A stretch of 64,000 nucleotides of DNA, from contig NZ_LT630003.1 in assembly GCF_900105615.1 (NCBI RefSeq), positions 2,728,001 to 2,792,000 of the forward strand. The letters are read 5' to 3'. A program made the position numbers and the translations under genes. Source of the DNA: Lacrimispora sphenoides JCM 1415. GTDB taxonomy: Bacteria; Bacillota; Clostridia; Lachnospirales; Lachnospiraceae. Positions 1 through 64,000 of this stretch are shown one piece after another (position 1 is the stretch's first letter; each line of letters opens with the position of its first letter). A model generated the notes under the pieces. It made no database searches and was not told the DNA's origin. It worked only from the letters and a program-made list of their open reading frames with translations.

Positions 1-830
1 CCACCTAAAGCAACACCGGAAATTATGTAACGGGAAAGAAGCAGATAAACCACAATCAGGGGCAGCACCGTCAAAGCCAGCCCCATATAAACAGAGCCAT
101 ATTCTGTCTTATAAATATCCCCGCGAAGCAGGCTTACCATAATGGGCATGGTATACTTCTTCTGATCCGTCAAAAGCACCAGAGGGGTAAACAAGTTGTT
201 CCAGCTGGACACAAAGCAGAAGATCGCCTGTGTTGCAATGGCCGGTTTCATAATCGGCATAGCAATCCGGTTAAAGATATAGAACTCCCCTGCCCCATCA
301 ATGCGGGCAGCCTGAATGATTTCCAGTGACAAAGAAGGCAGCATATACTGCCTCATAAAGAACACCATAGCAGGAGAGGCAATAGCCGGTAATATGAGCA
401 TGAGGAAATTGTTCGTCATATGAATCCGGTAAACCATCTGGTAGAAACCGATCATCGTAATCTGGGCCGGAACCATCATAATTGCCATGATAAAGCTGAA
501 AAATGGTTTGCGGAATCTCCAGTTGTACACCACCAGCCCGTATGCGGTCATGTTGGAAAAATACACCGCACAAAGAGTTGCTCCTGTGGAAATGATAAGG
601 GAATTCAAAAAACCATTGGCAGGATTAAAACTTTTTCCCAACAAAATAGCTATATTCTTCATCATATAAGTAGAAGGAAGAAGCGAAATTGCGTGTTGCT
701 GTATCTGTACCGTAGAACGGGTGGCATTGATCACCATAATGTAAAACGGGGCAATGCTTAAAATTGCAAGGAAAATGCATACCACGTAAATAATGACTTT
801 CAATATCAATGAGCTGCGCTTTTTATTCAT
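1..830 (-). CDS. Sugar ABC transporter permease, MalG type (C-terminus cut by window edge)
   Basis: Inner-membrane permease of a carbohydrate ABC importer. The frame is open from the ATG at 830 to the left edge, about 276 residues, so only the last few residues and the stop are missing. Several hydrophobic segments are visible, and the loop QAARIDGAGEF is the EAA motif that contacts the ATPase. The start is supported by CGGAGG seven bases upstream and overlaps the end of the preceding permease gene by 8 bp, so the two are translationally coupled. With the next two genes it forms a binding protein-permease-permease operon; no ATPase is in the window. The sugar cannot be told from sequence. Confidence 0.9.
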   Translation of the reverse strand, partial: MNKKRSSLILKVIIYVVCIFLAILSIAPFYIMVINATRSTVQIQQHAISLLPSTYMMKNIAILLGKSFNPANGFLNSLIISTGATLCAVYFSNMTAYGLVVYNWRFRKPFFSFIMAIMMVPAQITMIGFYQMVYRIHMTNNFLMLILPAIASPAMVFFMRQYMLPSLSLEIIQAARIDGAGEFYIFNRIAMPIMKPAIATQAIFCFVSSWNNLFTPLVLLTDQKKYTMPIMVSLLRGDIYKTEYGSVYMGLALTVLPLIVVYLLLSRYIISGVALG

Positions 831-1806
831 GTGATTTCCTCCGTTCCTTCTGCATTTTCCTATATTCCCGTTCCTGCTGTTTGGTCAGCTTCTCCAATTC
901 TGCTTCGTCCTTATCCCTCATTGCAAAAAACAAAATTGCAGATGCAGCGCAAATGATCACAAACATGATCATACTGGCGGCGGAAGCCCGATTGTATAAG
1001 TAACTGCCGCTAAAGGCCTGATTATAGATAAATACGCTGGTGGTTAAAGTGGCATTGTCCGGTCCGCCAAGTAAAAACAGTTTCGGAATATCGAACATCT
1101 GTAAGCCACCGATCAAACTGGTCACCAATGTAAACAGCAGAATGGTCCTTAAGTTAGGAATCGTGATATAGAAAAAGGTCTGAATCCGGTTTGCCCCATC
1201 TACCTCTGCGGATTCAAAGATTTCAGGACTGATTCCCAGTACGCCGGATATCAAAATAATCATGGTATAGCCATACCACGTCCAGAACTGAATAAATGAT
1301 ACGCTTCCCCTTGCCACGGCTTTGTTGACCTGAAAATTAATTGGCTGGTCCGTAATCCCTAAGGTCATTAAAATATCATTGACCGGTCCCATGGGATAGC
1401 CGATAAGGGCGTTGAACAGAATGGCGACGGTAGCTGCAGTGATAATGTTTGGCATATAAAACAATACCTTAAACAGTCCTTTTCCTTTGATGTGATTCCG
1501 GTTATCCGTAAACCACGCCGTTAAAAGCAGGGCCAGACCTATCTGAGGGATAAAGTTGCATATCCACATGCCTAAAGTGTTCCGAAATGACTTCTGGAAC
1601 GAGGGATTTGCCAATATGTTCTTAAAGTTTAAAAATGGATCGTCCGCCAGAAAATGAAACTTTACCGTACCCAATCCTTTACAATCCGTAAATCCAATAA
1701 CAGTAGTAAAAATAATCGGATATAAAGTGAAAATAAGAAATGCAATGGTAAAGGGCAGACAGAATATGTATCCCCATTTCGCATAACCAGAATGTTTTCG
1801 TTTCAT
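823..1806 (-). CDS. Sugar ABC transporter permease, MalF type
   Basis: Second permease of the same carbohydrate importer, 327 residues from the ATG at 1806. An in-frame upstream ATG at 1872 would add 22 residues, but GGAGG lies just upstream of 1806 and the sequence from there (MKRKHSGYAKWGY) starts like this family. About six membrane segments are visible, and the EAA loop reads SAEVDGANRIQTFFYITIP. It sits 72 bp downstream of the binding-protein gene and overlaps the MalG-type gene by 8 bp. This is the usual heterodimeric permease pair of CUT1-type transporters. Confidence 0.9.
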   Translation of the reverse strand: MKRKHSGYAKWGYIFCLPFTIAFLIFTLYPIIFTTVIGFTDCKGLGTVKFHFLADDPFLNFKNILANPSFQKSFRNTLGMWICNFIPQIGLALLLTAWFTDNRNHIKGKGLFKVLFYMPNIITAATVAILFNALIGYPMGPVNDILMTLGITDQPINFQVNKAVARGSVSFIQFWTWYGYTMIILISGVLGISPEIFESAEVDGANRIQTFFYITIPNLRTILLFTLVTSLIGGLQMFDIPKLFLLGGPDNATLTTSVFIYNQAFSGSYLYNRASAASMIMFVIICAASAILFFAMRDKDEAELEKLTKQQEREYRKMQKERRKSHE

Positions 1807-1878
1807 GTAAGTTCCTCCATTCAACGCAATCGGGCGGACAAGAAGAAAGAGCCTCCCCTCCTGCCCGCTCAAAATTAT

Positions 1879-3306
1879 TTATTCAACGGTGATATCCAGA
1901 TTATCTGCTACCTGCTGTTTGAAATCCTTAATCGCCTGTTCTCTGCTCTTGTTTCCTGCGGTGTATTCCCGTACCTGATCTCTCCAATACATGTTAATGG
2001 TTTCATCGTACTGTGTCAGGTTCGTACCCTTTGCATACTTATTTGCCGGAACAAATACGTCAAACATATTCTGTCCGTTTAAGAAGTCAATGGAGCCGTC
2101 GGATTTGGCCATAACTGTACCGGAAGCTACGGTGTCCTTTGTTCCTGCATCATTCATAGTACCGTTTGCCCACATGTACTGCAAGCCGTTTTCGGAAGTT
2201 TCCAGGGTGATCCACTGGATAATATCACCAACCGCTTTTTTCACCTCAGAGTCTTTATTTGCCATTACCCATGTACCGCCCCAGAAAAAGCCGATAGGAG
2301 ATTCGCATACCGCCCAGTCACCAAAGGTTCCTTCTCCGATTTTTTCGCCGCCTGAGTTAGGAGCCATCACATAGTTGATCAGCCATGCCGGACCAAAGAA
2401 GCCTAAAACCGGTTTAGAGCCCTGGCCCTTCATGTCCGCAAACCAGGCATCCTGCCAGTCTCTGGTATCATTGTGAAGTCCTCCATCCATCAGCTTCTTA
2501 GACAGATCCAAAAACTCTTCCCGTTTCGGGTCAATATTCAGCTTGCCATCCACGATCCAGCCTGTATCAGAACTGTTTTCCACTGCGTGCCACAGATCAC
2601 CGTCACCGGATATGATCCCGTAGCCTTTGGCTTTTAAATCATTTGCAGCATTGAAAAATGAATCCCAGCTATTGCTTCCCGCTCCCAATTTAGCGCCGAC
2701 TTCCTTCGGATCATCGGTTCCCCAAGTATCCTTTGCAATGGAACGGCGATAGATAAATGCGCCGCCAGTCGCCTGGTATCCTAAGGCAACCAGCTTGCTA
2801 TCCTGATTGGATCCTATGTCCATGGTATACTTGGCGATATCCGCTTCCTTCACTTTTGCGGCAACGTCGATTCCCAGGTCCTCGTAGGGAGCCGCATATC
2901 GGCCGGCATCTCCCTGCGTGTATTTAAGTACAAATGCGGCTTCTGCACAATACAGATCCGGTGCATCGGTCCCGCCTGCCGCCAGTGCCTGATCCAGTGC
3001 CGGCTGATAAGCACCGTCCGTTGTGGCAATGATCGTAGGATTGATTTCATAATCAAAATCCGGATGCAATTCTTTGTATTTTTCGATCATTTTAGGCACT
3101 TCATCCGTAAATGCCCAGACATTGATCACCTTTTTTCCAGGTTCCGACGTTTCTGCCTTTTCCGTGGATTCGCTCTTTGCTGCCGTTTCTGTAGATTCGT
3201 TCTTTGCCCCCGTTTCCGCGGATCCGCTTTTTGCACCGCCGCTGCATCCCGATAGCACTCCTGCCAGCACAAACGCACCTGCCAGCATAATAAACCGTTT
3301 TTTCAT
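1879..3306 (-). CDS. Extracellular solute-binding lipoprotein of sugar ABC transporter
   Basis: Lipoprotein of 475 residues that captures the sugar outside the cell for the two permeases downstream. A signal peptide ends in the lipobox LSGC (Cys near residue 21), followed by a Ser/Glu/Lys-rich linker with repeated SESTE-like units to about residue 60. The remainder is family 1 solute-binding protein-like, with aromatic-rich stretches such as GFFGPAWLINYV. The start at 3306 has a strong GGAGG. Transcription probably starts from the promoter at 3371-3399, and this is the first gene of the operon. Confidence 0.9.
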   Translation of the reverse strand: MKKRFIMLAGAFVLAGVLSGCSGGAKSGSAETGAKNESTETAAKSESTEKAETSEPGKKVINVWAFTDEVPKMIEKYKELHPDFDYEINPTIIATTDGAYQPALDQALAAGGTDAPDLYCAEAAFVLKYTQGDAGRYAAPYEDLGIDVAAKVKEADIAKYTMDIGSNQDSKLVALGYQATGGAFIYRRSIAKDTWGTDDPKEVGAKLGAGSNSWDSFFNAANDLKAKGYGIISGDGDLWHAVENSSDTGWIVDGKLNIDPKREEFLDLSKKLMDGGLHNDTRDWQDAWFADMKGQGSKPVLGFFGPAWLINYVMAPNSGGEKIGEGTFGDWAVCESPIGFFWGGTWVMANKDSEVKKAVGDIIQWITLETSENGLQYMWANGTMNDAGTKDTVASGTVMAKSDGSIDFLNGQNMFDVFVPANKYAKGTNLTQYDETINMYWRDQVREYTAGNKSREQAIKDFKQQVADNLDITVE

Positions 3307-3370
3307 GTTTATTCCTCCTCCTTTTCATAATCTGCAAAAAACTTTCTGTGTTGACTTGTAAATTCAGTGT

Positions 3371-3399
3371 ATCATACAAGATGTCTTTTCGCCTTACAA
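3371..3399 (-). promoter_or_regulatory. Probable sigma-A promoter of the sugar ABC operon
   Basis: On the minus strand, TTGTAA (3394-3399) and TATGAT (3371-3376) are separated by 17 bp, about 65 bp upstream of the binding-protein start. The 382-bp gap 3307-3688 otherwise holds AT-rich sequence and the terminator of the CBS gene; no clear catabolite-repression operator was seen. Confidence 0.65.
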
Positions 3400-3640
3400 A
3401 TCTTGCTTTTCAATGTACAGAAATTGCTTTTTAGCATGAAATTATTGTTTTAGTTTATGGAGGTATTTTTTTATCCAATGTAATTTTTTGTGTATTTATA
3501 ATTATTAATCTCTATTTTTATTACTTTCTATATTTATTTTGTCCTTAAGGTTCTTATTTTTTACTTTTTTCTTATAGCAAGAAATGCGATGAATTTCAAT
3601 AGATTTCAAAATTCGAGGATTCGAAAGGTATTTTTAAATT

Positions 3641-3685
3641 AAAAAAAGCACTTTCTGCCGGAATTTGGCGGAAAATGCTTTTTTG
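3641..3685 (-). terminator. Intrinsic terminator of the CBS-domain gene
   Basis: Just past the CBS gene stop the minus strand forms a stem from AAAAAAGCATTTTCCGCC and its imperfect complement, followed by a run of seven T. The facing arm is A-rich, so it may work in both directions. Confidence 0.8.
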
Positions 3686-3688
3686 TTT

Positions 3689-4135
3689 TTATTGAATAGC
3701 TGCAGTCTGACAGTTTGTCACCGGCTGCTGCACCTCCAGGGACTTGTTATAAAAATAACGAATGACATCCTTGCGGGTAATGATCCCGATAAAATTCTTT
3801 TGGTCATCTACAACAGGCACAAAATTTTGGTTTAATGCCTTATCGATCAAATCTTCCATATTGGAATCCGCATATACGGGACGGTTATCTGACCTTCTGT
3901 CAAGGGCCGCCACCGTTACCTGCTCCGCTTCCTTTAAGTTAAGATTGAATTTGTTCTTGATTCCCCAAAGCATGTCCCCTTCCGTGATTGTTCCTACATA
4001 TTTTCCCCGTCTGTTTATAACGGGCACTGCAGAGTATTTGTGATACTCCATCTTCTCTAGCGCCTGGCGCAGAGAATCATCCTCAAAAATATAAGCCACC
4101 TCATTCTTAGGTGTTAAAAAAAATAAAATGTTCAT
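3689..4135 (-). CDS. Tandem CBS-domain protein
   Basis: Protein of 148 residues made of two CBS domains (about 7-60 and 80-135), a module that usually binds adenine nucleotides and regulates a partner; no catalytic domain is fused. The longer open frame starts upstream, but ATG 4135 is preferred: GGGGAG lies seven bases before it and the protein then starts MNILFFLTPK, as in related clostridial proteins as I recall them. Its ribosome-binding site is part of a predicted stem (see the leader at 4136-4247), suggesting translational control. The gene is monocistronic, with its own terminator. The physiological role is unknown. Confidence 0.85.
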   Translation of the reverse strand: MNILFFLTPKNEVAYIFEDDSLRQALEKMEYHKYSAVPVINRRGKYVGTITEGDMLWGIKNKFNLNLKEAEQVTVAALDRRSDNRPVYADSNMEDLIDKALNQNFVPVVDDQKNFIGIITRKDVIRYFYNKSLEVQQPVTNCQTAAIQ

Positions 4136-4247
4136 AGCCACACTCCCCGTTGATTCTCGTGAAGGCAACAAGCCAAGGTCAAGCGAACCTGACTTTGGCG
4201 GCTGCCCACGGGGTCAAATATTCCACAGTTTGCTGCGGGTATTTGAC
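4136..4247 (-). promoter_or_regulatory. Structured 5' leader of the CBS gene that can mask its ribosome-binding site
   Basis: Read on the minus strand. An upstream hairpin pairs GTCAAATA (4240-4247) with TATTTGAC (4213-4220), extended by CCGCAG/CTGTGG around a CAAA loop. A nested element follows: P1 pairs 4208-4213 with 4145-4150 (CCCCGT/ACGGGG), P2 pairs 4201-4206 with 4164-4169, and P3 is an 11-bp stem with one mismatch closed by TTCG (4173-4198). The P1 3' strand contains the GGGG of the Shine-Dalgarno sequence, so folding would block ribosome access. It matches no riboswitch class I can name. Confidence 0.55.
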
Positions 4248-4339
4248 TGATCGGTTATAGTATAGCAGATGACTCTTAATCACGTATGAACATTTTATTA
4301 TTTTTTTATAACTTTTTCCTGAGATTTCCTCTTTTCGGC

Positions 4340-5095
4340 TTACTGCATTTGATCAAGGGGATCAATAGCCTTATCATTATGAGTCAATTCAAAGTATACG
4401 TTGGCGCCTTCCACGGAATAATATTTGGTAGGCTCGGCTACATAGCCTAAGACCTGACCTTCTTTGATATATTCATTTTCTACAACTTGCAGCTCTTTTA
4501 ACTGTCCGCAGATAGCTGTATAATTGTTGCCCATATTTAAGACAACGTAGCTTCCGATTTCTTCATTGGAGCCGACTTTTTCAACTTTTGCATTGGCAGG
4601 AGCCACAACAGGAGTACTTACATCTCCCTGGATCACAAGCCCTGGATTGCATTTATACTGGTCCAGAGTCGGAAAATAGATTGTGGTGTCCATGCTGTAG
4701 TCTAAAATGACATTTCCGCGTACTGGCCAGGTCATTCTGGTTGCATCATTAAAATTAAGTACCAGAGACGTTGCCGCGCTTTTGTCTGTTCCGGTCTTTA
4801 CTGCCGGAGCCTGTGTTTCCTGAGCTGCAGAGGCTTTATTGGAATCAGCCACCTGCATTTCCTCTTCCATCGTTGCATTGGAGTCTCCTGCAACTGCCAC
4901 TTGTGTTTCTTGGGGGACTGATTCTTCAACAATCATATTGCTCTGATCCGGTACTTGCAGATAAGGGCTTTCTCCTCCACCATTTCCTCTTTGAATGGTA
5001 ATTACTCCTGCTGCAGCTACTATAGTCAGCAGGCCTAGAACCAACAGGACAAGGAATACTTTATCCTTGAACAATTGACTTATTTTCTCCTTCAC
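4340..5095 (-). CDS. spoIIQ: SpoIIQ-like sporulation protein (degenerate LytM/M23 domain)
   Basis: Forespore membrane protein of the SpoIIQ type, which contacts SpoIIIAH across the intermembrane space during engulfment. The GTG at 5095 is chosen as start because GAGGTGAT precedes it; this gives 251 residues with one membrane segment (about 12-32), a Gln/Glu/Thr-rich linker and a C-terminal LytM-like domain. The usual zinc ligands are absent: the HxxxD region reads PGLVIQGD and the HxH region reads AICGQL, so peptidase activity is unlikely, as in Bacillus SpoIIQ. It lies 271 bp downstream of spoIID, the familiar order. A sigma-F promoter is expected in that gap but none is convincing. Confidence 0.8.
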   Translation of the reverse strand: MKEKISQLFKDKVFLVLLVLGLLTIVAAAGVITIQRGNGGGESPYLQVPDQSNMIVEESVPQETQVAVAGDSNATMEEEMQVADSNKASAAQETQAPAVKTGTDKSAATSLVLNFNDATRMTWPVRGNVILDYSMDTTIYFPTLDQYKCNPGLVIQGDVSTPVVAPANAKVEKVGSNEEIGSYVVLNMGNNYTAICGQLKELQVVENEYIKEGQVLGYVAEPTKYYSVEGANVYFELTHNDKAIDPLDQMQ

Positions 5096-5366
5096 GTTTA
5101 TCACCTCGATAATATTCTTACCAAGAGTGAAAGAGTTATTCAGAAATAAAAGAAAAATTTTCAAATATGTTGTAGTGATACTGTACCCCCTGCAACTACA
5201 GTGCTCATTACAAATATTATCCAATAAATTTCATAATTCCAACTGCTGCCACAGTGTTGTTATTGTTTCCATGCATCTGGAATATGTTTCCATTCCGCAG
5301 CTGGCATAACGATTATTGCAAATGTGAGGAGCCCCCCAGGCACACGAAAGATAGAATACCTATTAT

Positions 5367-6287
5367 TTATTCGGAATTTAAAGCAATATTTTTATAAAAA
5401 TAAGGAAGAATTTGTTCCGCCGTCCAGCCTTCCTCTGCTTTGCACCTGGCTCCAAACTGGCTCATGCCATATCCGTGCCCAATTCCCTGGCAGACCACCC
5501 GGATTCCCTCTTCATATTCTTCAAAACGAAAGGCTGCGGAAGGAAGTCCCAGAACCCGCTGAATTTCCTCTCCCGTATATACCTTGGTACCAATCTGGAT
5601 CTGCCCCACATATCCCCCCTCATCCCGGAGTACGATCTGGATGCTTCCCGGAATCTGATCTGCCTTCACAGGTACGCCGCCGGAAATCTGATTGATTTTT
5701 TCCGCAAAATCTTCTTTTTTATATGCAGCCATAGTGAGAAAACCTTCCGCTTCCACATCCCTGGAACATGCAACCTCCTGCAAATACGGATGGTTTTCAT
5801 CTCCTGCTCTGGTCTTTCCGGTGCTTGCCCGGTGGAATAAGGGATCGATCAGCTTCCCTTCATACATCATGACCATCGACCTGGTAGACCGGACTGCGTT
5901 TTCCACTGCCTGATAGCTGGCAACAAAGGATTCGCTTCCCCACAGCTTTTCCATCTGCTGTTCCTCCAGATACTCCATGTGAAGTTCCGATTCTTTCACT
6001 TCATTTTGCCCGTTCATTTTTCCGTAGATGTATGTCCGGGCAATGATCGCCTGGGCCCTTAAAGCCTCCCTGCCATAATCGGCCGGCATCTGCTTAGCCA
6101 CCACGCCGGGAAGATATTCTTCCACATCCATATAGGATTCTCCGCTTTTCCGGTCCAGAATGATCTTCTTACCGCTGGTGATCATGGGGAACTCCTTCTT
6201 CTCCTCGATCTTTCCCGTCCATGCCATGGTAATTATGTATGGAAACAACAGCGCAAGAATACACGCCATAACCGCTTTTTTTATCAT
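5367..6287 (-). CDS. spoIID: Stage II sporulation protein D, peptidoglycan lytic transglycosylase
   Basis: SpoIID of 306 residues, the engulfment enzyme that cleaves glycan strands. An N-terminal membrane anchor (about 5-24) is followed by the SpoIID/LytB domain. The conserved stretch MPADYGREALRAQAIIARTY carries the Glu known as catalytic in the family, and GHGYGMSQFGA is the conserved C-terminal motif. The start at 6287 has GGTGGT upstream. The neighbour downstream is spoIIQ on the same strand, supporting both assignments. Length agrees with clostridial homologues, and nothing is missing. Confidence 0.93.
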   Translation of the reverse strand: MIKKAVMACILALLFPYIITMAWTGKIEEKKEFPMITSGKKIILDRKSGESYMDVEEYLPGVVAKQMPADYGREALRAQAIIARTYIYGKMNGQNEVKESELHMEYLEEQQMEKLWGSESFVASYQAVENAVRSTRSMVMMYEGKLIDPLFHRASTGKTRAGDENHPYLQEVACSRDVEAEGFLTMAAYKKEDFAEKINQISGGVPVKADQIPGSIQIVLRDEGGYVGQIQIGTKVYTGEEIQRVLGLPSAAFRFEEYEEGIRVVCQGIGHGYGMSQFGARCKAEEGWTAEQILPYFYKNIALNSE

Positions 6288-6335
6288 TCCGAATCACCAC
6301 CCTTTCCATCTTCCTGTCCCCTTGTTCAATATATG

Positions 6336-6373
6336 CAAAAAAACGCCCCGGAATCACTTCCGGAACGTTTTTA
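6336..6373 (-). terminator. Intrinsic terminator of glgP
   Basis: Minus strand: AAACG-TT-CCGGAA, loop GTGA, TTCCGG-GG-CGTTT, then a run of T, starting six bases after the glgP stop. Nearly symmetrical, so possibly bidirectional. Confidence 0.85.
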
Positions 6374-6378
6374 CAATC

Positions 6379-8841
6379 TTATGCTTCTTCCAGCTCTACC
6401 TTTACCTTCTCTAAGTGCCAGATATCCTTTACATATTCTTCGATGGTTCGGTCTGAGGTAAACTTGCCGCTGTTTGCAACATTTAATATGGCAGCCTTCG
6501 CCCACCACGCTTCATCCCGGTACGCCTGGTCGATCCGGCGCTGAGCTTCTGCATAGGATGGGAAATCCTTTAAAATAAAGTACGTGTCCGCACGGTCACT
6601 GCTCTGTGTATTTAATAAGGAATTATAAATATCGCGGAACAGTTCCGGGTTCTGGGGAGAATAATAGCCGTTGATCAACTGCATCAGCACCCTGCGTATC
6701 TCGTAGTTGTTGTTGAAAATCTCCATGGGATTATATCCGCCCTCGTTCTCATAGCGGATCACCTCGTCGGAGGACATACCGAAGATAAAGGCGTTCTCCG
6801 CTCCCACTTCCTCTACGATTTCCACATTGGCGCCATCCATGGTTCCAAGGGTCAGGGCTCCGTTTAACATGAATTTCATATTTCCGGTACCGGAGGCCTC
6901 CTTGCTTGCCGTGGATATCTGTTCACTTACATCTGCCGTAGCAAAGATGATTTCTGCATTGGAAACCTTATAGTCCTCAATGAACACAACCTTGATCTTA
7001 CCGCCGATGCTTCTGTCGTTATTAATCACATCAGCCACCGCGTTGATCAGCTTAATAGTCAGCTTTGCACGCTCATAGCCTGCCGCAGCCTTTGCGCCGA
7101 ACAAAAAGGTCCTGGGAACCATATCAAGGTTTGGGTTATCCTTTAGCTGATTGTACAAATACATCACGTGCAGGATGTTCATAAGCTGCCGCTTGTATTC
7201 GTGGAGGCGCTTTACCTGAACATCAAACATGGATCTGGGATCCACTTCAATGCCGTTATGCTCTTTAATATATTTTGCCAGGCGCACCTTGTTCTGGTAT
7301 TTGATGTCCATAAACTCCTGCCGGCACCTGGGGTCATCGGCATAGATTGCCAGACGGTGTATATGAGGCAGATTGGTGATCCAGTCGTTTCCGATCTTTC
7401 TTGTCACCCATTCGGCCAAAAGGGGATTTCCATGCAGAAGGAACCGCCTCTGGGTGATGCCGTTTGTCTTGTTGTTGAATTTCTCCGGCATCATCTGATA
7501 GAAGTCTTTCAGCTCCTGGTTCTTTAAAATTTCTGTATGAAGTCTGGCAACACCATTTACCGAGAAGCCTCCCACAATGGCCAGATTGGCCATGCGGACC
7601 TGACCATCGTAAACGATGGACATTTTCCGAAGCTTTTCCTGGCTGCCCGGATACATCTCCATGATTTTCTGCTGGAATCTCCGGTTTATCTCTTCTACGA
7701 TCTGATAGATTCTGGGAAGCAGTCTGGAAAACAGCTCAATGGGCCATTTTTCCAAAGCTTCCGACATAATGGTATGGTTGGTATAGGCGCAGGTCTTTGT
7801 CGTGATTTCCCATGCTTCATCCCAGCTTAAGCTGTAATCATCAAGAAGGATTCTCATAAGCTCCGGGACTGCCACGGTGGGATGGGTATCATTCAGCTGG
7901 AAAACTGTCTTTTCGAAGAACTTATGTATATCTTCATGTTTTTCCATGTACTTCATAACCGCCCTCTGTACACTGGCGGAAATAAAGAAGTACTGCTGTT
8001 TCAAACGGAGTTCTTTTCCTGCATAATGGTTGTCATTGGGATAAAGGACCTCTACGATGGTCTTCGCCAGATTTTCCTGTTCCACCGCCTTCTGGTAATC
8101 GCCCCTGTCAAAGGAATCCAGACTGAAGGTATTGATGGCCTGGGCGTCCCAGATCCTTAAGGTGTTCACTACATTGTTTCCATATCCTACAATGGGCATA
8201 TCATAGGGAACTGCCAGGACAGACTGATATCCCTCCTGGATAAAGCGTTCCCTTCCATTTTCCCTTATGGTATTGACATAGCCTCCGAACTTTACCTCAG
8301 TGGCATATTCGGCGCGGCGCAGCTCAAACGGATAGCCGTTTTTCAGCCAGTCGTCAGGAACTTCTACCTGAAATCCGCCTTCTATTTTCTGTTTGAACAT
8401 GCCGTACCGGTATCGGATGCCGCAGCCATAAGCCGGATACCCGAGGGTTGCCAGGGAATCCAGGAAGCAGGCTGCAAGACGGCCCAGCCCCCCGTTTCCA
8501 AGAGCCGGATCCGGCTCCTGGTCCTCTATGGTGTTTAAATCAAAGCCCAGTTCTTCAAGAACTTCCTTTACTTCCGGCTGAGCCATAATGCTTATGATGT
8601 TATTGCCCAGAGCGCGGCCCATAAGGAATTCCATTGACAGATAATAAAGGGTTTTTACATCCTGATCTTCATATGCCTTATGGGTTGCGATCCATTCATC
8701 TATGATAACATCTTTTACTGCATAGGCCACTGCCTGGTACATCTGCTCCGGAGTAGCCTCATCAACCGTCTTGCGGAATACATTCTTCATGTTAAACAGA
8801 ACACTTTTCTTAAAGATCTCCTTATCAAATCCCATACTCAT
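6379..8841 (-). CDS. glgP: Glycogen/starch phosphorylase
   Basis: PLP-dependent phosphorylase of 820 residues that releases glucose 1-phosphate from glycogen or maltodextrin in the cytoplasm. The family signature EASGTGNMKFMLNGA, with the PLP-binding Lys, lies near residue 660; other conserved blocks include NGGLGRLAACFLDSLATLG and QLNDTHPTVAVPELMR. Full length for the family. Two nearby ATG codons exist; the first, 8841, has AGGAGG nine bases upstream. The gene starts 21 bp after the ileS stop with no terminator between, so it probably reads through from the T-box-controlled ileS transcript. No other glycogen gene is nearby. Confidence 0.95.
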   Translation of the reverse strand: MSMGFDKEIFKKSVLFNMKNVFRKTVDEATPEQMYQAVAYAVKDVIIDEWIATHKAYEDQDVKTLYYLSMEFLMGRALGNNIISIMAQPEVKEVLEELGFDLNTIEDQEPDPALGNGGLGRLAACFLDSLATLGYPAYGCGIRYRYGMFKQKIEGGFQVEVPDDWLKNGYPFELRRAEYATEVKFGGYVNTIRENGRERFIQEGYQSVLAVPYDMPIVGYGNNVVNTLRIWDAQAINTFSLDSFDRGDYQKAVEQENLAKTIVEVLYPNDNHYAGKELRLKQQYFFISASVQRAVMKYMEKHEDIHKFFEKTVFQLNDTHPTVAVPELMRILLDDYSLSWDEAWEITTKTCAYTNHTIMSEALEKWPIELFSRLLPRIYQIVEEINRRFQQKIMEMYPGSQEKLRKMSIVYDGQVRMANLAIVGGFSVNGVARLHTEILKNQELKDFYQMMPEKFNNKTNGITQRRFLLHGNPLLAEWVTRKIGNDWITNLPHIHRLAIYADDPRCRQEFMDIKYQNKVRLAKYIKEHNGIEVDPRSMFDVQVKRLHEYKRQLMNILHVMYLYNQLKDNPNLDMVPRTFLFGAKAAAGYERAKLTIKLINAVADVINNDRSIGGKIKVVFIEDYKVSNAEIIFATADVSEQISTASKEASGTGNMKFMLNGALTLGTMDGANVEIVEEVGAENAFIFGMSSDEVIRYENEGGYNPMEIFNNNYEIRRVLMQLINGYYSPQNPELFRDIYNSLLNTQSSDRADTYFILKDFPSYAEAQRRIDQAYRDEAWWAKAAILNVANSGKFTSDRTIEEYVKDIWHLEKVKVELEEA

Positions 8842-8862
8842 TCTACAAGGCCTCCTAACCGT

Positions 8863-11800
8863 TTACTGAACCTTTTCCACACCCAGGGTTACATTTTCAC
8901 CGTTAATGCTCCATTCTTTCACATAACCGGCCGGCGTTTCAAGGATGATGTCTTTTGCAAGCACTTCGCTCTTTACTTCTTCCTCATGGTCTTTTAATAT
9001 ACCGGCAATTTTTTCATTGCCCTTGCTGTATACCAGAATGTGATCCATCACCTCAAAACCGGCTTCCTTACGCATGGTCTGGATCTTACTGATCAGCTCA
9101 CGGACAAATCCCTCTGCCAAAAGCTCAGGTGTTAAATTGGTATCCAGTACAACGGTGATGGTGTTATCGCCTTCGGATACGTAGCCTTCTGTCTGAGCGG
9201 TATCAATAAGAAGGTCTTCCTTGGTGAGCACAACTTCTGTTCCGTCAAAAGTAAAGGTGAGAGCGCCTGTTTCATTCAGGGTATCCATAGCCTCATTGCC
9301 GTTGACCTCTAAAAGGGCCTTTTTAATGGCTCCAAGCTGCTTGCCGTATTTCGGTCCAACGGTCTTTAACTGGGGTTTAAAGCTGTAGGATGTGAAATCC
9401 CTTACATCATCGGTGAATGCCACTTTTTTTACGTTCAGCTCTTCCTCAATGATTTCCTGGTAAAATACAGGAAGTACATGAGGTGCTTTTACAAACATCT
9501 GGCCAATCGGCTGGCGGTTCTTTAAATTGGCAGTATTTCTGGCAGCCCGGCCCATGACTACGATTTTTAATACTTCATCCATGTCAGTTTCCAGCTGCTT
9601 ATCGATATAGGCTTTATTTGCCGCAGGATAATCGCACAAATGGATGCTCTCCGGTGCAGACTTATCCACGCTGCAAACCATGTTCTGATAGATCTCTTCG
9701 GTCATGAACGGGATGAGCGGAGCCGCCGCCTTGCTTACGGTGACAAGGGCTGTGTAAAGTGTCATATAAGCGTTGATCTTATCCTGCTCCATTCCCTTGG
9801 CCCAGAAGCGCTCCCTGCTCCGGCGTACATACCAGTTGCTCATATCGTCAACAAAATCCTGAAGCGCTCTTGCTGCTTCCGGAATCTGATAGCCGGCAAG
9901 GAATGCATCCACATCTCCCACCAGCGTGTTCAGCTTGGAGAGAAGCCATTTATCCATGACGGGAAGCTTTTCGTATTCCAGGCTGTATTTTGTGGGGTCA
10001 AATTCATCAATATTCGCATAAAGCACAAAGAATGCATAGGTATTCCACAGGGTACCCATAAATTTGCGCTGGCCTTCCATAACCGCTTTTCCGTGGAAAC
10101 GGTTCGGCAGCCATGGTGCACTGTTCACATAGAAATACCAGCGGATGGCGTCTGCCCCGTAGGTATCCAGAGCATCAAATGGGTCTACCGCATTTCCCTT
10201 GGATTTGCTCATCTTCTGCCCGTTCTCATCCTGGACATGCCCCAGAACGATTACATTTTTATATGGCGCCTTGTTGAAAATCAAAGTGGAGATGGCAAGG
10301 AGGGAGTAGAACCAGCCTCTTGTCTGATCCACGGCCTCAGAAATAAAGTCAGCCGGGAACTGTTTCTCAAACAGATCTTGGTTTTCAAAAGGATAATGAT
10401 GCTGTGCAAAGGGCATGGATCCGGAGTCAAACCAGCAGTCGATTACTTCCGGCACCCTCTTCATCTGTTTTCCGCACTCTGGACAGGTAATGGTCACTGC
10501 GTCGATATAAGGACGGTGAAGCTCAATGTCTTCCGGACAATTAGGGGACATGGACTTTAATTCTTCAATGCTTCCGATGGAATGCTGATGTCCGCACTCA
10601 CATTCCCAAACGTTAAGAGGAGTTCCCCAGTAACGGTTTCTGCTGATTCCCCAGTCCTGGACATTTTCCAGCCAGTCGCCGAAACGTCCTTTTCCGATGC
10701 TCTCCGGAATCCAGTTGATCGTATTGTTATTGCGGATCAAATCTTCCTTTACATCCGTCATCTTAATGAACCAGGATTCTCTTGCATAGTAGATTAACGG
10801 GGTGTCACATCTCCAGCAGTGAGGATAGCTGTGTTCGAATACAGGCGCGGAGAATAAAAGGCCTCTTTCTTCCAAGTCCTTTAATATCATTGGATCCGCC
10901 TTCTTACAGAAGGTGCCTGCCCACTTGGTTTCCTCTGTCATCTCGCCTGCCGCATTGACCAGCTGTACAAAAGGAAGGTCATATTTTCTGCCCACCTTGG
11001 AGTCATCCTCACCAAAGGCCGGAGCGATATGAACAACACCGGTACCGTCAGTCAGGGTAACGTAAGTGTCACAGGTTACATAATATGCTTTTTTATTTGG
11101 TGTTACGAAGTCAAATAAAGGCTCGTATTCTTTATATTCCAAGTCCTTTCCGGTGTACTTCTCTAAAACCGTGTATTCCTCTCCAAGAACCTTTTCACAC
11201 AGAGCCTCTGCCATATAATAGGTATAGTCTCCTGTCTGCACCTTTACATAGGTCTCTTCAGGATTTACGCATAAGCCTACGTTGGAAGGAAGGGTCCACG
11301 GAGTTGTGGTCCATGCCAGAATATAGGCGTCTTCTCCCTTTACCTTAAACCGGACGATGGCGGAGCGTTCCTTTACATCCTTATATCCCTGAGCTACCTC
11401 ATGGCTGGATAAGGGAGTTCCGCACCGCGGACAATAGGGAACGATCTTAAATCCTTTATACAAAAGACCTTTCTCCCAGATTTTCTTTAATGCCCACCAC
11501 TCAGATTCAATAAAATTATTCTCATATGTTACATAAGGGTCATCCATATCGGCCCAAAAGCCTACGGTCTTTGAGAAATCCTCCCACATGCCCTTGTATT
11601 TCCAAACGCTTTCCTTGCAATACTTGATAAATGGCTCCAGGCCATACTCCTCGATCTGTTCCTTACCGTCAAGGCCCAGCATCTTTTCCACTTCCAGCTC
11701 AACCGGCAGTCCGTGGGTATCCCAACCTGCCTTACGGGGAACGTCATACCCTTTCATAGTCCGGTATCTTGGAATCATATCCTTGATAACTCTGGTCAAT

Positions 11801-11976
11801 ACGTGCCCGATGTGGGGTTTACCATTGGCAGTAGGGGGACCGTCATAGAACGGATATGTCTCCCCTCCCTTACGGTTTTCCATGCTCTTTCTGAAAATAT
11901 CATGGTCTTCCCAGAATTTTTCTACCTCTTTTTCTCTTGCTACAAAATTCAAGTCTGTAGGGACTTTCTTGTACAT
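8863..11976 (-). CDS. ileS: Isoleucyl-tRNA synthetase, long eukaryote-like (IleS2) type
   Basis: Class I synthetase charging tRNA-Ile. The ATG at 11976 is preferred over the longer frame because GGAGG lies about nine bases upstream and the protein then begins MYKKVPTDLNF; the longer frame would run into the T-box terminator. The product is 1037 residues. HIGH (GKPHIGH) is at residues 55-58 and KMSKS (GQKMSKSKGN) near 600; the CP1 editing domain and a C-terminal anticodon domain follow. The length and sequence style fit the IleS2 class, whose members are typically insensitive to mupirocin; that property is inferred, not seen. Expression is set by the upstream T-box. Confidence 0.95.
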   Translation of the reverse strand: MYKKVPTDLNFVAREKEVEKFWEDHDIFRKSMENRKGGETYPFYDGPPTANGKPHIGHVLTRVIKDMIPRYRTMKGYDVPRKAGWDTHGLPVELEVEKMLGLDGKEQIEEYGLEPFIKYCKESVWKYKGMWEDFSKTVGFWADMDDPYVTYENNFIESEWWALKKIWEKGLLYKGFKIVPYCPRCGTPLSSHEVAQGYKDVKERSAIVRFKVKGEDAYILAWTTTPWTLPSNVGLCVNPEETYVKVQTGDYTYYMAEALCEKVLGEEYTVLEKYTGKDLEYKEYEPLFDFVTPNKKAYYVTCDTYVTLTDGTGVVHIAPAFGEDDSKVGRKYDLPFVQLVNAAGEMTEETKWAGTFCKKADPMILKDLEERGLLFSAPVFEHSYPHCWRCDTPLIYYARESWFIKMTDVKEDLIRNNNTINWIPESIGKGRFGDWLENVQDWGISRNRYWGTPLNVWECECGHQHSIGSIEELKSMSPNCPEDIELHRPYIDAVTITCPECGKQMKRVPEVIDCWFDSGSMPFAQHHYPFENQDLFEKQFPADFISEAVDQTRGWFYSLLAISTLIFNKAPYKNVIVLGHVQDENGQKMSKSKGNAVDPFDALDTYGADAIRWYFYVNSAPWLPNRFHGKAVMEGQRKFMGTLWNTYAFFVLYANIDEFDPTKYSLEYEKLPVMDKWLLSKLNTLVGDVDAFLAGYQIPEAARALQDFVDDMSNWYVRRSRERFWAKGMEQDKINAYMTLYTALVTVSKAAAPLIPFMTEEIYQNMVCSVDKSAPESIHLCDYPAANKAYIDKQLETDMDEVLKIVVMGRAARNTANLKNRQPIGQMFVKAPHVLPVFYQEIIEEELNVKKVAFTDDVRDFTSYSFKPQLKTVGPKYGKQLGAIKKALLEVNGNEAMDTLNETGALTFTFDGTEVVLTKEDLLIDTAQTEGYVSEGDNTITVVLDTNLTPELLAEGFVRELISKIQTMRKEAGFEVMDHILVYSKGNEKIAGILKDHEEEVKSEVLAKDIILETPAGYVKEWSINGENVTLGVEKVQ

Positions 11977-12003
11977 CTTTAGCAACCTCCATTTCTCCAT
12001 ATA

Positions 12004-12040
12004 TAAAAAAAGCTCCCATCCCGTAATCAGGACGAAAGCC
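12004..12040 (-). terminator. Regulated terminator of the ileS T-box
   Basis: GCTTTCGTCCT and GGGATGGGAGC pair over 11 positions with several G-T wobbles around a short loop, followed by seven T. The T-box bulge sequence lies just upstream, so antiterminator and terminator compete. Confidence 0.85.
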
Positions 12041-12282
12041 TCACTATATCTCCGTTGTACCACCTATTACCGCATACCAGCATATGCTTTCCCTTAACGC
12101 AGAAAATACGTCCTGACCTACCGCCGATGCCTTCAGCCGGAAACTCCGGAGTGATATTCGAACCCATGCTACTTTCGCCAGGCTTCCACCCTCCCCGGCT
12201 CTCTTTGGATTTCCCATGGTCCTACTGTCTCCATCAAAGTTTTTCTTTCTATTATGATGTGATAATACTAATATTACCGTAT
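12004..12282 (-). promoter_or_regulatory. T-box leader of ileS, Ile specifier
   Basis: The T-box sequence AGGTGGTACAACGG lies at 12052-12065 (minus strand), close to the consensus AGGGTGGTACCGCGG. A specifier-loop context GAATATCAC places an ATC (Ile) codon at 12153-12155. The terminator follows at 12004-12040 and the consensus promoter precedes. Uncharged tRNA-Ile would stabilise the antiterminator and allow ileS (and probably glgP) transcription. Confidence 0.9.
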
Positions 12283-12288
12283 TTTTTA

Positions 12289-12317
12289 ATTATAGGGAGT
12301 AAAAAAAGAAATGTCAA
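12289..12317 (-). promoter_or_regulatory. Consensus sigma-A promoter of ileS
   Basis: Perfect TTGACA (12312-12317) and perfect TATAAT (12289-12294) at 17-bp spacing on the minus strand, placing the transcript start near 12282, immediately before the T-box. Confidence 0.93.
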
Positions 12318-12359
12318 GGCTATTTTGATTTTCAGCCGGCGTCCGGAAGGTATAAAGGG

Positions 12360-12401
12360 GAACGGGTACCGACTCATTTTCATGAAATTCGATACCCGTT
12401 C
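12360..12401. repeat. Inverted repeat in the ileS-pncB gap
   Basis: GAACGGGTA and TACCCGTTC form perfect 9-base arms, extended by CGA/TCG after one mismatch, around an 18-base loop. There is no T-run on either side, so it is a weak terminator candidate; it may be the 3' end of the leftward RNA starting near 12845. Confidence 0.5.
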
Positions 12402-12639
12402 TACATGCTTTCATCCATTGGTTCCTAATTACCTCTCACGTTTTGTTTTTTGCATTGCGTTCTCTGGATGCTCTATATGAATTTTTTCCCGTTCCTTTCG
12501 CACAAAACCATCTACAATCTAAATTTTCGGCATTGCTATTTTCATTCTTCTATATTGTTATCCAGCTACCGAATAAAAATTCAATCGGGACGAACAAAAT
12601 TACCGATCGGATGAATATTTCTCTGCAGTTATAACGAAT

Positions 12640-12846
12640 TATAGGCATATAAAGAGATTGGTAGATTTTCATTCCGGCTTCAGCCACGGTTCTCTGCTAA
12701 GGTTTAACGGTTTTTCCTTTTGCCTGAAATAGCCCTTTGCCGATTCAGGCGAAACTTATGTTTTCGGGGGAATCAACCTCCTTTTCTCTGTCATTCTCCG
12801 AAATAAATTAGAACGTCGGATTTGAAATTATTTTCTTTTGTTTATG
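12640..12846 (-). ncRNA. Candidate structured noncoding RNA, leftward
   Basis: A near-consensus promoter (12852-12880) drives leftward transcription into a stretch with no open frame of useful length on that strand. The RNA would contain the perfect hairpin arms GCCTGAA/TTCAGGC (12722-12750), an adjacent GTTTCG/CGAAAAC-type hairpin (12750-12766) and a G/C-rich segment, GGAGGTTGATTCCCCC. The 3' end is not defined. I could not match it to 6S, SRP, RNase P or a known riboswitch. The 650-bp gap between ileS and pncB otherwise holds only promoters and the inverted repeat at 12360. Confidence 0.45.
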
Positions 12847-12851
12847 GCTTT

Positions 12852-12880
12852 ATTATATCCTATCTCTCTGTATTTTGCAA
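12852..12880 (-). promoter_or_regulatory. Strong leftward promoter without a downstream gene
   Basis: TTGCAA (12875-12880), 17-bp spacer, perfect TATAAT (12852-12857) on the minus strand. The next leftward gene, ileS, has its own perfect promoter 560 bp further on, so this one probably serves a noncoding RNA. Confidence 0.7.
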
Positions 12881-13015
12881 GACTTTTTTGATTAAAATAA
12901 TAAGTTAATTATTAATTTTCAAATTGTATTGTTTTATTTAGATTATTTAATCATTCACGAATACTTGCGTGATATTTGCGGCGTTAATTTCATTGTTAAA
13001 TTTTTGTCAATTCCA

Positions 13016-13043
13016 TTGTTTTTTTGTAAACTTATGGTATAAT
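13016..13043 (+). promoter_or_regulatory. Promoter of pncB
   Basis: TTGTTT (13016-13021), 16-bp spacer, perfect TATAAT (13038-13043), 42 bp upstream of the pncB start. Confidence 0.7.
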
Positions 13044-13085
13044 GTGCGAAAAGGTTTAGTAAAAGGAAAAAAAAGGAGAACAGCT

Positions 13086-14546
13086 ATGAGCCAGCGCAAT
13101 TTAACTTTATTAACAGACCTTTATGAATTGACCATGATGCAGGGATATTTTAAAGAGAAAGATGCCAACGAGACCGTTATATTCGATGTATTCTACCGCA
13201 GCAATCCGGGAGGCAACGGGTACGCGATCTGCGCAGGCTTGGAACAGGTCATTGAATATGTAAACGAGCTACATTTTGATCAGGAGGATGTGGATTATTT
13301 AAGATCCACCGGACTGTTTGAAGAAGATTTTCTGGAATATCTCCATCATTTTAAATTTTCCGGCGACATCTACGCCATTCCAGAGGGCACTGTCATATTC
13401 CCTCGCGAACCATTAGTTAAAGTCATTGCCCCCATTATGGAGGCCCAGCTGATTGAAACCGCTTTGCTTAACATCATTAACCACCAGAGCTTAATTGCCA
13501 CAAAAGCGGCCCGTGTCGTATTCGCTGCCGCCGGAGACGGGGTCATGGAATTCGGACTGCGCCGCGCACAAGGTCCTGATGCCGGAATTTACGGTGCCAG
13601 AGCTGCCATGATCGCAGGCTGCATCGGTACCTCTAATGTACTTGCAGGAAAAATGTTTCACGTTCCGGTGAGAGGAACCCATGCCCACAGCTGGATCATG
13701 AGCTTTCCTGATGAACTGACCGCATTCCGCAACTATGCAAAGCTTTATCCTACTGCATGCATTCTTCTGGTGGACACCTATGATACGTTAAAATCCGGTG
13801 TTCCCAATGCCATCAAAGTATTTAAGGAAATGCGGGAAGCCGGAATTCCTTTTACTACCTATGGAATCCGTTTAGACAGCGGAGACTTGGCATACCTTTC
13901 CAAAAAGGCCAAGAAGATGCTTGATGAGGCCGGATTTACAGATGCAGTGATCTCCGCCTCCAATGACCTTGACGAGACTCTGATCAACAGCTTAAAGATC
14001 CAGGGAGCTACCATAAACTCCTGGGGTGTTGGAACCAATTTGATCACCTCCAAGGACAGCCCTTCCTTTGGCGGCGTGTACAAGCTGGCGGCGATTATGG
14101 ATAAAAAGACCGGCCAGTTTATCCCCAAGATCAAGCTTTCCGAAAATGCGGAAAAGATCACCAATCCCGGAAACAAGGCCATCAAACGTATTTACAGCCG
14201 GGAGACCGGTAAGATCATTGCGGACTTAATCTGCCTGGAAGGGGAAATCTTTAAAGAAAACCACTCCCTGCTCCTCTTCGACCCCATTGAAACATGGAAG
14301 AAAACACACCTGGCTCCCAACAGCTATACCATCAGGGATCTTCTGGTCCAGATATTTAAAGACGGGAAATGCATTTATGAAACTCCTGCCGTTATGGACA
14401 TCCAATCCTACTGTAAAAAGGAACTGGATACCCTTTGGGATGAATCCCGCCGTCTGGTAAATCCTCACGAGGTTCATGTAGACTTATCCAATGAGCTTTG
14501 GCATATGAAGAATCAGCTGTTAGAAAGCTATCATTTCAGAGACTGA
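13086..14546 (+). CDS. pncB: Nicotinate phosphoribosyltransferase
   Basis: Cytoplasmic enzyme of the Preiss-Handler NAD salvage route, making nicotinate mononucleotide from nicotinate and PRPP. It has 486 residues from ATG 13086; the open frame runs upstream, but AAAGGAGAA precedes this ATG and the promoter lies inside the extension. Conserved blocks include LTDLYELTMMQGYF at the N-terminus, EFGLRRAQGPDAG, and GTHAHSW with the family His. Full length. Monocistronic; the terminator-like hairpin at 14692 lies beyond a second promoter. Confidence 0.95.
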   Translation: MSQRNLTLLTDLYELTMMQGYFKEKDANETVIFDVFYRSNPGGNGYAICAGLEQVIEYVNELHFDQEDVDYLRSTGLFEEDFLEYLHHFKFSGDIYAIPEGTVIFPREPLVKVIAPIMEAQLIETALLNIINHQSLIATKAARVVFAAAGDGVMEFGLRRAQGPDAGIYGARAAMIAGCIGTSNVLAGKMFHVPVRGTHAHSWIMSFPDELTAFRNYAKLYPTACILLVDTYDTLKSGVPNAIKVFKEMREAGIPFTTYGIRLDSGDLAYLSKKAKKMLDEAGFTDAVISASNDLDETLINSLKIQGATINSWGVGTNLITSKDSPSFGGVYKLAAIMDKKTGQFIPKIKLSENAEKITNPGNKAIKRIYSRETGKIIADLICLEGEIFKENHSLLLFDPIETWKKTHLAPNSYTIRDLLVQIFKDGKCIYETPAVMDIQSYCKKELDTLWDESRRLVNPHEVHVDLSNELWHMKNQLLESYHFRD

Positions 14547-14570
14547 TCTGATCGGGTCTGTCCATTGTTC

Positions 14571-14632
14571 ACAGTCTGGTCATAATCTTTTTACAGCCTG
14601 GTCAAATTTTCTTCATATTTAATCGATATACT
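14571..14632 (+). promoter_or_regulatory. Promoter with 22-bp-spaced direct repeats (LytTR-like boxes)
   Basis: ACAGTCTGG (14571) and ACAGCCTGG (14593) are spaced 22 bp, the geometry of LytTR-type response-regulator sites (AgrA/VirR class). TGGTCA of the second repeat (14599-14604) is exactly 22 bp upstream of TATACT (14627-14632). The same box-to-minus-10 geometry recurs at 17005-17038. The regulator is not in the window. Confidence 0.45.
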
Positions 14633-14638
14633 GAAAAC

Positions 14639-14730
14639 ATCAGAAAAAGATGTTGCCAACATACTTTGAGATAAAAATTTTTTTCATAATTGCCGGTATT
14701 CCTCCATGGGATACCGGCTCCTCCCTTTTT
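14639..14730 (+). ncRNA. Candidate small RNA between pncB and the small Cys-rich gene
   Basis: About 90 nt from the TATACT at 14627 to a terminator-like hairpin. No open frame with a ribosome-binding site is present. Existence rests on the promoter-terminator pair only; the stretch may instead be a 3' tail of pncB. Confidence 0.35.
14692..14730 (+). terminator. Terminator-like hairpin
   Basis: Perfect 8-bp arms GCCGGTAT/ATACCGGC around an 11-base loop, followed by a C/T-rich tract ending in five T. Confidence 0.55.
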
Positions 14731-14753
14731 AAGGCTTCTTTTTACATATCTTC

Positions 14754-14936
14754 TTACATCTGTTTCCTCACAACCGAATATTCATCCCCGAATTTAAAAT
14801 GAGGACAGCGTTGAAAAGAATTGCTTAGAAATTGTATCATCTCATCCTCATCCAGATTGATCTCACACTCATAGCATTCGTATTCTTCATTATAATCATA
14901 GTGTACACAATATTCACAACCCGTTTTCTGGTCCAT
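14754..14936 (-). CDS. Small Cys-rich conserved protein (DUF6472-like)
   Basis: Sixty residues with Cys pairs CEYC (8-11) and CYEC (20-23) and a further Cys near 44 (RCPHF), plus an acidic middle NLDEDEM. It resembles a small family of unknown function common in Lachnospiraceae; the Cys arrangement suggests a metal-binding knuckle. GAGGAGAG precedes the ATG, which begins one base after the acyltransferase stop, so the two are co-translated. No function can be assigned. Confidence 0.75.
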   Translation of the reverse strand: MDQKTGCEYCVHYDYNEEYECYECEINLDEDEMIQFLSNSFQRCPHFKFGDEYSVVRKQM

Positions 14937-14937
14937 C

Positions 14938-16008
14938 TTAATCTCTCCTCATACCTTTTTTCCTACTATCATAAACCGCACCCACTGCTTTTTTCAGCAG
15001 CCTTCCAACGGTCCCGTCAATGATCCAGGCAGCTGCCAGGGAGATCAAAAACGTAAGGATCGTCTCACAAACGATTCTGGGTACGTAATAATGTCTTAAG
15101 AACGTCTTTTCCACCAGCCCTCTGGCTGCCTGTCCCAGAACCAGATAATGAATTAAATAGATGGAATAGCTGTACCTGCTTATGCAGCCAACAATCTTTG
15201 CAAAGGCAGGCGACTTGATGTCCCCGAAACGTTCAAATAGCAGAAAAATAGCTGCAGCCATTGCTATCATCGTAGGGGCTAAGTCGTGTATTCCCGGTGT
15301 AAAGGATGGCGTAATACATTTTTGAACCATGGTGATGCAAAAGCCGGCGATTCCCATAACCGCAAAGGGAAGGTAGCTGCCGCCGCCGTACAGGCGCTTT
15401 AATGCATATCCCAGGACAAAATAGATGAGCCAGCCTTTAAATATCATATATTGAAAGCCCTCTCCCACATCCAGGCCCAAAGCCGGAAGATAGGTGCAGA
15501 TTCCCTGGATAACCACCATAAGTGCAAGAAACAGTTTTAATTCCCTGTCGCTCATGGCCTTCATCATACGGGCCAAAAAAGGCGCGCAAAGATACAGCGC
15601 CATAATTACATACATAAACCACAGATGGGGCGTCATGGGAATGGTTCCTGTAAAAAGTCCCTTTCCAAAAGCTGCCAGATGTTCCTGCCACCGAAGGGGC
15701 TCAACTCCCAGATAAATATCAAAATACCAGTAATAAATCCCGCTGTAACATACAAAGGGAAGAACAATTGTCTGAAACCGGCTCCAGTAAAATCCCGGAA
15801 TATCTTCTGTTCCGGATTTTAAAAGGAAAAGGCCGCTAAGCATAAAATAAATCCCTACAAACGCCAAAAGCACCGGCGAAAGAGCTGCTGAAAACAGCCA
15901 CTGCTTAAAATTCAGCGTCTCTGCCGGAACCGCATGAACCATAATGATGGCAAAGACCGCAAGAGTCCTTAAATAATCGTATTTCACTTCCCGCTTTGTA
16001 AGCCCCAT
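14938..16008 (-). CDS. Membrane acyltransferase, family 3 (OafA/YrhL-like)
   Basis: Integral membrane protein of 356 residues with about ten hydrophobic segments. The N-terminal DYLRTLAVFAIIMVHA contains the Arg and His typical of acyltransferase family 3, which O-acylates surface sugars or other extracytoplasmic substrates. The start at 16008 has GGGAGG upstream. A promoter (16043-16072) lies just upstream, and the small Cys-rich gene follows in the same transcript. The acceptor is unknown; acetylation of cell-surface glycans is the family norm. Confidence 0.85.
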   Translation of the reverse strand: MGLTKREVKYDYLRTLAVFAIIMVHAVPAETLNFKQWLFSAALSPVLLAFVGIYFMLSGLFLLKSGTEDIPGFYWSRFQTIVLPFVCYSGIYYWYFDIYLGVEPLRWQEHLAAFGKGLFTGTIPMTPHLWFMYVIMALYLCAPFLARMMKAMSDRELKLFLALMVVIQGICTYLPALGLDVGEGFQYMIFKGWLIYFVLGYALKRLYGGGSYLPFAVMGIAGFCITMVQKCITPSFTPGIHDLAPTMIAMAAAIFLLFERFGDIKSPAFAKIVGCISRYSYSIYLIHYLVLGQAARGLVEKTFLRHYYVPRIVCETILTFLISLAAAWIIDGTVGRLLKKAVGAVYDSRKKGMRRD

Positions 16009-16042
16009 ATCTCTTCCTCCCTGCTTTCTCTGGGTTTAGAAA

Positions 16043-16072
16043 AGTATAGCATAGAAAATCCGATTTTGACAA
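16043..16072 (-). promoter_or_regulatory. Promoter of the acyltransferase gene
   Basis: TTGTCA (16067-16072), 18-bp spacer, TATACT (16043-16048) on the minus strand. Confidence 0.65.
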
Positions 16073-16097
16073 ATTTTTTATTTTATTAAAAAAAGAG

Positions 16098-16126
16098 TAG
16101 ACAAACAGAAATTCCTATGGTATCAT
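16098..16126 (+). promoter_or_regulatory. Promoter of tRNA-Glu
   Basis: TAGACA (16098-16103), 17-bp spacer, TATCAT (16121-16126), 33 bp upstream of the tRNA. Confidence 0.65.
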
Positions 16127-16158
16127 AATGAAGTTGTCAGAGATGACATACATAAAAC

Positions 16159-16230
16159 GGCCTATTGGTCAAGCGGTCAAGACGCCGCCCTCTCACGGCG
16201 GAAACCCGAGTTCGATTCTCGGATAGGTCA
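16159..16230 (+). tRNA. tRNA-Glu (anticodon CTC)
   Basis: Seventy-two bases fold as a cloverleaf. The acceptor arms GGCCTAT/ATAGGTC have one G-T pair, and the discriminator is A. The anticodon stem CCGCC/GGCGG encloses the loop CTCTCAC, giving CUC for GAG codons. The T arm contains GTTCGATTC. CCA is not encoded. It is a single gene with its own promoter and terminator. Confidence 0.95.
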
Positions 16231-16235
16231 TAAAA

Positions 16236-16290
16236 AAATCGGGTAAGGGACTAATCATTCATTGATTAGCCTCTTGCCCGATTTTCTTTT
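16236..16290 (+). terminator. Bidirectional terminator of tRNA-Glu and the DUF3793 gene
   Basis: AAAATCGGG and CCCGATTTT form the base and CTAATCA/TGATTAG the upper stem; T-rich tracts flank both sides, so it serves both converging genes. Confidence 0.85.
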
Positions 16291-16294
16291 CTCT

Positions 16295-16858
16295 CTATTT
16301 TCCGGAAGATGCTACTGTGAGCTGCCAGATGGACCTGCCATTCTGCCACTGGTTCACATACATTCTCCTGCACTTTTTGTATCTGGCAAATAATTTCACC
16401 GCCTCACACTCATCGGAATACACTTTCCAGCATCCGGTGCATTTGCAGTTCTTTCCTCCGTTTTGGATAAATCCCACCACATCCCCCAGGGGATAGCCGA
16501 GAAAGACCCCGATCTCATGAGGAAATTCCCCTTCCTGATTCAGCCTTTCCTTAAGCCTTTTTAAAGCTGCCTCCACTTCCATATGCTCATAGCCGTAGGC
16601 CTGCAGAAACTTCCCCACTTCCGGCCGGCTTAAATCAGCCTTCAAATGGGCTTTCCGGTAGACATAGATTAGTGCCTTATTCCCGCGCCTGCATAACAAA
16701 AGCAAGGATATTCCCTTCTCTCCCAGTTGGCCGTTTAAGAGGGAGAGCTGGCTTTCCAAGTCCATCTCCGAGGAAAAGGGATGGCTGAATAAGTTTGCCG
16801 TCTTAATGGAGGCCAGTGTGGGGGAACAATATTCAATTAGATTCCTTTCCAGCAGCAT
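16295..16858 (-). CDS. DUF3793 family protein
   Basis: Protein of 187 residues of the DUF3793 family, common in gut Clostridia and of unknown function. Typical features are the opening CSPTLASIKTANLFS, the middle HEIGVFLGYPLGDVVGFI and the Cys-containing NCKCTGCWKVY, followed by a basic C-terminus. Three in-frame ATG codons cluster; 16858 is preferred because GGAGG lies seven bases before it, whereas the ATG at 16864 nearly touches the GGAGG. In other genomes the family often sits near iron or flavodoxin genes; here there is no such neighbour. Confidence 0.8.
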   Translation of the reverse strand: MLLERNLIEYCSPTLASIKTANLFSHPFSSEMDLESQLSLLNGQLGEKGISLLLLCRRGNKALIYVYRKAHLKADLSRPEVGKFLQAYGYEHMEVEAALKRLKERLNQEGEFPHEIGVFLGYPLGDVVGFIQNGGKNCKCTGCWKVYSDECEAVKLFARYKKCRRMYVNQWQNGRSIWQLTVASSGK

Positions 16859-16962
16859 ATCCATACCTCCGCCTGTTTTCATGCTTTACGGAACATCCCA
16901 TAACAGGGATTTCTCTGTTATGAATAGTATAAGCAGCATCGGCTTGGATACATTTCCAATTT

Positions 16963-17038
16963 TTGTCAGAATTTCTTCATTTCTTTCATACTTTCTTTAG
17001 AACCTGGTCAAATTTCCTTCACAATTCTCCTGTATGAT
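16963..17038 (+). promoter_or_regulatory. Promoter sharing the box and spacing of the 14571 element
   Basis: CCTGGTCAAATTTCCTTCA (17003-17021) matches the 14597 box at nearly every base, and TGGTCA is again exactly 22 bp upstream of the minus-10 (TATGAT, 17033-17038). A weaker copy, TTGTCAGAATTTCTTCA, lies 42 bp further upstream. Confidence 0.45.
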
Positions 17039-17044
17039 AATACT

Positions 17045-17255
17045 ATAAACATAAAAGCAAAAGAAAGCGGTCAGAGCGCTTACATATATGTTTTTACTAA
17101 GTCGGCAGAGTCGCTCTGAAAGGCCTCTTTGCCGGCTCAACCTAATAATAAGAGCCGGAATCGCTGCCATCTATTTCCGATGCTTTTATATCACATACAG
17201 TAAAAGGACCGCTGCCACATCGATGAGTAATCATCTATGGGCGGCGGTCCTTTTT
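17045..17255 (+). ncRNA. Candidate structured small RNA (about 210 nt)
   Basis: The interval has no open frame with a ribosome-binding site but strong secondary structure: CAGAGCG pairs with CGCTCTG across about 33 bases, CCGGCTC/GAGCCGG is a perfect 7-bp hairpin, ATCG/CGAT follows, and a strong terminator ends it. The promoter box at 17003-17038 and the terminator at 17202-17255 define it. It occupies most of the 400-bp gap between the DUF3793 and lipoprotein genes. No known RNA family was recognised. Confidence 0.5.
17202..17255 (+). terminator. Strong intrinsic terminator (bidirectional)
   Basis: AAAAGGACCGC pairs with GCGGTCCTTTTT, with an inner perfect hairpin GATGA-gtaa-TCATC. It ends the candidate small RNA and, read leftward, the lipoprotein gene at 17287. 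Confidence 0.9.
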
Positions 17256-17286
17256 ATTTGAAAATAATGCCGGTCTCTCCGTTCAT

Positions 17287-17739
17287 CTATTGATTAGTTT
17301 CTACGATACCGAGAGAGTCGTCTCCCTTTCTTGCCTTTTCCATCAAAAGAGAGGCCATTTTTTGGAAATTACCTCCCGAAACAGAGGCACCGCTTACAGC
17401 ATCGATACCCTTGTTGCTTTGTGCTGCCAGGAAATCAGCTGCATATGTGCGAGTATAGCGGTTTGGGTATGTCCCTTTTTTATCGAGCATATTGCGCATA
17501 TAGGGAATGTCCCAGGATTTGATGAATCCGCTTGAATTTTTAGCATTGTACTCAACCGTAACGATTTTACTGCCGCTGACCCGGATGGTAACAAATTCCT
17601 TCCAGCCATTGATGTAATCCGACATTTCTACCGTGTAAAAGCCATCCTCAAGCCTGCTTTCCTCTTTTTTACAGCCGCTTATGGAAAGCATAGTCATAAG
17701 AACAAGGAAGACCATGATAAAGCGTTTTCTTTGAATCAT
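17287..17739 (-). CDS. Small lipoprotein with FMN-binding-like domain
   Basis: Lipoprotein of 150 residues: signal peptide with lipobox SISGC (Cys near 23), then an FMN_bind-like domain ending in DAVSGASVSGGNF. In covalently flavinylated members the corresponding motif is D-x-x-(S/T)-G-A-(S/T), the last residue being the attachment site; here it is Ser, so attachment is uncertain. Its ATG overlaps the stop of the chemoreceptor gene (ATGA), so the two are translationally coupled. A role as electron carrier or as a binding partner of the receptor is possible; neither is shown. Confidence 0.75.
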   Translation of the reverse strand: MIQRKRFIMVFLVLMTMLSISGCKKEESRLEDGFYTVEMSDYINGWKEFVTIRVSGSKIVTVEYNAKNSSGFIKSWDIPYMRNMLDKKGTYPNRYTRTYAADFLAAQSNKGIDAVSGASVSGGNFQKMASLLMEKARKGDDSLGIVETNQ

Positions 17740-19718
17740 TGTCCATCCCTCCTTTCGGAACCGGAACGAAGACGGAAACGCCCGGACATTTCTTCAAGAC
17801 TTTGAGCCTGTTGTGCCAGATCCCCGCTTAAAGAAGCCACAGCGCTGCTTGATTCAAGGTTTTGGCGGGCGTGCCGGGATATCTGGGAGATGTCAAGAGA
17901 CGCATTCTCAAGGCTTAATTTCTCATTTCCCACAAGTTTTGCCAGGTCTTCTGTTATCTCATAGGTCTGCTTGGAGATATCCGTCAGCTCATTTAAAAAA
18001 TGAGCGGTAAGATCGGCATACCTGACCCCCTCTTCAATCGCCTGTTGGGAATGTACGATCATCTCGGCAGTACGCTTTGAAGATTCCGCACTTTTTTCAG
18101 CAAGATCACGGATTTCATTTGCCACTACGGCAAACCCTTTTCCTGCTTCACCTGCATGGGCGGCTTCAACGCTTGCATTCAGGGCCAGAAGGTTTGTCTG
18201 GAATGCTATTTCTTCCAGGAATTTTGTGATTTTTGTTATTTCGGCCGCATTATGGCTGATATTCTCCATTGCCTGAAGGGTATTCTCCATATGTTCATCG
18301 CCCATTGACAGCTTTTCCATGGACTGCTCCATAAGTTCACGGGCGGTTCTTGCATGCTCATCCACAATGACAATGTCTTTTGAGATGGAGTCTGTCTCCT
18401 CCACGAGCCGGTCAATGGACATGGACTGATGGCCGGAAGATTCATTCATAAGGAGGGCGCTTTGGGATACCTCCTGGGCAGCATGGTTCAGGGTTTCAGC
18501 CGACCGCTGAAGATCATTGATCAACAGGTTTAAGAAATCCGTAATATTATGAATGGAATCTTTCATAACCACAAAATCTCCTGCAAACTGATCGCTGACG
18601 CTGACGTCTAAATTGCCGGCGGAAAGCCGTTCCAGGGCATTTTGAAGCTGGGAAATGTATCCGCTCACCTGTTCTATGGTTTCTTTCAGCGAATTGGAAA
18701 GGGTCTGGGCCTCATCGTTTGTCATCATCACTTCCACAGGGCTTGTCAAATCTCCTTGAGCCAGCTTCTGTATCCGCTCTGTTACACTTCTCAAAGACTT
18801 TGAGATTTTTCCTGCAAACCGGGCTATAAATAAAATTGCAAGCAGGGTAAGGGTTATGGTAATGCCTATATTGATCATAACGGCAGTGTTTACGATATTC
18901 GTAAAGTCTGATTTTGGCGTTATGATGGCTAAATACCAGTTAGCTCCTCGTACAGGTGCATAGACCACAAGAGTATCCTTCCCATCTAAGGACACAGAAG
19001 CGGATCCGATCCTTCCTGATTTCATTGCATCAAATACTTCCAGGAGCTTTCCATTATCCTTATAAAGAGAATATACATTCTCTCCGCTCTTAATTAAATC
19101 TGTATCAGGGTAAGCGACCACCTGGCCGCTTTCGTTCATAACAAAAGCGTGGCCGCTGTAGCCAATATGTATACTGCTGATCACATCATCAAGCATGTCA
19201 TACTTATAACTTCCAACCAGATAAAAGGTGTTATTCTTTTCTGTGGTTATGGGCATTCCCACAGATACTTCAAGTCCATTTTCCCCGACAGAAGTATCCC
19301 CGATCACAAGATTTTGAGTTTCCTGCATCTTTTTGAATAAATCTCCTCCTGAAATATCAGAAGGGCTGTTTCCGTTGCCCGTATACAGTCTGCCTTCCCG
19401 GGTGTATAGAGCCAGCCATACAAATTCTATTCCAGATGTGGCCTTGTCAAGAACCTGGTGTTTTTCCTCAAGTGTCGCTTCCTCTGATGTCAGTTCATGA
19501 TTTTCCCCAATCATAAATATACGGTCTGCCATGATATGCAGACTGCTTTCAATGCTTTTTGAAGCAGTTTTAGCAAAAGGCATGAGGGTTTCCATCAATG
19601 TGAGATTGGTCAGAGACATGGCGGATACGGACAATACAATGGTTGTAACCACAGAAATAATGATGGTGACAATCAATGTATTTAAGATGATCTTCCGCCG
19701 AATTCCTTTTAAATTCAT
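17736..19718 (-). CDS. Methyl-accepting chemotaxis protein (dCACHE sensor)
   Basis: Chemoreceptor of 660 residues. The order is membrane segment 1 (about 10-32), extracellular double-Cache-like sensor (about 35-275), membrane segment 2 (about 280-302), HAMP, and a long cytoplasmic helical hairpin with the signalling tip EIAFQTNLLALNASVEAAHA. It would signal to CheA/CheW at the cell pole; none of these is in the window. GGAGG precedes the ATG at 19718. The unusual feature is the overlapping lipoprotein gene downstream, possibly a ligand-binding or redox accessory. Confidence 0.93.
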   Translation of the reverse strand: MNLKGIRRKIILNTLIVTIIISVVTTIVLSVSAMSLTNLTLMETLMPFAKTASKSIESSLHIMADRIFMIGENHELTSEEATLEEKHQVLDKATSGIEFVWLALYTREGRLYTGNGNSPSDISGGDLFKKMQETQNLVIGDTSVGENGLEVSVGMPITTEKNNTFYLVGSYKYDMLDDVISSIHIGYSGHAFVMNESGQVVAYPDTDLIKSGENVYSLYKDNGKLLEVFDAMKSGRIGSASVSLDGKDTLVVYAPVRGANWYLAIITPKSDFTNIVNTAVMINIGITITLTLLAILFIARFAGKISKSLRSVTERIQKLAQGDLTSPVEVMMTNDEAQTLSNSLKETIEQVSGYISQLQNALERLSAGNLDVSVSDQFAGDFVVMKDSIHNITDFLNLLINDLQRSAETLNHAAQEVSQSALLMNESSGHQSMSIDRLVEETDSISKDIVIVDEHARTARELMEQSMEKLSMGDEHMENTLQAMENISHNAAEITKITKFLEEIAFQTNLLALNASVEAAHAGEAGKGFAVVANEIRDLAEKSAESSKRTAEMIVHSQQAIEEGVRYADLTAHFLNELTDISKQTYEITEDLAKLVGNEKLSLENASLDISQISRHARQNLESSSAVASLSGDLAQQAQSLEEMSGRFRLRSGSERRDGQ

Positions 19719-19765
19719 AAATCCTCCTTTGTATCGTTACAAAATTAATTTATAACATATAAAGT

Positions 19766-19793
19766 AATATAACCGATTTAAAATAAAAGACAA
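19766..19793 (-). promoter_or_regulatory. Possible promoter of the chemoreceptor operon
   Basis: TTGTCT (19788-19793), 16-bp spacer, TATATT (19766-19771) on the minus strand. A clear sigma-D motif was not found. The 300-bp gap 19719-20022 also holds the rightward element at 19949-19996. Confidence 0.45.
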
Positions 19794-19948
19794 TAGTTTT
19801 TAGGAAATAAAAACCTTTGTTGGGAAAAATTGTCTCATTAGTAATAAAAAAATCTTAAATTAGATGTGAAAACTGGTAATTGTTTCTCTTATGTTTTATT
19901 GCTTTCTAAAGTCCTGATCTTCCTTTTCCCCTGCTCCCCCCTGACAGT

Positions 19949-19976
19949 CACTTCCTGCAGCTGGGGACATACTATA
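19949..19976 (+). promoter_or_regulatory. Possible sigma-K/sigma-E type promoter
   Basis: CATACTATA (19968-19976) fits the minus-10 consensus CATAnnnTA of mother-cell sporulation sigma factors, with CAC (19949-19951) 16 bp upstream as a partial minus-35. It precedes the first gene of the glycan locus by about 50 bp. Such short motifs arise by chance, so confidence is modest. Confidence 0.35.
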
Positions 19977-19980
19977 TATA

Positions 19981-19996
19981 AGAAATACGTATTTCT
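19981..19996. promoter_or_regulatory. Perfect 16-bp palindrome, candidate operator
   Basis: AGAAATACGTATTTCT is a perfect palindrome with no loop, so it fits a dimeric DNA-binding protein better than an RNA hairpin. It lies between the possible promoter and the ATG at 20023. Confidence 0.5.
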
Positions 19997-20022
19997 ACAA
20001 TTTGTTAAAAGGGGGCAACCTT

Positions 20023-20307
20023 ATGGCCAACTATAAACCAATCGCGAAAACAATCTCAGCTGCTTCTGCTATTTCAGGAGTACTGGTTCCTGCTAATCTT
20101 TCTACAACAAGCTGGGGTTTACTTTTAGTAAGAGGTTCTGCATTATTCAGTAATACAATCCTAAGAAGCGGTGCTGTAGCGGTATGGGAAAGTACAAATC
20201 CTACCACTGCTGCTCCAAGCCGGGAAACATTTACTGATGCAAATGCCATCTACGGCATTACCTGCAGAGCCGGGGTAAGGCTGATATTTAAGTTCTATGC
20301 TCACTAA
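20023..20307 (+). CDS. Ser/Thr/Ala-rich 94-residue protein of unknown function
   Basis: The ATG at 20023 follows AAAGGGGG; an upstream ATG at 20002 lacks a site. The 94-residue product has about 21 percent Ser plus Thr and a mildly hydrophobic, beta-prone sequence with no signal peptide, no membrane helix and one Cys (ITCRAG). I recognise no family. It is the first gene of a rightward locus that continues with small beta-sandwich proteins, a Maf-type glycosyltransferase and legionaminic acid genes. A strong ribosome-binding site and a long hairpin directly after it suggest higher expression than the downstream genes. A glycosylated structural protein is a plausible but unproven reading. Confidence 0.75.
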   Translation: MANYKPIAKTISAASAISGVLVPANLSTTSWGLLLVRGSALFSNTILRSGAVAVWESTNPTTAAPSRETFTDANAIYGITCRAGVRLIFKFYAH

Positions 20308-20315
20308 CATTTAAA

Positions 20316-20430
20316 AAAGGCGCTTCAAAGGTTAAAATCCAACATCACGCTCACCAAATACGAACGAATTCAAGCTAATATCAGAATATCTGGCATGTAT
20401 GGGATGGAAAGGAACCTTTGAGGCGCCTTT
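20316..20430 (+). repeat. Long inverted repeat (18-bp arms, 79-base loop) after the 94-residue gene
   Basis: The arms at 20316-20333 and 20413-20430 are complementary over 18 positions with one G-T wobble (AAAGGCGC... against ...GCGCCTTT). The right arm is followed by CTTTAAAG. It may be a terminator separating the first gene from the rest of the locus, a transcript-stabilising hairpin or a remnant small transposable repeat. Confidence 0.65.
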
Positions 20431-20470
20431 CTTTAAAGTAGCATTATTTTATAACAAAGGAGGGGGAAAA

Positions 20471-20764
20471 TTGCAGCAAAAAATAACTTTCACAGGCTGT
20501 CAGATCATTTGTTCCGGAATCGTGACAGCAGATATTACCTTATCAAATAACGCGTTTATATTAATCACGGGAACCGTATACAGTCCAACTGGAAAGCCGC
20601 TGCCAAACGCTGCGGTTGAAATACTTCTCGTGGATGATTCCCATATCCCTTCTGAGGAAAAAACCTTAGGTGTAACCTTTACACTTCAAGATGGTACTTA
20701 TGGAATATCACTTCCAAGGATTAGTGAAAAGCAATACAAATTAATTGCTTATTCACCCGTTTAA
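20471..20764 (+). CDS. Small beta-sandwich protein (regulatory-like/CnaB-type module) 1
   Basis: Predicted 97 residues from a TTG at 20471 preceded by AAAGGAGGGGG; an ATG at 20399 lies inside the inverted repeat and lacks a site. The core GTVYSPTGKPLPNAAVEILL fits the carboxypeptidase-regulatory-like (transthyretin/CnaB) fold, with a second half containing DGTYGISLP. No signal peptide. It is one of four paralogues in this locus (others at 22756, 23079, 23392). Such domains are usually extracellular structural units, so the missing secretion signal is odd unless the proteins are released at spore maturation or carried by a dedicated route. Confidence 0.7.
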   Translation: MQQKITFTGCQIICSGIVTADITLSNNAFILITGTVYSPTGKPLPNAAVEILLVDDSHIPSEEKTLGVTFTLQDGTYGISLPRISEKQYKLIAYSPV

Positions 20765-20799
20765 ACGGGAATAAAAAGCCAGTCAACACGGAGATTATC

Positions 20800-22530
20800 A
20801 TGAAAAAATATAAAACAATGGATGGATATCACGTATATCGGATAAAGAAAAATAAGAAGTTCTATTTTCTGGCAGACCAGTTGGAATACAGAAAAGAAAT
20901 CAATCAGTTATTATATACATTAGAGGATTTAAAATTTGATTCCCTGATCTTTTTATTCGGAATTGATACGGGAGAATATCTTCAAGATCTAAAAAAATTG
21001 CTGTGTGCCAAAAACAGGGTGATCATTTTTGAACCAAACCCTGTGATCTGCAAAAAATTCGATTCCAAATTAGCAGACAATATTAGCCTTGTTCCGTTTG
21101 AGGAAAATCAGGTAAGACAAATTTTTGACAATACCATTCATTTTAAAAATATCAATAATATTTACTTTCACGCATTCGGCAACTATTCCGGTGTTTATAA
21201 GGAAGAATACGACCGTTTGATTGAACATCTGGATTGGACCATCATCAACGCGGCTTCCCAGGTGGAGCTTGCAAAACGGTTTAAAAAAATTTTCATACAA
21301 AACATGACTGCAAATATGAAGGTTTTAAATCAGAGCACTCCCATTCACCACTACCGGTCCACCAATCTCAATGTTCCCGCACTTGTGGTCTCCGGAGGCC
21401 CTTCCCTGGATTCAAACATCAGGGATATGCTCAATCATAAGGATCAGTTAGACCAGTATTTTATCATTACCGGAAGCAGGACTGCTGAGGCTTTAACGAA
21501 AAATGGGATCCTTCCGGATATGATCGTATCCGTAGATCCGGTTGATGCAAACTTTGATATGATGAAGAACTGCCTGGACTTAGAAGTTCCCCTTGCTTTT
21601 TATGAATACAGCAACCGATATCTGGTGGGAAATTATAAGGGAGATAAAATCTTTATTTCGCTCCTGCTTTCTCAAACAGTGAAGGGCTTTGAACAATACC
21701 AGGGTGTGTACTGCGGAGGTTCGGTCGCCCACGCCTGTATTGATATTGCAAACATGATGGGCTGCTCTCCCATCATATTTTTGGGCCAGGATCTCGCTTA
21801 TACTTATAATAAACATCATGCAGACAGCGCAGTCTTTGATTATGATAAGAGCCTCCTCTATGGGGCCACAACCATTGTAAAGGATGTATACGGCAATCCG
21901 GTCGGGACGACCATCACCCTGGATCATTACAGAAGAAGGCTGGAACATTATATTGCTATTTATAAAGACCAGAAACGAATACGGTTTATCAATTGTTCTT
22001 ATGGAGCGGATATAAAAGGCGCACCCCATAAGGAGCTGTCGGAAGTATTTAAGGAAGAAACTTCCGGAAGGCAAAAAAAGAATTGCCTCCCAAACCAGGA
22101 GATCCAGCTAGACAGCAGGAAGACCATAGACTCCCTTCTTTGCTTCATCGAAGAATACCGGATAAAGGCAAGCCAGGGCCTGGAGTTATGTGAAATCATA
22201 TGCTCTGAAGACCAGACAAAATCTCTGCTCAATATGGAAGAAACGGATATTGACCTGCAGCGGATCTTATATATTCTAAAGATTGTAAGTGATTTTGAAA
22301 ATGCTGCTGACACCGGATATTTAGGAGGATATTTCAGCGAATTCGTTTATGAAATGAAGGAAAGAACGTTTAACATGTCTGCTATGGATTATGAGAAGCT
22401 GACATCTGATCTGCAGCATCAGGCAAGAGCTTTTAAGATATATTTTGAAAAAATGAAAGAAATGCTTGAAGAAGTAAAGGGAACCATTTTGGAAACGGTA
22501 ACAGAATTCTATGAACCGCATATAGTTTAA
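20800..22530 (+). CDS. Maf-type motility-associated glycosyltransferase (DUF115/MAF_flag10)
   Basis: Protein of 576 residues. The central domain (about 180-370) carries LVVSGGPSLDSNIRDM and DMIVSVDPVDANFDM, typical of the MAF_flag10/DUF115 glycosyltransferases that attach nonulosonic acids to Ser/Thr of flagellin. The C-terminal third is helical. It lies in the same transcript as the legionaminic acid genes that would supply its CMP-sugar donor. No flagellin or other flagellar gene is nearby, so the acceptor is probably one of the small proteins encoded here; that is inference. Confidence 0.88.
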   Translation: MKKYKTMDGYHVYRIKKNKKFYFLADQLEYRKEINQLLYTLEDLKFDSLIFLFGIDTGEYLQDLKKLLCAKNRVIIFEPNPVICKKFDSKLADNISLVPFEENQVRQIFDNTIHFKNINNIYFHAFGNYSGVYKEEYDRLIEHLDWTIINAASQVELAKRFKKIFIQNMTANMKVLNQSTPIHHYRSTNLNVPALVVSGGPSLDSNIRDMLNHKDQLDQYFIITGSRTAEALTKNGILPDMIVSVDPVDANFDMMKNCLDLEVPLAFYEYSNRYLVGNYKGDKIFISLLLSQTVKGFEQYQGVYCGGSVAHACIDIANMMGCSPIIFLGQDLAYTYNKHHADSAVFDYDKSLLYGATTIVKDVYGNPVGTTITLDHYRRRLEHYIAIYKDQKRIRFINCSYGADIKGAPHKELSEVFKEETSGRQKKNCLPNQEIQLDSRKTIDSLLCFIEEYRIKASQGLELCEIICSEDQTKSLLNMEETDIDLQRILYILKIVSDFENAADTGYLGGYFSEFVYEMKERTFNMSAMDYEKLTSDLQHQARAFKIYFEKMKEMLEEVKGTILETVTEFYEPHIV

Positions 22531-22550
22531 TAAAAAAAGGGGATAAGGCT

Positions 22551-22799
22551 ATGGAAATGGAAGGCAGGAGTAAAGAAATCAATGATATAAAATACAAAGA
22601 GGTGGAAGTAAATAAGATGATCGTCAATGGGAAGGAACAGGCGGGAAACATTATTAATGCTGAGGATACGAAGGATAGGCAGGAATTAAATGTAACCGTA
22701 TATACCCGCAGCATTACGGAACCCCCGGAAAGCGAAGGGAGGCATAAGAGGTTATATGAACTGCTTCAAAAAGTCTTCTTTAAAAATAAACGGAGCTAA
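22551..22799 (+). CDS. Hypothetical charged 82-residue protein
   Basis: Starts at ATG 22551 after AAAGGGG. The sequence is rich in Lys, Glu and Asn, with no membrane segment or known motif and a basic C-terminus (VFFKNKRS). It lies 20 bp after the Maf gene, and its end overlaps the next small gene by 44 bp. I recognise no homologue; position suggests a role in the glycan/small-protein system. It might not be translated at high level. Confidence 0.5.
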   Translation: MEMEGRSKEINDIKYKEVEVNKMIVNGKEQAGNIINAEDTKDRQELNVTVYTRSITEPPESEGRHKRLYELLQKVFFKNKRS

Positions 22800-23058
22800 A
22801 CTCCAATCCCACCCGGAATATCATTTTGACATCCACTTAGAAAAACAGAAATTCCAGGTCATCAATGGGACCGTATACAGTGAGAACCAGAAGCCTTGTG
22901 CAGGAGCTGCGGTCCGGATCACCCAGATCGACTGCAGGGATAACACCAGTAGCCTGCTGGGTTATACCTTGACGGATGAGAATGGGTATTATTTATTCTC
23001 GATGAAAGCAAAGACCAATATGAAGTATGAATTAGCGGTCTATGCTCCCCTTCTCTGA
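22756..23058 (+). CDS. Small beta-sandwich protein 2
   Basis: One hundred residues from ATG 22756, preceded by AAGAGG. The core INGTVYSENQKPCAGAAVRI matches the first copy at 20471 (GTVY...P..AAV), followed by the DENGYYLFSM strand typical of the regulatory-like fold. It overlaps the preceding small gene by 44 bp in another frame and ends TGATG, abutting the next frame. No secretion signal. Confidence 0.7.
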   Translation: MNCFKKSSLKINGAKLQSHPEYHFDIHLEKQKFQVINGTVYSENQKPCAGAAVRITQIDCRDNTSSLLGYTLTDENGYYLFSMKAKTNMKYELAVYAPLL

Positions 23059-23078
23059 TGCAGAAAGGAGGAAGCCCA

Positions 23079-23378
23079 TTGAGCGGTTATACAGAGATCA
23101 TCTTATCACCAAAGCATTTTAAGAACCGTGACATTTTAAAAACAACCATTACCATTGAAAAATCAGATAAGGTTTTGTTAACAGGCACTATTTATAATTC
23201 ACGCCATGAGGCCTTAGAAGGCGCGGTCATCCGGGTCAGCAAAATTACCGGGGATGACCAGAGGGTGAGCGAAGGCTATGTGATCACCAACGAGTCTGGA
23301 GAGTTTGCCATAGCCGTGGAAAAAGACAAATTTGCCTGTTACCAGCTGGATATTTTCGAACCACTTTTAACCACTTAG
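23079..23378 (+). CDS. Small beta-sandwich protein 3
   Basis: A TTG start at 23079 is preferred: AAAGGAGG lies seven bases before it, whereas the ATG at 23058 has no site although it overlaps the previous stop. The product is 99 residues with the core LTGTIYNSRHEALEGAVIRV and NESGEFAIAV, the same fold as its neighbours. It is the third paralogue; pairwise identity looks low except at the core motif. Confidence 0.68.
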   Translation: MSGYTEIILSPKHFKNRDILKTTITIEKSDKVLLTGTIYNSRHEALEGAVIRVSKITGDDQRVSEGYVITNESGEFAIAVEKDKFACYQLDIFEPLLTT

Positions 23379-23391
23379 GCGGGGTTGCATT

Positions 23392-23655
23392 ATGGAACAG
23401 ATTAATCATGAATATCATATGGAAGGTATATTAATAAAAGGGAGGGTCCGTTATAAAGATTCCTGTCCGGTTAAAGGTGCCATTGTTATCTTAGAAAAGC
23501 TTGTCCCCGTATACAACGAAGAAGTACAGGAACAAAAATATGAAGGAACCTATCTTGAGCATGGTCTGACCAACAATCAGGGAGAATTCTGCTTTTCTAT
23601 TTCAGATAAAATGAGCAGTTATAAAATAAAGGTTTTCGATAACCATCACAGGTAA
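23392..23655 (+). CDS. Small beta-sandwich protein 4
   Basis: Eighty-seven residues from ATG 23392 after GGCGGGG. The core IKGRVRYKDSCPVKGAIVIL and a later NNQGEFCFSI place it with the three other regulatory-like modules of the locus, though it is the most divergent. Ten bases separate it from legB, so the small proteins and sugar genes are one transcript. Confidence 0.68.
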   Translation: MEQINHEYHMEGILIKGRVRYKDSCPVKGAIVILEKLVPVYNEEVQEQKYEGTYLEHGLTNNQGEFCFSISDKMSSYKIKVFDNHHR

Positions 23656-23665
23656 GGGAGGAGAC

Positions 23666-24646
23666 ATGAAAAAGGTTCTGGTTACTGGAGCGGATGGATT
23701 TATAGGCAGTCATTTAACAGAAACACTTGTTGAACGGGGATACGATGTAAGAGCGTTTACCTTTTATAATTCCTTCAATACCTGGGGATGGCTGGATTCT
23801 CTTCCTGATGAAATAAAGAAGGAAATCGAGATACACCCCGGGGATATCCGGGATCCAAACGGCGTAAGGAACGCCATGACAGGGATAGAATCGGTCTTTC
23901 ATCTGGCCGCTTTAATCGCAATCCCCTTTAGCTATCACTCTCCTGATTCCTATGTGGATACCAATATAAAGGGAACGTTAAATGTTCTCCAGGCCGCAAG
24001 AAGCCTTGGTACGGATAAGGTACTCATCACCTCTACTTCTGAGGTCTATGGCAGCGCCAAATATGTTCCGATTGACGAATCCCATCCCTTTCAGGGACAA
24101 TCGCCCTATTCCGCTACAAAAATCGGAGCCGACCGTCTGGCAGAAGCCTTTTACAGAAGCTTTTCTCTTCCGGTATCCATTGTCAGGCCATTTAACACTT
24201 ATGGCCCCAGGCAGTCTGCAAGGGCTGTAATACCGTCCATCATCAGCCAGCTGCTGACTGGGACCAAAGAGATACGCCTTGGCAGTCTGACTCCCACCAG
24301 GGATTTTAATTATGTAAAAGATACTGTAAACGGTTTTATTGAAATAGAAGAATCAGAAAAAACCATTGGCGAAGAAATCAACATTGCAAGCCAAACGGAA
24401 ATCTCCATCGGCGAACTTGCTTCGGAACTGATCCGCCAGATCAATCCCCAGGCCAGGATCGTCTGCGAACCGGAACGGATGCGCCCTGAAAAAAGTGAGG
24501 TAAACAGGCTTCTTGGATCAAATAAAAAATTAAAAGAGCTTACAGCCTGGAACCAGGAATACTCTCTTTCCCTTGGCCTAAAAAAAACCATTGACTGGAT
24601 GGAGAAAAACAAGGATAAGTATAAGACCGGCATCTATAACCTTTAG
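23666..24646 (+). CDS. legB: Nucleotide-sugar 4,6-dehydratase LegB
   Basis: Extended short-chain dehydrogenase of 326 residues. The NAD-binding motif GADGFIGSH is at the N-terminus and the catalytic YSATK near residue 150. It resembles LegB, which dehydrates GDP-GlcNAc as the first committed step to legionaminic acid. The start has GGGAGGAG upstream. The order legB-legC-ptmE-legH-legI-legG-legF downstream reconstructs the pathway, which is the main reason to choose LegB over other dehydratases such as PseB. Confidence 0.88.
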   Translation: MKKVLVTGADGFIGSHLTETLVERGYDVRAFTFYNSFNTWGWLDSLPDEIKKEIEIHPGDIRDPNGVRNAMTGIESVFHLAALIAIPFSYHSPDSYVDTNIKGTLNVLQAARSLGTDKVLITSTSEVYGSAKYVPIDESHPFQGQSPYSATKIGADRLAEAFYRSFSLPVSIVRPFNTYGPRQSARAVIPSIISQLLTGTKEIRLGSLTPTRDFNYVKDTVNGFIEIEESEKTIGEEINIASQTEISIGELASELIRQINPQARIVCEPERMRPEKSEVNRLLGSNKKLKELTAWNQEYSLSLGLKKTIDWMEKNKDKYKTGIYNL

Positions 24647-24673
24647 AACCAGATCAGGAGCGGAGGAACAAAT

Positions 24674-25822
24674 ATGATACCTTTATCGGTTCCCAATCTA
24701 ACGGGGAACGAAAAAAAATATATATTAGATGCCCTTGACAGCGGCTGGATATCAACAGCAGGCAGCTATGTGGCAAGATTGGAACTGGGCATGGCTTCTT
24801 ATTTAAATGTCTCCGGCGCGGCGGCCGTTCAAAGCGGAACTGCCGCGATCCATTTAGCCATGCTCTTATCCGGTGTGAAACCGGGACAGGAAGTGATCGT
24901 CCCAACCCTTACCTTTATTGCCTCAGTCAATCCAGCTGCCTACATAGGTGCTGTCCCTGTTTTTATGGATTGTGATGACTCTCTGAATATAGATTGTGAC
25001 AAGCTTGAGGATTTTTTGAAAAAGGAATGCGTCATAACCTCTTCCGGGCTGATCAATAAGAGTTCAAACCGGATCATCACGGCGGTCGTCGTTGTCCATG
25101 TTTTTGGAAACATGGCGGATATGGAACGGCTGAAAGCATTGACCGGACAATATGGGCTTAAGCTGATCGAAGATGCTGCGGAAGCATTGGGGACCTGCTA
25201 CAATCAGGGAACGTACCATGGACATTTTGCAGGAACCATAGGCGATTTCGGAGCCTATTCCTTTAACGGCAATAAGATCATCACCACAGGCGGAGGAGGG
25301 CTGCTGACCGCAAAGGATGGCAGGTCCCTGGAAAAAGCCAAGTATCTTGCTGCCCAGGCAAAAGATGATCCCTTCCATTATACTCACAATGAAGTGGGCT
25401 ATAACTACCGCATGACCAACTTACAGGCAGCCCTTGGAGTCGGCCAGCTGGAATGCCTGGAGGACTTTATCCGGATCAAGGAAAACAATTATGAGTACTA
25501 CGACAATGCCATAACATCAATGGAAAACTTTGAGCTGCTTAAGTTTAACCAGAAGGCGAGAAACAACCGGTGGTTTTATTCCCTGTTCATAAAAAACGAC
25601 AGAATGGACCGGAATGGAGTCATAAAGCAGCTAAAGGAAAAGGATATTGAAACAAGGCCTATCTGGCAGCTCGCCCATACCCAGAAGATGTATGAAAACT
25701 GTCAGGCGTATTATATCGAAAAGGCTCCGTTTTACTGGAACCGGGTCATCAATATTCCCTGCAGCACCAGTCTTTTAAAAAAGGATATGGATTATGTTAT
25801 TCAAGCATTGAGCTATATTTAG
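24674..25822 (+). CDS. legC: PLP aminotransferase LegC
   Basis: DegT/DnrJ/EryC1-family aminotransferase of 382 residues; in the legionaminic route LegC aminates the 4-keto sugar made by LegB. The PLP lysine lies in GAYSFNGNKIITTGGGG (near residue 200). GGAGG seven bases upstream supports the start. Full length for the family. It lies 27 bp after legB. Confidence 0.88.
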   Translation: MIPLSVPNLTGNEKKYILDALDSGWISTAGSYVARLELGMASYLNVSGAAAVQSGTAAIHLAMLLSGVKPGQEVIVPTLTFIASVNPAAYIGAVPVFMDCDDSLNIDCDKLEDFLKKECVITSSGLINKSSNRIITAVVVVHVFGNMADMERLKALTGQYGLKLIEDAAEALGTCYNQGTYHGHFAGTIGDFGAYSFNGNKIITTGGGGLLTAKDGRSLEKAKYLAAQAKDDPFHYTHNEVGYNYRMTNLQAALGVGQLECLEDFIRIKENNYEYYDNAITSMENFELLKFNQKARNNRWFYSLFIKNDRMDRNGVIKQLKEKDIETRPIWQLAHTQKMYENCQAYYIEKAPFYWNRVINIPCSTSLLKKDMDYVIQALSYI

Positions 25823-25843
25823 CAGTCTGAAAGAGGGATAGGC

Positions 25844-26890
25844 ATGGAAGTTCGTAAATTTATTATTGCACCGGATGTTTCTATTCGGGAGGCAATCAGA
25901 CAATTGGACCAGACAGCAAGAAAAATCCTTGTTGTTGAAGAAAATAATAAGCTGGCCGGTGTTCTCACAGACGGGGATATCAGGCGGTGGATATTAAAGA
26001 ATAAGGATATTTCCATGCCGGTACGCCTGATCATGAATACTGCCCCTGTTGTTATAAAAAAAGAGAAAAGCCATCTGGCGCTGGAGATCATGAAAGAAAA
26101 GCAAATCGAAGGGCTGCCCCTGGTAAATGATAACAATGAGGTCACCGATATCCTGTTTTGGAATGAGCTGAACGATCATAATCCGGGCTGCCAAAAGAAA
26201 ACCCAGACACCGGCAGTCATCATGGCAGGAGGCAGGGGTTCCCGGCTATATCCCTATACAAAGATCATTCCAAAGCCTCTGATTCCAATCGGCGATACCC
26301 CCATTGTAGAACGGATTATGAATCAGATGATGGAATATGGGTTTTATGAATTCTATCTTACCATAAACTATAAAAAAGAGCTTATAAAAGCCTATTTTAA
26401 CGATGACCATCGCTATCATCTCCACCTGATTGAAGAGGCTGATCCCTTAGGAACAGCCGGGTCCTTAAACCTGGTCAAAAAGAATATAAAGGGAAGTTTT
26501 CTTGTAAGCAACTGCGACATTTTAGTTGATGTCAATTACACCAAGCTTCTTATTTATCACAATACCCATAAAAACAAGATCACAGTTGTTACAGCCATGA
26601 AGAGCTATGAGATTCCCTATGGGGTGGTTACCTTAGGCGAAAACGGATCCGTTGATGCCTTAAACGAAAAGCCCAGATATGAGCTGTTAGTGAGTACCGG
26701 TCTTTATGTATTAGAGGAGGAAATCTTAAAATACATCCCTCAGGACCAGTATTTTGATATGACAGATTTGATCCGCAAATGCTTAAAAAACGGGGAGCAG
26801 GTAGGCGCCTATCCGGTCATGGACAGCGCCTGGCTGGATATGGGGGAATTCAGCGAAATGAAAAAAATGGCCGAGAGAATGAAATTATGA
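25844..26890 (+). CDS. ptmE: CBS-fused nucleotidyltransferase PtmE (glucosamine-1-P guanylyltransferase)
   Basis: Protein of 348 residues with an N-terminal CBS pair (about 1-110) and a nucleotidyltransferase domain starting at PAVIMAGGRGSRLYPYTKI. This fusion is characteristic of PtmE of the GDP-linked legionaminic pathway described in Campylobacter, where it makes GDP-GlcN. Its presence argues for GDP-linked intermediates and for legionaminic rather than pseudaminic acid. It ends TGA overlapping the ATG of the acetyltransferase. Confidence 0.85.
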   Translation: MEVRKFIIAPDVSIREAIRQLDQTARKILVVEENNKLAGVLTDGDIRRWILKNKDISMPVRLIMNTAPVVIKKEKSHLALEIMKEKQIEGLPLVNDNNEVTDILFWNELNDHNPGCQKKTQTPAVIMAGGRGSRLYPYTKIIPKPLIPIGDTPIVERIMNQMMEYGFYEFYLTINYKKELIKAYFNDDHRYHLHLIEEADPLGTAGSLNLVKKNIKGSFLVSNCDILVDVNYTKLLIYHNTHKNKITVVTAMKSYEIPYGVVTLGENGSVDALNEKPRYELLVSTGLYVLEEEILKYIPQDQYFDMTDLIRKCLKNGEQVGAYPVMDSAWLDMGEFSEMKKMAERMKL

Positions 26891-27534
26891 AAGAGGAACT
26901 GATTCTGATCGGCGGAGGCGGTCATGCGGAAAGCATCATCGATACCATCAGAGGACTGGAAAAATATAAGATCACCGGCATTCTGGACCGCAGCAAAAAA
27001 GCGGGTACAGAGGTCCTGGGCATAAAGATCATAGGAAGTGATGAGGATTTAGCCGGCTGGTTTAACCGGGGAATTAAGAATGCGGTGATCTCCGTAGGAA
27101 GCATTGGAAATCCGGGACCAAGGCGGACGCTATACGAGCAGTGCAAGAAAATAGGCTATGAATTACCCAATATCCTGGATAAAAGCTCCATCCTTTCCGA
27201 AACTCTTAAAATCGGGGAAGGGAACTTTATCGGTAAGGGGGTCCTTATTAATTCCAATGTTACCGTAGGAAATGGAACGATCATTAATACGGGAGCCATC
27301 GTTGAACATGGCTGCAGGATTGATGACTTTGTCCATATCGCACCCGGAAGCGTCTTATGCGGAAATGTCCTGGTCAGGGCCAATTCCCATATCGGATCCC
27401 ATTCCACCATCATACAAGGCGTTACCATAGGGAATGACACCATAATCGGCGCCGGGAGTCTTGTATTAAAAAATATATCATCAAATATGCTGGCTTATGG
27501 AAGTCCGGCAAAGGAGGTAGCTTACCATGAGTAA
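26887..27534 (+). CDS. legH: Left-handed beta-helix N-acetyltransferase LegH
   Basis: PglD/NeuD-like protein of 215 residues: an N-terminal Rossmann-like part (LILIGGGGHAESIIDTI) and a C-terminal hexapeptide-repeat helix (repeats from about 90 to 205). In this context it is expected to acetylate the 4-amino group made by LegC. A longer upstream frame exists, but ATG 26887 overlaps the ptmE stop as ATGA and begins the family N-terminus. It overlaps legI by 8 bp. Confidence 0.85.
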   Translation: MKEELILIGGGGHAESIIDTIRGLEKYKITGILDRSKKAGTEVLGIKIIGSDEDLAGWFNRGIKNAVISVGSIGNPGPRRTLYEQCKKIGYELPNILDKSSILSETLKIGEGNFIGKGVLINSNVTVGNGTIINTGAIVEHGCRIDDFVHIAPGSVLCGNVLVRANSHIGSHSTIIQGVTIGNDTIIGAGSLVLKNISSNMLAYGSPAKEVAYHE

Positions 27535-28522
27535 CGTTATGATCATCGCCGAAGCAGGAGTAAACCATAACGGCGACTTAAAGATTGCCAAACAACTGGT
27601 GGATGCCGCAAGTGTCATAGGAGCAGACGCCATCAAATTCCAGACCTTTCGGGCTGAGCATCTTGCGGTTCCGGATGCGAGGAAAGCGGACTACCAGATT
27701 GAAAATACCGGTCAGACCATGTCACAATACGAAATGTTAAAAAACCTGGAACTATCCTGGCAGGAGTTTGAAGAGCTGTTTCAGTACTGTTCTTTCCGGA
27801 ACATTCGGTTCCTGTCCTCTCCTTTTGATGAGGAAAGCCTTCTTTTTCTTGACCGGCTTGGGGTTGATCTCATAAAGATTCCCTCCGGAGAGATCACAAA
27901 TTATGGCTATCTGAAAAAAATAGCTGCATTAAAGAAGCCAGTCATTCTGTCCACGGGTATGTCCACAGAGGAAGAGGTAGGGGAAGCCCTGGAAATCCTG
28001 GAGGAAGGCGGACAGGAAATTATACTGCTCCACTGCTCCAGCTCCTATCCTACTCTGATGGAGGATGTGAATTTAAATGCCATGAATTCGTTAAAGCACA
28101 AGTTCCAGAAGCGGGTGGGGTATTCCGACCATACGCCGGGAATCGAAGTCGCCATTGCCGCAGCAGCCCTTGGCGCCTGTGTCATTGAAAAGCATATGAC
28201 CCTGGATAAAACCATGCCCGGTCCGGATCATAAGGCAAGCCTGGAGCCAGATGAATTCCAACAAATGGTGGACAGTATCAGAAATATTGAAGCCGCCCTG
28301 GGTGATGGGGTCAAAAAGCCTACCAAGGCGGAACAAAAGAACAGGGATTATGTGAGAAAATACCTGGTGGCTTCCAGGGAAATCAAAAAGGGAGAAGCCT
28401 TTACCCTTCAAAACCTGTGCGCAAAACGCTGCGCATATGGGGTATCTCCCATGAAGATCCCCAGCCTGTTGGGAACAGCCGCTCAAAGAGATTATCGGAA
28501 AGATGAAAGGATTGACCAATGA
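27527..28522 (+). CDS. legI: N,N'-diacetyllegionaminate synthase LegI (NeuB family)
   Basis: NeuB-family synthase of 331 residues that condenses the 6-deoxymannosamine derivative with phosphoenolpyruvate. Visible blocks are IIAEAGVNHNGDL, ADAIKFQTF and KIPSGEITNY, with a C-terminal SAF/antifreeze-like domain (from about 280). AAAGGAGGT lies upstream of ATG 27527. It ends overlapping the start of legG. NeuB, PseI and LegI are hard to separate by eye; neighbours decide for LegI. Confidence 0.88.
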   Translation: MSNVMIIAEAGVNHNGDLKIAKQLVDAASVIGADAIKFQTFRAEHLAVPDARKADYQIENTGQTMSQYEMLKNLELSWQEFEELFQYCSFRNIRFLSSPFDEESLLFLDRLGVDLIKIPSGEITNYGYLKKIAALKKPVILSTGMSTEEEVGEALEILEEGGQEIILLHCSSSYPTLMEDVNLNAMNSLKHKFQKRVGYSDHTPGIEVAIAAAALGACVIEKHMTLDKTMPGPDHKASLEPDEFQQMVDSIRNIEAALGDGVKKPTKAEQKNRDYVRKYLVASREIKKGEAFTLQNLCAKRCAYGVSPMKIPSLLGTAAQRDYRKDERIDQ

Positions 28523-29682
28523 TCAAATTATGCGTAGTGACCGGAAACCGGGCGGAATTCGGCTTATTAAAGCCGGTGTTAGACCGTGTCAGACAAGACC
28601 CGGATTTTAAACTGCAGATCATTGCCACCGGAAGCCATCTGGATACCAGATATGGGCATGGCTGCGAAGACATGGAAAACTGCGGCATAACGATCGATGA
28701 AAAAATAGAGATGAACTTAGCCTCAGATTCCTCCCTTGGAATTTGCAAATCCATGGGGCTGGAAATGATCAGCTTATCCGAAGCTTACCATCGGTTAAAA
28801 CCGGATATGGTTCTGCTTCTTGGGGACCGGTATGAAATCTTTGCTGCAGCAAGCGCTGCCGTCATCTGCAACATTCCCATTGCCCATATACACGGCGGGG
28901 AAATAACAAGGGGTGCATACGACGACTCCATGAGGCATGCCATCAGTAAGATGAGCTATCTTCATTTCACCAGCACAATGGAATACCGGAAAAGGGTCAT
29001 ACAACTAGGGGAAGCTCCTGACAGGGTCCATTGGGTCGGAGCTCTTGGTATTGAGAACATAAAGACCATGAAGCTATTAACCAGACAGGAATTGGAGGAA
29101 AAGTTAAGGATCTCACTGGCCCCGCCCATTGCTCTTGTCACCTTACACCCTGCCACGTTGGATCAGGAGAGCCCTTCGGCTCAATTTAAACCCCTGGAAG
29201 ATGCGCTTTTGCATTTTCCGGACTTATTTGTTGTCTTTACAAAAAGCAATTCCGACACCGGTGGGAACCGGATCAACGAATTAATCGATGCTTACGCAAG
29301 CAGGAATCCTGACACGTCGGCAGTGTTTCCATCCCTTGGCAGCCAGAATTACTTAAGCCTGATGAACTGCTGCCAGGCTGTGATCGGAAATTCTTCCAGC
29401 GGAATCCTGGAAGCGCCTTTTTTTAAGGTACCCTCCGTGAATATCGGAAACAGGCAGGCTGGAAGGATAGCACCTGCCTCTGTCATAAGCTGCGGCTCTT
29501 CCGTAAACGAAATCGTGGCTGCGGTCCGAAAAGCCCTGGCCTTTGACCGGTATAAAGAAAAAGTGCCAAACCCTTACGAAGGCCAGGACACCAGCAGACA
29601 GATCGTCTCGATCATTAAGCAGACGCTTAAAAAGGGAATTCATCTGGAAAAACATTTTTATGATGTGGAATGGAGGCTGTAA
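28519..29682 (+). CDS. legG: Hydrolysing nucleotide-sugar 2-epimerase LegG (NeuC-like)
   Basis: Protein of 387 residues of the UDP-GlcNAc 2-epimerase fold. The opening VVTGNRAEFGLLKPVL and the segment IATGSHLDTRYG are typical of hydrolysing members that release the free 2-epimer sugar. In the pathway it acts between LegH and LegI. The ATG overlaps the legI stop (ATGA), and the stop TAA overlaps the legF ATG (TAATG). Confidence 0.87.
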   Translation: MIKLCVVTGNRAEFGLLKPVLDRVRQDPDFKLQIIATGSHLDTRYGHGCEDMENCGITIDEKIEMNLASDSSLGICKSMGLEMISLSEAYHRLKPDMVLLLGDRYEIFAAASAAVICNIPIAHIHGGEITRGAYDDSMRHAISKMSYLHFTSTMEYRKRVIQLGEAPDRVHWVGALGIENIKTMKLLTRQELEEKLRISLAPPIALVTLHPATLDQESPSAQFKPLEDALLHFPDLFVVFTKSNSDTGGNRINELIDAYASRNPDTSAVFPSLGSQNYLSLMNCCQAVIGNSSSGILEAPFFKVPSVNIGNRQAGRIAPASVISCGSSVNEIVAAVRKALAFDRYKEKVPNPYEGQDTSRQIVSIIKQTLKKGIHLEKHFYDVEWRL

Positions 29683-30395
29683 TGTATAGAAATAAGACTT
29701 TTTTGGCGATCATACCTGCCAGGAGCGGCTCAAAAGGGATCATTGATAAAAACATCCGGGAAATCAACCACAAACCCCTGATGGCATATACGGTGGAAGC
29801 CTGTAAACGTTCCGGAATTTTCGATGATATCGTGGTATCGACTGACTCTGTAAAATATGCGGAAATCGCAGAGCGGTTCGGGGCCAGCGTACCCTTTCTA
29901 CGCCCAAAGGAACTGGCTGCGGATCAGGCTTCCTCCAACGATGTCATACTGCATGTCATCAATGGGCTGAGGCAGCTTGGAAAAGCGTTTGATTGCTTTA
30001 TGCTTTTACAGCCCACCTCTCCTTTAAGAAACGAAATACATATAATGAAAAGCGCTGATATCCTCCTAGAGAATGATGCCGATTCTGTCGTCAGTATCCG
30101 CAAGTCAGACTCCCACTCCTATTTAACTGTTGAGCTTACGGAGGAAGGAAGAGTGAAAGCCTTATTTTCGGATAAAAAACAGGTCAGAAGGCAGGATGTG
30201 CCGCCGGAATACAGAATTAACGGGGCTATTTACCTGGCTCTGACCAGTTATTTTATGAAGCATAGAAGCTTTTATGAGGGCAAAACCCTGCCCTATTTGA
30301 TGAACGCCTTTGATTCCATTGACATCGATGATGATTTCCAGCTGAAAATAGCAGAATTGCTTCTCATTGACAAAAACTTATCAAACCCGTTCTGA
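29682..30395 (+). CDS. legF: CMP-legionaminate cytidylyltransferase LegF (NeuA family)
   Basis: Cytidylyltransferase of 237 residues that activates the sugar with CTP. The nucleotide-binding motif IIPARSGSKGI is at the N-terminus, and QPTSPLRNE and VSTDSVKYAE are also present. ATG 29682 is chosen over 29670: it overlaps the legG stop (TAATG) and has GGAGG five bases upstream. It is the last gene of the locus, and the next gene converges from the right with only 11 bp between. Confidence 0.88.
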   Translation: MYRNKTFLAIIPARSGSKGIIDKNIREINHKPLMAYTVEACKRSGIFDDIVVSTDSVKYAEIAERFGASVPFLRPKELAADQASSNDVILHVINGLRQLGKAFDCFMLLQPTSPLRNEIHIMKSADILLENDADSVVSIRKSDSHSYLTVELTEEGRVKALFSDKKQVRRQDVPPEYRINGAIYLALTSYFMKHRSFYEGKTLPYLMNAFDSIDIDDDFQLKIAELLLIDKNLSNPF

Positions 30396-30406
30396 CAGGA
30401 ATCCCG

Positions 30407-31549
30407 TCAATTGCCTTCCGCAATCAGCCCCAGGGCCAGGAGGGCACTTTTTTCAAGCGCATCTTCCGTTGTAAATTCATCAGGCGTATGGACCTCATTC
30501 ATTCCGCAGGCCACTACGATCCCCCGAATCCCGCCCCTGACAAAGTGGTTATTATCACTGCCGCCCAGAGTATACTGAATGGTGCCTTTTAAGCCAAGGG
30601 ACCGGCAGACGCGCTTGAACCGTTCTACCACTTCTTCACTGTCACTTATTTCATAGGCTTCGATCTGCTTTTCCACAGTGATCTCCAGGCTTCCGCCATA
30701 TCCTGCCGCATTCCCTTCAAAGATCTCCTTCAGCCTGTTCCATTCAGCCAGAGCCTTATGATCCTTTAAACTCCGGATCTCCCCTGATACAATGCATTCG
30801 TCAGAAACAATGTTGGTTTGCTTTCCACCGCTTATTTTTCCAATGTTTACAGTTGTTTCATCGTCTACCCAGCCCTGCTTTAACTGGGAAATGGCATGAG
30901 CTGCGATTTCAATGGCATTGATCCCAAGCTGTGGACAAAAGCCTGCATGGGCATTTTTGCCCTTCACCTTGATTGCAAAGGAAAGTAGGGTGGGTGCAGC
31001 GGTTGCGGCCAGGCCAATCTCTCCGCTTAAATCAAATACATAAGCCTGTTTTGACTTTATTTTGGAATAATCAATCAGCTGGCTTCCTTTTCCGTAGTTC
31101 TCTTCTGCTACCGGAAACAGGACCTCAATATCTCCATGTGGGAGGTTGTTTTCCTTAACCACCCGGACTGCCTCCAATATGGCGGCGATTCCGGAAAGGT
31201 CGTCGGCACCAAGCACCGTATCCCCTTCCGAGGTAATCTTCCCCTTCTCATCCTGGACTGCGCGTTTCCCCTTCCCAGGCTTTACCGTATCCATATGGGC
31301 CGACAGCAAAATGGGGGCAGAATCTGTGGTTCCCTTTAAATATCCGTAAAGATTTCCTGTGGGAGCAGCGGTTCCATATTCCGGCAGCTTCTCTTTCAGC
31401 CGGTGACCGGCATCATCTTCCCGTACCTCAAATCCAAGCTGTTTTAATTCGCCTGTTAAATAGTCCGCAATTTCCCTTTCCTGATAAGTTTCGGAATCGA
31501 ATTCCACCATTTTTTTAAATTGGCTGACCAGCCTGCTTCTTTGAATCAT
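30407..31549 (-). CDS. M20 family metallopeptidase, PepT-like
   Basis: Cytoplasmic zinc peptidase of 380 residues. Metal-ligand segments are visible: SAHMDTV, GADDLSG, VAEENYGKG, and HTPDEF near the end. The dimerisation insert holds KNAHAGFCPQLG. It resembles tripeptidases (PepT-like), which would release amino acids from small peptides, possibly Cys-containing ones given the operon. It is the last gene of the 14-gene leftward run, 34 bp after the preceding gene. The ribosome-binding site (AGGTGG) is moderate. Confidence 0.88.
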   Translation of the reverse strand: MIQRSRLVSQFKKMVEFDSETYQEREIADYLTGELKQLGFEVREDDAGHRLKEKLPEYGTAAPTGNLYGYLKGTTDSAPILLSAHMDTVKPGKGKRAVQDEKGKITSEGDTVLGADDLSGIAAILEAVRVVKENNLPHGDIEVLFPVAEENYGKGSQLIDYSKIKSKQAYVFDLSGEIGLAATAAPTLLSFAIKVKGKNAHAGFCPQLGINAIEIAAHAISQLKQGWVDDETTVNIGKISGGKQTNIVSDECIVSGEIRSLKDHKALAEWNRLKEIFEGNAAGYGGSLEITVEKQIEAYEISDSEEVVERFKRVCRSLGLKGTIQYTLGGSDNNHFVRGGIRGIVVACGMNEVHTPDEFTTEDALEKSALLALGLIAEGN

Positions 31550-31583
31550 ATCGCCACCTGCTCTTTTCCTATGGGTTCATATA

Positions 31584-32600
31584 TTAATTATCATATCTTT
31601 TAAACTTTTCTTCCGGTGTTTTGCTTAATTCCTTCCGGTTCTGTGGTGCAGACCAGATACCCTCGTAATCAATCTGGTTCACGAAACGGGAATTAAAATC
31701 CTGGAAAAAGGACTTGTTTTCTGACTGGGGCGCCGCAATATCCCGAAAGTACGTATTGTTTCTGAATGCAGGAATTTCATATAAGTCCCTGCAATATCCC
31801 CAGATGTTCTCGTAATCAACGATTCTGTGCTTTATGGGGCCCAGATTCCTGTAATAATGGGTATCAAACCTTGCCAGGGTCACAAAAAGTCTCACATCGC
31901 TGTCAGTCACATAATCTCCAAATAAGAAACGGGTTTTGGAAAGACGCTCTTCGATGAGGTCCAGTGCATGATAAAAGTCTTCAAATGCCTCTTCATAAGC
32001 TGTGATGGACTGCGCAAACATCATCCGGTAGGTCCCGTTATTTACATTGGGAAAAAGCCAGTCATTGTAATCATCGATCTCTTTTCTCAGTTCCTCCGGG
32101 TACAGATCCGGGGCATCCGGGCTTTGAAATGGACGGAACGCTGTTTCGAAGTAGTTGGTCAGCCTGTGGTAATCATTATTTACTACCTTTTCTGCAGTAA
32201 CATCGACCAGGGCCGGCACAGTGCAGCGTCCTTCATAATCCGGGTCCGCATGATAGTATAGCTCACTTAAATACTGAACGCCGAGGACCGGGTCTTTTCT
32301 GTCCTCATTATACACGAATTCCCAGCCATATGCACGATTTTCTTTGCTGTGGCCAACTAAATTGATACCGATTGCCTCCTCAAGTCCTAATAGTTCCCGT
32401 ACAATGGAAGCCCGGTTGGACCAATGACAGCCTTTTGCCCAAAACAGCCGGTACCGGCCGCTTTCTGCCTTTAAATCATTTTCACCATCACCAAATGGAG
32501 TTGTAAAATGGTTGGGCTGACGAATAAATGCTCCTCTTTCATCGATTTCCTTCTCTATTTCCTTTGGGCGTATCTTTTGCCCGATGCTGCAGCTTGACAT
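31584..32600 (-). CDS. Glutathionyl-hydroquinone reductase-like protein (GST fold), copy 1
   Basis: Protein of 338 residues of the Xi-class GST / glutathionyl-hydroquinone reductase family. The order is an N-terminal thioredoxin-like domain and a helical domain containing FLFGDYVTDSDVRLFVTLARF, a family hallmark. The catalytic-Cys region reads WAKGCHWSNRAS (Cys 58), differing from the CPWA of copies 2 and 4. The known reaction is thiol-dependent reductive cleavage of glutathionyl-hydroquinones; Clostridia usually lack glutathione, so the real thiol and substrate are open. GGAGGAG precedes ATG 32600. It lies 12 bp after the GNAT gene. Confidence 0.88.
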   Translation of the reverse strand: MSSCSIGQKIRPKEIEKEIDERGAFIRQPNHFTTPFGDGENDLKAESGRYRLFWAKGCHWSNRASIVRELLGLEEAIGINLVGHSKENRAYGWEFVYNEDRKDPVLGVQYLSELYYHADPDYEGRCTVPALVDVTAEKVVNNDYHRLTNYFETAFRPFQSPDAPDLYPEELRKEIDDYNDWLFPNVNNGTYRMMFAQSITAYEEAFEDFYHALDLIEERLSKTRFLFGDYVTDSDVRLFVTLARFDTHYYRNLGPIKHRIVDYENIWGYCRDLYEIPAFRNNTYFRDIAAPQSENKSFFQDFNSRFVNQIDYEGIWSAPQNRKELSKTPEEKFKRYDN

Positions 32601-32612
32601 ATGAATCTCCTC

Positions 32613-33053
32613 CTATTGGCTCAATATTTTTTCTGTATAAATAATCTTAAAAATACCTGTGTCCATCTGCCTGCTGTAATCCGCTTTATAACCCAGGGCT
32701 TCATAAAAGCCTACCGCTTCATCCCGGCTGGTGATGCAGACTTTTTTAAACCCGGATTCCTGGATCCAGCGTTCGGCCTCTTCGATTAACAGCCGCCCTA
32801 CTCCCTTTTTCCGGTATTCCTTAAGGACGCTGACCCGCTCAATTTTAGCCGCTCCTTCTCCCTCGGGAAAACGGATCCTGCAGGCTGCAATCGGATTGAT
32901 ATCATCCAGTACCAGCACATAGAGAGATTTTTCGGAATCTCTTTCATCAAATTCTTCATATATCGGAACATGGAACCCTTTTACCATGGTTTCTGTCCTT
33001 ACATAATGAACGCCTGCTAACTGCCAGAGTTCCTTTACCCTTACCGCCTTCAT
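32613..33053 (-). CDS. GNAT N-acetyltransferase 1
   Basis: GNAT-fold protein of 146 residues, ElaA-like. The acetyl-CoA loop is VLKEYRKKGVGRLLIEEAE. ATG 33053 is preferred over GTG 33062, which sits inside the AAAGGAG site itself. It lies between two GST-like genes in the same operon. In the known S-(2-succino)cysteine salvage route of Bacillus an N-acetyltransferase and a deacetylase act on the Cys conjugate; a parallel role here is inference. Confidence 0.85.
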   Translation of the reverse strand: MKAVRVKELWQLAGVHYVRTETMVKGFHVPIYEEFDERDSEKSLYVLVLDDINPIAACRIRFPEGEGAAKIERVSVLKEYRKKGVGRLLIEEAERWIQESGFKKVCITSRDEAVGFYEALGYKADYSRQMDTGIFKIIYTEKILSQ

Positions 33054-33098
33054 AACCGCCACTCCTTTATGTCAATCGGATATTCGCAATCCGTGATC

Positions 33099-34064
33099 CT
33101 ACTTGATGAGGTTAAAATTTATTTTATCCCTGCCATGAGGTGTTTTCCAGATGGAAAGATCCGGTCCCTTAGGTACGATACCATATGGATTCGTGGAAAC
33201 AGCACATAAATGATAGTGTTTTTTGATAGCCTCTAAATCCGTGGTATCGCCAAATCCCGGCTGTTCATATAGATCCCTTGCATATCCCCAGAGATTAGGG
33301 AAATCGGAAATCAGGCTGCGGTTTAATAAAAAGCCATTATAGTAGGCCACATCAAAGCGGGCCAGGGTCACATACAATCGAATATCGGATTCCGTGATGT
33401 TATCCCCAAACAGGTAACGGCTGTGACTTAAGCGTTCTTCCAGCCAGTCAAGACGGTGAAAGACAAGTTCATATGCCTCCTCATAAGCTTCCTGACTTCT
33501 GGCAAAACCTGCTTTGTAGACTCCGTTGTTAATTTCATGGAAAAGAATATCATTTAATGCATCAATCTCTTCTCTTAATGCAACCGGGTATAAATCCGGT
33601 GCTCCCGGCTTATGATACTTCTTCCACTCCACCTCCCAGTATCTGGTCAGGTTAAAGTAATCGTTATTTACGACCTTTCCTGTCGTTAAATCCACGACTG
33701 CAGGTACGGTAAACCTTCCCTTATATCCGGGATCTGCTTTTAAATAGGCTTCACTTAAATACCGGATCTTTAATACCGGATCTTCCTCATTCTCATCCAG
33801 AGTAAATGCCCAATCGGTCCGCTCCACATCAGGTCTTAGAGGATCCAGCGTACCCAGACTGATTACATCCTGAAGCCCAAGCAGGCTCCTTACAATGACA
33901 GAGCGGTGGGCCCATGGGCAGGCAGGGGACCAGAACAGGCGGTATCTTCCTGCTTCTACAGGCAGCTGCCCTTCTTCTGTTCCAAATGCCGTTGTAAACT
34001 GGTTTTTCTGCCGGTTGAATTTCCCGTCTTTTTCGATTTCATCCTTTATAAATTTCTTTGACAT
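33099..34064 (-). CDS. Glutathionyl-hydroquinone reductase-like protein, copy 2
   Basis: GST-fold protein of 321 residues, closest in style to copy 4 (41983). The catalytic motif is SPACPWAHR (Cys 49), the canonical form, and the helical domain has YLFGDNITESDIRLYVTLARF. The N-terminal QKNQFTTAFG segment is shared by all four copies. GAGGT precedes the ATG. It is flanked by two GNAT genes with gaps of 31 and 45 bp. See copy 1 for the substrate caveat. Confidence 0.88.
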   Translation of the reverse strand: MSKKFIKDEIEKDGKFNRQKNQFTTAFGTEEGQLPVEAGRYRLFWSPACPWAHRSVIVRSLLGLQDVISLGTLDPLRPDVERTDWAFTLDENEEDPVLKIRYLSEAYLKADPGYKGRFTVPAVVDLTTGKVVNNDYFNLTRYWEVEWKKYHKPGAPDLYPVALREEIDALNDILFHEINNGVYKAGFARSQEAYEEAYELVFHRLDWLEERLSHSRYLFGDNITESDIRLYVTLARFDVAYYNGFLLNRSLISDFPNLWGYARDLYEQPGFGDTTDLEAIKKHYHLCAVSTNPYGIVPKGPDLSIWKTPHGRDKINFNLIK

Positions 34065-34095
34065 AGTAATTACCTCATCCTTTTTTTAAACCTGC

Positions 34096-34584
34096 CTAAT
34101 GTTTCATATCGTCTCTGCCGTATTCATCGACAAAGCGGTATTTTTCCGGAAGCAGGAATCCTTCTTTTTTCATCCAGTTTAAAGAATCTTCTGATCCCCG
34201 GAATATGCTCATGGCTGTCTTATTCCTGCGAAATCCCATTTTTTCGTATAGAGCGACCGTCCTGGGATGGGTGTATAGGATGACATTCTGGCCCTTAACC
34301 TGATCAAGCAGCAATTCAATCAGTTTTCTGCCGATTCCGTATCCCTGATATTCTTCATCAAGAGCAATATTATAGATCGCTGCCTGGCAGACGCCATCGG
34401 ATAAGGCCCTTCCAACCCCCACGATCCTCTCTTTGTCATAGACAAACACTACAGCATAACTGTTGTTAAAGATGGTCTCCTGATCTTTTGCAGACCGGTC
34501 CGACAGCCCGGAACGCCGAAGCACATCGGCGACTTCCTGCCAGTGAATCCCTTCCTTTGTTATCTTGTAGGTGATATCATTCAT
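34096..34584 (-). CDS. GNAT N-acetyltransferase 2
   Basis: GNAT-fold protein of 162 residues. The acetyl-CoA loop reads IALDEEYQGYGIGRKLIELL, followed by YTHPRTVALYEKMGF. The ATG has AGGAGG upstream and overlaps the end of GST-like copy 3 by 8 bp, so the two products are made together. It is unlike GNAT 1 in sequence, which suggests a different acceptor. Confidence 0.85.
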   Translation of the reverse strand: MNDITYKITKEGIHWQEVADVLRRSGLSDRSAKDQETIFNNSYAVVFVYDKERIVGVGRALSDGVCQAAIYNIALDEEYQGYGIGRKLIELLLDQVKGQNVILYTHPRTVALYEKMGFRRNKTAMSIFRGSEDSLNWMKKEGFLLPEKYRFVDEYGRDDMKH

Positions 34585-35599
34585 GGAAGACCTCCTGAAG
34601 TTTCAATTTTTTATCCGGGTCCCTGCTTAAGTTTTCCCGCCCTGACGGCAGCTCCCAGCCACTGACATCAGGTCCCTTGGCAACTATGGAATATACATTT
34701 CCCCATAGAGGTTTTAGATGGGGCGATAATTGATAATGCTTTTTGTATACATCAAAATAGGTGCTTTCTTTTATTTCCGGAACCTGATATAAATCTCTGG
34801 CATAGGGCCACAAATTCTTATACTCCACCAGTCTCTTTTTGTTTGCATGAAAAACCTGATGGTATACCACATCAAATCTAGCCAGAGTCGGATACAGCCT
34901 GATATCAGAGTCCGTAATATAATCTCCGAATAAAAAACGCCTTGATTCCAGTCTTTGATCCAGGAGATCCATTGCCTTAAAAAAGGCTTCAAAAGCCTTC
35001 TCGTATGCTTCCTGAGATCTGGCAAAGCCAACGTCATATACGCCATTGTTGATTCTTTCGAATATGAAATGGTTGAGCTCATTGATTTCTGTCCGAAGAT
35101 CAGCCGGATAAAGCTCCGGTGCACCGTCCTTATGATATGGCTTCCATGCAGTTTCAAAATAGACCGGGATCCAGAAGTGATCATTATTCACACCTTTTCC
35201 TGAGGTTGTATCTGCCAGAATGGGAACGGTAGGCCGTTCCTTGTAATCTCCGTCAGGAGTATCCCTGTCATAAATTTCTTTTAAATAGTGGATTCCCAAA
35301 ACAGGATCCTTCTCACCCGGATCCTCTGTAAATACCCAGCCTTTGGGATCACGGAAAATTCCCGTTGTTCCAAGGCTGATAACCTTATCCAGTCCCAAAA
35401 GCCTTCTGGCTATTATGACCTTGTGCGCATGGGGACAGGCCGGCATCCAAAGCAGTCGGTACCGGCCGGCTTCCACCGGCCACTCCCCTTCTTCCCTGCC
35501 AAATTTCTTTTTAAATAAATTATCCTGGACCTTGATTTCCCCGCCCGCCTGAATTTGATGACGAAATGTGTTCTCAAAGACTTCGATTCCTTCTGCCAT
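34577..35599 (-). CDS. Glutathionyl-hydroquinone reductase-like protein, copy 3
   Basis: GST-fold protein of 340 residues. The catalytic region reads MPACPHAHK (Cys 55), with His in place of Trp after CP. The helical domain keeps FLFGDYITDSDIRLYPTLARF. It is 53 bp downstream of the ABC ATPase gene and overlaps GNAT 2, tying the GST-like enzymes to a transporter. Confidence 0.88.
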   Translation of the reverse strand: MAEGIEVFENTFRHQIQAGGEIKVQDNLFKKKFGREEGEWPVEAGRYRLLWMPACPHAHKVIIARRLLGLDKVISLGTTGIFRDPKGWVFTEDPGEKDPVLGIHYLKEIYDRDTPDGDYKERPTVPILADTTSGKGVNNDHFWIPVYFETAWKPYHKDGAPELYPADLRTEINELNHFIFERINNGVYDVGFARSQEAYEKAFEAFFKAMDLLDQRLESRRFLFGDYITDSDIRLYPTLARFDVVYHQVFHANKKRLVEYKNLWPYARDLYQVPEIKESTYFDVYKKHYQLSPHLKPLWGNVYSIVAKGPDVSGWELPSGRENLSRDPDKKLKLQEVFHE

Positions 35600-35652
35600 A
35601 TCATTCTCCCTGTCAAGCGGATATTTGCAATCCGCGGCCTTTCTTGATTCGG

Positions 35653-36417
35653 TTATATCGTATAATCAGCGCTTTCCAACATGTGAATCTTTACTAAAAA
35701 CTCCTTTAACCGTTGGTTTTTCGGATTATCAAAGATCTCTTTCGGTGTTCCGTCAGCTACAATTTTTCCGTTTTCCAGGAAAATGATCCGATTGGCCACG
35801 TTTCTCACAAAATTCATCTCATGGGTTACAAGGAGTATGGTATTGCCCTCCTGGGCTGCCTTTTTTATAGTAATCAGAACTTCGCTCACCAGCTCCGGGT
35901 CCAGAGCCGATGTCGGTTCATCCATGAGAAGCAGTTTCGGATTCATAGCCAGCGCCCTTGCGATGGCCACCCTTTGCTGCTGCCCTCCGGATAAATGCCT
36001 GGGATAATGGGACAAACGGTCCCCCATCCCTACCTTCTGCAAGTGCTTTTCCGCAATGCTTCTGGCCTCGTTTTTCTTTAGCTTTTTTACTACCAACAGC
36101 CCTTCCATTACATTTTCCAGGGCGGTCCGGTTCTTGAAAAGATTAAACTGCTGGAATACCATTTCCGTATTCTTCCGCAACTCCAGTTTTTCCCTGGCTG
36201 ATCTTGTAGTAAGGTCGATTTCCTGATCGTTTATCTTGATGGTTCCCTTTTCCGGTTTTTCAAGCAGATTGATGGAACGGAGCAGGGTGGACTTACCGGT
36301 TCCTGATGGTCCGATGATGGCGACCACATCACCTTCGTGTATGACCAGATCAATGTTATCCAGCACCACGTTCTTGCCAAATTTTTTACTTAATCCACGA
36401 ATTTCAATGACACTCAC
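35653..36417 (-). CDS. Polar amino acid/cystine-type ABC transporter ATPase
   Basis: ATPase of 254 residues for the permease just upstream. Walker A GPSGTGKST, signature LSGGQQQR and Walker B LLMDEPTSALD are intact. Like GlnQ/TcyC-type proteins it has no C-terminal regulatory domain. It lies two bases after the permease gene. The substrate is inferred from the sulfur-rich neighbourhood: cystine or an S-conjugated cysteine. Confidence 0.92.
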   Translation of the reverse strand: MSVIEIRGLSKKFGKNVVLDNIDLVIHEGDVVAIIGPSGTGKSTLLRSINLLEKPEKGTIKINDQEIDLTTRSAREKLELRKNTEMVFQQFNLFKNRTALENVMEGLLVVKKLKKNEARSIAEKHLQKVGMGDRLSHYPRHLSGGQQQRVAIARALAMNPKLLLMDEPTSALDPELVSEVLITIKKAAQEGNTILLVTHEMNFVRNVANRIIFLENGKIVADGTPKEIFDNPKNQRLKEFLVKIHMLESADYTI

Positions 36418-36419
36418 AC

Positions 36420-37220
36420 TTATTCCTCCTTTCCCTGTTCCTGTCCATGCTTTTTGGACAGGACCCGCCCCGTTTTACCGGGTGTAAAGATATGTCCGCA
36501 GGACTCTTCTGCCGAAACCGTTTCCGGAACGCTCATCTTTTTTTCTAAATATACAAACAGCCGCTCAATAAAAATCGTCATTACCCAGTAGATGATAGCC
36601 AGAGAACAATATGCTTCAAAATACCGGTAGCTGTTTCCAGCAAGAATCTTACCCTGAGCCGTTATCTCAACGACCGAGCAGGTAAATGCAAGTGAGGTCC
36701 CCTTTACCAGGCTTATGAGGGAGTTTCCCAGGGATGGGAGGGCTACAGTCACCGCCTGGGGGAACAAAACCCTGCGGAATATCTGGAACCCGTTCATTCC
36801 AAGAGCCTTGGCTGCCTCAACCTGCCCTTTTTCCACGGACTGTATGGCTGCCCGTATGGTTTCTGAATCAAAGGCAGATTGATTAAGCCCCAGGGCCACG
36901 ATCGCAAAAATAATTGACGGGATTCCATTTACGTTATAAGAAGTTCCATTGTAAAAGTTATAGTATTTCAATGCGATAGGAATTCCAAAATACGTAAGAT
37001 AAAGCTGGACGATAATCGGAGTTCCCCGTACGACCGAAACAAATAAAGTACATAATTGCCGCAGGACCGGGACATTGTGGATCTTCACTACGGCGATCAA
37101 AAGCCCTATCACCCAACCGATTATCAGGGCAACTCCTGTCAGCTGCAGTGTTACAGGCAAGTATTTCAGCAATGCAGGAATTTCCGTGAACACCAGCTGC
37201 CAGTCAAATATTTTGCTCAT
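36420..37220 (-). CDS. Polar amino acid/cystine-type ABC transporter permease
   Basis: Membrane permease of 266 residues, HisM-like. It has about five hydrophobic segments and the EAA loop AAKALGMNGFQIFRRVLFPQA in shortened view (AAKALGMNGFQIF). A charged C-terminal tail of about 40 residues extends beyond the usual end. It lies 18 bp after the binding-protein gene and 2 bp before the ATPase gene, the complete importer of this class. Confidence 0.9.
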   Translation of the reverse strand: MSKIFDWQLVFTEIPALLKYLPVTLQLTGVALIIGWVIGLLIAVVKIHNVPVLRQLCTLFVSVVRGTPIIVQLYLTYFGIPIALKYYNFYNGTSYNVNGIPSIIFAIVALGLNQSAFDSETIRAAIQSVEKGQVEAAKALGMNGFQIFRRVLFPQAVTVALPSLGNSLISLVKGTSLAFTCSVVEITAQGKILAGNSYRYFEAYCSLAIIYWVMTIFIERLFVYLEKKMSVPETVSAEESCGHIFTPGKTGRVLSKKHGQEQGKEE

Positions 37221-37238
37221 CTTGTTCCTCCGGTTTTA

Positions 37239-38168
37239 TTAATAAGATGGGGAGTAATCGGATCCAAACCATTTTAAGTTAATTTCCTTAGAAGTTCCGT
37301 CCTCAATCACTTCTTTTAACGCCTTGTCGATATCCTCTACCAGTTTCTCATTTCCCTTGCTGACAATCAGATAACTGAAGGGTTCTTCCATTAAGTCCTT
37401 TGAAAGGGTGTTGCTGATGGAAGCTCCTTCCACATTAAAACTAAATTCTTTCTGATAATACTCGAACATCGGTTTATCCATTAATACAAAATCATATTTC
37501 CCTGCTTCCACATCCTGAATCTGCAGCACAAGGTCTTCATCACTGTATTCGATTGCAATGGGATTCTGGCTATGGGCGGCGTTATAGTTTTCCAGGGCTG
37601 TGGTGATATTAATTCCCGCAGATGAAATAGTCTTTAAGCCAGCAAGATCATCCCATGTCTCTATGCCTGCTGCCTTTTCATTGTTCTTTGCAAAGATGGC
37701 AACGTACTCATTGGCAAAGATCGGATCGGTAAATAAATACTTTTCTTTTCTGCTCTCATTCTTCGCAAAATTATTTACACCGATCTGGTACCGGTCGGAA
37801 TCCAGGCCTGCGAAAATGGAGGTAAAATCGGTCACTTCGATTTCAAGCTTATATTGGGGGAGCCGGTCAAAAACAGCTTTGATCAGTTCAATATTGTGAC
37901 CGGTAAGCTGATTGCTGCTGTCCACAAAGGTGAACGGCTTTGGAGAACCGCCTGTTGCCGCATGAATGACCACCGGTTCTGCTGTGCCTGCAGCCTCACT
38001 GCTCTCCTCCTGTGTCGCCGGTTCTTCTGAACTTTCTGTTTTTGTTGTTTCCTCAGCTGCTTTGGTTGCCGCCGGATTAGTACTGCTCTTGCATCCGGTC
38101 AGGGCTCCTAATACGGCCACTGCCGTAAGCACCCCCAGGATTGATTTGCCTGCAATATTTTTCTTCAT
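37239..38168 (-). CDS. Amino acid-binding lipoprotein (family 3 solute-binding protein)
   Basis: Lipoprotein of 309 residues with lipobox LTGCKSS (Cys near 26), a Ser/Thr/Glu-rich linker to about 65, then a family 3 solute-binding fold with GHNIELIKAVFDRLP. It is the binding component for the permease and ATPase that follow. Clostridial cystine-binding proteins look like this, but specificity cannot be read. The 75-bp gap to metQ upstream contains no hairpin, so transcription can continue through it. Confidence 0.9.
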   Translation of the reverse strand: MKKNIAGKSILGVLTAVAVLGALTGCKSSTNPAATKAAEETTKTESSEEPATQEESSEAAGTAEPVVIHAATGGSPKPFTFVDSSNQLTGHNIELIKAVFDRLPQYKLEIEVTDFTSIFAGLDSDRYQIGVNNFAKNESRKEKYLFTDPIFANEYVAIFAKNNEKAAGIETWDDLAGLKTISSAGINITTALENYNAAHSQNPIAIEYSDEDLVLQIQDVEAGKYDFVLMDKPMFEYYQKEFSFNVEGASISNTLSKDLMEEPFSYLIVSKGNEKLVEDIDKALKEVIEDGTSKEINLKWFGSDYSPSY

Positions 38169-38243
38169 AATTTTCTCTCCTCTTTTATAAAATGATTTTC
38201 TTTGTTTGGGTTATCTCCTTCCTGTTACCGGATGGAGTCTATG

Positions 38244-39068
38244 CTATTGCAATTCCTGGGGAACGAACCACAAGCCTGAGTTGTTCTTTTTCATATACTC
38301 TTTCAATTCGTCCGAGTGATAAGCAGCTGCGATGTCCTTTGCCCATTTTGTATCTTTGTTCTCTTCTTTTACAACCACCTGTAAAATCAGATGATCCAAA
38401 ATATCTTCTTGTAATATGGCGGTAGATGGATCAATGCCTGCATTATAAACAATGCTTCCTGTGATCACTGCAAAGTCAAAATCATCCAGAGCAGGAGGGA
38501 TGTTTAACGAATCCATTTCCACAAAATTGATGTTGTACGTGTTTTCAATGATGTCGGATTGTTTCACCGTTTCAAGGGGAACATCCGGGTTAAGCTTGAT
38601 CCAGCCGGCCTTTTGAAGAAGTGCATAAGCACGTGCCGTATTGGATGCGTCATTTGGCACTGCGACAATCGCGCCATCCGCTATGGCGTCCAAAGAGGTG
38701 TGCTTTGCAGAAAACAGTCCGGCGGGAACGGTGGGTATGGGGGAGATGGGAACAAGGTTTCCATTTTGCTTATTGTTGAAATTTTCTGCATAAGCAGTAT
38801 GCTGTTCCACGTTAAAGTCAATTTCACCTTCATTCAACGCGGTATCATTCTGCAAAAGGTCTGAAAAATCAACCACTTCCAGCTGATACCCCTGCTTCTC
38901 TAAGATGGGTTTCACTGCATCTTCAAATAATACCGTATAGGGTCCTGCAGCCTTGCCGTATTTCAATGTTTTTTTGTCCTGGCCCAGCTTGCTTTCGCTA
39001 TTGGCTGAGCAGCCGGCGACAGTGACGGCAAGTAAGGCAGCGATGATAATCAATCCAATTTTTTTCAT
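38244..39068 (-). CDS. metQ: MetQ-type substrate-binding lipoprotein
   Basis: Lipoprotein of 274 residues with lipobox VAGCSANS (Cys 20) and the NlpA/MetQ fold (LKYGKAAGPYTVLFEDAVKP, VPNDASNTARAYALLQKAG). Such proteins bind methionine or related sulfur compounds. It lies 15 bp downstream of metI. Together with MetN and MetI it forms a full MetNIQ importer embedded in the GST-like operon, which suggests an unusual sulfur substrate. Confidence 0.92.
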   Translation of the reverse strand: MKKIGLIIIAALLAVTVAGCSANSESKLGQDKKTLKYGKAAGPYTVLFEDAVKPILEKQGYQLEVVDFSDLLQNDTALNEGEIDFNVEQHTAYAENFNNKQNGNLVPISPIPTVPAGLFSAKHTSLDAIADGAIVAVPNDASNTARAYALLQKAGWIKLNPDVPLETVKQSDIIENTYNINFVEMDSLNIPPALDDFDFAVITGSIVYNAGIDPSTAILQEDILDHLILQVVVKEENKDTKWAKDIAAAYHSDELKEYMKKNNSGLWFVPQELQ

Positions 39069-39083
39069 AAACAGGTTCCTCCT

Positions 39084-39752
39084 TTATTCACGTGCTCTGA
39101 CACGTTTTGATAAATAATTTCCAAGCCCTTGAATCAGCTGCACAAACACGATCAATACGATTACGGTCGCAACCATTAAGGGTGTGTTAAATTGCTGATA
39201 CCCATAGGTTAATGCCAGGTTACCAACACCGCCTCCGCCTATGGCTCCCGCCATGGCGGTTGCACCAAGGAGACCGATGGTGCCTGTGGTCAGGGACAAG
39301 ATCAGCGAACCCAATGCTTCCGGCAGCAAAAAGTACCAAATAACCTGCAAAGGAGTCGCCCCCATGGCTTCCGCCGCTTCGATGATGCCCTTATCAACCT
39401 CAAGCAGCGAGCTTTCTACCAGGCGCGAAAGAAATGGAGTAATGTAAAACACCAGCGAAACCAAAGCGGCCTGGGTGCCGATCCGGGTACCCACAATGAT
39501 TTTTGTTAAGGGCATAATTGCCACCAGCAAAATAATATATGGCACGGAGCGCACAATGTTAATTGTGTAATTGATCAGGGTATAGACAGCTTTGTTTTGC
39601 AGGATACCGCCCTTACGTGTAATGGTAAGTAATATGCCGAGGGGAATCCCAAGTAGTGATCCCAGCACCAGCCCCCAGAACAGCATATAAACGGTCTGGC
39701 CGGCAGCAATTATCATCTGTTCGCTTGTAATGCCTAAATATTGCTCAATCAT
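39084..39752 (-). CDS. metI: MetI-type ABC permease
   Basis: Permease of 222 residues, the normal length, with five membrane segments and the EAA region EAAEAMGATPLQVIWYFLLPE. The opening region has SLLGIPLGILLT, and GAIGGGGVGNLALTYGY is a MetI hallmark. The ATG overlaps the end of metN by 8 bp. Confidence 0.93.
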   Translation of the reverse strand: MIEQYLGITSEQMIIAAGQTVYMLFWGLVLGSLLGIPLGILLTITRKGGILQNKAVYTLINYTINIVRSVPYIILLVAIMPLTKIIVGTRIGTQAALVSLVFYITPFLSRLVESSLLEVDKGIIEAAEAMGATPLQVIWYFLLPEALGSLILSLTTGTIGLLGATAMAGAIGGGGVGNLALTYGYQQFNTPLMVATVIVLIVFVQLIQGLGNYLSKRVRARE

Positions 39753-40794
39753 TGCGATCCTCCTCTCCCCCGGTCAAACGTAAGACTTCCACATAGACTC
39801 CGGAATCTTCAATAAATTGCTGCACCTCGTCAAGCCTTTGAGCGGAACCAAATACCTGCACAATCATAACGCTGAACACAACTCCCTGAAGTTCACAAAC
39901 GGTGGCAAACAAAATGCTGTTTTCCAAGTGGTATTCCGCGCTTATGCGGTACAGCAGGGGTTTTCCGGCAATATTTCCTTGAAAACGCAGACGGAAAATC
40001 CGGTTATCTCCCTGATATTTAAGAATTTCCCGGGCAAGGCTCCTGGGTATGCTGTCGTCAATCACGGTCTTTACAAAACTTCTGGTAATTTTATTCTGTG
40101 GATTACCGAATACTTCAAGCACTGTTCCCTTCTCTAGCACCCTTCCATTATCCATAACCGCAACTTTGTTACAAACATCACAAATAACGTGCATTTCGTG
40201 AGTGATCAGGAGAATCGTAACATTCAGCTCCCTGTTTATTTTTTTCAATAACTCCAGAATAGAATCCGTGGTCTTAGGATCCAAAGCACTTGTAGCCTCG
40301 TCGCAAAGTAAGATGCTGGGATTTGTGGCAAGGGCGCGGGCTATGCCGACCCTTTGTTTTTGACCGCCTGAAAGCTTTGATACATTGGTGTGGGTTTTAT
40401 CCTCAAGCTCTACAAACTGCAAGAGCTCTTTTACCCGCTTTTCTATGTCCTTTTTGGGCACTTTGTTCAATACCAGCGGCGCCGCTACGTTCTGAAAAAC
40501 AGATTTGGACTGGAGCAGATTAAATTGCTGGAAAATCATGCCGATATTCTTTCTCAGCTTTCGTAAGTCCGGTTTTGACAGGGTGGTGATGTCCGTGCCA
40601 TCAACCAGTACCCGCCCTTCTGATGGGCGCTCCAATAAGTTTACCAGGCGTACCAGGGTAGATTTACCTGCTCCGCTGAAACCTATCACTCCGAAAATAT
40701 CGCCCTTTTTTACTGTAAGGCTGACCTGCCGCAAGGCATGAACTTCACCAGAAGCAGAATCAAACCGTTTACTTACGTTTTGAATTTCAATCAT
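39745..40794 (-). CDS. metN: MetN-type ABC ATPase with C-terminal NIL domain
   Basis: ATPase of 349 residues. Walker A GFSGAGKST, signature LSGGQKQR and Walker B LLCDEATSALD are present; the C-terminal 90 residues are the NIL domain, which in MetN binds the transported methionine and shuts the transporter. It overlaps the deacetylase gene upstream and metI downstream by 8 bp each, giving a tightly coupled set. Confidence 0.93.
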   Translation of the reverse strand: MIEIQNVSKRFDSASGEVHALRQVSLTVKKGDIFGVIGFSGAGKSTLVRLVNLLERPSEGRVLVDGTDITTLSKPDLRKLRKNIGMIFQQFNLLQSKSVFQNVAAPLVLNKVPKKDIEKRVKELLQFVELEDKTHTNVSKLSGGQKQRVGIARALATNPSILLCDEATSALDPKTTDSILELLKKINRELNVTILLITHEMHVICDVCNKVAVMDNGRVLEKGTVLEVFGNPQNKITRSFVKTVIDDSIPRSLAREILKYQGDNRIFRLRFQGNIAGKPLLYRISAEYHLENSILFATVCELQGVVFSVMIVQVFGSAQRLDEVQQFIEDSGVYVEVLRLTGGEEDRND

Positions 40795-41965
40795 CAGATG
40801 CCTCCTGCGCAGGAATCAATTCCCCGCTTTTTAAGGCTAAAAGAGTTTTTTGTGCCAAAGCTGCAAAATAATCAATGGCCGGCTTCAATGCATTGGTGTC
40901 AACTTGAAATTTCGGGTGGTGGTTGGGATAGGACTCACCAGTTCCTATACGAATGAAGAAACCTGGAATCTTTTCCTGATAAAAGGCAAAGTCTTCTCCG
41001 CCAAGAGACGGTGAAGAAGTTTTGACCTTCAGCCCCTGTTCTTTTGCTACGGCGGCAGCAGCAGGCTCAAAACACGGGGCATTATTTGTGGCAGGAGGCC
41101 CTGCAAGCCAGTCTATTTCTGCTTCTGTCCCCTGTGACAATGCAATATGCTGAACCAGTGTACGGAAACGTTCTTCGATCAGACGGCGATTGTGTCTACC
41201 CATGGTGCGTACCGTTCCTTCAAGCTCTGCTGTCTGCGGAATTACATTCCATGTGTTACCTGCCGTAACACGGGTTATGCTGAGCAGGCCCTGAGAAAAC
41301 GGATCAATATTACGGCTGATGATGCTTTGGGCAAGGGTTACAATCTGTGATGCTGTAAGCACAGGATCAATTCCGTCCTGAGGGTGAGCCGCATGGGTGC
41401 CTTTTCCCGTAAGCCTGACTGTAAACCTGTCAACAGCGGCGGTAACACTTCCGGAAACAATTCCTACAGTTCCAACCGGGAGTGTGATATCGGTATGCAG
41501 GCCGTAGATCCCGTCAACATCATCAAGAACCTTTGTTTTGATTACTTCCAAAGCACCGACCGAGGATTCCTCGGCGGGTTGAAACAGGATTTTTACCGTT
41601 CCGTGCAAATGTTCCCGCTGCTCCTGTAATTTTTTTGCCACATACAGCATCACTGTGGTATGAAAGTCGTGACCGCAGGCGTGCATCTTTCCAGTTATGG
41701 CAGAGGCATAGGGTAACTCGGTTTCTTCCTGCACGGGCAGAGCGTCGATATCGCAGCGCAGTGCGATCACAGGACCGTCGTTTTCACCTTGTATTTCTGC
41801 TGCCAATCCTGTTTTTAAATCCAAATCCAGGATACGGATATTGTAGTATTCTAAAAACTCACGAATTCGGCCCGTTGTCTCGTACTCTTCAAAGGATAGT
41901 TCGGGATTTTGGTGAAACCAATGAAAGGTTTCTGTAATCTGGTTATAAAATGTAGAATCAGACAT
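40787..41965 (-). CDS. M20 family amidohydrolase/N-acyl deacetylase (YxeP-like)
   Basis: Metal-dependent amidohydrolase of 392 residues, M20D. Metal-ligand segments are HACGHDFHTT, FQPAEESS and HPQDGIDP, with GGEDFAFY near the C-terminus. Relatives hydrolyse N-acetyl amino acids; YxeP and SndA act on N-acetylated S-substituted cysteines in Bacillus. Overlap with metN and the nearby GNATs fit an acetylate-process-deacetylate scheme for thiol conjugates; this is inference. Confidence 0.9.
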   Translation of the reverse strand: MSDSTFYNQITETFHWFHQNPELSFEEYETTGRIREFLEYYNIRILDLDLKTGLAAEIQGENDGPVIALRCDIDALPVQEETELPYASAITGKMHACGHDFHTTVMLYVAKKLQEQREHLHGTVKILFQPAEESSVGALEVIKTKVLDDVDGIYGLHTDITLPVGTVGIVSGSVTAAVDRFTVRLTGKGTHAAHPQDGIDPVLTASQIVTLAQSIISRNIDPFSQGLLSITRVTAGNTWNVIPQTAELEGTVRTMGRHNRRLIEERFRTLVQHIALSQGTEAEIDWLAGPPATNNAPCFEPAAAAVAKEQGLKVKTSSPSLGGEDFAFYQEKIPGFFIRIGTGESYPNHHPKFQVDTNALKPAIDYFAALAQKTLLALKSGELIPAQEASDD

Positions 41966-41982
41966 AAACGCTCCTGCCTTTC

Positions 41983-42963
41983 CTATTTTCTCTTTCCGAA
42001 TTTCTCATCCCTGTTATTCGGTTCATCCCAGATGGAAACATCCGGTCCCAGGGGAAGAATGTTATATGGATTGTGTCCATGGCTTCCCAGGAGATATCCC
42101 CTTTTTATGGAATCAAAATCCGTGGCCTCTTTAAATGCCGGAATCGTATACAAGTCCTTTGCATAATTCCACAGATTATCAAAATCCGCAATGCGGTTCC
42201 TGTTTGTCTTATGACTGAAATAGTAAGCCACGTCAAACCGGGCAAGGGTTACATATAACCGGATATCAGAATCAGTGAGCCGGTCTCCAAACAGATATCT
42301 CCCCTTGGAAAGCCGTTCTTCCAGCCAGTCAAGCCTTTGAAACAGCACATCATATGCAGTTTCATATTCTTTTTGGGACTGTGCAAAACCTGCTTTGTAT
42401 ACCCCGTTGTTCACTTCATGGAATAAGATCACATTGAGTTCATCAATTTCCTCTCTTAAATCCTCAGGATACAGATCCGGTGCCCCCGGCTTATAAAATG
42501 GCTTCCATGCGGTTTCCCAGTAATTTGTCAAACGGTGATAATCGTTGTTTACCACCTTTCTGGTCTTTAAATCTACCACAGTGGGAACCGTTGCCCTTCC
42601 TTCATATTCCGGGTCTGTGGCTGCATAGATTTCCGGGAGATACCGGATTTTAAGAACCGGATCCACGCCGCCCTCGTCAAGGGAAAATTCCCAGCCGTTC
42701 TCCGTTCTTACGGGACTTACCTTACCGACGCTGATCGCATCTTCCAGCCCCAGAAGCTTTAAGGCAATGATCTGTCTTGTGGCCCATGGGCATAGGGGCG
42801 TCCATATGAGCCGGTACCGCCCGGCTTCCACCGGAAGCTCTCCCTCCCCTTCACCAAAGGGTGTGACAAAATAATTATCCTGTCTTACAAAAGCGCCTGT
42901 TTCAGATACTTCGTGGGTATCTTCTGTGGTCGCTACCTTTCCGAATCTCTCTTCTATTGCCAT
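41983..42963 (-). CDS. Glutathionyl-hydroquinone reductase-like protein, copy 4
   Basis: GST-fold protein of 326 residues and first structural gene of the 14-gene run. The catalytic motif is TPLCPWATR (Cys 58), and the helical domain has YLFGDRLTDSDIRLYVTLARF. ATG 42963 is preferred: AAGGA lies just upstream, and the longer frame would begin inside the attenuator. It follows the terminator at 42995 directly, so it is the first gene released when attenuation is relieved. Confidence 0.88.
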   Translation of the reverse strand: MAIEERFGKVATTEDTHEVSETGAFVRQDNYFVTPFGEGEGELPVEAGRYRLIWTPLCPWATRQIIALKLLGLEDAISVGKVSPVRTENGWEFSLDEGGVDPVLKIRYLPEIYAATDPEYEGRATVPTVVDLKTRKVVNNDYHRLTNYWETAWKPFYKPGAPDLYPEDLREEIDELNVILFHEVNNGVYKAGFAQSQKEYETAYDVLFQRLDWLEERLSKGRYLFGDRLTDSDIRLYVTLARFDVAYYFSHKTNRNRIADFDNLWNYAKDLYTIPAFKEATDFDSIKRGYLLGSHGHNPYNILPLGPDVSIWDEPNNRDEKFGKRK

Positions 42964-42994
42964 ATTTTCTTCCTTCTTTCCTAAATTTGAGTAC

Positions 42995-43024
42995 AAAAAA
43001 AGCAGATGCCCTCTGACACCTGCC
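42995..43024 (-). terminator. Attenuator terminator between Cys leader peptide and GST-like operon
   Basis: Minus strand: GCAGGTG (43017-43023) pairs with CATCTGC (43002-43008), seven pairs with one G-T, then seven T. Its 5' arm can instead pair with ACCTG or CCTG within the leader peptide codons, around an inner TGCAT/ATGCA hairpin (43030-43046). The two folds exclude each other, as in classic attenuators. Confidence 0.85.
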
Positions 43025-43026
43025 TT

Positions 43027-43134
43027 CTATGCATAAAAACCATGCACAGGAGTTTCAGGTTTCAAGACACAAATTAAATGACCATTCTTTCCGCATTTAC
43101 AGCAACAACACATCTTCTCATTCATCTGAACCAT
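43027..43134 (-). CDS. Cysteine-rich leader peptide (35 residues)
   Basis: ATG 43134 is preceded by AAAGGAG at six bases, a strong site. Residues 9-14 read CCCCKC, encoded TGT TGT TGC TGT AAA TGC, and a further Cys is at 22; the peptide opens MVQMNEKM and ends GFYA. The stop lies within the attenuator. Six Cys codons, five of them in a run of six, just before a terminator with a competing fold are the signature of translational cysteine sensing: ribosomes stalled for Cys-tRNA should favour readthrough into the operon. The peptide itself may have no other function. Confidence 0.85.
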   Translation of the reverse strand: MVQMNEKMCCCCKCGKNGHLICVLKPETPVHGFYA

Positions 43135-43183
43135 TATTAACTCCTTTCCAAACTTTTCTGATTCCTTATATTCATATCTTACC

Positions 43184-43197
43184 ATTCCTATAGGTAT
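43184..43197. promoter_or_regulatory. Candidate Rrf2/CymR-type operator at the GST-like operon
   Basis: ATTCCTATAGGTAT is a near-perfect palindrome about 50 bp upstream of the leader peptide. The promoter here is not clear; TATACA (minus strand, just upstream) or TAAGAT could be the minus-10, either putting the box at the start site or in the spacer. Related ACCTAT/ATAGGT boxes occur at cysK, the Rrf2 gene and metY. Confidence 0.5.
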
Positions 43198-43209
43198 TTG
43201 TATAATATG

Positions 43210-43252
43210 AAAAAAATACAGCTGGTAATAAGATAATCTTATAGCCAGCTGT
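43210..43252 (-). terminator. Intrinsic terminator of cysK
   Basis: Minus strand ACAGCTGG/CCAGCTGT arms with inner ATAAGAT/ATCTTAT pairing, followed by TATTTTTTT. Confidence 0.9.
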
Positions 43253-43289
43253 TTCCTAAACCACCAGTCATCTTATTTCATGAAACAAT

Positions 43290-44222
43290 TTAGCCGAATA
43301 AAGGAGTGGACAAATACCGGTCACCGGAATCCGGCAGTAAGACGACGATGGTCTTTCCCTTGTTTTCCGGTCTTTCCGCCAGCAGCTTTGCGGCTTTTAG
43401 TGCAGCGCCGGAAGAGATCCCCACCAGAATTCCCTCTGATACTGCAAAAGCCTTACCTTCCTTAAATGAATCCTCATTCTCAACGGTAATTATTTCATCG
43501 TAAATTCCGGTATCCAGGACTTCAGGCACAAATCCTGCGCCGATACCCTGAATCTTGTGAGGCCCTGGTTTGCCTCCGGAGAGTACCGGACTGCTTGCCG
43601 GTTCTACCGCTACAATTCTGACATCCGGTTTCTTTTCCTTTAAATATTGTCCCACACCTGTAATGGTTCCGCCTGTACCTACGCCAGCTACAAAAATGTC
43701 CACTTCCCCAGCTGTCTGTTCCCAGATCTCCGGCCCGGTGGTTTCCTTGTGTACTTTGGGGTTTGCCTGGTTCACAAACTGTCCCAGGATTATAGAACCA
43801 GGTATGCTGTCTTTCAGCTCCTCTGCTTTCTCAATAGCCCCTCTCATGCCCTTTGCTCCCTCAGTTAATTCTAATTCTGCACCATAGGCTTTTAATAAGT
43901 TTCTACGTTCCACGCTCATGGTATCCGGGAGCGTCAGAATGGTCCGGTAGCCTTTGGCCGCCGCAACGGCTGCCAAACCGATTCCGGTATTTCCTGATGT
44001 CGGCTCAATGATGGTTGCTCCAGGCTTTAAGATCCCTTTTTCTTCTGCATCTTCAATCATGGCAAGAGCGATCCTGTCTTTAACGGAACCGGCAGGATTT
44101 AAGTATTCCAGCTTAGCCAGAAGCGTAACGCCCTCGATTCCTTCCTTTGCACTGTACCGGTTTAATTTGAGTATCGGTGTTCCACCAATGAGTTCCACTG
44201 CGCTTTCTTTAATTGTTCCCAT
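43290..44222 (-). CDS. cysK: Cysteine synthase (O-acetylserine sulfhydrylase)
   Basis: PLP enzyme of 310 residues forming cysteine from O-acetylserine and sulfide. The PLP lysine is in [11 protein letters not shown] (near 48), the substrate loop is [11 protein letters not shown], and the phosphate-binding glycines are [16 protein letters not shown] precedes the ATG. A Cys-rich leader peptide and hairpin lie upstream and a strong terminator follows. Full length, ordinary CysK. Confidence 0.95.
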
Positions 44223-44278
44223 ATTCTTTACCTCCGTTTTATATGATATTTAATATTTTTGGTTAATTAAATGAAAAT

Positions 44279-44308
44279 AGAGCGGCTGCCAATTAGGGCA
44301 CCTGCTCC
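44279..44308 (-). terminator. Attenuator-like hairpin upstream of cysK
   Basis: Minus strand GGAGC.G.TGCC pairs with GGCA.C.GCTCT (two 1x1 mismatches), followed by ATTTTCATTT. Weaker than the attenuator at 42995, but in the matching position between a Cys-rich leader peptide and its gene. Confidence 0.5.
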
Positions 44309-44369
44309 TTTGTTCCGCTGAAATATGGATATTTCTCATATTCCAGGATATCAGGCATCATAATAAGCA

Positions 44370-44471
44370 TTACAACAAAGCTATATCTCTATTCATACAT
44401 ACAGTCTGACAACAACATCTATTATTATAAAATCCATGATTACCTGCTGCCATGAATTTGAATTCCTTCAT
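44370..44471 (-). CDS. Cysteine-rich leader peptide of cysK (33 residues)
   Basis: ATG 44471, with GAGATG upstream, opens a 33-residue frame beginning MKEFKFMAAGNHGF and containing RCCC at 18-21 (three consecutive TGT) and a fourth Cys at 25. It lies between the promoter (44526-44554) and an attenuator-like hairpin, 147 bp before cysK. A second frame of 22 codons (44301-44369) follows it before the hairpin but lacks a ribosome-binding site. The arrangement parallels the 43027 peptide, with unrelated sequence apart from the Cys run. Confidence 0.7.
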   Translation of the reverse strand: MKEFKFMAAGNHGFYNNRCCCQTVCMNRDIALL

Positions 44472-44491
44472 ACTGATCATCTCTTTTCATT

Positions 44492-44510
44492 ACCTATATT
44501 TTTAATAGGT
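44492..44510. promoter_or_regulatory. Candidate Rrf2/CymR-type operator at cysK
   Basis: ACCTAT, seven bases, ATAGGT. It lies just downstream of the predicted start site of the cysK leader transcript, where binding would block transcription. Confidence 0.5.
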
Positions 44511-44525
44511 TTATATGCTATAATT

Positions 44526-44554
44526 ATATTAATATACGAAGAGAAATGTGTCAA
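44526..44554 (-). promoter_or_regulatory. Promoter of the cysK leader transcript
   Basis: Perfect TTGACA (44549-44554), 17-bp spacer, TAATAT (44526-44531) on the minus strand. Confidence 0.7.
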
Positions 44555-44602
44555 TACCTTTTTACAATATTTTTATTGATTCCGTTGCCGATCATCCCCT
44601 CT

Positions 44603-44673
44603 TATAATTCATGCCAAAGATGCAGAGCCAAACACATGTTAAGGAAACGTGGTGATCGGCTCTGCAACTTTTT
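44603..44673 (+). promoter_or_regulatory. Promoter element and hairpin upstream of rubrerythrin
   Basis: TATAAT (44603-44608) is followed by a perfect 8-bp inverted repeat GCAGAGCC/GGCTCTGC (44622-44665) and AACTTTTT, like a short terminated leader or small RNA. A second promoter-like pair, TTGGTG (44672) and TATAAT (44694-44699) at 16 bp, may drive rubrerythrin itself. These elements account for the 318-bp gap 44472-44789 together with the cysK promoter. Confidence 0.45.
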
Positions 44674-44789
44674 GGTGTCATCGAAAATGGTGATATAATA
44701 AATCTTTTATTTCCATATCTTCCATTTTTTATTATAAACCAGGTGAAATCTGGTAACACTACTGGTAAATAAATTAGGAGGAACAAAAC

Positions 44790-45383
44790 ATGGTCGCACT
44801 GAAAGACAGCGTTACAAAAGAGAACCTTTTAAAAGCTTTTGCAGGAGAGTGCCAGGCTTGGCGGCGTTACGAATTTGCCGCGTCCCAGGCAAAAAATCAA
44901 AATCTTGCTGTTTTATACTGGCTTTTCCATTATACCGGAAATCAAGAGAAGGAACACGCTGAGGTATTCTATAATCACTTAAAAGAGTTCCATGGTCAGG
45001 AAATCTCCATAAGCGCCAACTATCCAATTGACAACTCCAATAACATCCTGGAGCTTTTGCAGCTCTCCGCCCAACATGAAGCTGCCGAGCACGACACCAT
45101 TTATAAATCCTTTGGCGACAAGGCTAAGGAAGAGGGATTTTCCAGTATCGCAAATTCCTTTTATATGATCGCTGAAGTTGAAAAAGTACACAGCCAGCGT
45201 TTTGCCCAGTATGCGCAGCTGGTGCAAGACAATAAACTTTTTGAAAACGATACGACCACAGAATATATCTGCTTAAACTGCGGTCATATCCATAAAGGAA
45301 CCAAAGCGCCGCAGGTCTGCCCTGTTTGCAGCCATAACCAGGGGTATTTTGTACGCCGGGAAGACTCTCCATTCGGAAAATAA
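44790..45383 (+). CDS. rbr: Rubrerythrin
   Basis: Diiron peroxidase of 197 residues that reduces hydrogen peroxide in anaerobes. The N-terminal ferritin-like four-helix domain has the Glu/His ligands in FAGECQAWRRYEF, EKEHAEVF and EVEKVHSQRF; the C-terminal rubredoxin knuckle has CLNCGH and CPVCSH. GGAGG precedes ATG 44790. It lies divergently next to cysK and convergent with the C-S lyase gene. Oxidative-stress and cysteine genes are often neighbours in clostridia. Confidence 0.93.
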   Translation: MVALKDSVTKENLLKAFAGECQAWRRYEFAASQAKNQNLAVLYWLFHYTGNQEKEHAEVFYNHLKEFHGQEISISANYPIDNSNNILELLQLSAQHEAAEHDTIYKSFGDKAKEEGFSSIANSFYMIAEVEKVHSQRFAQYAQLVQDNKLFENDTTTEYICLNCGHIHKGTKAPQVCPVCSHNQGYFVRREDSPFGK

Positions 45384-45440
45384 AGGAATTTGACGTATGG
45401 GCATAATTGCCTGTTTTCCTTAATAAACAAAAGCATAGAA

Positions 45441-45494
45441 TAAACGCCGAAGCCTCGCAATGACATCCTTTTTATGCGGGGCTCCGGCGTTTTC
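45441..45494 (+). terminator. Bidirectional terminator between rubrerythrin and the MalY-type gene
   Basis: AAACGCCG/CGGCGTTT base with AGCC/GGCT above, followed by TTTTCC rightward and TTTATTC leftward. Confidence 0.85.
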
Positions 45495-45541
45495 CATATC
45501 AGAAACCATTTCATAATCACGACTGGTGATAAAATTATGTT

Positions 45542-46726
45542 TCATAACGTTTTTATAGCTTGCTCTAAGTTATCTAAGGCCTGCTCCAGAATAGACCGGG
45601 GGCATGCGATGTTGATTCTTTCAAATCCCTCTCCCACCGGACCGAACATGGCCCCGCTGTCCAGCCAAAGCCCTGCCTTTTTTATGATCAGGTCTTCTCT
45701 CTCCCCTTCTGTAAGGCCCAGTTCCCGGAGATCCAGCCAGACAAGATAGGTTCCTTCCGGTTCTATAAGCTTGACGTTGGGTATTTTTTCTTTTAAAAAC
45801 TCACGTACATAGGAAACGTTTGCCTTTAAATACTCCATGAGCTGATCATGCCACTCTTCTCCATTGCGGTACGCCGCTTCACATGCAGTTAAGCCCAGGG
45901 TATTAAGCTGACTGTACCCGGCTGCCGCCACCTGTCTGCGGAACCTACGCCTCAGCTTCTGATTTGCAATAAATATATTGGAAACCTGTAAACCCGCCAG
46001 ATTAAAGGTCTTACTTGGGGAGGTACAGGTAATAGTCCTGTTTTTTAGTTCTTCGCTTAGATTGGCAAATACCAGGTGCTCTCCCTCAAACACAAAATCC
46101 TGATGAATCTCATCGCTGACCACAAGGATATCCCTGCGAATACAGATTTCCCCTAATTTTACCAACTCCTCCCGGCTCCAGACTCTTCCTACCGGATTAT
46201 GGGGACTGCATAATAGAAATAATTTCACATGGAACTCTTCTGCTTTTCTTTCAAAATCTTCTAAATCCATGTGATACTTGCCATCTTCTCCAAGATACAG
46301 GGAATTATCCACGACTACCCTGTCATTATCCTCAATGATTTCGCTGAAGGGATAATATACCGGCTGCTGGATCATAACCCCATCCCCCTGATCTGTAAAA
46401 GCCTGGACAGCCATGGCTAAGGCAAATACAACACCAGGTGTTTTGATCAGCCATCTGCTCTCCACATTCCAGTGATGCTTTTTTTCCATCCAGTCCCGGA
46501 TGGCTTCAAAATATTCTTCCTGGACCTCGCTGTAACCAAAAATCCCATGGTCAACCCGCTCATGAAGGGCCTCCAAAATCTTCCCGGATACCTTAAAGTC
46601 CATATCCGCTACCCACAGGGGTAAAAGATTTTCCGGTTTTCCCCTTCTTATTGCAAAATCATACTTGAGACTGTTCGTATGTTTACGGTTTATGACTTCA
46701 TCAAAATTAATCGTTTCCTTACACAT
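45542..46726 (-). CDS. MalY/PatB-type PLP C-S lyase (cystathionine beta-lyase)
   Basis: Aminotransferase-fold enzyme of 394 residues. The PLP lysine is in TSPSKTFNLAGLQ (near 235), and LPLWVADMDFKV is the usual N-terminal motif of MalY/PatB. Members cleave cystathionine or other S-substituted cysteines to a thiol, pyruvate and ammonia. It overlaps the cystathionine synthase/lyase-like gene by 8 bp. In this setting it could also open Cys conjugates released by the GST-like operon. Confidence 0.9.
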   Translation of the reverse strand: MCKETINFDEVINRKHTNSLKYDFAIRRGKPENLLPLWVADMDFKVSGKILEALHERVDHGIFGYSEVQEEYFEAIRDWMEKKHHWNVESRWLIKTPGVVFALAMAVQAFTDQGDGVMIQQPVYYPFSEIIEDNDRVVVDNSLYLGEDGKYHMDLEDFERKAEEFHVKLFLLCSPHNPVGRVWSREELVKLGEICIRRDILVVSDEIHQDFVFEGEHLVFANLSEELKNRTITCTSPSKTFNLAGLQVSNIFIANQKLRRRFRRQVAAAGYSQLNTLGLTACEAAYRNGEEWHDQLMEYLKANVSYVREFLKEKIPNVKLIEPEGTYLVWLDLRELGLTEGEREDLIIKKAGLWLDSGAMFGPVGEGFERINIACPRSILEQALDNLEQAIKTL

Positions 46727-47873
46727 AAAATATTCTCTCCAATTCCCTTATCAGATCTTCTGAGTCCTCGATCCCCACTGATAATCTTAAGATCCTGTCG
46801 GTAACGCCATTGGCGGCCAGAACCTCTTTCGGCACATCGGCATGAGTCTGGGTAATCGGGTAAGTGATCAGCGTTTCCACACCACCCAAACTTTCTGCAA
46901 AACGGATCAGTTTCACCTCTTTTAAAATCCGATGGGCAAGCTCCGTTGTCTCCACCTCAAAGGTTACCATGGAGCCAAATCCCCTTGCCTGCTTTTTACA
47001 GACCTCGTGACCGGGATGAGACTGGATTCCGGGGTAATATACCTTTGTGACCTTCTTTTCCCTGCACAGCCATTCCACAAGTTTTCTGGCATTCTCCTCT
47101 CCCCGCTCCATCCGGATTCCAAGGGTTTTAATCCCTCTTAATATGAGCCAGCTGTCAAAAGGAGACAGACCAGAACCTACCGTCTTAATTATAAACCTGA
47201 GCTTTTCGGATATCTCTGCCGAGGCGGTGACCAGAAAGCCTGCGATGGTATCATTATGGCCGCCCAGATATTTGGTTCCGCTGTGGACAACAATATCAGC
47301 CCCCAGCTTCAATGGGTTTTGAAAGTAAGGGGACAAAAACGTATTGTCCACGATCAAAAGCAAATGGTTCTTCTTTGCAATCTCTGCCAGCTTACCGATG
47401 TCTATAACATTCATCATAGGGTTTGTCGGAGTCTCTATGTATATTGCTTTTGTATTTTCACCGATCAGGTTTTCAAATTCTGCAATGTCCCCGCGGGAAC
47501 AGTCTACGGAACTGATCAAAATCCCGTTCTTCTTGCTGATATTATCAAACAAACGGATGCTCCCGCCATATAAATCACAATCGGTTATTATATGGTCTCC
47601 CGGCTGAAACAGTTCCATTAAAGCCGTGATTGCTGCCATACCGCTTGAAAATGCCAGGGCATCCACTCCATTTTCAAGGGAAGCCACCACCTTTTCCAGC
47701 TGCTCTCTGGTTGGATTCTGCAGGCGGCTGTAATCATAACCGGTGCTTTCCCCGATTCCCCTATGAGCAAAGGTCGCTGTCTGGTAAATAGGAAAGCTGA
47801 TGGCTCCAGACTTGTCTGTAGCAACCCCTTCCCCATTGCCGTATAAACATTTAGTAGAAATCCCGTATTCCAT
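46719..47873 (-). CDS. Cystathionine gamma-synthase/lyase family enzyme
   Basis: Cys/Met metabolism PLP enzyme of 384 residues. The PLP lysine is in VVHSGTKYLGGHND; YDYSRLQNPTREQLE and SSGMAAITAL are also typical. ATG 47873 is preferred because AGAGGGG is seven bases upstream; the ATG six bases earlier nearly touches it, and the earliest start (47909) has no site. Synthase and lyase members cannot be separated by eye. With the MalY-type partner it could run transsulfuration in either direction. It is divergent from the Rrf2 regulator. Confidence 0.9.
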   Translation of the reverse strand: MEYGISTKCLYGNGEGVATDKSGAISFPIYQTATFAHRGIGESTGYDYSRLQNPTREQLEKVVASLENGVDALAFSSGMAAITALMELFQPGDHIITDCDLYGGSIRLFDNISKKNGILISSVDCSRGDIAEFENLIGENTKAIYIETPTNPMMNVIDIGKLAEIAKKNHLLLIVDNTFLSPYFQNPLKLGADIVVHSGTKYLGGHNDTIAGFLVTASAEISEKLRFIIKTVGSGLSPFDSWLILRGIKTLGIRMERGEENARKLVEWLCREKKVTKVYYPGIQSHPGHEVCKKQARGFGSMVTFEVETTELAHRILKEVKLIRFAESLGGVETLITYPITQTHADVPKEVLAANGVTDRILRLSVGIEDSEDLIRELERIFYV

Positions 47874-47923
47874 ATTCATACCCCTCTTTCTCAATTTGGA
47901 ATCATGCATTTATTCTTTCCTTA

Positions 47924-47953
47924 AGTATACCAATGGAACGCCGCCAATGGTAT
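47924..47953 (-). promoter_or_regulatory. Minus-10 and inverted repeat upstream of the cystathionine enzyme gene
   Basis: TATACT (47924-47929, minus strand) overlaps an inverted repeat with arms ATACCAATGG (47927) and CCAATGGTAT (47944), one mismatch. It resembles a longer version of the ATACC/GGTAT boxes at neighbouring sulfur genes. No good minus-35 is visible, so activation rather than repression is possible. Confidence 0.45.
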
Positions 47954-48008
47954 TACTTAAAAGCAATCACCTGCTATAGTTAATTTCTATTGCTAAAGAA
48001 TTTTATTT

Positions 48009-48050
48009 CATGGGTTGAATACCTATTCAACCCATGGTAAAATAGGTATT
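48009..48050 (+). promoter_or_regulatory. Promoter and operator of the Rrf2 gene
   Basis: TTGAAT (48015-48020), 17 bp, TAAAAT (48038-48043). Two nested repeats overlap it: perfect 12-base arms CATGGGTTGAAT/ATTCAACCCATG with an ACCT loop (48009-48036), and AATACCTATT/AATAGGTATT 13 bp apart (48018-48050). Autoregulation by the Rrf2 protein is likely. Confidence 0.6.
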
Positions 48051-48083
48051 GATACACAAAATTGTTTTGTAAGGTGGTATACT

Positions 48084-48515
48084 ATGAAAATATCAACTCG
48101 CGGCCGCTATTCCCTTCGCATGATGATTGATTTAGCGGAACATTATAATGAGGAATTCATTGCCTTAAAGGACATTTCCGAAAGGCAGAACATTTCTAAA
48201 AAATATCTTGAACAGATTGTTCCTTTTTTAAACCGTAGCAATCTGCTCACTACCTACCGTGGTCACATGGGTGGTTATAAGCTGGCAAGGCAACCCTCCC
48301 AGATAACCATCGGAGATATCCTGCTCAGCTCAGAAGGAAGCTTAAATCCTGTCAGCTGTATGGACAACGATCCAAACATATGCTCCAGGCAGGCTGACTG
48401 TCTGACTCTTCCCATCTGGCAGGGGCTTTCAGAAGTTATTGCAAATTATTTAAATGGCATTACCCTGCAGGACATTCTTGACAGGTATCAGGAGTCTCCT
48501 GAATATTATATTTAG
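48084..48515 (+). CDS. Rrf2 family transcriptional regulator (CymR/IscR-like)
   Basis: DNA-binding protein of 143 residues. The N-terminal winged helix opens MKISTRGRYSLRMMIDLA, and the recognition helix region reads QNISKKYLEQIV. Three Cys near 92, 100 and 106 (SCMDNDPNICSRQADC) have the position, though not the exact spacing, of the IscR Fe-S ligands; CymR of Bacillus lacks them. ATG 48084 has AAGGTGG upstream. Placed among cysteine genes and next to matching inverted repeats, it is the prime candidate for the local sulfur regulator. Whether it senses Fe-S status or cysteine synthase is open. Confidence 0.88.
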   Translation: MKISTRGRYSLRMMIDLAEHYNEEFIALKDISERQNISKKYLEQIVPFLNRSNLLTTYRGHMGGYKLARQPSQITIGDILLSSEGSLNPVSCMDNDPNICSRQADCLTLPIWQGLSEVIANYLNGITLQDILDRYQESPEYYI

Positions 48516-48544
48516 GGAAGTGAAACTCAAATACACTCATATTT

Positions 48545-48784
48545 ATGAGATTTCCTTTTAAATCAAGGATTTCACAGCTTTATTATGGATATGTTATTTT
48601 TGCGCTTAAAGATGTAGGATATTCAACATACAGGCTTAAAAAGGAAAAGCTTTTAAGCGAAGCAACTATGCAGAAGTTCCGCAATAACGAGCCAGTATCT
48701 TGGGATAATATCTCAACTGTTTGCTAATTACTTAAATGTCAGAATGGGAATTTATTGGAATACGTATCTGACGAGGAAGAGTAG
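48545..48784 (+). pseudogene. XRE-type HTH regulator interrupted by an in-frame stop
   Basis: From 48545 the frame encodes 60 residues resembling the start of small XRE regulators (GYSTYRLKKEKLLSEATMQKF, then WDNISTVC), then a TAA at 48725-48727. In the same frame the sequence continues LLKCQNGNLLEYVSDEEE to a TAG at 48784, which is the expected C-terminal end of this family. One base change therefore seems to have broken the gene. The start has no good ribosome-binding site. A truncated product cannot be excluded. Confidence 0.7.
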
Positions 48785-48831
48785 GCTTGATATACCGTTC
48801 CAGATATGCTATATTAGAATTACAAAAGGAA

Positions 48832-48920
48832 CAACCGCCCCAATACAAGGGGTTGGCCATTAAATGAGATAGAAAACTCCACCCTACTTAACACGCCAAT
48901 GTTTTACAAGGGTGGTTTTT
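48832..48920 (-). terminator. Two hairpins downstream of the toxin gene
   Basis: CCACCCT/AGGGTGG (48879-48915) lies just after the toxin stop and has T-runs on both sides. CAACCGCCCC/GGGGTTGG (48832-48856) follows, with TTCCTTTT on the leftward side. They probably end the toxin mRNA; the first may also end a rightward antisense RNA. Confidence 0.6.
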
Positions 48921-48953
48921 CTATGCCTGTTTCCAGGACTTTAAAGAAAAACG

Positions 48954-49037
48954 CTACTTACAATTAACGAAAATAAAGGTAAGTAATGCGATTATGAACA
49001 TACCAAAGGCCATAAGGTCTTTAAAGTCATATTTCAT
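48954..49037 (-). CDS. Putative holin-like toxin, 27 residues (type I toxin-antitoxin)
   Basis: ATG 49037 is preceded by GGGAGGTGG at five bases, an excellent site. The peptide is a single membrane helix (MAFGMFIIALLTFIFV) with a charged N-terminus and a Cys-Lys end, fitting the small putative holin-like toxin family. Expression of such genes is normally held down by an antisense RNA; converging hairpins at 48879-48920 suggest one, but its promoter was not located. A decayed copy lies 0.6 kb to the right. Confidence 0.75.
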   Translation of the reverse strand: MKYDFKDLMAFGMFIIALLTFIFVNCK

Positions 49038-49234
49038 CCGCACCACCTCCCATCTATGTATGATGGAAGGCCAAACGCCCTTGCAGTGACACGATTATTC
49101 CATTCCACTATGGTAACATATCCCATTTCAATGTGCAATTACTTCAGCCTCCCGCTTTCCCTGTTTTTAGCATTTTTTTACTATAGACAGGGCCGGTATA
49201 AGCACTCAGCGCAAAAATACGTTGTCTTCCATAC

Positions 49235-49319
49235 AGCCGATTATTCGGCTCTATTCTATTATGATTTACCTCTAAGAACAACATGGGATAGAAGTTTCAG
49301 TACAGCGGAATTATCCGCT
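49235..49319 (+). repeat. Pair of similar hairpins 69 bp apart in the toxin region
   Basis: AGCCGATTATTCGGCT (49235-49250) and AGCGGAATTATCCGCT (49304-49319) are each followed by CTATTC. Hairpin sequence has changed with its pairing kept, suggesting selection on RNA or duplicated ancestry. They lie in the 657-bp gap 49038-49694, which otherwise holds only the toxin relic and AT-rich sequence. Confidence 0.5.
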
Positions 49320-49537
49320 CTATTCGAATTACTTTTCCCACTATCCAAGTAACCATGGAACTAAAGTCAGCTAAAAGCCTAGTGAGCTTTTCCCAATGAC
49401 AGCATTTTCCTCAGGGGTACAGTTTCCACCATTCTACTTCTCTTTCATAAACTGAGAAAGCCGGTATCTCTATACAATATCACTCATTCTATATTCCTGG
49501 TCAGTTCCTTTTCTTTCTCATGTAATAGCAATATTTC

Positions 49538-49604
49538 TATGCCCATTTCTGGGCCTTAATAGAAAACACCACTTACAATTATATATAATAAAGGTAAGTA
49601 ATGC
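49538..49604 (-). pseudogene. Decayed copy of the holin-like toxin gene
   Basis: The 67 bases match the 3' part of the toxin gene and its downstream sequence (48922-48989), including the block encoding ALLTF and the bases ACTTACAATTA. There is no ATG in frame, and the stop codon TAG has become TGG, so it cannot make the toxin. Confidence 0.6.
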
Positions 49605-49694
49605 TAAATGAATGCACCGATCAAATAAAACGGGAAACGCCACGGAAATACTGAACTTCAGCACACCGTGACGCATGATAAACTGCTATTAAAC

Positions 49695-50609
49695 TTAGTC
49701 AGGAAGATGTTTTTCTTTTAATCTGATCAGTTCCGCTATATATTTTTCACCAAGGATGCTTAAGGGCATTTTTTTCTTTTTTATATATCCAATTCTCATC
49801 TTATCATCGGTATTAAGAGGAATTGCCCTATATTCATCTCCATTTAAATCTTCACAGATAATCCCGGAGCACAGGGTATAGCCATTTAATCCTACCATGA
49901 GATTTAAGAGCGTGGCTCTGTCATCCGCCTTTATGATCTGCTTATATTCATAAGTGCTGAACACTTCTTCCGCCAGATAAAAGGAATTATTATTCCCCTG
50001 TTCAAAGGACAGGCAGGGATAATTCTTTAAATCATCAAATTCGATCAGCTCTTTTTCTGCCAGCGGATTGCCCTTCCATAGGAAAACGTAGATTCCGCAC
50101 TGAAATAATTCCACAAATTCCAGTTCATTATCATTAAAAATTTTTTCAATGGCCTTCTGGTTAAAATCATTTAAGTACAGGATCCCTAATTCGCTTTTCT
50201 GGTTCCTTACATTTTCAATGACTTCATAGGTTTTGGTTTCGTGGACGGCAAATTCGTAATCATCCATACCGAATTCCTTTGCCATATGGATAAAGGCCTG
50301 AACGGCAAAGGTGTAATGCTGCATGGATACGCTGAATTTTTTCTTAAACTTTTCCTTCTTTACGAACCGCTCTTCCATCTGGCGGTACTGCTCCAGCATC
50401 TGTCTGGCATATCCAAGGAACTCCTCTCCTTCCGGAGTGATTACGATTCCCCGGTTTGAACGAAGAAACAGCTTAATGCCGATCTCTTCTTCCAGATCCC
50501 GGATGGTGCTTGATAGGCTGGGCTGCGTGATAAACAACTCGGCAGCCGCCTTATTCATGGATTTTTGAGTTGCAATGCATATGGCATAACGAAGCTGCTG
50601 TAATGTCAT
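49695..50609 (-). CDS. LysR family transcriptional regulator
   Basis: Regulator of 304 residues: an N-terminal winged helix-turn-helix (TLQQLRYAICIATQKSMNKA, with ITQPSLSSTIRDLEEEIG next) and a two-lobed effector domain. ATG 50609 is preferred over 50627 because AAAGGAG is correctly spaced. It lies downstream of the O-acetylhomoserine sulfhydrylase gene on the same strand behind a duplicated leader. A role in sulfur control, like CysB/CmbR regulators, is suggested by position only. Confidence 0.88.
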   Translation of the reverse strand: MTLQQLRYAICIATQKSMNKAAAELFITQPSLSSTIRDLEEEIGIKLFLRSNRGIVITPEGEEFLGYARQMLEQYRQMEERFVKKEKFKKKFSVSMQHYTFAVQAFIHMAKEFGMDDYEFAVHETKTYEVIENVRNQKSELGILYLNDFNQKAIEKIFNDNELEFVELFQCGIYVFLWKGNPLAEKELIEFDDLKNYPCLSFEQGNNNSFYLAEEVFSTYEYKQIIKADDRATLLNLMVGLNGYTLCSGIICEDLNGDEYRAIPLNTDDKMRIGYIKKKKMPLSILGEKYIAELIRLKEKHLPD

Positions 50610-50618
50610 GGTATCTCC

Positions 50619-50699
50619 TTTCCTCATTCTTGCCCACGCTTTTTGGGCATAAAGGTATACCCGAAGGGTGTTTCCTCATTCTTGCCCACGCTTTTTGGG
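50619..50699 (-). repeat. Tandem duplication in the LysR leader
   Basis: A 29-base segment ending in the hairpin-forming GCCCAAAAAGCGTGGGC (minus strand) occurs at 50619-50647 and 50671-50699, a 52-bp period. The spacer contains GGTATACC and a CCC-TTCG-GGT hairpin. The copy next to the gene overlaps the ribosome-binding region; the other carries an idle start codon. Confidence 0.75.
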
Positions 50700-50746
50700 T
50701 AGATCACATCGCCGATGGCTTTTCTCCCTATACCAAGCGCTCAAAG

Positions 50747-50778
50747 GGCTGCCATAGGAGTATGGCAGCCTGTTTTTG
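50747..50778 (+). terminator. Hairpin between LysR and O-acetylhomoserine sulfhydrylase genes
   Basis: Perfect 9-bp arms GGCTGCCAT/ATGGCAGCC with a 6-base loop, followed by TGTTTTT rightward. On the leftward strand, where the genes lie, the T-tract is poor, so it may end metY transcripts only partly. Confidence 0.65.
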
Positions 50779-50795
50779 ATTCTGTTAAACCTGAC

Positions 50796-52103
50796 TTATT
50801 GAACCGCCTTAAATGCTTCCTCTAAATCTTCTATAATATCAGCTGCATGTTCCGTTCCTATGGATAACCGGATGGTGTTCGGTTTGATTCCTGAATCCTC
50901 CAATTCCTCTACTGACATCTGGGAATGGGTCGTGGACGCCGGATGAATGACTAAAGATTTTACGTCAGCTACATTGGCTAACAGGGAGAATAATTCCAAC
51001 TGGTCAATAAAATCTTTTGCCTTCCTGGCATCTCCCTTGATTTCGAAGGTAAATATGGAACCTCCGCCATTTGGAAAATATTTGCCGTATAATTCCTGCT
51101 GCTCCGGATCCTCTGAGACAGAAGGATGGTGCACCTTCTCCACCTGTGGATGGTTCTTTAAATACTGAGCCACCTTCAGAGCATTTTCCACATGGCGTTC
51201 TACACGAAGGGATAAGGTTTCTAAGCCCTGGAGGAATAAAAACCCATGGAAGGGAGAAAGAGCTGCTCCGGTATCACGGAGTAAAATGGCGCGGATCTTT
51301 GTTACATAAGCGGCCGCTCCTACAGCCTTGGTAAAACTGATTCCATGGTAGCTTGGGTTCGGCTCTGTAAGGGAAGCAAATTTCCCGGAAGCCTCCCAAT
51401 CGAATGTTCCGCCGTCAACAATGACCCCGCCAATGGCTGTTCCATGGCCTCCAATATATTTTGTGGCGGAATGGACTACAATATCCGCTCCGTATTCAAT
51501 TGGTCTTACCAGATAAGGAGTTGCAAAGGTATTGTCCACAATCAGCGGAATTTTATGTGCATGAGCGATGCCTGCAAGCTTTTCAATATCAACCACGTCG
51601 GAATTGGGATTGCCCAGAGTTTCAATGAATACCAGCTTTGTGTTTTCCCGAATGGCTTTGTCAAAAGCTTCGTAATCAAAAGGATCCACAAAGGTCGTTT
51701 CAACTCCGTATTCTGGGAGAGTATGCTCCAGCAGATTATAAGTACCGCCATAGATATTCTTTGCCGCTACAATATGATCCCCGCTTTTGGCAATATTCTC
51801 AATGGAATATGTAACTGCAGCAGCTCCGGAAGCCACTGCCAGGGCAGCCACTCCGCCTTCCAAAGCAGCTATCCTGCGCTCAAAGACGTCCTGGGTTGGG
51901 TTTGTCAGTCTCCCATAAATATTTCCTGCATCTGACAGGCTGAATCTGGCCGCAGCGTGATCGCTGTTATGGAACACATAGGAAGATGTCTGGTAAATGG
52001 GTACTGCTCTGGCATCGGTAACCGGATCCGCCTGTTCCTGTCCAACATGTAATTGTAATGTTTCAAATTTTAAATTTCTCTCAGCTCTTGTCTTCTTAGC
52101 CAT
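50796..52103 (-). CDS. metY: O-acetylhomoserine sulfhydrylase (MetY type)
   Basis: PLP enzyme of 435 residues making homocysteine from O-acetylhomoserine and sulfide. The PLP lysine is in VVHSATKYIGGHGTAIGG; the length, longer than cystathionine synthases, and the opening FETLQLHVGQEQADP fit MetY. GGGAGG precedes the ATG. The promoter at 52160-52189 overlaps a GGTAT/ATACC palindrome. Confidence 0.92.
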   Translation of the reverse strand: MAKKTRAERNLKFETLQLHVGQEQADPVTDARAVPIYQTSSYVFHNSDHAAARFSLSDAGNIYGRLTNPTQDVFERRIAALEGGVAALAVASGAAAVTYSIENIAKSGDHIVAAKNIYGGTYNLLEHTLPEYGVETTFVDPFDYEAFDKAIRENTKLVFIETLGNPNSDVVDIEKLAGIAHAHKIPLIVDNTFATPYLVRPIEYGADIVVHSATKYIGGHGTAIGGVIVDGGTFDWEASGKFASLTEPNPSYHGISFTKAVGAAAYVTKIRAILLRDTGAALSPFHGFLFLQGLETLSLRVERHVENALKVAQYLKNHPQVEKVHHPSVSEDPEQQELYGKYFPNGGGSIFTFEIKGDARKAKDFIDQLELFSLLANVADVKSLVIHPASTTHSQMSVEELEDSGIKPNTIRLSIGTEHAADIIEDLEEAFKAVQ

Positions 52104-52156
52104 ATGAATTTCCTCCCAAATGTTATACTGATTATTTATTTCGTATCTTCTTAATT

Positions 52157-52228
52157 GGTATTATACCTGGTTTTATGGCTAAGTGTTAATTGATATTATT
52201 ATGACCTGGTTATAGGAAAAACCTATAG
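52157..52228 (-). promoter_or_regulatory. Promoter and operators of metY
   Basis: TTAACA (52184-52189), 18-bp spacer, perfect TATAAT (52160-52165) on the minus strand. The palindrome GGTATTATACC (52157-52167) covers the minus-10, and TATAGG-AAAAA-CCTATA (52211-52227) lies upstream. Both resemble the ACCTAT/ATAGGT boxes at the other sulfur genes. Confidence 0.6.
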
Positions 52229-52327
52229 CAGAGCCTTCATAGATTTCTGTTACAAGCTCCTGCTTATCCATCATATATCCCTGAGTACTGAATATATATA
52301 TACAAATAATAATAAGGACAATGACCT

Positions 52328-52963
52328 ATGAATGAACATTACCCCTTTGTAAACCTGCCGCTGCCGTATCCATACGATGCGCTGGAACCCTACATAGACA
52401 CGCAAACCATGTACCTGCACCACGATAGGCTGCAGCAACGATATGTGGCGAATCTTAACGGGATCCTGTCGAATTATCCGCAGCTGCAAAACAAATCTTT
52501 GGAGGAGCTGCTTTCGGACACGGAAAGCCTTCCTTCGGAAGTCCGTCAGGGCATCATTAATAATGCGGGCGGAGTTTATAATCACACCATCTATTTCTTC
52601 GGAATGACCAATTCCATGACCCGGACCCAGGCTGAAGTATTGTATCCTGCCATCGTACAATACTTTGGATCGGTGGAACAGTTTTTTGATGAATTCAAAA
52701 GGTATGCACTGGCTATATTTGGATCCGGGTATGCCTGGCTGGTAGTGGATTCTAACGGCGTGCTGAAACTCGTAACAACACCAAACCAGAATTCCCCTAT
52801 CTCAGATGGCCTTTGCGTGATTGCAGGCATCGACTGCTGGGAACATGCCTATTTTTTGAAGCGGTTTAACGACAGGGCCGCATACATAGAAGACTGGTTC
52901 CATGTGGTAAGCTGGGAGGCTGCGGACGAACGTTATAAAGCATGCATCAGTGCAAAATCTTAA
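52328..52963 (+). CDS. Superoxide dismutase, Fe/Mn family
   Basis: Cytoplasmic enzyme of 211 residues. Metal ligands are visible in MYLHHDRLQ, GGVYNHTIYFF and GIDCWEHAYFLKRF (Asp and His). The Cys between the ligand Asp and WEH is uncommon. AAGGAC lies upstream of ATG 52328. Activity would remove superoxide during air exposure, complementing rubrerythrin. The metal cannot be decided. Confidence 0.9.
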   Translation: MNEHYPFVNLPLPYPYDALEPYIDTQTMYLHHDRLQQRYVANLNGILSNYPQLQNKSLEELLSDTESLPSEVRQGIINNAGGVYNHTIYFFGMTNSMTRTQAEVLYPAIVQYFGSVEQFFDEFKRYALAIFGSGYAWLVVDSNGVLKLVTTPNQNSPISDGLCVIAGIDCWEHAYFLKRFNDRAAYIEDWFHVVSWEAADERYKACISAKS

Positions 52964-52987
52964 TATGGATACTCCGGATTATAAAAT

Positions 52988-53036
52988 CAAACCTTCAAAC
53001 CGATGATTATTATATTGTCTGTTTGAAGGTTTTCAT
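52988..53036 (+). terminator. Intrinsic terminator of the superoxide dismutase gene
   Basis: Perfect AAACCTTCAAAC/GTTTGAAGGTTT arms around a 20-base loop, then TTTTCATTCTT. Confidence 0.85.
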
Positions 53037-53172
53037 TCTTCTGCCGGAAAGTCTTTCATTGGTCATACAGCTTCCCTCTGACTGGATATTTAATAAGCAA
53101 AAAGAGGAACCGGCAAAGCGACTCCTCTTTCCTTTTCTAAAAGTAAAACACCTTAAAAATCAAGGTTTATCC

Positions 53173-54183
53173 TTAGAATTTACCTTCTCTTGCACTCTCT
53201 TCAATTCCTACAGCCACAGCAACGGTAGCCCCAACCATAGGGTTGTTACCCATACCGATCAGACCCATCATTTCCACGTGAGCCGGAACGGAAGAAGAAC
53301 CTGCGAACTGAGCATCAGAGTGCATACGTCCCATAGTATCAGTCATACCGTAGGAAGCTGGACCTGCTGCCATGTTATCCGGATGAAGGGTACGTCCTGT
53401 ACCGCCGCCGGATGCTACGGAAAAGTACTTCTTGCCCTTCTCTGAACATTCTTTCTTATAGGTTCCTGCTACCGGATGCTGGAATCTGGTTGGGTTGGTA
53501 GAGTTTCCTGTGATAGAAACATCAACGCCTTCCTTCCACATAACTGCAACACCTTCTGTAACATCGTTTGCACCGTAGCAGTTAACTTTTGCTCTTAAAC
53601 CTTCTGAGTATGACTTTCTCCAAAGCTCTTTTACTTCGCCTGAGTAATAATCCATCTCTGTTTCTACATATGTAAATCCATTGATTCTGGAAATGATCTG
53701 TGCTGCATCTTTTCCTAAACCATTTAAAATAACTCTTAATGGTTTCTGACGAACCTTGTTTGCCTTCTCAGCAATACCGATTGCGCCTTCAGCTGCTGCA
53801 AAGGACTCATGACCTGCTAAAAAGCAGAAGCACTCGGTCTCTTCTTCCAGAAGCATCTTTCCTAAGTTACCATGTCCCAGACCTACTTTACGCTGATCGG
53901 CAACGGAACCTGGAATACAGAAAGCCTGAAGACCTTCTCCAATAGCTGCTGCTGCGTCTGCTGCTTTTCTGCAGTCTTTCTTGATTGCAATTGCTGCACC
54001 AACGATGTAAGCCCAACAAGCATTCTCAAAACAGATCGGCTGGATCTTCTTTACCTGCTCGTATACATCCAGACCTGCATCTTTTGTAATCTTTTCAGCT
54101 TCTTCAATAGAAGCAATGCCATAGCTATTTAATACAGAATTGATTTTGTCAATTCTTCTCTCATATGATTCAAATAATGCCAT
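53173..54183 (-). CDS. GGGtGRT protein
   Basis: Conserved protein of 336 residues named for the motif SGGGTGRTLHPDN (near 270). Several Cys (PICFENACW, ECFCF, NCYGAND) suggest metal or Fe-S involvement. ATG 54183 is chosen because AAGGAGG precedes it; the longer frame starts at a TTG without a site. It is consistently paired with a NifU-like scaffold, here 75 bp upstream. Molecular function is not known to me. Confidence 0.88.
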   Translation of the reverse strand: MALFESYERRIDKINSVLNSYGIASIEEAEKITKDAGLDVYEQVKKIQPICFENACWAYIVGAAIAIKKDCRKAADAAAAIGEGLQAFCIPGSVADQRKVGLGHGNLGKMLLEEETECFCFLAGHESFAAAEGAIGIAEKANKVRQKPLRVILNGLGKDAAQIISRINGFTYVETEMDYYSGEVKELWRKSYSEGLRAKVNCYGANDVTEGVAVMWKEGVDVSITGNSTNPTRFQHPVAGTYKKECSEKGKKYFSVASGGGTGRTLHPDNMAAGPASYGMTDTMGRMHSDAQFAGSSSVPAHVEMMGLIGMGNNPMVGATVAVAVGIEESAREGKF

Positions 54184-54258
54184 TATCTTGTCCTCCTTAT
54201 TATTGGCCAAATATCTTCGCTTTGATAACCGCTAACCGACAGGCTTTTGCCAATCTGA

Positions 54259-54951
54259 TTATTCATGTCTTGGGTCAATGATCTTAGCAGCTTCGGCAAC
54301 GCGTCCGTACTGTCCTTTTGCCTTTTCCCAAGCAGTCGTCGGGTCATCACCCTTCTTGATGAAGTCAGTCATCTTTCCAAGGCTTACGAACTGATAGCCA
54401 ATGATCTGATCTTCTTCATCCAGAGCGATACCGGTTACATAGCCTTCCGCCATCTCTAAGTAACGAGGACCTTTCTTTAATGTTCCGTACATGGTACCAA
54501 CCTGTGAACGGAGACCCTTTCCTAAGTCTTCCAGTCCTGCACCTACCGGAAGTCCATCCTCAGAAAATGCACTCTGTGTTCTGCCGTATGCGATCTGTAA
54601 GAATAATTCTCTCATAGCGGTGTTGATGGCGTCACAAACAAGGTCTGTATTTAATGCTTCTAAAACGGTCAGTCCTGGCAGGATCTCTGCTGCCATAGCA
54701 GCGGAATGTGTCATACCGGAACAGCCGATAGTTTCTACTAATGCTTCCTGGATAATACCCTCTTTTACGTTAAGAGTCAGCTTGCATGCACCCTGCTGAG
54801 GAGCACACCAGCCAACGCCATGTGTCAGACCGGAGATATCTTTAACTTCTCTAGATTTTACCCATTTTGCTTCTTCTGGGATTGGAGCAGCGCCGTGATG
54901 AACGCCCTGTGCCACTGTGCACATCTCTTCTACTTCCTGTGAATAAATCAT
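54259..54951 (-). CDS. NifU/IscU-like Fe-S scaffold paired with GGGtGRT
   Basis: Protein of 230 residues with an IscU-like N-terminal half: WCAPQQGAC, IGCSGMTHS and TDLVCDA supply Cys in positions like the scaffold ligands. The C-terminal half is specific to this family. AAAGGAG precedes the ATG. It is the first gene of a two-gene operon with the GGGtGRT gene. No SufBCD or IscS gene is nearby, so it may serve one dedicated target. Confidence 0.85.
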   Translation of the reverse strand: MIYSQEVEEMCTVAQGVHHGAAPIPEEAKWVKSREVKDISGLTHGVGWCAPQQGACKLTLNVKEGIIQEALVETIGCSGMTHSAAMAAEILPGLTVLEALNTDLVCDAINTAMRELFLQIAYGRTQSAFSEDGLPVGAGLEDLGKGLRSQVGTMYGTLKKGPRYLEMAEGYVTGIALDEEDQIIGYQFVSLGKMTDFIKKGDDPTTAWEKAKGQYGRVAEAAKIIDPRHE

Positions 54952-55063
54952 GTTAAAACTCCTTTCGAATAAGTAATAATTGTGAACAGTACTTTGTTAA
55001 ATATATCACATCATACTTGATTACATTTTCTCATATAATGTCGATTTCCGCAAGCTCTTTTTA

Positions 55064-55097
55064 AGGAAACAGGGAGGGATCAGCGGATCCCTCCCTG
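55064..55097 (-). terminator. Intrinsic terminator of the NlpC/P60 gene
   Basis: Perfect 12-bp arms CAGGGAGGGATC/GATCCCTCCCTG with a 4-base loop, followed by TTTCCTT on the minus strand. Confidence 0.85.
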
Positions 55098-55109
55098 CAA
55101 AACACATTC

Positions 55110-56360
55110 CTATACAATTCTTCTGACGGATAAAATCGTCCGGTAGGTGGCATTTCCTACCTTAATACCGGTCGACGGGGAACTGGCATGAACTATTTGT
55201 CCATTACCGATGTAAATTCCTATATGGCCTGCATAGCAGATCAGGTCTCCCGGCTGGGCATCAGAATAGGATACCTCACGCCCTGCAGAGCGCTGCTCCG
55301 AAGAGCTTCTTGGTAGGGAGTAGCCGAATTTCTTGTACACAGACAGTACAAACCCGGAGCAGTCCGTACCGTTCGTCAGGCTGGTACCTCCAAATACATA
55401 GGGGTTCCCCACAAACTGAAGTCCGTAATCCGCAACCGCACGGCCCTCCGCTGATCCTCCGCTGCTTTTGGAAGCAGACGGACCGGTGTACTTGTTGTTG
55501 GCATTGGAGGACTTGGGTTTTGAGCTGGTGTTTGCCGCAGCTTTCTTTCTGGCCTCTTCCTCCGCTTTTTTCCTGGCTTCTTCGGCTGCCTTCTTTCTGG
55601 CCTCCTCTTCTTTCGCCTTGCGGATCTCTTCATTCTTCTTTGCTACCGTCTGGGCAAAAACCGCCGCATCCTGCTTGGCTTGTGCAAGCTGGCTGTCGAA
55701 ATTGGAAACTTCCTTTTTCTTCGTGGAGATCAGTGTCTCAAGTGCAGATTGCTGTTCCTTATACTCCAGCTCCATGACCTCCATCTCAGCCTTGTCCTCT
55801 TCCAGGTCAGACTTATAATCGGCCACCTTCTGCTTTGTCTCCTGATAGGTGATCAGCATGTTCCGGTCGTATGTATAAATTCCTTCTACGTATTCCGCCT
55901 TATTAAGAAGATCAGACATGTTCTTAACCTGAAGGAAAATATCCAGATATTCTGTATCTCCCTTTTCGTACATGTACTGGATTCGCTTCTTCATGGAAGC
56001 GTACTGCTTTTCTTCCTCTTTCTTAGCTGCTGCATAGTCCAGCTCTGCCTGCTTGATCTCTGCTTCCTTGTTGGCCATATCACTTTCCAGAACTTTGATA
56101 TCAGCCAAAAGAGCAGTCAGATCAGAAGTCAGCTTTGATACCTGATTCTGGGCAGCGCTCTTTTTGCCTTCAGCTTCCTGGGCTTTTTTATTTGCCTCTT
56201 CCAGTTTTTTTTGCGCTTCCTGTTTTTCTTTTTCCGCTTTTGACGTGGCCCAGGCGGGAACAGTCTGGCCGCAGACCATTGCACTTACCAACAGGCCGCA
56301 GAGAAGCTTTTTAATCATTTTCCTGTTTCTTTCATACATATTCTGCATTTTTCGTTTCAT
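55110..56360 (-). CDS. Secreted NlpC/P60 peptidoglycan hydrolase with coiled coil
   Basis: Protein of 416 residues: signal peptide (about 15-39, ending AWA), long coiled coil (about 42-275, PcsB-like), Lys/Ala/Glu repeats (EEARKKAAEEARKK), a Ser/Asn-rich linker, and a C-terminal NlpC/P60 domain. Catalytic Cys and His are in NGTDCSGFVLS and YAGHIGIYIG, with a third polar residue in IVHASS. It would cut peptide cross-links at division or daughter-cell separation. GGAAC upstream of the ATG is moderate. Confidence 0.92.
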   Translation of the reverse strand: MKRKMQNMYERNRKMIKKLLCGLLVSAMVCGQTVPAWATSKAEKEKQEAQKKLEEANKKAQEAEGKKSAAQNQVSKLTSDLTALLADIKVLESDMANKEAEIKQAELDYAAAKKEEEKQYASMKKRIQYMYEKGDTEYLDIFLQVKNMSDLLNKAEYVEGIYTYDRNMLITYQETKQKVADYKSDLEEDKAEMEVMELEYKEQQSALETLISTKKKEVSNFDSQLAQAKQDAAVFAQTVAKKNEEIRKAKEEEARKKAAEEARKKAEEEARKKAAANTSSKPKSSNANNKYTGPSASKSSGGSAEGRAVADYGLQFVGNPYVFGGTSLTNGTDCSGFVLSVYKKFGYSLPRSSSEQRSAGREVSYSDAQPGDLICYAGHIGIYIGNGQIVHASSPSTGIKVGNATYRTILSVRRIV

Positions 56361-56480
56361 CGTCAGTTCCTTTTCCCCTTTTTTCTACCTTATATGTTAA
56401 CGTATAACCATGGTGAAATTCAAGTCTTTTTTGGAAAATTTTGATAATTGTAAGATACTGCCAAATGAACTTCCGGTTAT

Positions 56481-57860
56481 CTATTCAAGTTCCGCTTCCA
56501 GACGGGCCTGGTGCTTATCCTGTGGCAGCTTTCTTGCCACCACAAGGAAGGATAAGAAGAATAGAATCCCTTTGATGATACTTGAAATGGTAAAAGCCCA
56601 CCAGATTCCGTCAAGCCCAAGGGCTGTGCTGCTTAGAATCTTGGCAAGAGGTATCCTGGCGGAAGTAAATAAAACGCTGATGACCGAGCAGAGAAGGGTC
56701 CTGCCAAGACCGGAGAGAGCCCCTACTGTTGTCAGTTCAATGCACATGAACATCTGGCAAAAGCCCAGGATCACAAGATAGCGCACTCCCATTGGAATAA
56801 CTTCTGGTTCATGGATGAATAATCCGAATATATGCTCGGGAAAGCCGATCAGAAGAGCTGAGCTGAACAATCCCCAGACAAACATGACACCGATTGCCGT
56901 AAAATAGCCCTTTTTCACTCTTCCATACTGACCTGCCCCATAATTTTGACCCACAAAGGAGTTAATGGCGGCTGCAAATCCATCTGCCGTCATCCACGAT
57001 ATGGATTCGATCTGTCCGCCTACCCGCAACACCGCCACAGCAATATCCCCAAATCCGGTTACAAACCGGGTCAGAATCATGGAAATGCTGGTATAAATAA
57101 TGTTCTGAACGGAAGCAGGGAAACCGATCCGGACCATGGCTTTCATGTAATCCCAGGGGACCTTATGAAACACCTTCACCTTATCAAACAGTACCTGGTC
57201 CTTTCGAATGGCAATGAGGAATACTGCAGTAACTACTGCCTGGGCCATGACCGTTGCAATGGCCGCCCCCGCTACTCCTGAGCCCTTTATCGGACCCACC
57301 CCAAAAATCAGGACAGGATCCAGCACCATATTCAAAACCAGGCCGATAAAATTCGCAAGCAATGGTGTCTTACTGTCGCCCATCGCTGTCATGATCCCGG
57401 TAATAATCGAATTTAAAAAGGAAAATACAATCAAGCCGCAGGTAATCTTTAAATAAACCTGTGCATTATAGGTAACGAAAGCATCGTTCAACCCGAAAAA
57501 TGCGATCAAAGGCTTTGCCCCGAAAAACGTCACTACCCCATACAGCAGTGCAAATAAAAGCCCCATCTGAACCGAACCGGAAGCATAGACTGCCGCCTCC
57601 TTCCTGTCTCCCTTTCCAAGCGCATGAGCTACCTTTACCTGACCGCCCATTTTTGCCAGAGCGACAACGCCCTGGGAGAGCCAGACATACATACCCCCTG
57701 CGCCGACCGCTGCAACAGCCGGGGAACCGACGAACCCGATCCAGGCCATATCCGTCAGATTATAAGCCATCTGCACCAGGGCCGTGACCATGATGGGAAG
57801 GGCCAGACCGGTCAATGATGTAAAAATATGTCCATTTAATAAATCAATTTTCTTATTCAT
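56481..57860 (-). CDS. MATE family efflux transporter
   Basis: Membrane transporter of 459 residues with twelve hydrophobic segments in two homologous halves; the opening LTGLALPIMVTALVQMAYNL and the segment ALGKGDRKEA are typical of the DinF/NorM-like MATE group. Exports cationic drugs or metabolites with Na+ or H+. The ribosome-binding site (AAAGG) is rather far from the ATG. Monocistronic, with no clue to the substrate. Confidence 0.9.
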   Translation of the reverse strand: MNKKIDLLNGHIFTSLTGLALPIMVTALVQMAYNLTDMAWIGFVGSPAVAAVGAGGMYVWLSQGVVALAKMGGQVKVAHALGKGDRKEAAVYASGSVQMGLLFALLYGVVTFFGAKPLIAFFGLNDAFVTYNAQVYLKITCGLIVFSFLNSIITGIMTAMGDSKTPLLANFIGLVLNMVLDPVLIFGVGPIKGSGVAGAAIATVMAQAVVTAVFLIAIRKDQVLFDKVKVFHKVPWDYMKAMVRIGFPASVQNIIYTSISMILTRFVTGFGDIAVAVLRVGGQIESISWMTADGFAAAINSFVGQNYGAGQYGRVKKGYFTAIGVMFVWGLFSSALLIGFPEHIFGLFIHEPEVIPMGVRYLVILGFCQMFMCIELTTVGALSGLGRTLLCSVISVLFTSARIPLAKILSSTALGLDGIWWAFTISSIIKGILFFLSFLVVARKLPQDKHQARLEAELE

Positions 57861-57880
57861 AAATTATGTAACAACCTTTC

Positions 57881-57915
57881 AAAAGGGCCGCCAGTGAACT
57901 GGCAGCCCTTTATTT
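57881..57915 (-). terminator. Terminator between nfnB and the MATE gene
   Basis: AAAGGGC.GCCAGT/ACTGGC.GCCCTTT, one mismatch, T-tract on the leftward side. Confidence 0.85.
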
Positions 57916-57929
57916 TCTTACTATCTGGA

Positions 57930-59318
57930 TTATTCCTTAGAAGAAAGGTATTCATCAATGCCTCTTGCTCCAGCCCGTCCGGCTTCCATAGCCAGAATAA
58001 CGGTTGCAGCTCCTGTTACCGCATCTCCTCCGGCGTAAACGCCATCCTTGCTGGTCTTTCCTGTAGATTCCTCAGCAATGATACATTTGCGCTTATTGAT
58101 ATCCAGTCCTTTTGTTGTATTGGATATGAGCGGGTTCGGTGAAGTTCCTAAGGACATGATAACGGTATCTACATCAATGACGAATTCAGATCCCTCTATC
58201 TCAACAGGTCTTCTTCTGCCGGAAGCATCCGGTTCTCCAAGCTCCATTTTAATGCATTTCATTCCATTTACCCAGCCTTTATCATCGGTGAGAATTTCTA
58301 ACGGGTTGGATAAAAGGTTGAAAATGATTCCTTCTTCCTTTGCGTGGTGAACTTCTTCCGCTCTTGCCGGAAGCTCCGCCTCACTTCTTCTATATACAAC
58401 GTGTACCTCTGCGCCAAGACGAAGGGCCGTCCTTGCTGCATCCATGGCAACGTTTCCGCCGCCTACCACTGCAACCTTCTTGCCCGCTACGATAGGGGTA
58501 TCATAATCACTGCGGAACGCTTTCATCAGGTTGCTTCTGGTTAAATATTCGTTGGCAGAGAATACGCCGTTTGCGTTCTCTCCCTGAATTCCCATGAACA
58601 TAGGAAGACCTGCTCCAGAACCGATAAATATGGCCTGGAAGCCTTCTTCATCCAAAAGCTCGTCAATGGTCACGGACTTGCCGATGATTACATTGGTTTC
58701 AATCTTAACACCAAGCTTTCTTACGTTATCAATCTCCGGCTGAACCACACCTTCCTTTGGAAGACGGAATTCCGGAATGCCGTAGGTCAATACGCCGCCC
58801 GGCTCATGAAGAGCTTCAAAAATAGTAACTTCATAGCCCATTTTAGCCAGGTCACCGGCACAGGTTAAACCGGAAGGACCGGAACCGATGACGGCTACCT
58901 TCTTGCCATTGGTCTTTTCCGGAGCAGCCGGTACGAAACCGTGCTCTCTGGAATAGTCCGCCACAAAACGCTCCAGCTTTCCGATAGAAATAGGTTCTCC
59001 CTTGATTCCGCGGATACACTGGCCTTCGCACTGGCTCTCCTGGGGGCATACCCGGCCGCAGACAGCAGGAAGTGCAGAGGACTCAGCAATAATTCTTGCA
59101 GCTTCTTCGTGATTTCCTTTTTCCACTTCTTTAATAAAGCCGGGAATATTAATGGATACCGGGCAGCCTGCTACGCATTTTGGGTTTTTGCAATTAATAC
59201 AGCGGCTGGCTTCCTCTTTTGCCTCTTCCTCATTATATCCAAGACAAACCTCTTCGAAGTTCGTCGCTCTTACCTTAGGGTCTTGTTCTCTTACTGGTAC
59301 TTTCTTTAATACATCCAT
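57930..59318 (-). CDS. nfnB: NfnB / NADPH-dependent glutamate synthase-like large subunit
   Basis: Flavoprotein of 462 residues of the GltA/NfnB type. N-terminal Cys clusters CINCKNPKC and VCPQESQCEGQC carry [4Fe-4S]; an FAD motif GSGPSGLTCAGDLAKMG and an NADPH motif VVGGGNVAMDAARTA follow. With NfnA it forms the electron-bifurcating NADH-dependent ferredoxin:NADP+ oxidoreductase of anaerobes. Its ATG overlaps the nfnA stop (TAATG). Annotation as glutamate synthase small subunit is possible, but no large glutamate synthase gene is present. Confidence 0.88.
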   Translation of the reverse strand: MDVLKKVPVREQDPKVRATNFEEVCLGYNEEEAKEEASRCINCKNPKCVAGCPVSINIPGFIKEVEKGNHEEAARIIAESSALPAVCGRVCPQESQCEGQCIRGIKGEPISIGKLERFVADYSREHGFVPAAPEKTNGKKVAVIGSGPSGLTCAGDLAKMGYEVTIFEALHEPGGVLTYGIPEFRLPKEGVVQPEIDNVRKLGVKIETNVIIGKSVTIDELLDEEGFQAIFIGSGAGLPMFMGIQGENANGVFSANEYLTRSNLMKAFRSDYDTPIVAGKKVAVVGGGNVAMDAARTALRLGAEVHVVYRRSEAELPARAEEVHHAKEEGIIFNLLSNPLEILTDDKGWVNGMKCIKMELGEPDASGRRRPVEIEGSEFVIDVDTVIMSLGTSPNPLISNTTKGLDINKRKCIIAEESTGKTSKDGVYAGGDAVTGAATVILAMEAGRAGARGIDEYLSSKE

Positions 59319-60208
59319 TACTCGTTACCTCCACACAATCCGCAGCCGCCGTGATGAGTATCGCCCTCACGTTCTTTTAAAACCGAGCGCCCTTCTTCTG
59401 ACTTATACATCATCTGGCGCTTCATGGCCTCGTCAAAATTAACAAGATGGCCGTCAAACTCCGGTCCGTCTACGCAGGCAAATTTCACTTCACCGCCGAC
59501 CGTAACACGGCAGGCACCGCACATGCCGGTTCCGTCTACCATGACCGGGTTTAAGCTGACAACCGTAGGAATACCAAGCTCCTTGGTCACAAGGCAGGCA
59601 AACTTCATCATGATCATCGGTCCGATGGCTACGCACACATCGTATTTCTTACCCTGGTTCAGGACCAGGTCTTTGATTACCTCAGTTACCAGGCCCTTTC
59701 TTTCATAAGAGCCGTCATCTGTGGTTATATATAAATTTCCGGCCTGCTCTCTCATAGCATCTTCCAGAATCAATAAGTCCTTGGTCTTTGCTCCCACAAT
59801 GACATCCACGTCAATGCCGTGCTCTTTCATCCATTTTACCTGAGGATAAACAGGAGCAGTTCCTACACCGCCGGCCACAAATAAATATTTCTTTTTCTTC
59901 AGCTCTTCTATATCTTCGTGTACGAATTCAGACGCATTGCCCAAAGGACCCACCACATCCGCAAAGCTGTCTCCTGTCTTTAAAACAGCCATCTTTTCCG
60001 TGCTTGCGCCTACGGTTTGGAATACAATGGTAATGCTTCCCTTCTCACGATCATAATTACAAATGGTCAGGGGAATTCTCTCTCCTCTGTCATCCATCTT
60101 GACAATAACAAACTCTCCAGGCTGGCAGGCTTTGGCAATCCGAGGTGCTTCCACATCCATCAGATAGATCTTGTCAGCTAACATCTCTGCTTTTAAAATC
60201 CTATACAT
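59318..60208 (-). CDS. nfnA: NfnA / ferredoxin-NADP reductase small subunit
   Basis: Protein of 296 residues with FAD- and NAD-binding halves (FVAGGVGTAPVYPQ) and a [2Fe-2S] motif DGTGMCGACRVTV plus a later FACVDGPEF. It ends in an extra Cys pair (GGCGLCGG). ATG 60208 is preferred since AGGAGG lies six bases before it; an in-frame ATG six bases earlier touches the site. First gene of the nfnAB operon. Confidence 0.88.
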   Translation of the reverse strand: MYRILKAEMLADKIYLMDVEAPRIAKACQPGEFVIVKMDDRGERIPLTICNYDREKGSITIVFQTVGASTEKMAVLKTGDSFADVVGPLGNASEFVHEDIEELKKKKYLFVAGGVGTAPVYPQVKWMKEHGIDVDVIVGAKTKDLLILEDAMREQAGNLYITTDDGSYERKGLVTEVIKDLVLNQGKKYDVCVAIGPMIMMKFACLVTKELGIPTVVSLNPVMVDGTGMCGACRVTVGGEVKFACVDGPEFDGHLVNFDEAMKRQMMYKSEEGRSVLKEREGDTHHGGCGLCGGNE

Positions 60209-60295
60209 CTTCATCCTCCTAATGTCTTCGTGAATATACCTGTACACCTTTCCTGATGGCCTTCCCCAACAATCAGGCGAAATAGTACTCGTATC

Positions 60296-60324
60296 ATATT
60301 ACCATTTTTAAATGGCACTGACAA
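60296..60324 (-). promoter_or_regulatory. Promoter of nfnAB
   Basis: TTGTCA (60319-60324), 17-bp spacer, TAATAT (60296-60301) on the minus strand, about 90 bp upstream of nfnA. Confidence 0.6.
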
Positions 60325-60402
60325 CATTTATTAAAAAAATATCAATAAAAATTTATAGATTCCGTCGAATTTTGCCTATTATCTTACAGATTTTCAGCTT
60401 GT

Positions 60403-60440
60403 TGAAAAAACTGGATATGCTTGTATATCCAGTTTTTTCA
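60403..60440 (-). terminator. Intrinsic terminator of folA
   Basis: Perfect 16-bp arms TGAAAAAACTGGATAT/ATATCCAGTTTTTTCA around a 6-base loop; the T-run is within the arm, so it works in both directions. Confidence 0.88.
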
Positions 60441-60468
60441 CAGGCGAAAGACCGAAAAGCGCCTGAAT

Positions 60469-60960
60469 TTAACCGTTCCTCTGATACATGCGGAACGTAT
60501 AGCACAAATTAAAATAAGTCTGTTCATCGCTTTCCGCCGCCATTTCCCATGTCGGATCCTGGTCTAAATTGGGGAAATGTGTATCGGCACTGTACATATA
60601 GTCAATATAAGTTACATGGGCGGTATTACAATATGGGAAAAACTGTTCGTAAATGCTTTGCCCGCCTATGATAAAGCAATCCTCCTCAGGATAATTGCCA
60701 AGCTCTTTAAGGGCCTCTGGAAGGCTGTGGCAGACGACCGCTCCCTTTACCTTGTAATCCGGATCCCTGGTCAATACGATGTTGGTTCTTCCATAAAGCG
60801 GCTGCTTTCCAGGAAGGCTCTCAAGTGTCTTTCGTCCCATGACGATCACCTTCCCCATGGTTTCCTCCCGGAACAGCTTCTTATCCTCTGGGATAGAAAC
60901 AAGAAGCTGGCCCTGATTGCCGATGGACCAGTTTTTATCCACTGCAACAATGATATTCAT
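60469..60960 (-). CDS. folA: Dihydrofolate reductase
   Basis: NADPH-dependent enzyme of 163 residues regenerating tetrahydrofolate. Typical blocks are IVAVDKNWSIGNQGQLL at the N-terminus, VIVMGRKTLESLPGKQPL, and FIIGGQSIYEQF. It lies 21 bp downstream of a ThyX-like gene, with a shared transcript. Confidence 0.93.
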   Translation of the reverse strand: MNIIVAVDKNWSIGNQGQLLVSIPEDKKLFREETMGKVIVMGRKTLESLPGKQPLYGRTNIVLTRDPDYKVKGAVVCHSLPEALKELGNYPEEDCFIIGGQSIYEQFFPYCNTAHVTYIDYMYSADTHFPNLDQDPTWEMAAESDEQTYFNLCYTFRMYQRNG

Positions 60961-60981
60961 AGGTCAACCCCTCCTTTTCCT

Positions 60982-61602
60982 TTATTCTTCTCCAATGATC
61001 AGTTCTTTTGCATAAGGAAGTGTTTCGATCCACCTGCAGAAGTCATGCCATTCTTCCAGCTTGTGGCTGCGCCTTGCAAAGTAGATGTTGATCAGGGTTT
61101 CATAATTTAAAGTGCATGTCCTCATCTGGTTATAGCCGGATGGAAGGAGCTGGATCAGATCATACCAATCCTCTTTCTTTTTATTCTCTATGTAGCGGAG
61201 ACGTATCTTTTCCATTTCAGCCACCACAGTTTCCATAAAGGCCAGGGTTCCTTCCGACATATGGTCATGGCTGAAGTCCTCCAGTTCAAATGGCTTGCTG
61301 TGAATCTTATGCATGGTGCTGGTGGAATTGGCCACAGTAGCCACTTTGTAGGTATCGTATTCTTTCCACCAGTAAATCGGCGCCGTAATATCCACAGATA
61401 CCAGGATCTGGCGGATGTATTTGCGGTGGTCGCTTCCTGCTTTTCTCAGCCGCTTTGCAAGGCCGAGATCATTAGGTCCAAGGATGTATTCACCCTTCTC
61501 ATTATATCCGCTGTCCATCCGGTCCCAGCTATTCATGGGATTTCTTGCACCCCGAATGGCATTCTCTATGTTCATAACACTGGTTCTTTCGCAGTTTAAC
61601 AT
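60982..61602 (-). CDS. Divergent ThyX-like protein (putative flavin-dependent thymidylate synthase)
   Basis: Protein of 206 residues. The middle (PIYWWKEYDTYKVATVANST) and the C-terminal part (QLLPSGYNQMRTCTLNYETL) align by eye with the ThyX flavin/dUMP regions, but the signature RHRx7S is replaced by YDTYKVATVANS, so activity by the normal mechanism is doubtful. AAAGGA precedes the ATG. Position next to folA supports a folate/thymidylate role. It could instead be a structural relative with another function. Confidence 0.6.
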   Translation of the reverse strand: MLNCERTSVMNIENAIRGARNPMNSWDRMDSGYNEKGEYILGPNDLGLAKRLRKAGSDHRKYIRQILVSVDITAPIYWWKEYDTYKVATVANSTSTMHKIHSKPFELEDFSHDHMSEGTLAFMETVVAEMEKIRLRYIENKKKEDWYDLIQLLPSGYNQMRTCTLNYETLINIYFARRSHKLEEWHDFCRWIETLPYAKELIIGEE

Positions 61603-61681
61603 GGTATCTTCCTTTCTGTATGTTGTTCTTGTTTCATGGCTCTATCCATTATAGAGCAAAATACCCGTTTCATCCATTGAT

Positions 61682-62908
61682 TTATTTTTCAAAAAGTCTT
61701 AAGTTATTTAATTTCTTTTGGGCCGTGTATATGGATCTGTCTCCATTAAATAGATATGCAATGCTGCAGACCACAAAAAAATATGGCAAATAAGAATAGC
61801 CGAAAACCTCGGCTCCTATAAAAACTGGTGCTAAAAGAGTATTTGTGGCACTGCCGAAAACCGCCGCATATCCCATTGCGGCAACAAATTCAATCGGCAA
61901 TCCCAGAATCCCTGCAACAGCGGCTCCAAGGCTTGTACCGATTGCAAACAGAGGAGTAACTTCTCCTCCCTGAAATCCTGCTGCGATCGTAATAATAGTC
62001 AGAACAAGTTTTAAAATCCAGTCCCAGCCATAGATACGGCCTCCTTGGAAACCGGCTGAAATCAAATTCGTTCCCAGACCGGAATATCTTCCCATTCCCA
62101 ATAGAATAAACAATATTGCCAGAAAGATACTTACAATGGTTATCTTTCTAACCGGATCATGAAAAGTTTTCCCAAGCTTATCTTTCATGGAAACCAGACC
62201 GTAAGCAAACAGGGAACCTACCAGGCCGAACAAGGCTCCCAACACCATTAATTTTACTGCAAATAAAACATCTATCTGAATATTTGAGTTCAGGGCATAA
62301 TGAAAATTTTCCAAACCCAGGGCTTTTGAAACCGTACTGGCTGTGAAGGAGGCGGCAATGGCCGGAAACAGGGCAGAATACTCCAGGGTTCCTGCCGTTA
62401 AAACCTCTAATGCAAAAAAGCAGGCTGCGACAGGCGTTCCGAATAAGCCGGAAAAACCAGCTGCCATACCTGTTACCAGGAAGATTTTGGAGTTGTTTTT
62501 CACTTTTATTTTAAGGCCGGCCCAGTGTGATAAGGTGGCTCCTATCTGTACGGCAACTCCTTCCCTTCCGGCACTTCCCCCGAATAAATGGGTAATCCAG
62601 GTGCTTATAACCGTTAGCGGGATCAGCCTTAAAGGAATCCTGTCTTCTTCTCCATGACCCACCTGAAAAATTAATCCCATTCCCTTAACACACTTTCCCT
62701 CATCCCAGTGATACAGCCAGACTGCCAAAGCTCCTGCGGCAGGAAGAAAAATGATCAGGGGGATAAAGTATTCCTCCCGTAATTCAGTTACAAAAAGCAA
62801 AACCTTTCCAAATCCCGTATCCAGTATCCCCACTGCTGCACCGATCACCACTCCGCAAATACCTAAGATCATCAGTTCCCTGTACTTTTTCAGCTTTTTT
62901 TCCAGCAT
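61682..62908 (-). CDS. ClC-F type fluoride/proton antiporter
   Basis: ClC-fold membrane protein of 408 residues. GSAGREGVAVQIG replaces the GREGP of chloride transporters, and GFQGGEVTPLFAIG is typical of the fluoride-exporting branch. ATG 62908 is chosen over the TTG three bases upstream; GGGAGG precedes it. The fluoride riboswitch in its leader makes the fluoride assignment strong. Confidence 0.92.
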   Translation of the reverse strand: MLEKKLKKYRELMILGICGVVIGAAVGILDTGFGKVLLFVTELREEYFIPLIIFLPAAGALAVWLYHWDEGKCVKGMGLIFQVGHGEEDRIPLRLIPLTVISTWITHLFGGSAGREGVAVQIGATLSHWAGLKIKVKNNSKIFLVTGMAAGFSGLFGTPVAACFFALEVLTAGTLEYSALFPAIAASFTASTVSKALGLENFHYALNSNIQIDVLFAVKLMVLGALFGLVGSLFAYGLVSMKDKLGKTFHDPVRKITIVSIFLAILFILLGMGRYSGLGTNLISAGFQGGRIYGWDWILKLVLTIITIAAGFQGGEVTPLFAIGTSLGAAVAGILGLPIEFVAAMGYAAVFGSATNTLLAPVFIGAEVFGYSYLPYFFVVCSIAYLFNGDRSIYTAQKKLNNLRLFEK

Positions 62909-62996
62909 CAAACAATTCCTCCCTGAAACCGGCCGCTTATAAAAGGTCCGGTCATTTATATTCTTGCATTTTTAAAATCAATCAAACCCTGACAAT

Positions 62997-63050
62997 TAAA
63001 AAAGCTGATACCTTCTGCATATTCAGTCAAAATATACAGAAGCCATCAGC
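62997..63050 (-). terminator. Riboswitch-controlled terminator
   Basis: Minus strand GCTGAT..CTTCTG pairs with CAGAAG..ATCAGC, then six T. The 5' arm is also the 3' part of the fluoride aptamer, so ligand binding should prevent termination. Confidence 0.88.
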
Positions 63051-63096
63051 AAATTGCGGTTTTGATAATCCTATCATGGGAGCGCTTCATTCCCGT
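63037..63096 (-). promoter_or_regulatory. Fluoride riboswitch (crcB motif)
   Basis: Minus strand GGGAATGAAGCGCTCCC, a variable insert, AAAACCGC-AATTT-GC, then TGATGGCTTCTG. This follows the crcB consensus GATGAGGC..CCGCCC..AAAC..GC TGATGGCCTCT. It sits between a consensus promoter and the overlapping terminator, upstream of the ClC-F gene. Confidence 0.88.
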
Positions 63097-63105
63097 TTCA
63101 AAATT

Positions 63106-63133
63106 ATTATACAGGTTTCTTCTCTGTTGTCAA
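63106..63133 (-). promoter_or_regulatory. Promoter of the fluoride-responsive transcript
   Basis: Perfect TTGACA (63128-63133) and perfect TATAAT (63106-63111) at 16-bp spacing on the minus strand. Confidence 0.88.
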
Positions 63134-63178
63134 GCTTTTATCTCACTTAAAAATACCGGACTTTCTCTTATCTTCCTG

Positions 63179-64000
63179 TCAAACGCCATCAGGAAGAACG
63201 TCTAAGTCCCACAAAATCCTGCTTCCTTTTTCTGTTTTTTTCACCAGGAGCTTCTTTCCGATCTGTTCCTTTAATTCCGTCACATGGGAAACAATCCCGA
63301 TCAGTCTGTGTCCTCCGGCAAGTTCCTGAAGGATGCGGACTGCCTTAAGCCTGGATTCCTCATCCAGGGAACCAAAGCCTTCGTCAATGAAAAGAGCATC
63401 CATACTCACATTCCCTGCCGTGCGCTGGATGATATCCGTCATGCCAAGGGCCATGGCAAGAGCAGCCATAAAGGATTCTCCTCCGGAAAGGGTTTTAACA
63501 TCCCGTACCTTATCTGTTGCCATGCTGTATACATCCAAATCCAGGCCTACCTCCCCCTGTTTTCCAAGGGTCTCCAAATCCCTGCACTGAAGCAGGAACT
63601 GGCCGTCCGTCATAACGTCAAGCCGTTTGTTAGCCGCATGGATCATCTGGTTAAAGTACTGCCTCTGGACATAGGTCTGAAAGTCCAGGCTGACGGAGCC
63701 TGCCATTTTCCCGTTGGCAGTCTGAAACAGGGTATGGTACAGACGGTATTTCTCTTCCAGCTGCACTCTCTCCTTCCACAGCCGCTCCAGATTTTGGGCA
63801 GCCTGAAGAGCCCTGCTGCCAATGGCCGTGACCCTGGCTTCCCTGGTCTGCAGCTGTTTCTGTTCTTCTTTAAGAGCTTCCGCCTGCCCGTTCCATTGTT
63901 CCGTTTCTATCCTTTCACGCCCCTTTGTCTGCTCCTTAAACTGGCCGTAAACGGTGCGGGCCTTTAACAGCTCCTTTTCATAATTCCCTGTTTCCTGCTC
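63179..64000 (-). CDS. sbcC: Exonuclease SbcC, C-terminal part (cut by window edge)
   Basis: The frame is open from the right edge to the stop at 63179, about 273 residues. The upstream part is a charged coiled coil (Glu/Lys/Gln-rich), and the C-terminal ATPase half has the signature LSGGESFMAALAMALG, Walker B ALFIDEGFGSLDEES and the His loop GIVSHV. SbcC with SbcD cleaves DNA hairpins and blocked ends. The N-terminal Walker A half and sbcD, normally just upstream, lie outside the window. Confidence 0.93.
   Translation of the reverse strand, partial: EQETGNYEKELLKARTVYGQFKEQTKGRERIETEQWNGQAEALKEEQKQLQTREARVTAIGSRALQAAQNLERLWKERVQLEEKYRLYHTLFQTANGKMAGSVSLDFQTYVQRQYFNQMIHAANKRLDVMTDGQFLLQCRDLETLGKQGEVGLDLDVYSMATDKVRDVKTLSGGESFMAALAMALGMTDIIQRTAGNVSMDALFIDEGFGSLDEESRLKAVRILQELAGGHRLIGIVSHVTELKEQIGKKLLVKKTEKGSRILWDLDVLPDGV

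Follow-up and report, generated by a model that had tools for sequence, protein, structure and literature searches.

Organization of the 14-gene operon

The window (the whole stretch of DNA analysed, 64,000 nucleotides) carries a run of 14 minus-strand genes between positions 30407 and 42963, and gene calls together with domain matches bore out the gene content given in the preliminary description. The first gene (41983..42963) encodes a GST-like protein (A, CPWA motif), for which the start chosen in that description, ATG at 42963, is better than TTG at 42996. Next come an M20 amidohydrolase (M20a, 40787..41965), assigned by domain and structure-sequence match, and a MetNIQ-type importer: a MetN-like ABC ATPase (39745..40794; TIGR02314, 400 bits, below the cut-off of 500), a MetI-like permease (39084..39752; NF008049, 191 bits, below the cut-off of 212) and a MetQ/NlpA lipoprotein (38244..39068; domain matches). 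The cystine-type importer consists of a family 3 solute-binding protein (SBP, 37239..38168; nearest solved structures 4eq9 and 4c0r, then YtmK, 2o1m), an amino-acid ABC permease (36420..37220) named by sequence and position, with no NCBIfam match at 1e-50, and an amino-acid ABC ATPase nearest to TcyN (35653..36417; NF008428, 317 bits, below the cut-off of 406). The distal part encodes GST-like B (34577..35599; CPHA), the acetyltransferase GNAT1 (34096..34584), GST-like C (33099..34064; CPWA), GNAT2 (32613..33062), GST-like D (31584..32600; CHWS, third catalytic Tyr lost) and a PepT-like peptidase (M20b, 30407..31549; TIGR01883, 304 bits, cut-off 274). A, B and C were assigned by homology and motif alignment, and both GNATs by domain match.

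The 13 junctions span −8 to +75 bp, in agreement with the gaps of at most 75 bp reported before. The absence of an internal terminator, also claimed there, holds between the genes, where none is listed, but two minus-strand terminator-like sites lie inside M20a and metI; the pattern scan is non-exhaustive, and it also missed the hairpin directly before the operon. To call the two GNATs unrelated was too strong, as a two-sequence comparison gave a weak match (25% over 64 residues, E 4e-5). The predicted N-acyl deacetylase is supported in that M20a is closest, among solved structures, to YxeP (E 7e-112); this is an earlier name of ScmP, which deacetylates N-acetylcysteine in the 2SC route of Bacillus (PMC12757645). 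No 2SL-type lyase was found among the 14 genes.

Upstream of the operon, cysK (43290..44222, minus strand; cysteine synthase A, TIGR01139, 446 bits, cut-off 351) forms a separate unit, with a minus-strand terminator on its 3' side (43210..43251, −18.7 kcal/mol) between cysK and the leader of the GST operon. A gene for a PatB-family C-S lyase (45542-46726; 482 bits, cut-off 340) lies close to the operon.

Cysteine leader peptides and predicted attenuators

Two minus-strand cysteine leader peptides with attenuators, at 42995-43134 and 44273-44480, had been missed in the preliminary description. Before the GST operon, an ORF scan detected a leader peptide starting MVQMNEKMCCCCKC (43027..43134; full sequence MVQMNEKMCCCCKCGKNGHLICVLKPETPVHGFYA), with AAAGGAG ahead of it, and a terminator (42995..43027, GCAGGTG...CATCTGC plus T-run, −16.8 kcal/mol) occupies the interval between leader and first gene. 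The cysteine run is kept in relatives (L001; L148-L150). The cysK gene has an attenuator of the same type, with the leader peptide MISMKEFKFMAAGNHGFYNNRCCCQTVCMNRDIALL (44370..44480, ORF scan) and a terminator at 44273..44308 recognised by folding and alignment. With ample charged tRNA-Cys, translation is predicted to proceed through the CCCCKC leader, so that the GCAGGT hairpin forms and terminates transcription; when charged tRNA-Cys is scarce, the stalled ribosome would allow an upstream CCTG to pair with the terminator's CAGG, and transcription would continue into the 14 genes. These CCTG:CAGG segments are present and nearly invariant, with no covariation support.

Between 43134 and 43210, a pattern scan listed no minus-strand promoter-like site that could serve the GST leader. 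By Rfam search, no T-box was matched in the window, and the attenuator region gave no family at gathering score. Control of the GST operon by a T-box or SAM riboswitch was rejected, as no Rfam match was found at the operon start in the window and in 14 of the 80 relatives. The three matches found in these relatives were a T-box past the last operon gene (L038, 19097-19325; the sole T-box), a TPP riboswitch (L071) and a SAM riboswitch (L052, 17482-17584) which, lying between M20a and metB, probably controls metB-PatB.

A covariance model (R1) of the attenuator was constructed and the own genome scanned, 150 of 3021 candidates being scored. Four matches, all of them training rows of the model, had E values of at most 3.4e-14, and the next was at 0.35; the four sites lie ahead of cysK, of the GST operon, of an amino-acid ABC importer and of a nitrogenase-like operon whose genes resemble those for NifB, NifH, D and K and which is located outside the window at 2.36 Mb of the genome. 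Within the genus, 68 hits were obtained in 24 of 25 genomes, the own genome included. The next recognised gene was cysK (21 hits), an amino-acid ABC permease (21), NifB-like (11), GSTa (10), SBP (1) or MetN-like (1), and none for 3 hits; an ORF with at least two Cys accompanied 66 of the 68. The attenuator is rare beyond the genus, being detected in 5 of 150 genomes of the family, the own one included. Terminator pairs hold in 98.4% of the alignment cells, and the covariation score, for a structure derived from the same alignment, was 0.276 versus 0.192 after shuffling (0/500 shuffles as high); further pair types showed no excess (7 versus 6.4; 194/500).

The CCC leaders were mostly located at cysK, metB or GSTa (16 of the 17 listed), and a terminator followed on the 3' side in 14 of the 17 examined. 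The metB leaders of L003, L004 and L007 carry a cysteine run, yet a terminator was not found, and they were therefore left out of the attenuator count. The GSTa leaders of L006 and L008 contain CRCC; such sites were later matched by the model (L186, L191). In L062 (Neisseriaceae), a CCC-containing ORF lies 217 nt ahead of GSTa, perhaps by chance. Genomic CCCC runs were rejected as leaders in general: there were 38 matches to TGYTGYTGYTGY, and 24 of the 30 given as loci overlap an ORF of at least 110 aa. Among the remaining loci and six more stretches, leader plus terminator passed only for the window GST leader, L098 and L099 (L117 and L118 were left out of this analysis, and the cysK leader, with CCC, came from a separate scan).

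The GST-like family and its gene neighbourhood

A genome search detected four members of the GST family, all within the operon and with 50-61% identity to the first. Their matches to solved Xi-class proteins (E 8.3e-88, 3.3e-83, 2.9e-100 and 8e-61) uphold the original naming as four glutathionyl-hydroquinone reductase (GHR)-like proteins. In a tree of 153 ORFs (25 others, outside 290-380 aa or below 100 bits, were left out), four paralogue clades, A to D, are common to several phyla, each clade including more than one family of organisms, and a single Treponema locus (L046) carries all four. The GSTs of L003 and L004, titled as Paenibacillaceae MAGs, fall within the Lacrimispora clade, indicating that two of the seven "Paenibacillaceae" in the co-occurrence count below are probably misnamed.

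Gene association was examined in the window and in 80 relatives (81 loci), using as controls 189 GST-free directons of at least two genes from the same loci. A cystine-type ABC component was present in 61/81 GST directons, a GNAT in 60/81 and both in 51/81, as against 18/189, 1/189 and 1/189 in the controls. The combination of GST, GNAT and ABC pointed out in the preliminary description thus occurs above chance, even though the loci are related and do not represent 81 independent events. Directons are not proven transcripts, as seen with the SAM riboswitch of L052. Linkage to cystine-type importers was observed in Bacillota, Spirochaetota and Pseudomonadota. The pair of cystine-type component and GNAT is missing from 30/81 GST directons, and is present in 1/8 Treponemataceae and 0/3 Spirochaetaceae. 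An M20 gene was found in 25/81 GST directons, including 0/15 of Orbaceae, indicating that deacetylation is not universal. Loci of bee-gut-type Orbaceae (15) and Neisseriaceae (4) have a single GST with ABC and GNAT, and four GSTs are therefore not required everywhere.

With respect to function, the main alternative to C-S cleavage is that the GST-like proteins are thioltransferases, which reduce imported disulfides or S-sulfocysteine to cysteine by cleaving S-S bonds. In agreement with such a role, the importers are cystine-type, a CysK homologue is present within 20/81 GST directons, and in L048 CysK is fused to GSTd, the CysK part scoring 402 bits on TIGR01139 (cut-off 351). CysK/CysM-type enzymes can form S-sulfocysteine from thiosulfate, which would explain this fusion. 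ScECM4, of the same fold, has been characterised as a thiol-transferase (PMC5063366). The thioltransferase model, however, leaves no role for the GNATs or for the YxeP-like deacetylase; cystine needs no acetylation, and the divergence of four paralogues suggests varied substrates; we consider it rather unlikely.

The catalytic Cys (C46 of ScECM4) is retained in 152/153 homologues and in all four window proteins. The CPWA motif, called strictly conserved in GHRs (PMC5063366), is present in 74/75 members of clade A (the one exception concerning the Cys) and 45/45 of clade C; clade B has CPHA (9) or CPHS (1) and clade D has CHWS (19) or CNWS (4). The Tyr triad (Y224, Y301, Y346) is complete in all 130 A, B and C homologues, while its third Tyr is missing in 20/23 of clade D. 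Given that the CP of the motif is lost in GSTd, as is the third Tyr in most cases, not all four GSTs need be catalytic. GSTc and GSTd are fused in three relatives (L002, L004, L007). In ScECM4, the glycine carboxylate of glutathione is held by Arg155 (PMC5063366), and this residue is kept in 153/153. The Glu173-Ser174 pair, the gamma-glutamyl holder present in the four solved GHRs compared, was found in 0/153: Glu173 is replaced by Asp (152) or Asn (1), and the next residue is Tyr (143), His (9) or Asn (1). This altered gamma-glutamyl site speaks for the use of a non-glutathione thiol, and a precedent is NmGHR, for which the use of gamma-Glu-Cys has been proposed (PMC6345682).

An improbable alternative is the import of plant or host glutathione or its conjugates, in which M20b would cleave the peptide and the GST-like proteins would remove the conjugate using imported glutathione. 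The solved relatives nearest to the SBP, 4eq9 and 4c0r, are presumably the glutathione-binding GshT, but the match is modest (136 bits). The invariant Arg155 would also fit glutathione, while replacement of the Glu-Ser pair in every homologue speaks against it. In the genome, neither of two glutamate-cysteine ligase families (PF04262, PF04107), for the first step of glutathione synthesis, was matched, in agreement with the expectation that this bacterium does not synthesize glutathione; PF04262 was detected, however, in 18/50 genomes of relatives, and the absence of glutathione is no rule for the GST family. Ordinary GHRs acting on quinones, whose position beside cysteine genes would be fortuitous or reflect the depletion of thiols by quinones, would fit the fold, the Xi-class nearest structures and the essentially complete CPWA, Trp79 and Tyr triad of A and C, but are very improbable in view of the unmatched glutamate-cysteine ligase families, the replaced Glu-Ser pair, the cysteine attenuator and the importer linkage in three phyla.

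Proposed cysteine salvage and comparison with known systems

The proposed link of the operon to cysteine supply is upheld by its leader peptide and attenuator, by the same attenuator on cysK and by the CysK-GSTd fusion. Judged from sequence, the chances are about even that this is a cysteine-repressed operon for oxygen-free sulfur salvage in an anaerobic bacterium, in which the GST-like proteins would stand in for the oxygen-requiring monooxygenase that serves the acetylate-cleave-deacetylate routes in Bacillus. Cysteine-like compounds with blocked sulfur would be taken up by the cystine-type and MetNIQ-type importers, and a GNAT would acetylate the amino group. The GST-like proteins, using the conserved active-site Cys and a non-glutathione thiol, may then free the sulfur by thiolysis, in parallel with the action of GHRs on glutathionyl-hydroquinones. 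A and C have the complete motif, and B and D would be altered partners, D probably in complex with C. M20a would release cysteine from N-acetylcysteine, M20b may trim peptide forms and the neighbouring CysK could re-capture sulfide. As to the blocked thiols, our guess is cysteine adducts with quinones or phenols of plant matter.

A wider proposal, held more tentatively and at somewhat below even chance, is that the A-D set of this non-glutathione family forms an anaerobic C-S-cleaving machine recovering cysteine from S-substituted cysteines, and that in Lacrimispora-type bacteria one cysteine attenuator would co-induce it with a nitrogenase-like C-S reductase operon as an oxygen-free sulfur-scavenging regulon. 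For cleavage of S-substituted cysteines in such clusters, the known monooxygenases need oxygen, while a 2SL lyase that acts on S-(2-succino)cysteine without oxygen has been described (PMC9706529). The contrast drawn earlier with an oxygen-dependent Bacillus route is accordingly incomplete. The conserved GST cassette, associated with cysteine importers in anaerobes and gut bacteria (habitat according to record titles), is a candidate for another oxygen-free step and may give Xi-class GST relatives a physiological role in organisms without glutathione genes. In the genus, the cassette belongs to a set with predicted control by cysteine, including a methylthio-alkane-reductase-like operon.

In the S-(2-succino)cysteine operon scm (yxe) of B. 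subtilis, with its ScmK monooxygenase or, as a variant, the 2SL lyase, an M20 deacetylase is likewise clustered with a GNAT and an ABC importer, and the window M20a is nearest to its YxeP/ScmP. The ScmK-type monooxygenase, presumably of the luciferase-type PF00296 family, is missing: PF00296 was not matched in the genome (the control search was positive in 10/14 genomes including B. subtilis), and four GST-like proteins are present. The window operon also adds the MetNIQ-type importer, the PepT-like peptidase and predicted leader-peptide control by cysteine. Compared with Xi-class GSTs and GHRs (YqjG, ScECM4, PcpF, archaeal NmGHR, actinobacterial 4pts and 3m1g), the fold and the catalytic Cys, Trp79 and cis-Pro are common, as are CPWA and the Tyr triad in A and C; the family differs in having Asp-Tyr or Asp-His in nearly all members in place of Glu173-Ser174, in CPHA of B and CHWS of D, and in its linkage to cysteine import.

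Ribosome-mediated cysteine attenuators are known for leader peptides of Actinobacteria (PMC1262725) and for uORFC-8-2 upstream of cysS in Rhodobacterales, the latter also with a terminator (PMC8632094). The present attenuator shares with them the short ORF with a run of cysteine codons, and with uORFC-8-2 the terminator, but occurs in a genus of the Lachnospiraceae, where it precedes cysK, the GST operon, importers and the Mar-like operon. The cysK gene of C. perfringens is controlled by T-boxes (PMC2940859). The 2.36 Mb operon resembles methylthio-alkane reductase MarBHDK (PMC12552129) in its NifB-, NifH-, D- and K-like genes, and its D subunit keeps the equivalents of Arg428-His429, the Arg-His hallmark of that enzyme, and of Cys66, 91, 158 and 270; it differs in being tied to a CysK homologue, a cystine-type ABC importer and the cysteine attenuator.

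The GST operon and its surroundings

The genome of L. sphenoides JCM 1415 is one contig of 5.3 Mb, of which the window covers 2728001-2792000. The preliminary description of a 14-gene operon of GST-like proteins, acetyltransferases, hydrolases and ABC importers was right. Fourteen minus-strand genes run from GSTa (ATG at 42963) down to M20b, a PepT-like peptidase of family M20 whose gene stops at 30407 (TIGR01883, 304 bits, cut-off 274), with junctions of −8 to +75 bp, and family scans gave four GST-fold proteins (GSTa to GSTd), two GNATs, a YxeP-type M20 amidohydrolase (M20a), an NlpA/MetQ lipoprotein and a family-3 solute-binding protein (SBP). The MetN-, MetI- and TcyN-like proteins scored below the respective equivalog cut-offs, and for the last permease NCBIfam gave no match at 1e-50. 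Among the best 80 relatives, the first GST has its nearest named counterpart in Lacrimispora celerecrescens 152B (98% identity).

Upstream on the minus strand are cysK (TIGR01139, 446 bits, cut-off 351) and, past a plus-strand rubrerythrin gene, those for a PatB-family C-S lyase (482 bits, cut-off 340) and, by family scan, a cystathionine gamma-synthase/lyase-type protein. Convergent with the operon, at 27527-30395 (plus strand), are a gene for a NeuB-type N-acetylneuraminate synthase (TIGR03569, 471 bits, cut-off 400) and then neuC- and neuA-like genes, the latter two named from sequence, the neuA-like protein having no NCBIfam match at 1e-50. A fluoride riboswitch (Rfam RF01734) is located at 63030-63103 (minus strand).

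The predicted cysteine attenuator and its putative regulon

A leader ORF of 35 codons (MVQMNEKMCCCCKCGKNGHLICVLKPETPVHGFYA; 43027-43134, minus strand), with a ribosome-binding site ahead, precedes the GST operon, and a GCAGGTG...CATCTGC hairpin with seven T (42995-43027, minus strand) lies between this ORF and GSTa. The cysK terminator (43210-43251, minus strand; −18.7 kcal/mol) is located between cysK and the GST leader, and cysK is preceded by a leader, MISMKEFKFMAAGNHGFYNNRCCCQTVCMNRDIALL, and a hairpin of its own. Rfam gave no family at the gathering score over the window's attenuators.

In 80 relatives plus the window, 17 short ORFs containing CCC were detected no more than 350 nt from a gene on the same strand, 16 of them preceding cysK, metB or GSTa, the loci being related and the events therefore not independent. 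Other residue runs were more frequent (Leu 48, Ile 45), downstream genes having been tabulated for CCC alone. A relaxed scan of these related loci found leaders at 23/184 sulfur and cassette genes against 9/430 others. For 17 leaders (15 from the scan, L013 and L062 being left out, and two more from the own genome), a terminator was located 83-117 nt past the first Cys codon in 14, and the remaining three, all metB leaders, had none downstream. At L003, L004 and L007, a MRNRFCKSKKSVCCCYRNNK-type leader stands ahead of metB with no terminator recognised, perhaps under another mode of control.

Alignment of the 14 leaders with a terminator showed GCAGGT in all rows and CCTG in all except one (TCTG). 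Standard base pairing held in 98.4% of the 124 terminator cells; both-side changes occurred in 7 cells against a shuffled mean of 2.1 (0/500 shuffles equal or above) and further pair types did not exceed shuffles (194/500), the structure having been derived from the same alignment.

A covariance model, R1, was built from these 14 rows. In the own genome it gave four matches at E ≤3.4e-14, all training rows, the next being at 0.35 (150 of 3021 first-look candidates scored). Within 25 genus genomes including the own one (124 candidates scored per genome), 68 matches at E ≤0.01 were found in 24, some being training sequences or from the same genomes; 66 of the 68 had a short ORF encoding two or more Cys. 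The nearest recognised 3' gene was cysK (21), an amino-acid ABC permease (21), NifB-like (11), GSTa (10), SBP (1) or MetN-like (1, 2.1 kb off), with none recognised for three; for the NifB-like and permease classes the own-genome copy alone was in the training set. Under stricter filters, five of 150 family genomes including the own one matched at E ≤1e-4, the other four having MetQ/MetN-like, MetN/MetI-like and cysK-like neighbours and, in one case, no assigned gene.

Two copies are located outside the window. The one at genome 2.387 Mb (region 2375500-2387500) precedes an amino-acid ABC importer operon (two permeases, an ATPase nearest TcyN, an SBP and a TetR-type regulator). The one at genome 2.360 Mb (region 2349000-2361200) precedes an operon resembling methylthio-alkane reductase (Mar), with NifB-like, NifX-like, NifH-family (426 bits), CysK-like (313 bits, below cut-off), D-like, K-like, NifX-like, SBP, permease and TcyN-like ATPase genes, the first starting several hundred bases past the attenuator. 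The D-like protein scored 305 bits to 9fmg, described as MarDK2H2 (PMC12552129), against 107 bits to the best classical NifD. In the alignment it is identical at Cys66, 91, 158 and 270 and at Arg428-His429 of MarD, suggested as a possible hallmark (PMC12552129). Another genus genome carries one operon with two sets of Mar D/K-like genes, its CysK-like matches being split over two overlapping ORFs. Because the attenuator is common to cysK, Mar-like and ABC importer operons, the GST operon forms part of a small group of units for acquiring cysteine, and two units of that group resemble means of releasing sulfur from bound forms.

The GST family, its residues and its partners

Species genomes were scanned with two peptide patterns (401 matches, 357 relatives, best 80 kept). 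A quick method with midpoint root, which gave long-branch warnings, was used to build a tree from six solved proteins and the 153 GSTs that remained for the 80 loci and the window once 25 ORFs beyond length or score limits had been excluded. The GSTs formed groups B (10 rows, support 99), D (23, 100), C (45, 89) and A (75, 81), separate from the solved glutathionyl-hydroquinone reductases and adjoining actinobacterial 4pts and 3m1g. The four paralogues are probably old, because every group spans at least two families of organisms and all four occur together at one Treponema locus. The trait is scattered within the family, since 11/150 family genomes match at E ≤1e-80.

The residues singled out in the structural study of ScECM4 (PMC5063366) were mapped onto these GSTs. 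The active-site Cys is present in 152/153 GSTs, and Arg155 and Trp79 in 153/153; Arg15 is absent from 10/10 B and the third Tyr from 20/23 D. The Glu173-Ser174 pair, found in YqjG, NmGHR, PcpF and TvXi3, occurs in 0/153, the site being mostly Asp-Tyr, and Asp-His in 9/10 B; 4pts and 3m1g have Asp-Phe/Tyr there and have lost Arg155. The motif is CPWA in 74/75 A and 45/45 C, CPHA or CPHS in B, and CHWS or CNWS in D. On these residues, the proteins are not classed as glutathionyl-hydroquinone reductases, though they may act similarly with another thiol. GSTb-like proteins of 449-496 aa are encoded at L025, L011, L012, L014, L019, L020, L022, L024, L026 and L028, the C-terminal part of the L025 protein being a second, diverged GST-like stretch.

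As the preliminary description anticipated for a clostridium, a profile search of the own genome gave no match to PF04262 or PF04107 for glutathione synthesis. PF04262 was found in 18/50 relatives' genomes (50 of 80 covered), including 12/12 Orbaceae; the GST family therefore neither depends on nor excludes glutathione.

The proposed gene combination was borne out for GST, GNAT and ABC: among 81 GST directons, 61 had a cystine-type ABC component, 60 a GNAT and 51 both, against 18, 1 and 1 of 189 GST-free control directons from the same loci. Its M20 part was present in 25/81 and absent from the rest; cysK, metB or PatB genes accompanied 27. The ABC-GNAT pair was found in Lachnospiraceae with the window (16/24), Orbaceae (15/15), Paenibacillaceae (5/7), Neisseriaceae (4/4), Clostridiaceae (3/3), Oscillospiraceae (1/3), Treponemataceae (1/8), Selenomonadaceae (1/1) and Enterococcaceae (1/1), and was absent from Spirochaetaceae (0/3), Synergistaceae (0/1), Streptococcaceae (0/1) and Bacillaceae (0/1). 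The Orbaceae and Neisseriaceae cassette consists of one GST, ABC and one GNAT. Upstream of the one-GST cassette in Gilliamella and others are genes for a DpiA-like response regulator (17 loci) and a DpiB-like kinase (14 loci), with L034:9150-9851 and L036:7517-9106 as examples. In a Bacillota MAG (L052), a SAM riboswitch (17482-17584) lies within the GST directon between M20a and metB.

GSTc and GSTd are fused (658 aa) in L002, L004 and L007. L003 and L004 are MAGs titled Paenibacillaceae with a Lacrimispora-type locus, and are probably misnamed. At L048, a complete cysteine synthase (TIGR01139, 402 bits) is fused to GSTd; this predicted fusion, from a single MAG, is a direct link of the GST family to cysteine synthesis.

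Comparison with known systems

Regulation by the attenuator, synteny and fusions strengthen the earlier idea of thiol or cysteine salvage, and cysteine acquisition is very probably the purpose of the GST operon. That the GST-like proteins cleave thioethers (C-S) has about an even chance; reduction of disulfides or S-sulfocysteine by them seems rather unlikely.

Among the matches listed, in a search covering few subscription journals, no publication on the cysteine attenuator or the GST cluster was found. Cysteine leader peptides are known in Actinobacteria (PMC1262725) and in mycobacteria (a 2020 paper, as cited in PMC13236596), and one with a terminator precedes cysS in Rhodobacterales (PMC8632094). 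In C. perfringens, cysK is under T-box control (PMC2940859). A histidine leader peptide of bacilli was described in a 2010 survey, whose authors were aware, apart from ermC, of no earlier demonstrated case outside Proteobacteria and Actinobacteria (PMC2965389).

With respect to thioether cleavage, the S-(2-succino)cysteine route of B. subtilis proceeds by acetylation, cleavage and deacetylation, cleavage being by the monooxygenase ScmK, or by 2SL lyase in other bacteria, and ScmP, YhaA or YtnL being usable for the last step (PMC12757645, PMC9706529); YxeP is the former name of ScmP (PMC12757645). Among solved structures, M20a is nearest YxeP (7e-112 over 375 residues) and YtmK is the third-best match of the operon's SBP. 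No luciferase-type monooxygenase was detected in the own genome, the control search being positive in 10/14 genomes including B. subtilis. The GST operon is of the same shape as the Bacillus cluster with the monooxygenase replaced, the GST-like proteins having been proposed as its anaerobic counterpart. Compared with Mar, the Mar-like operon of L. sphenoides adds a CysK homologue, a cystine-type importer and the cysteine attenuator.
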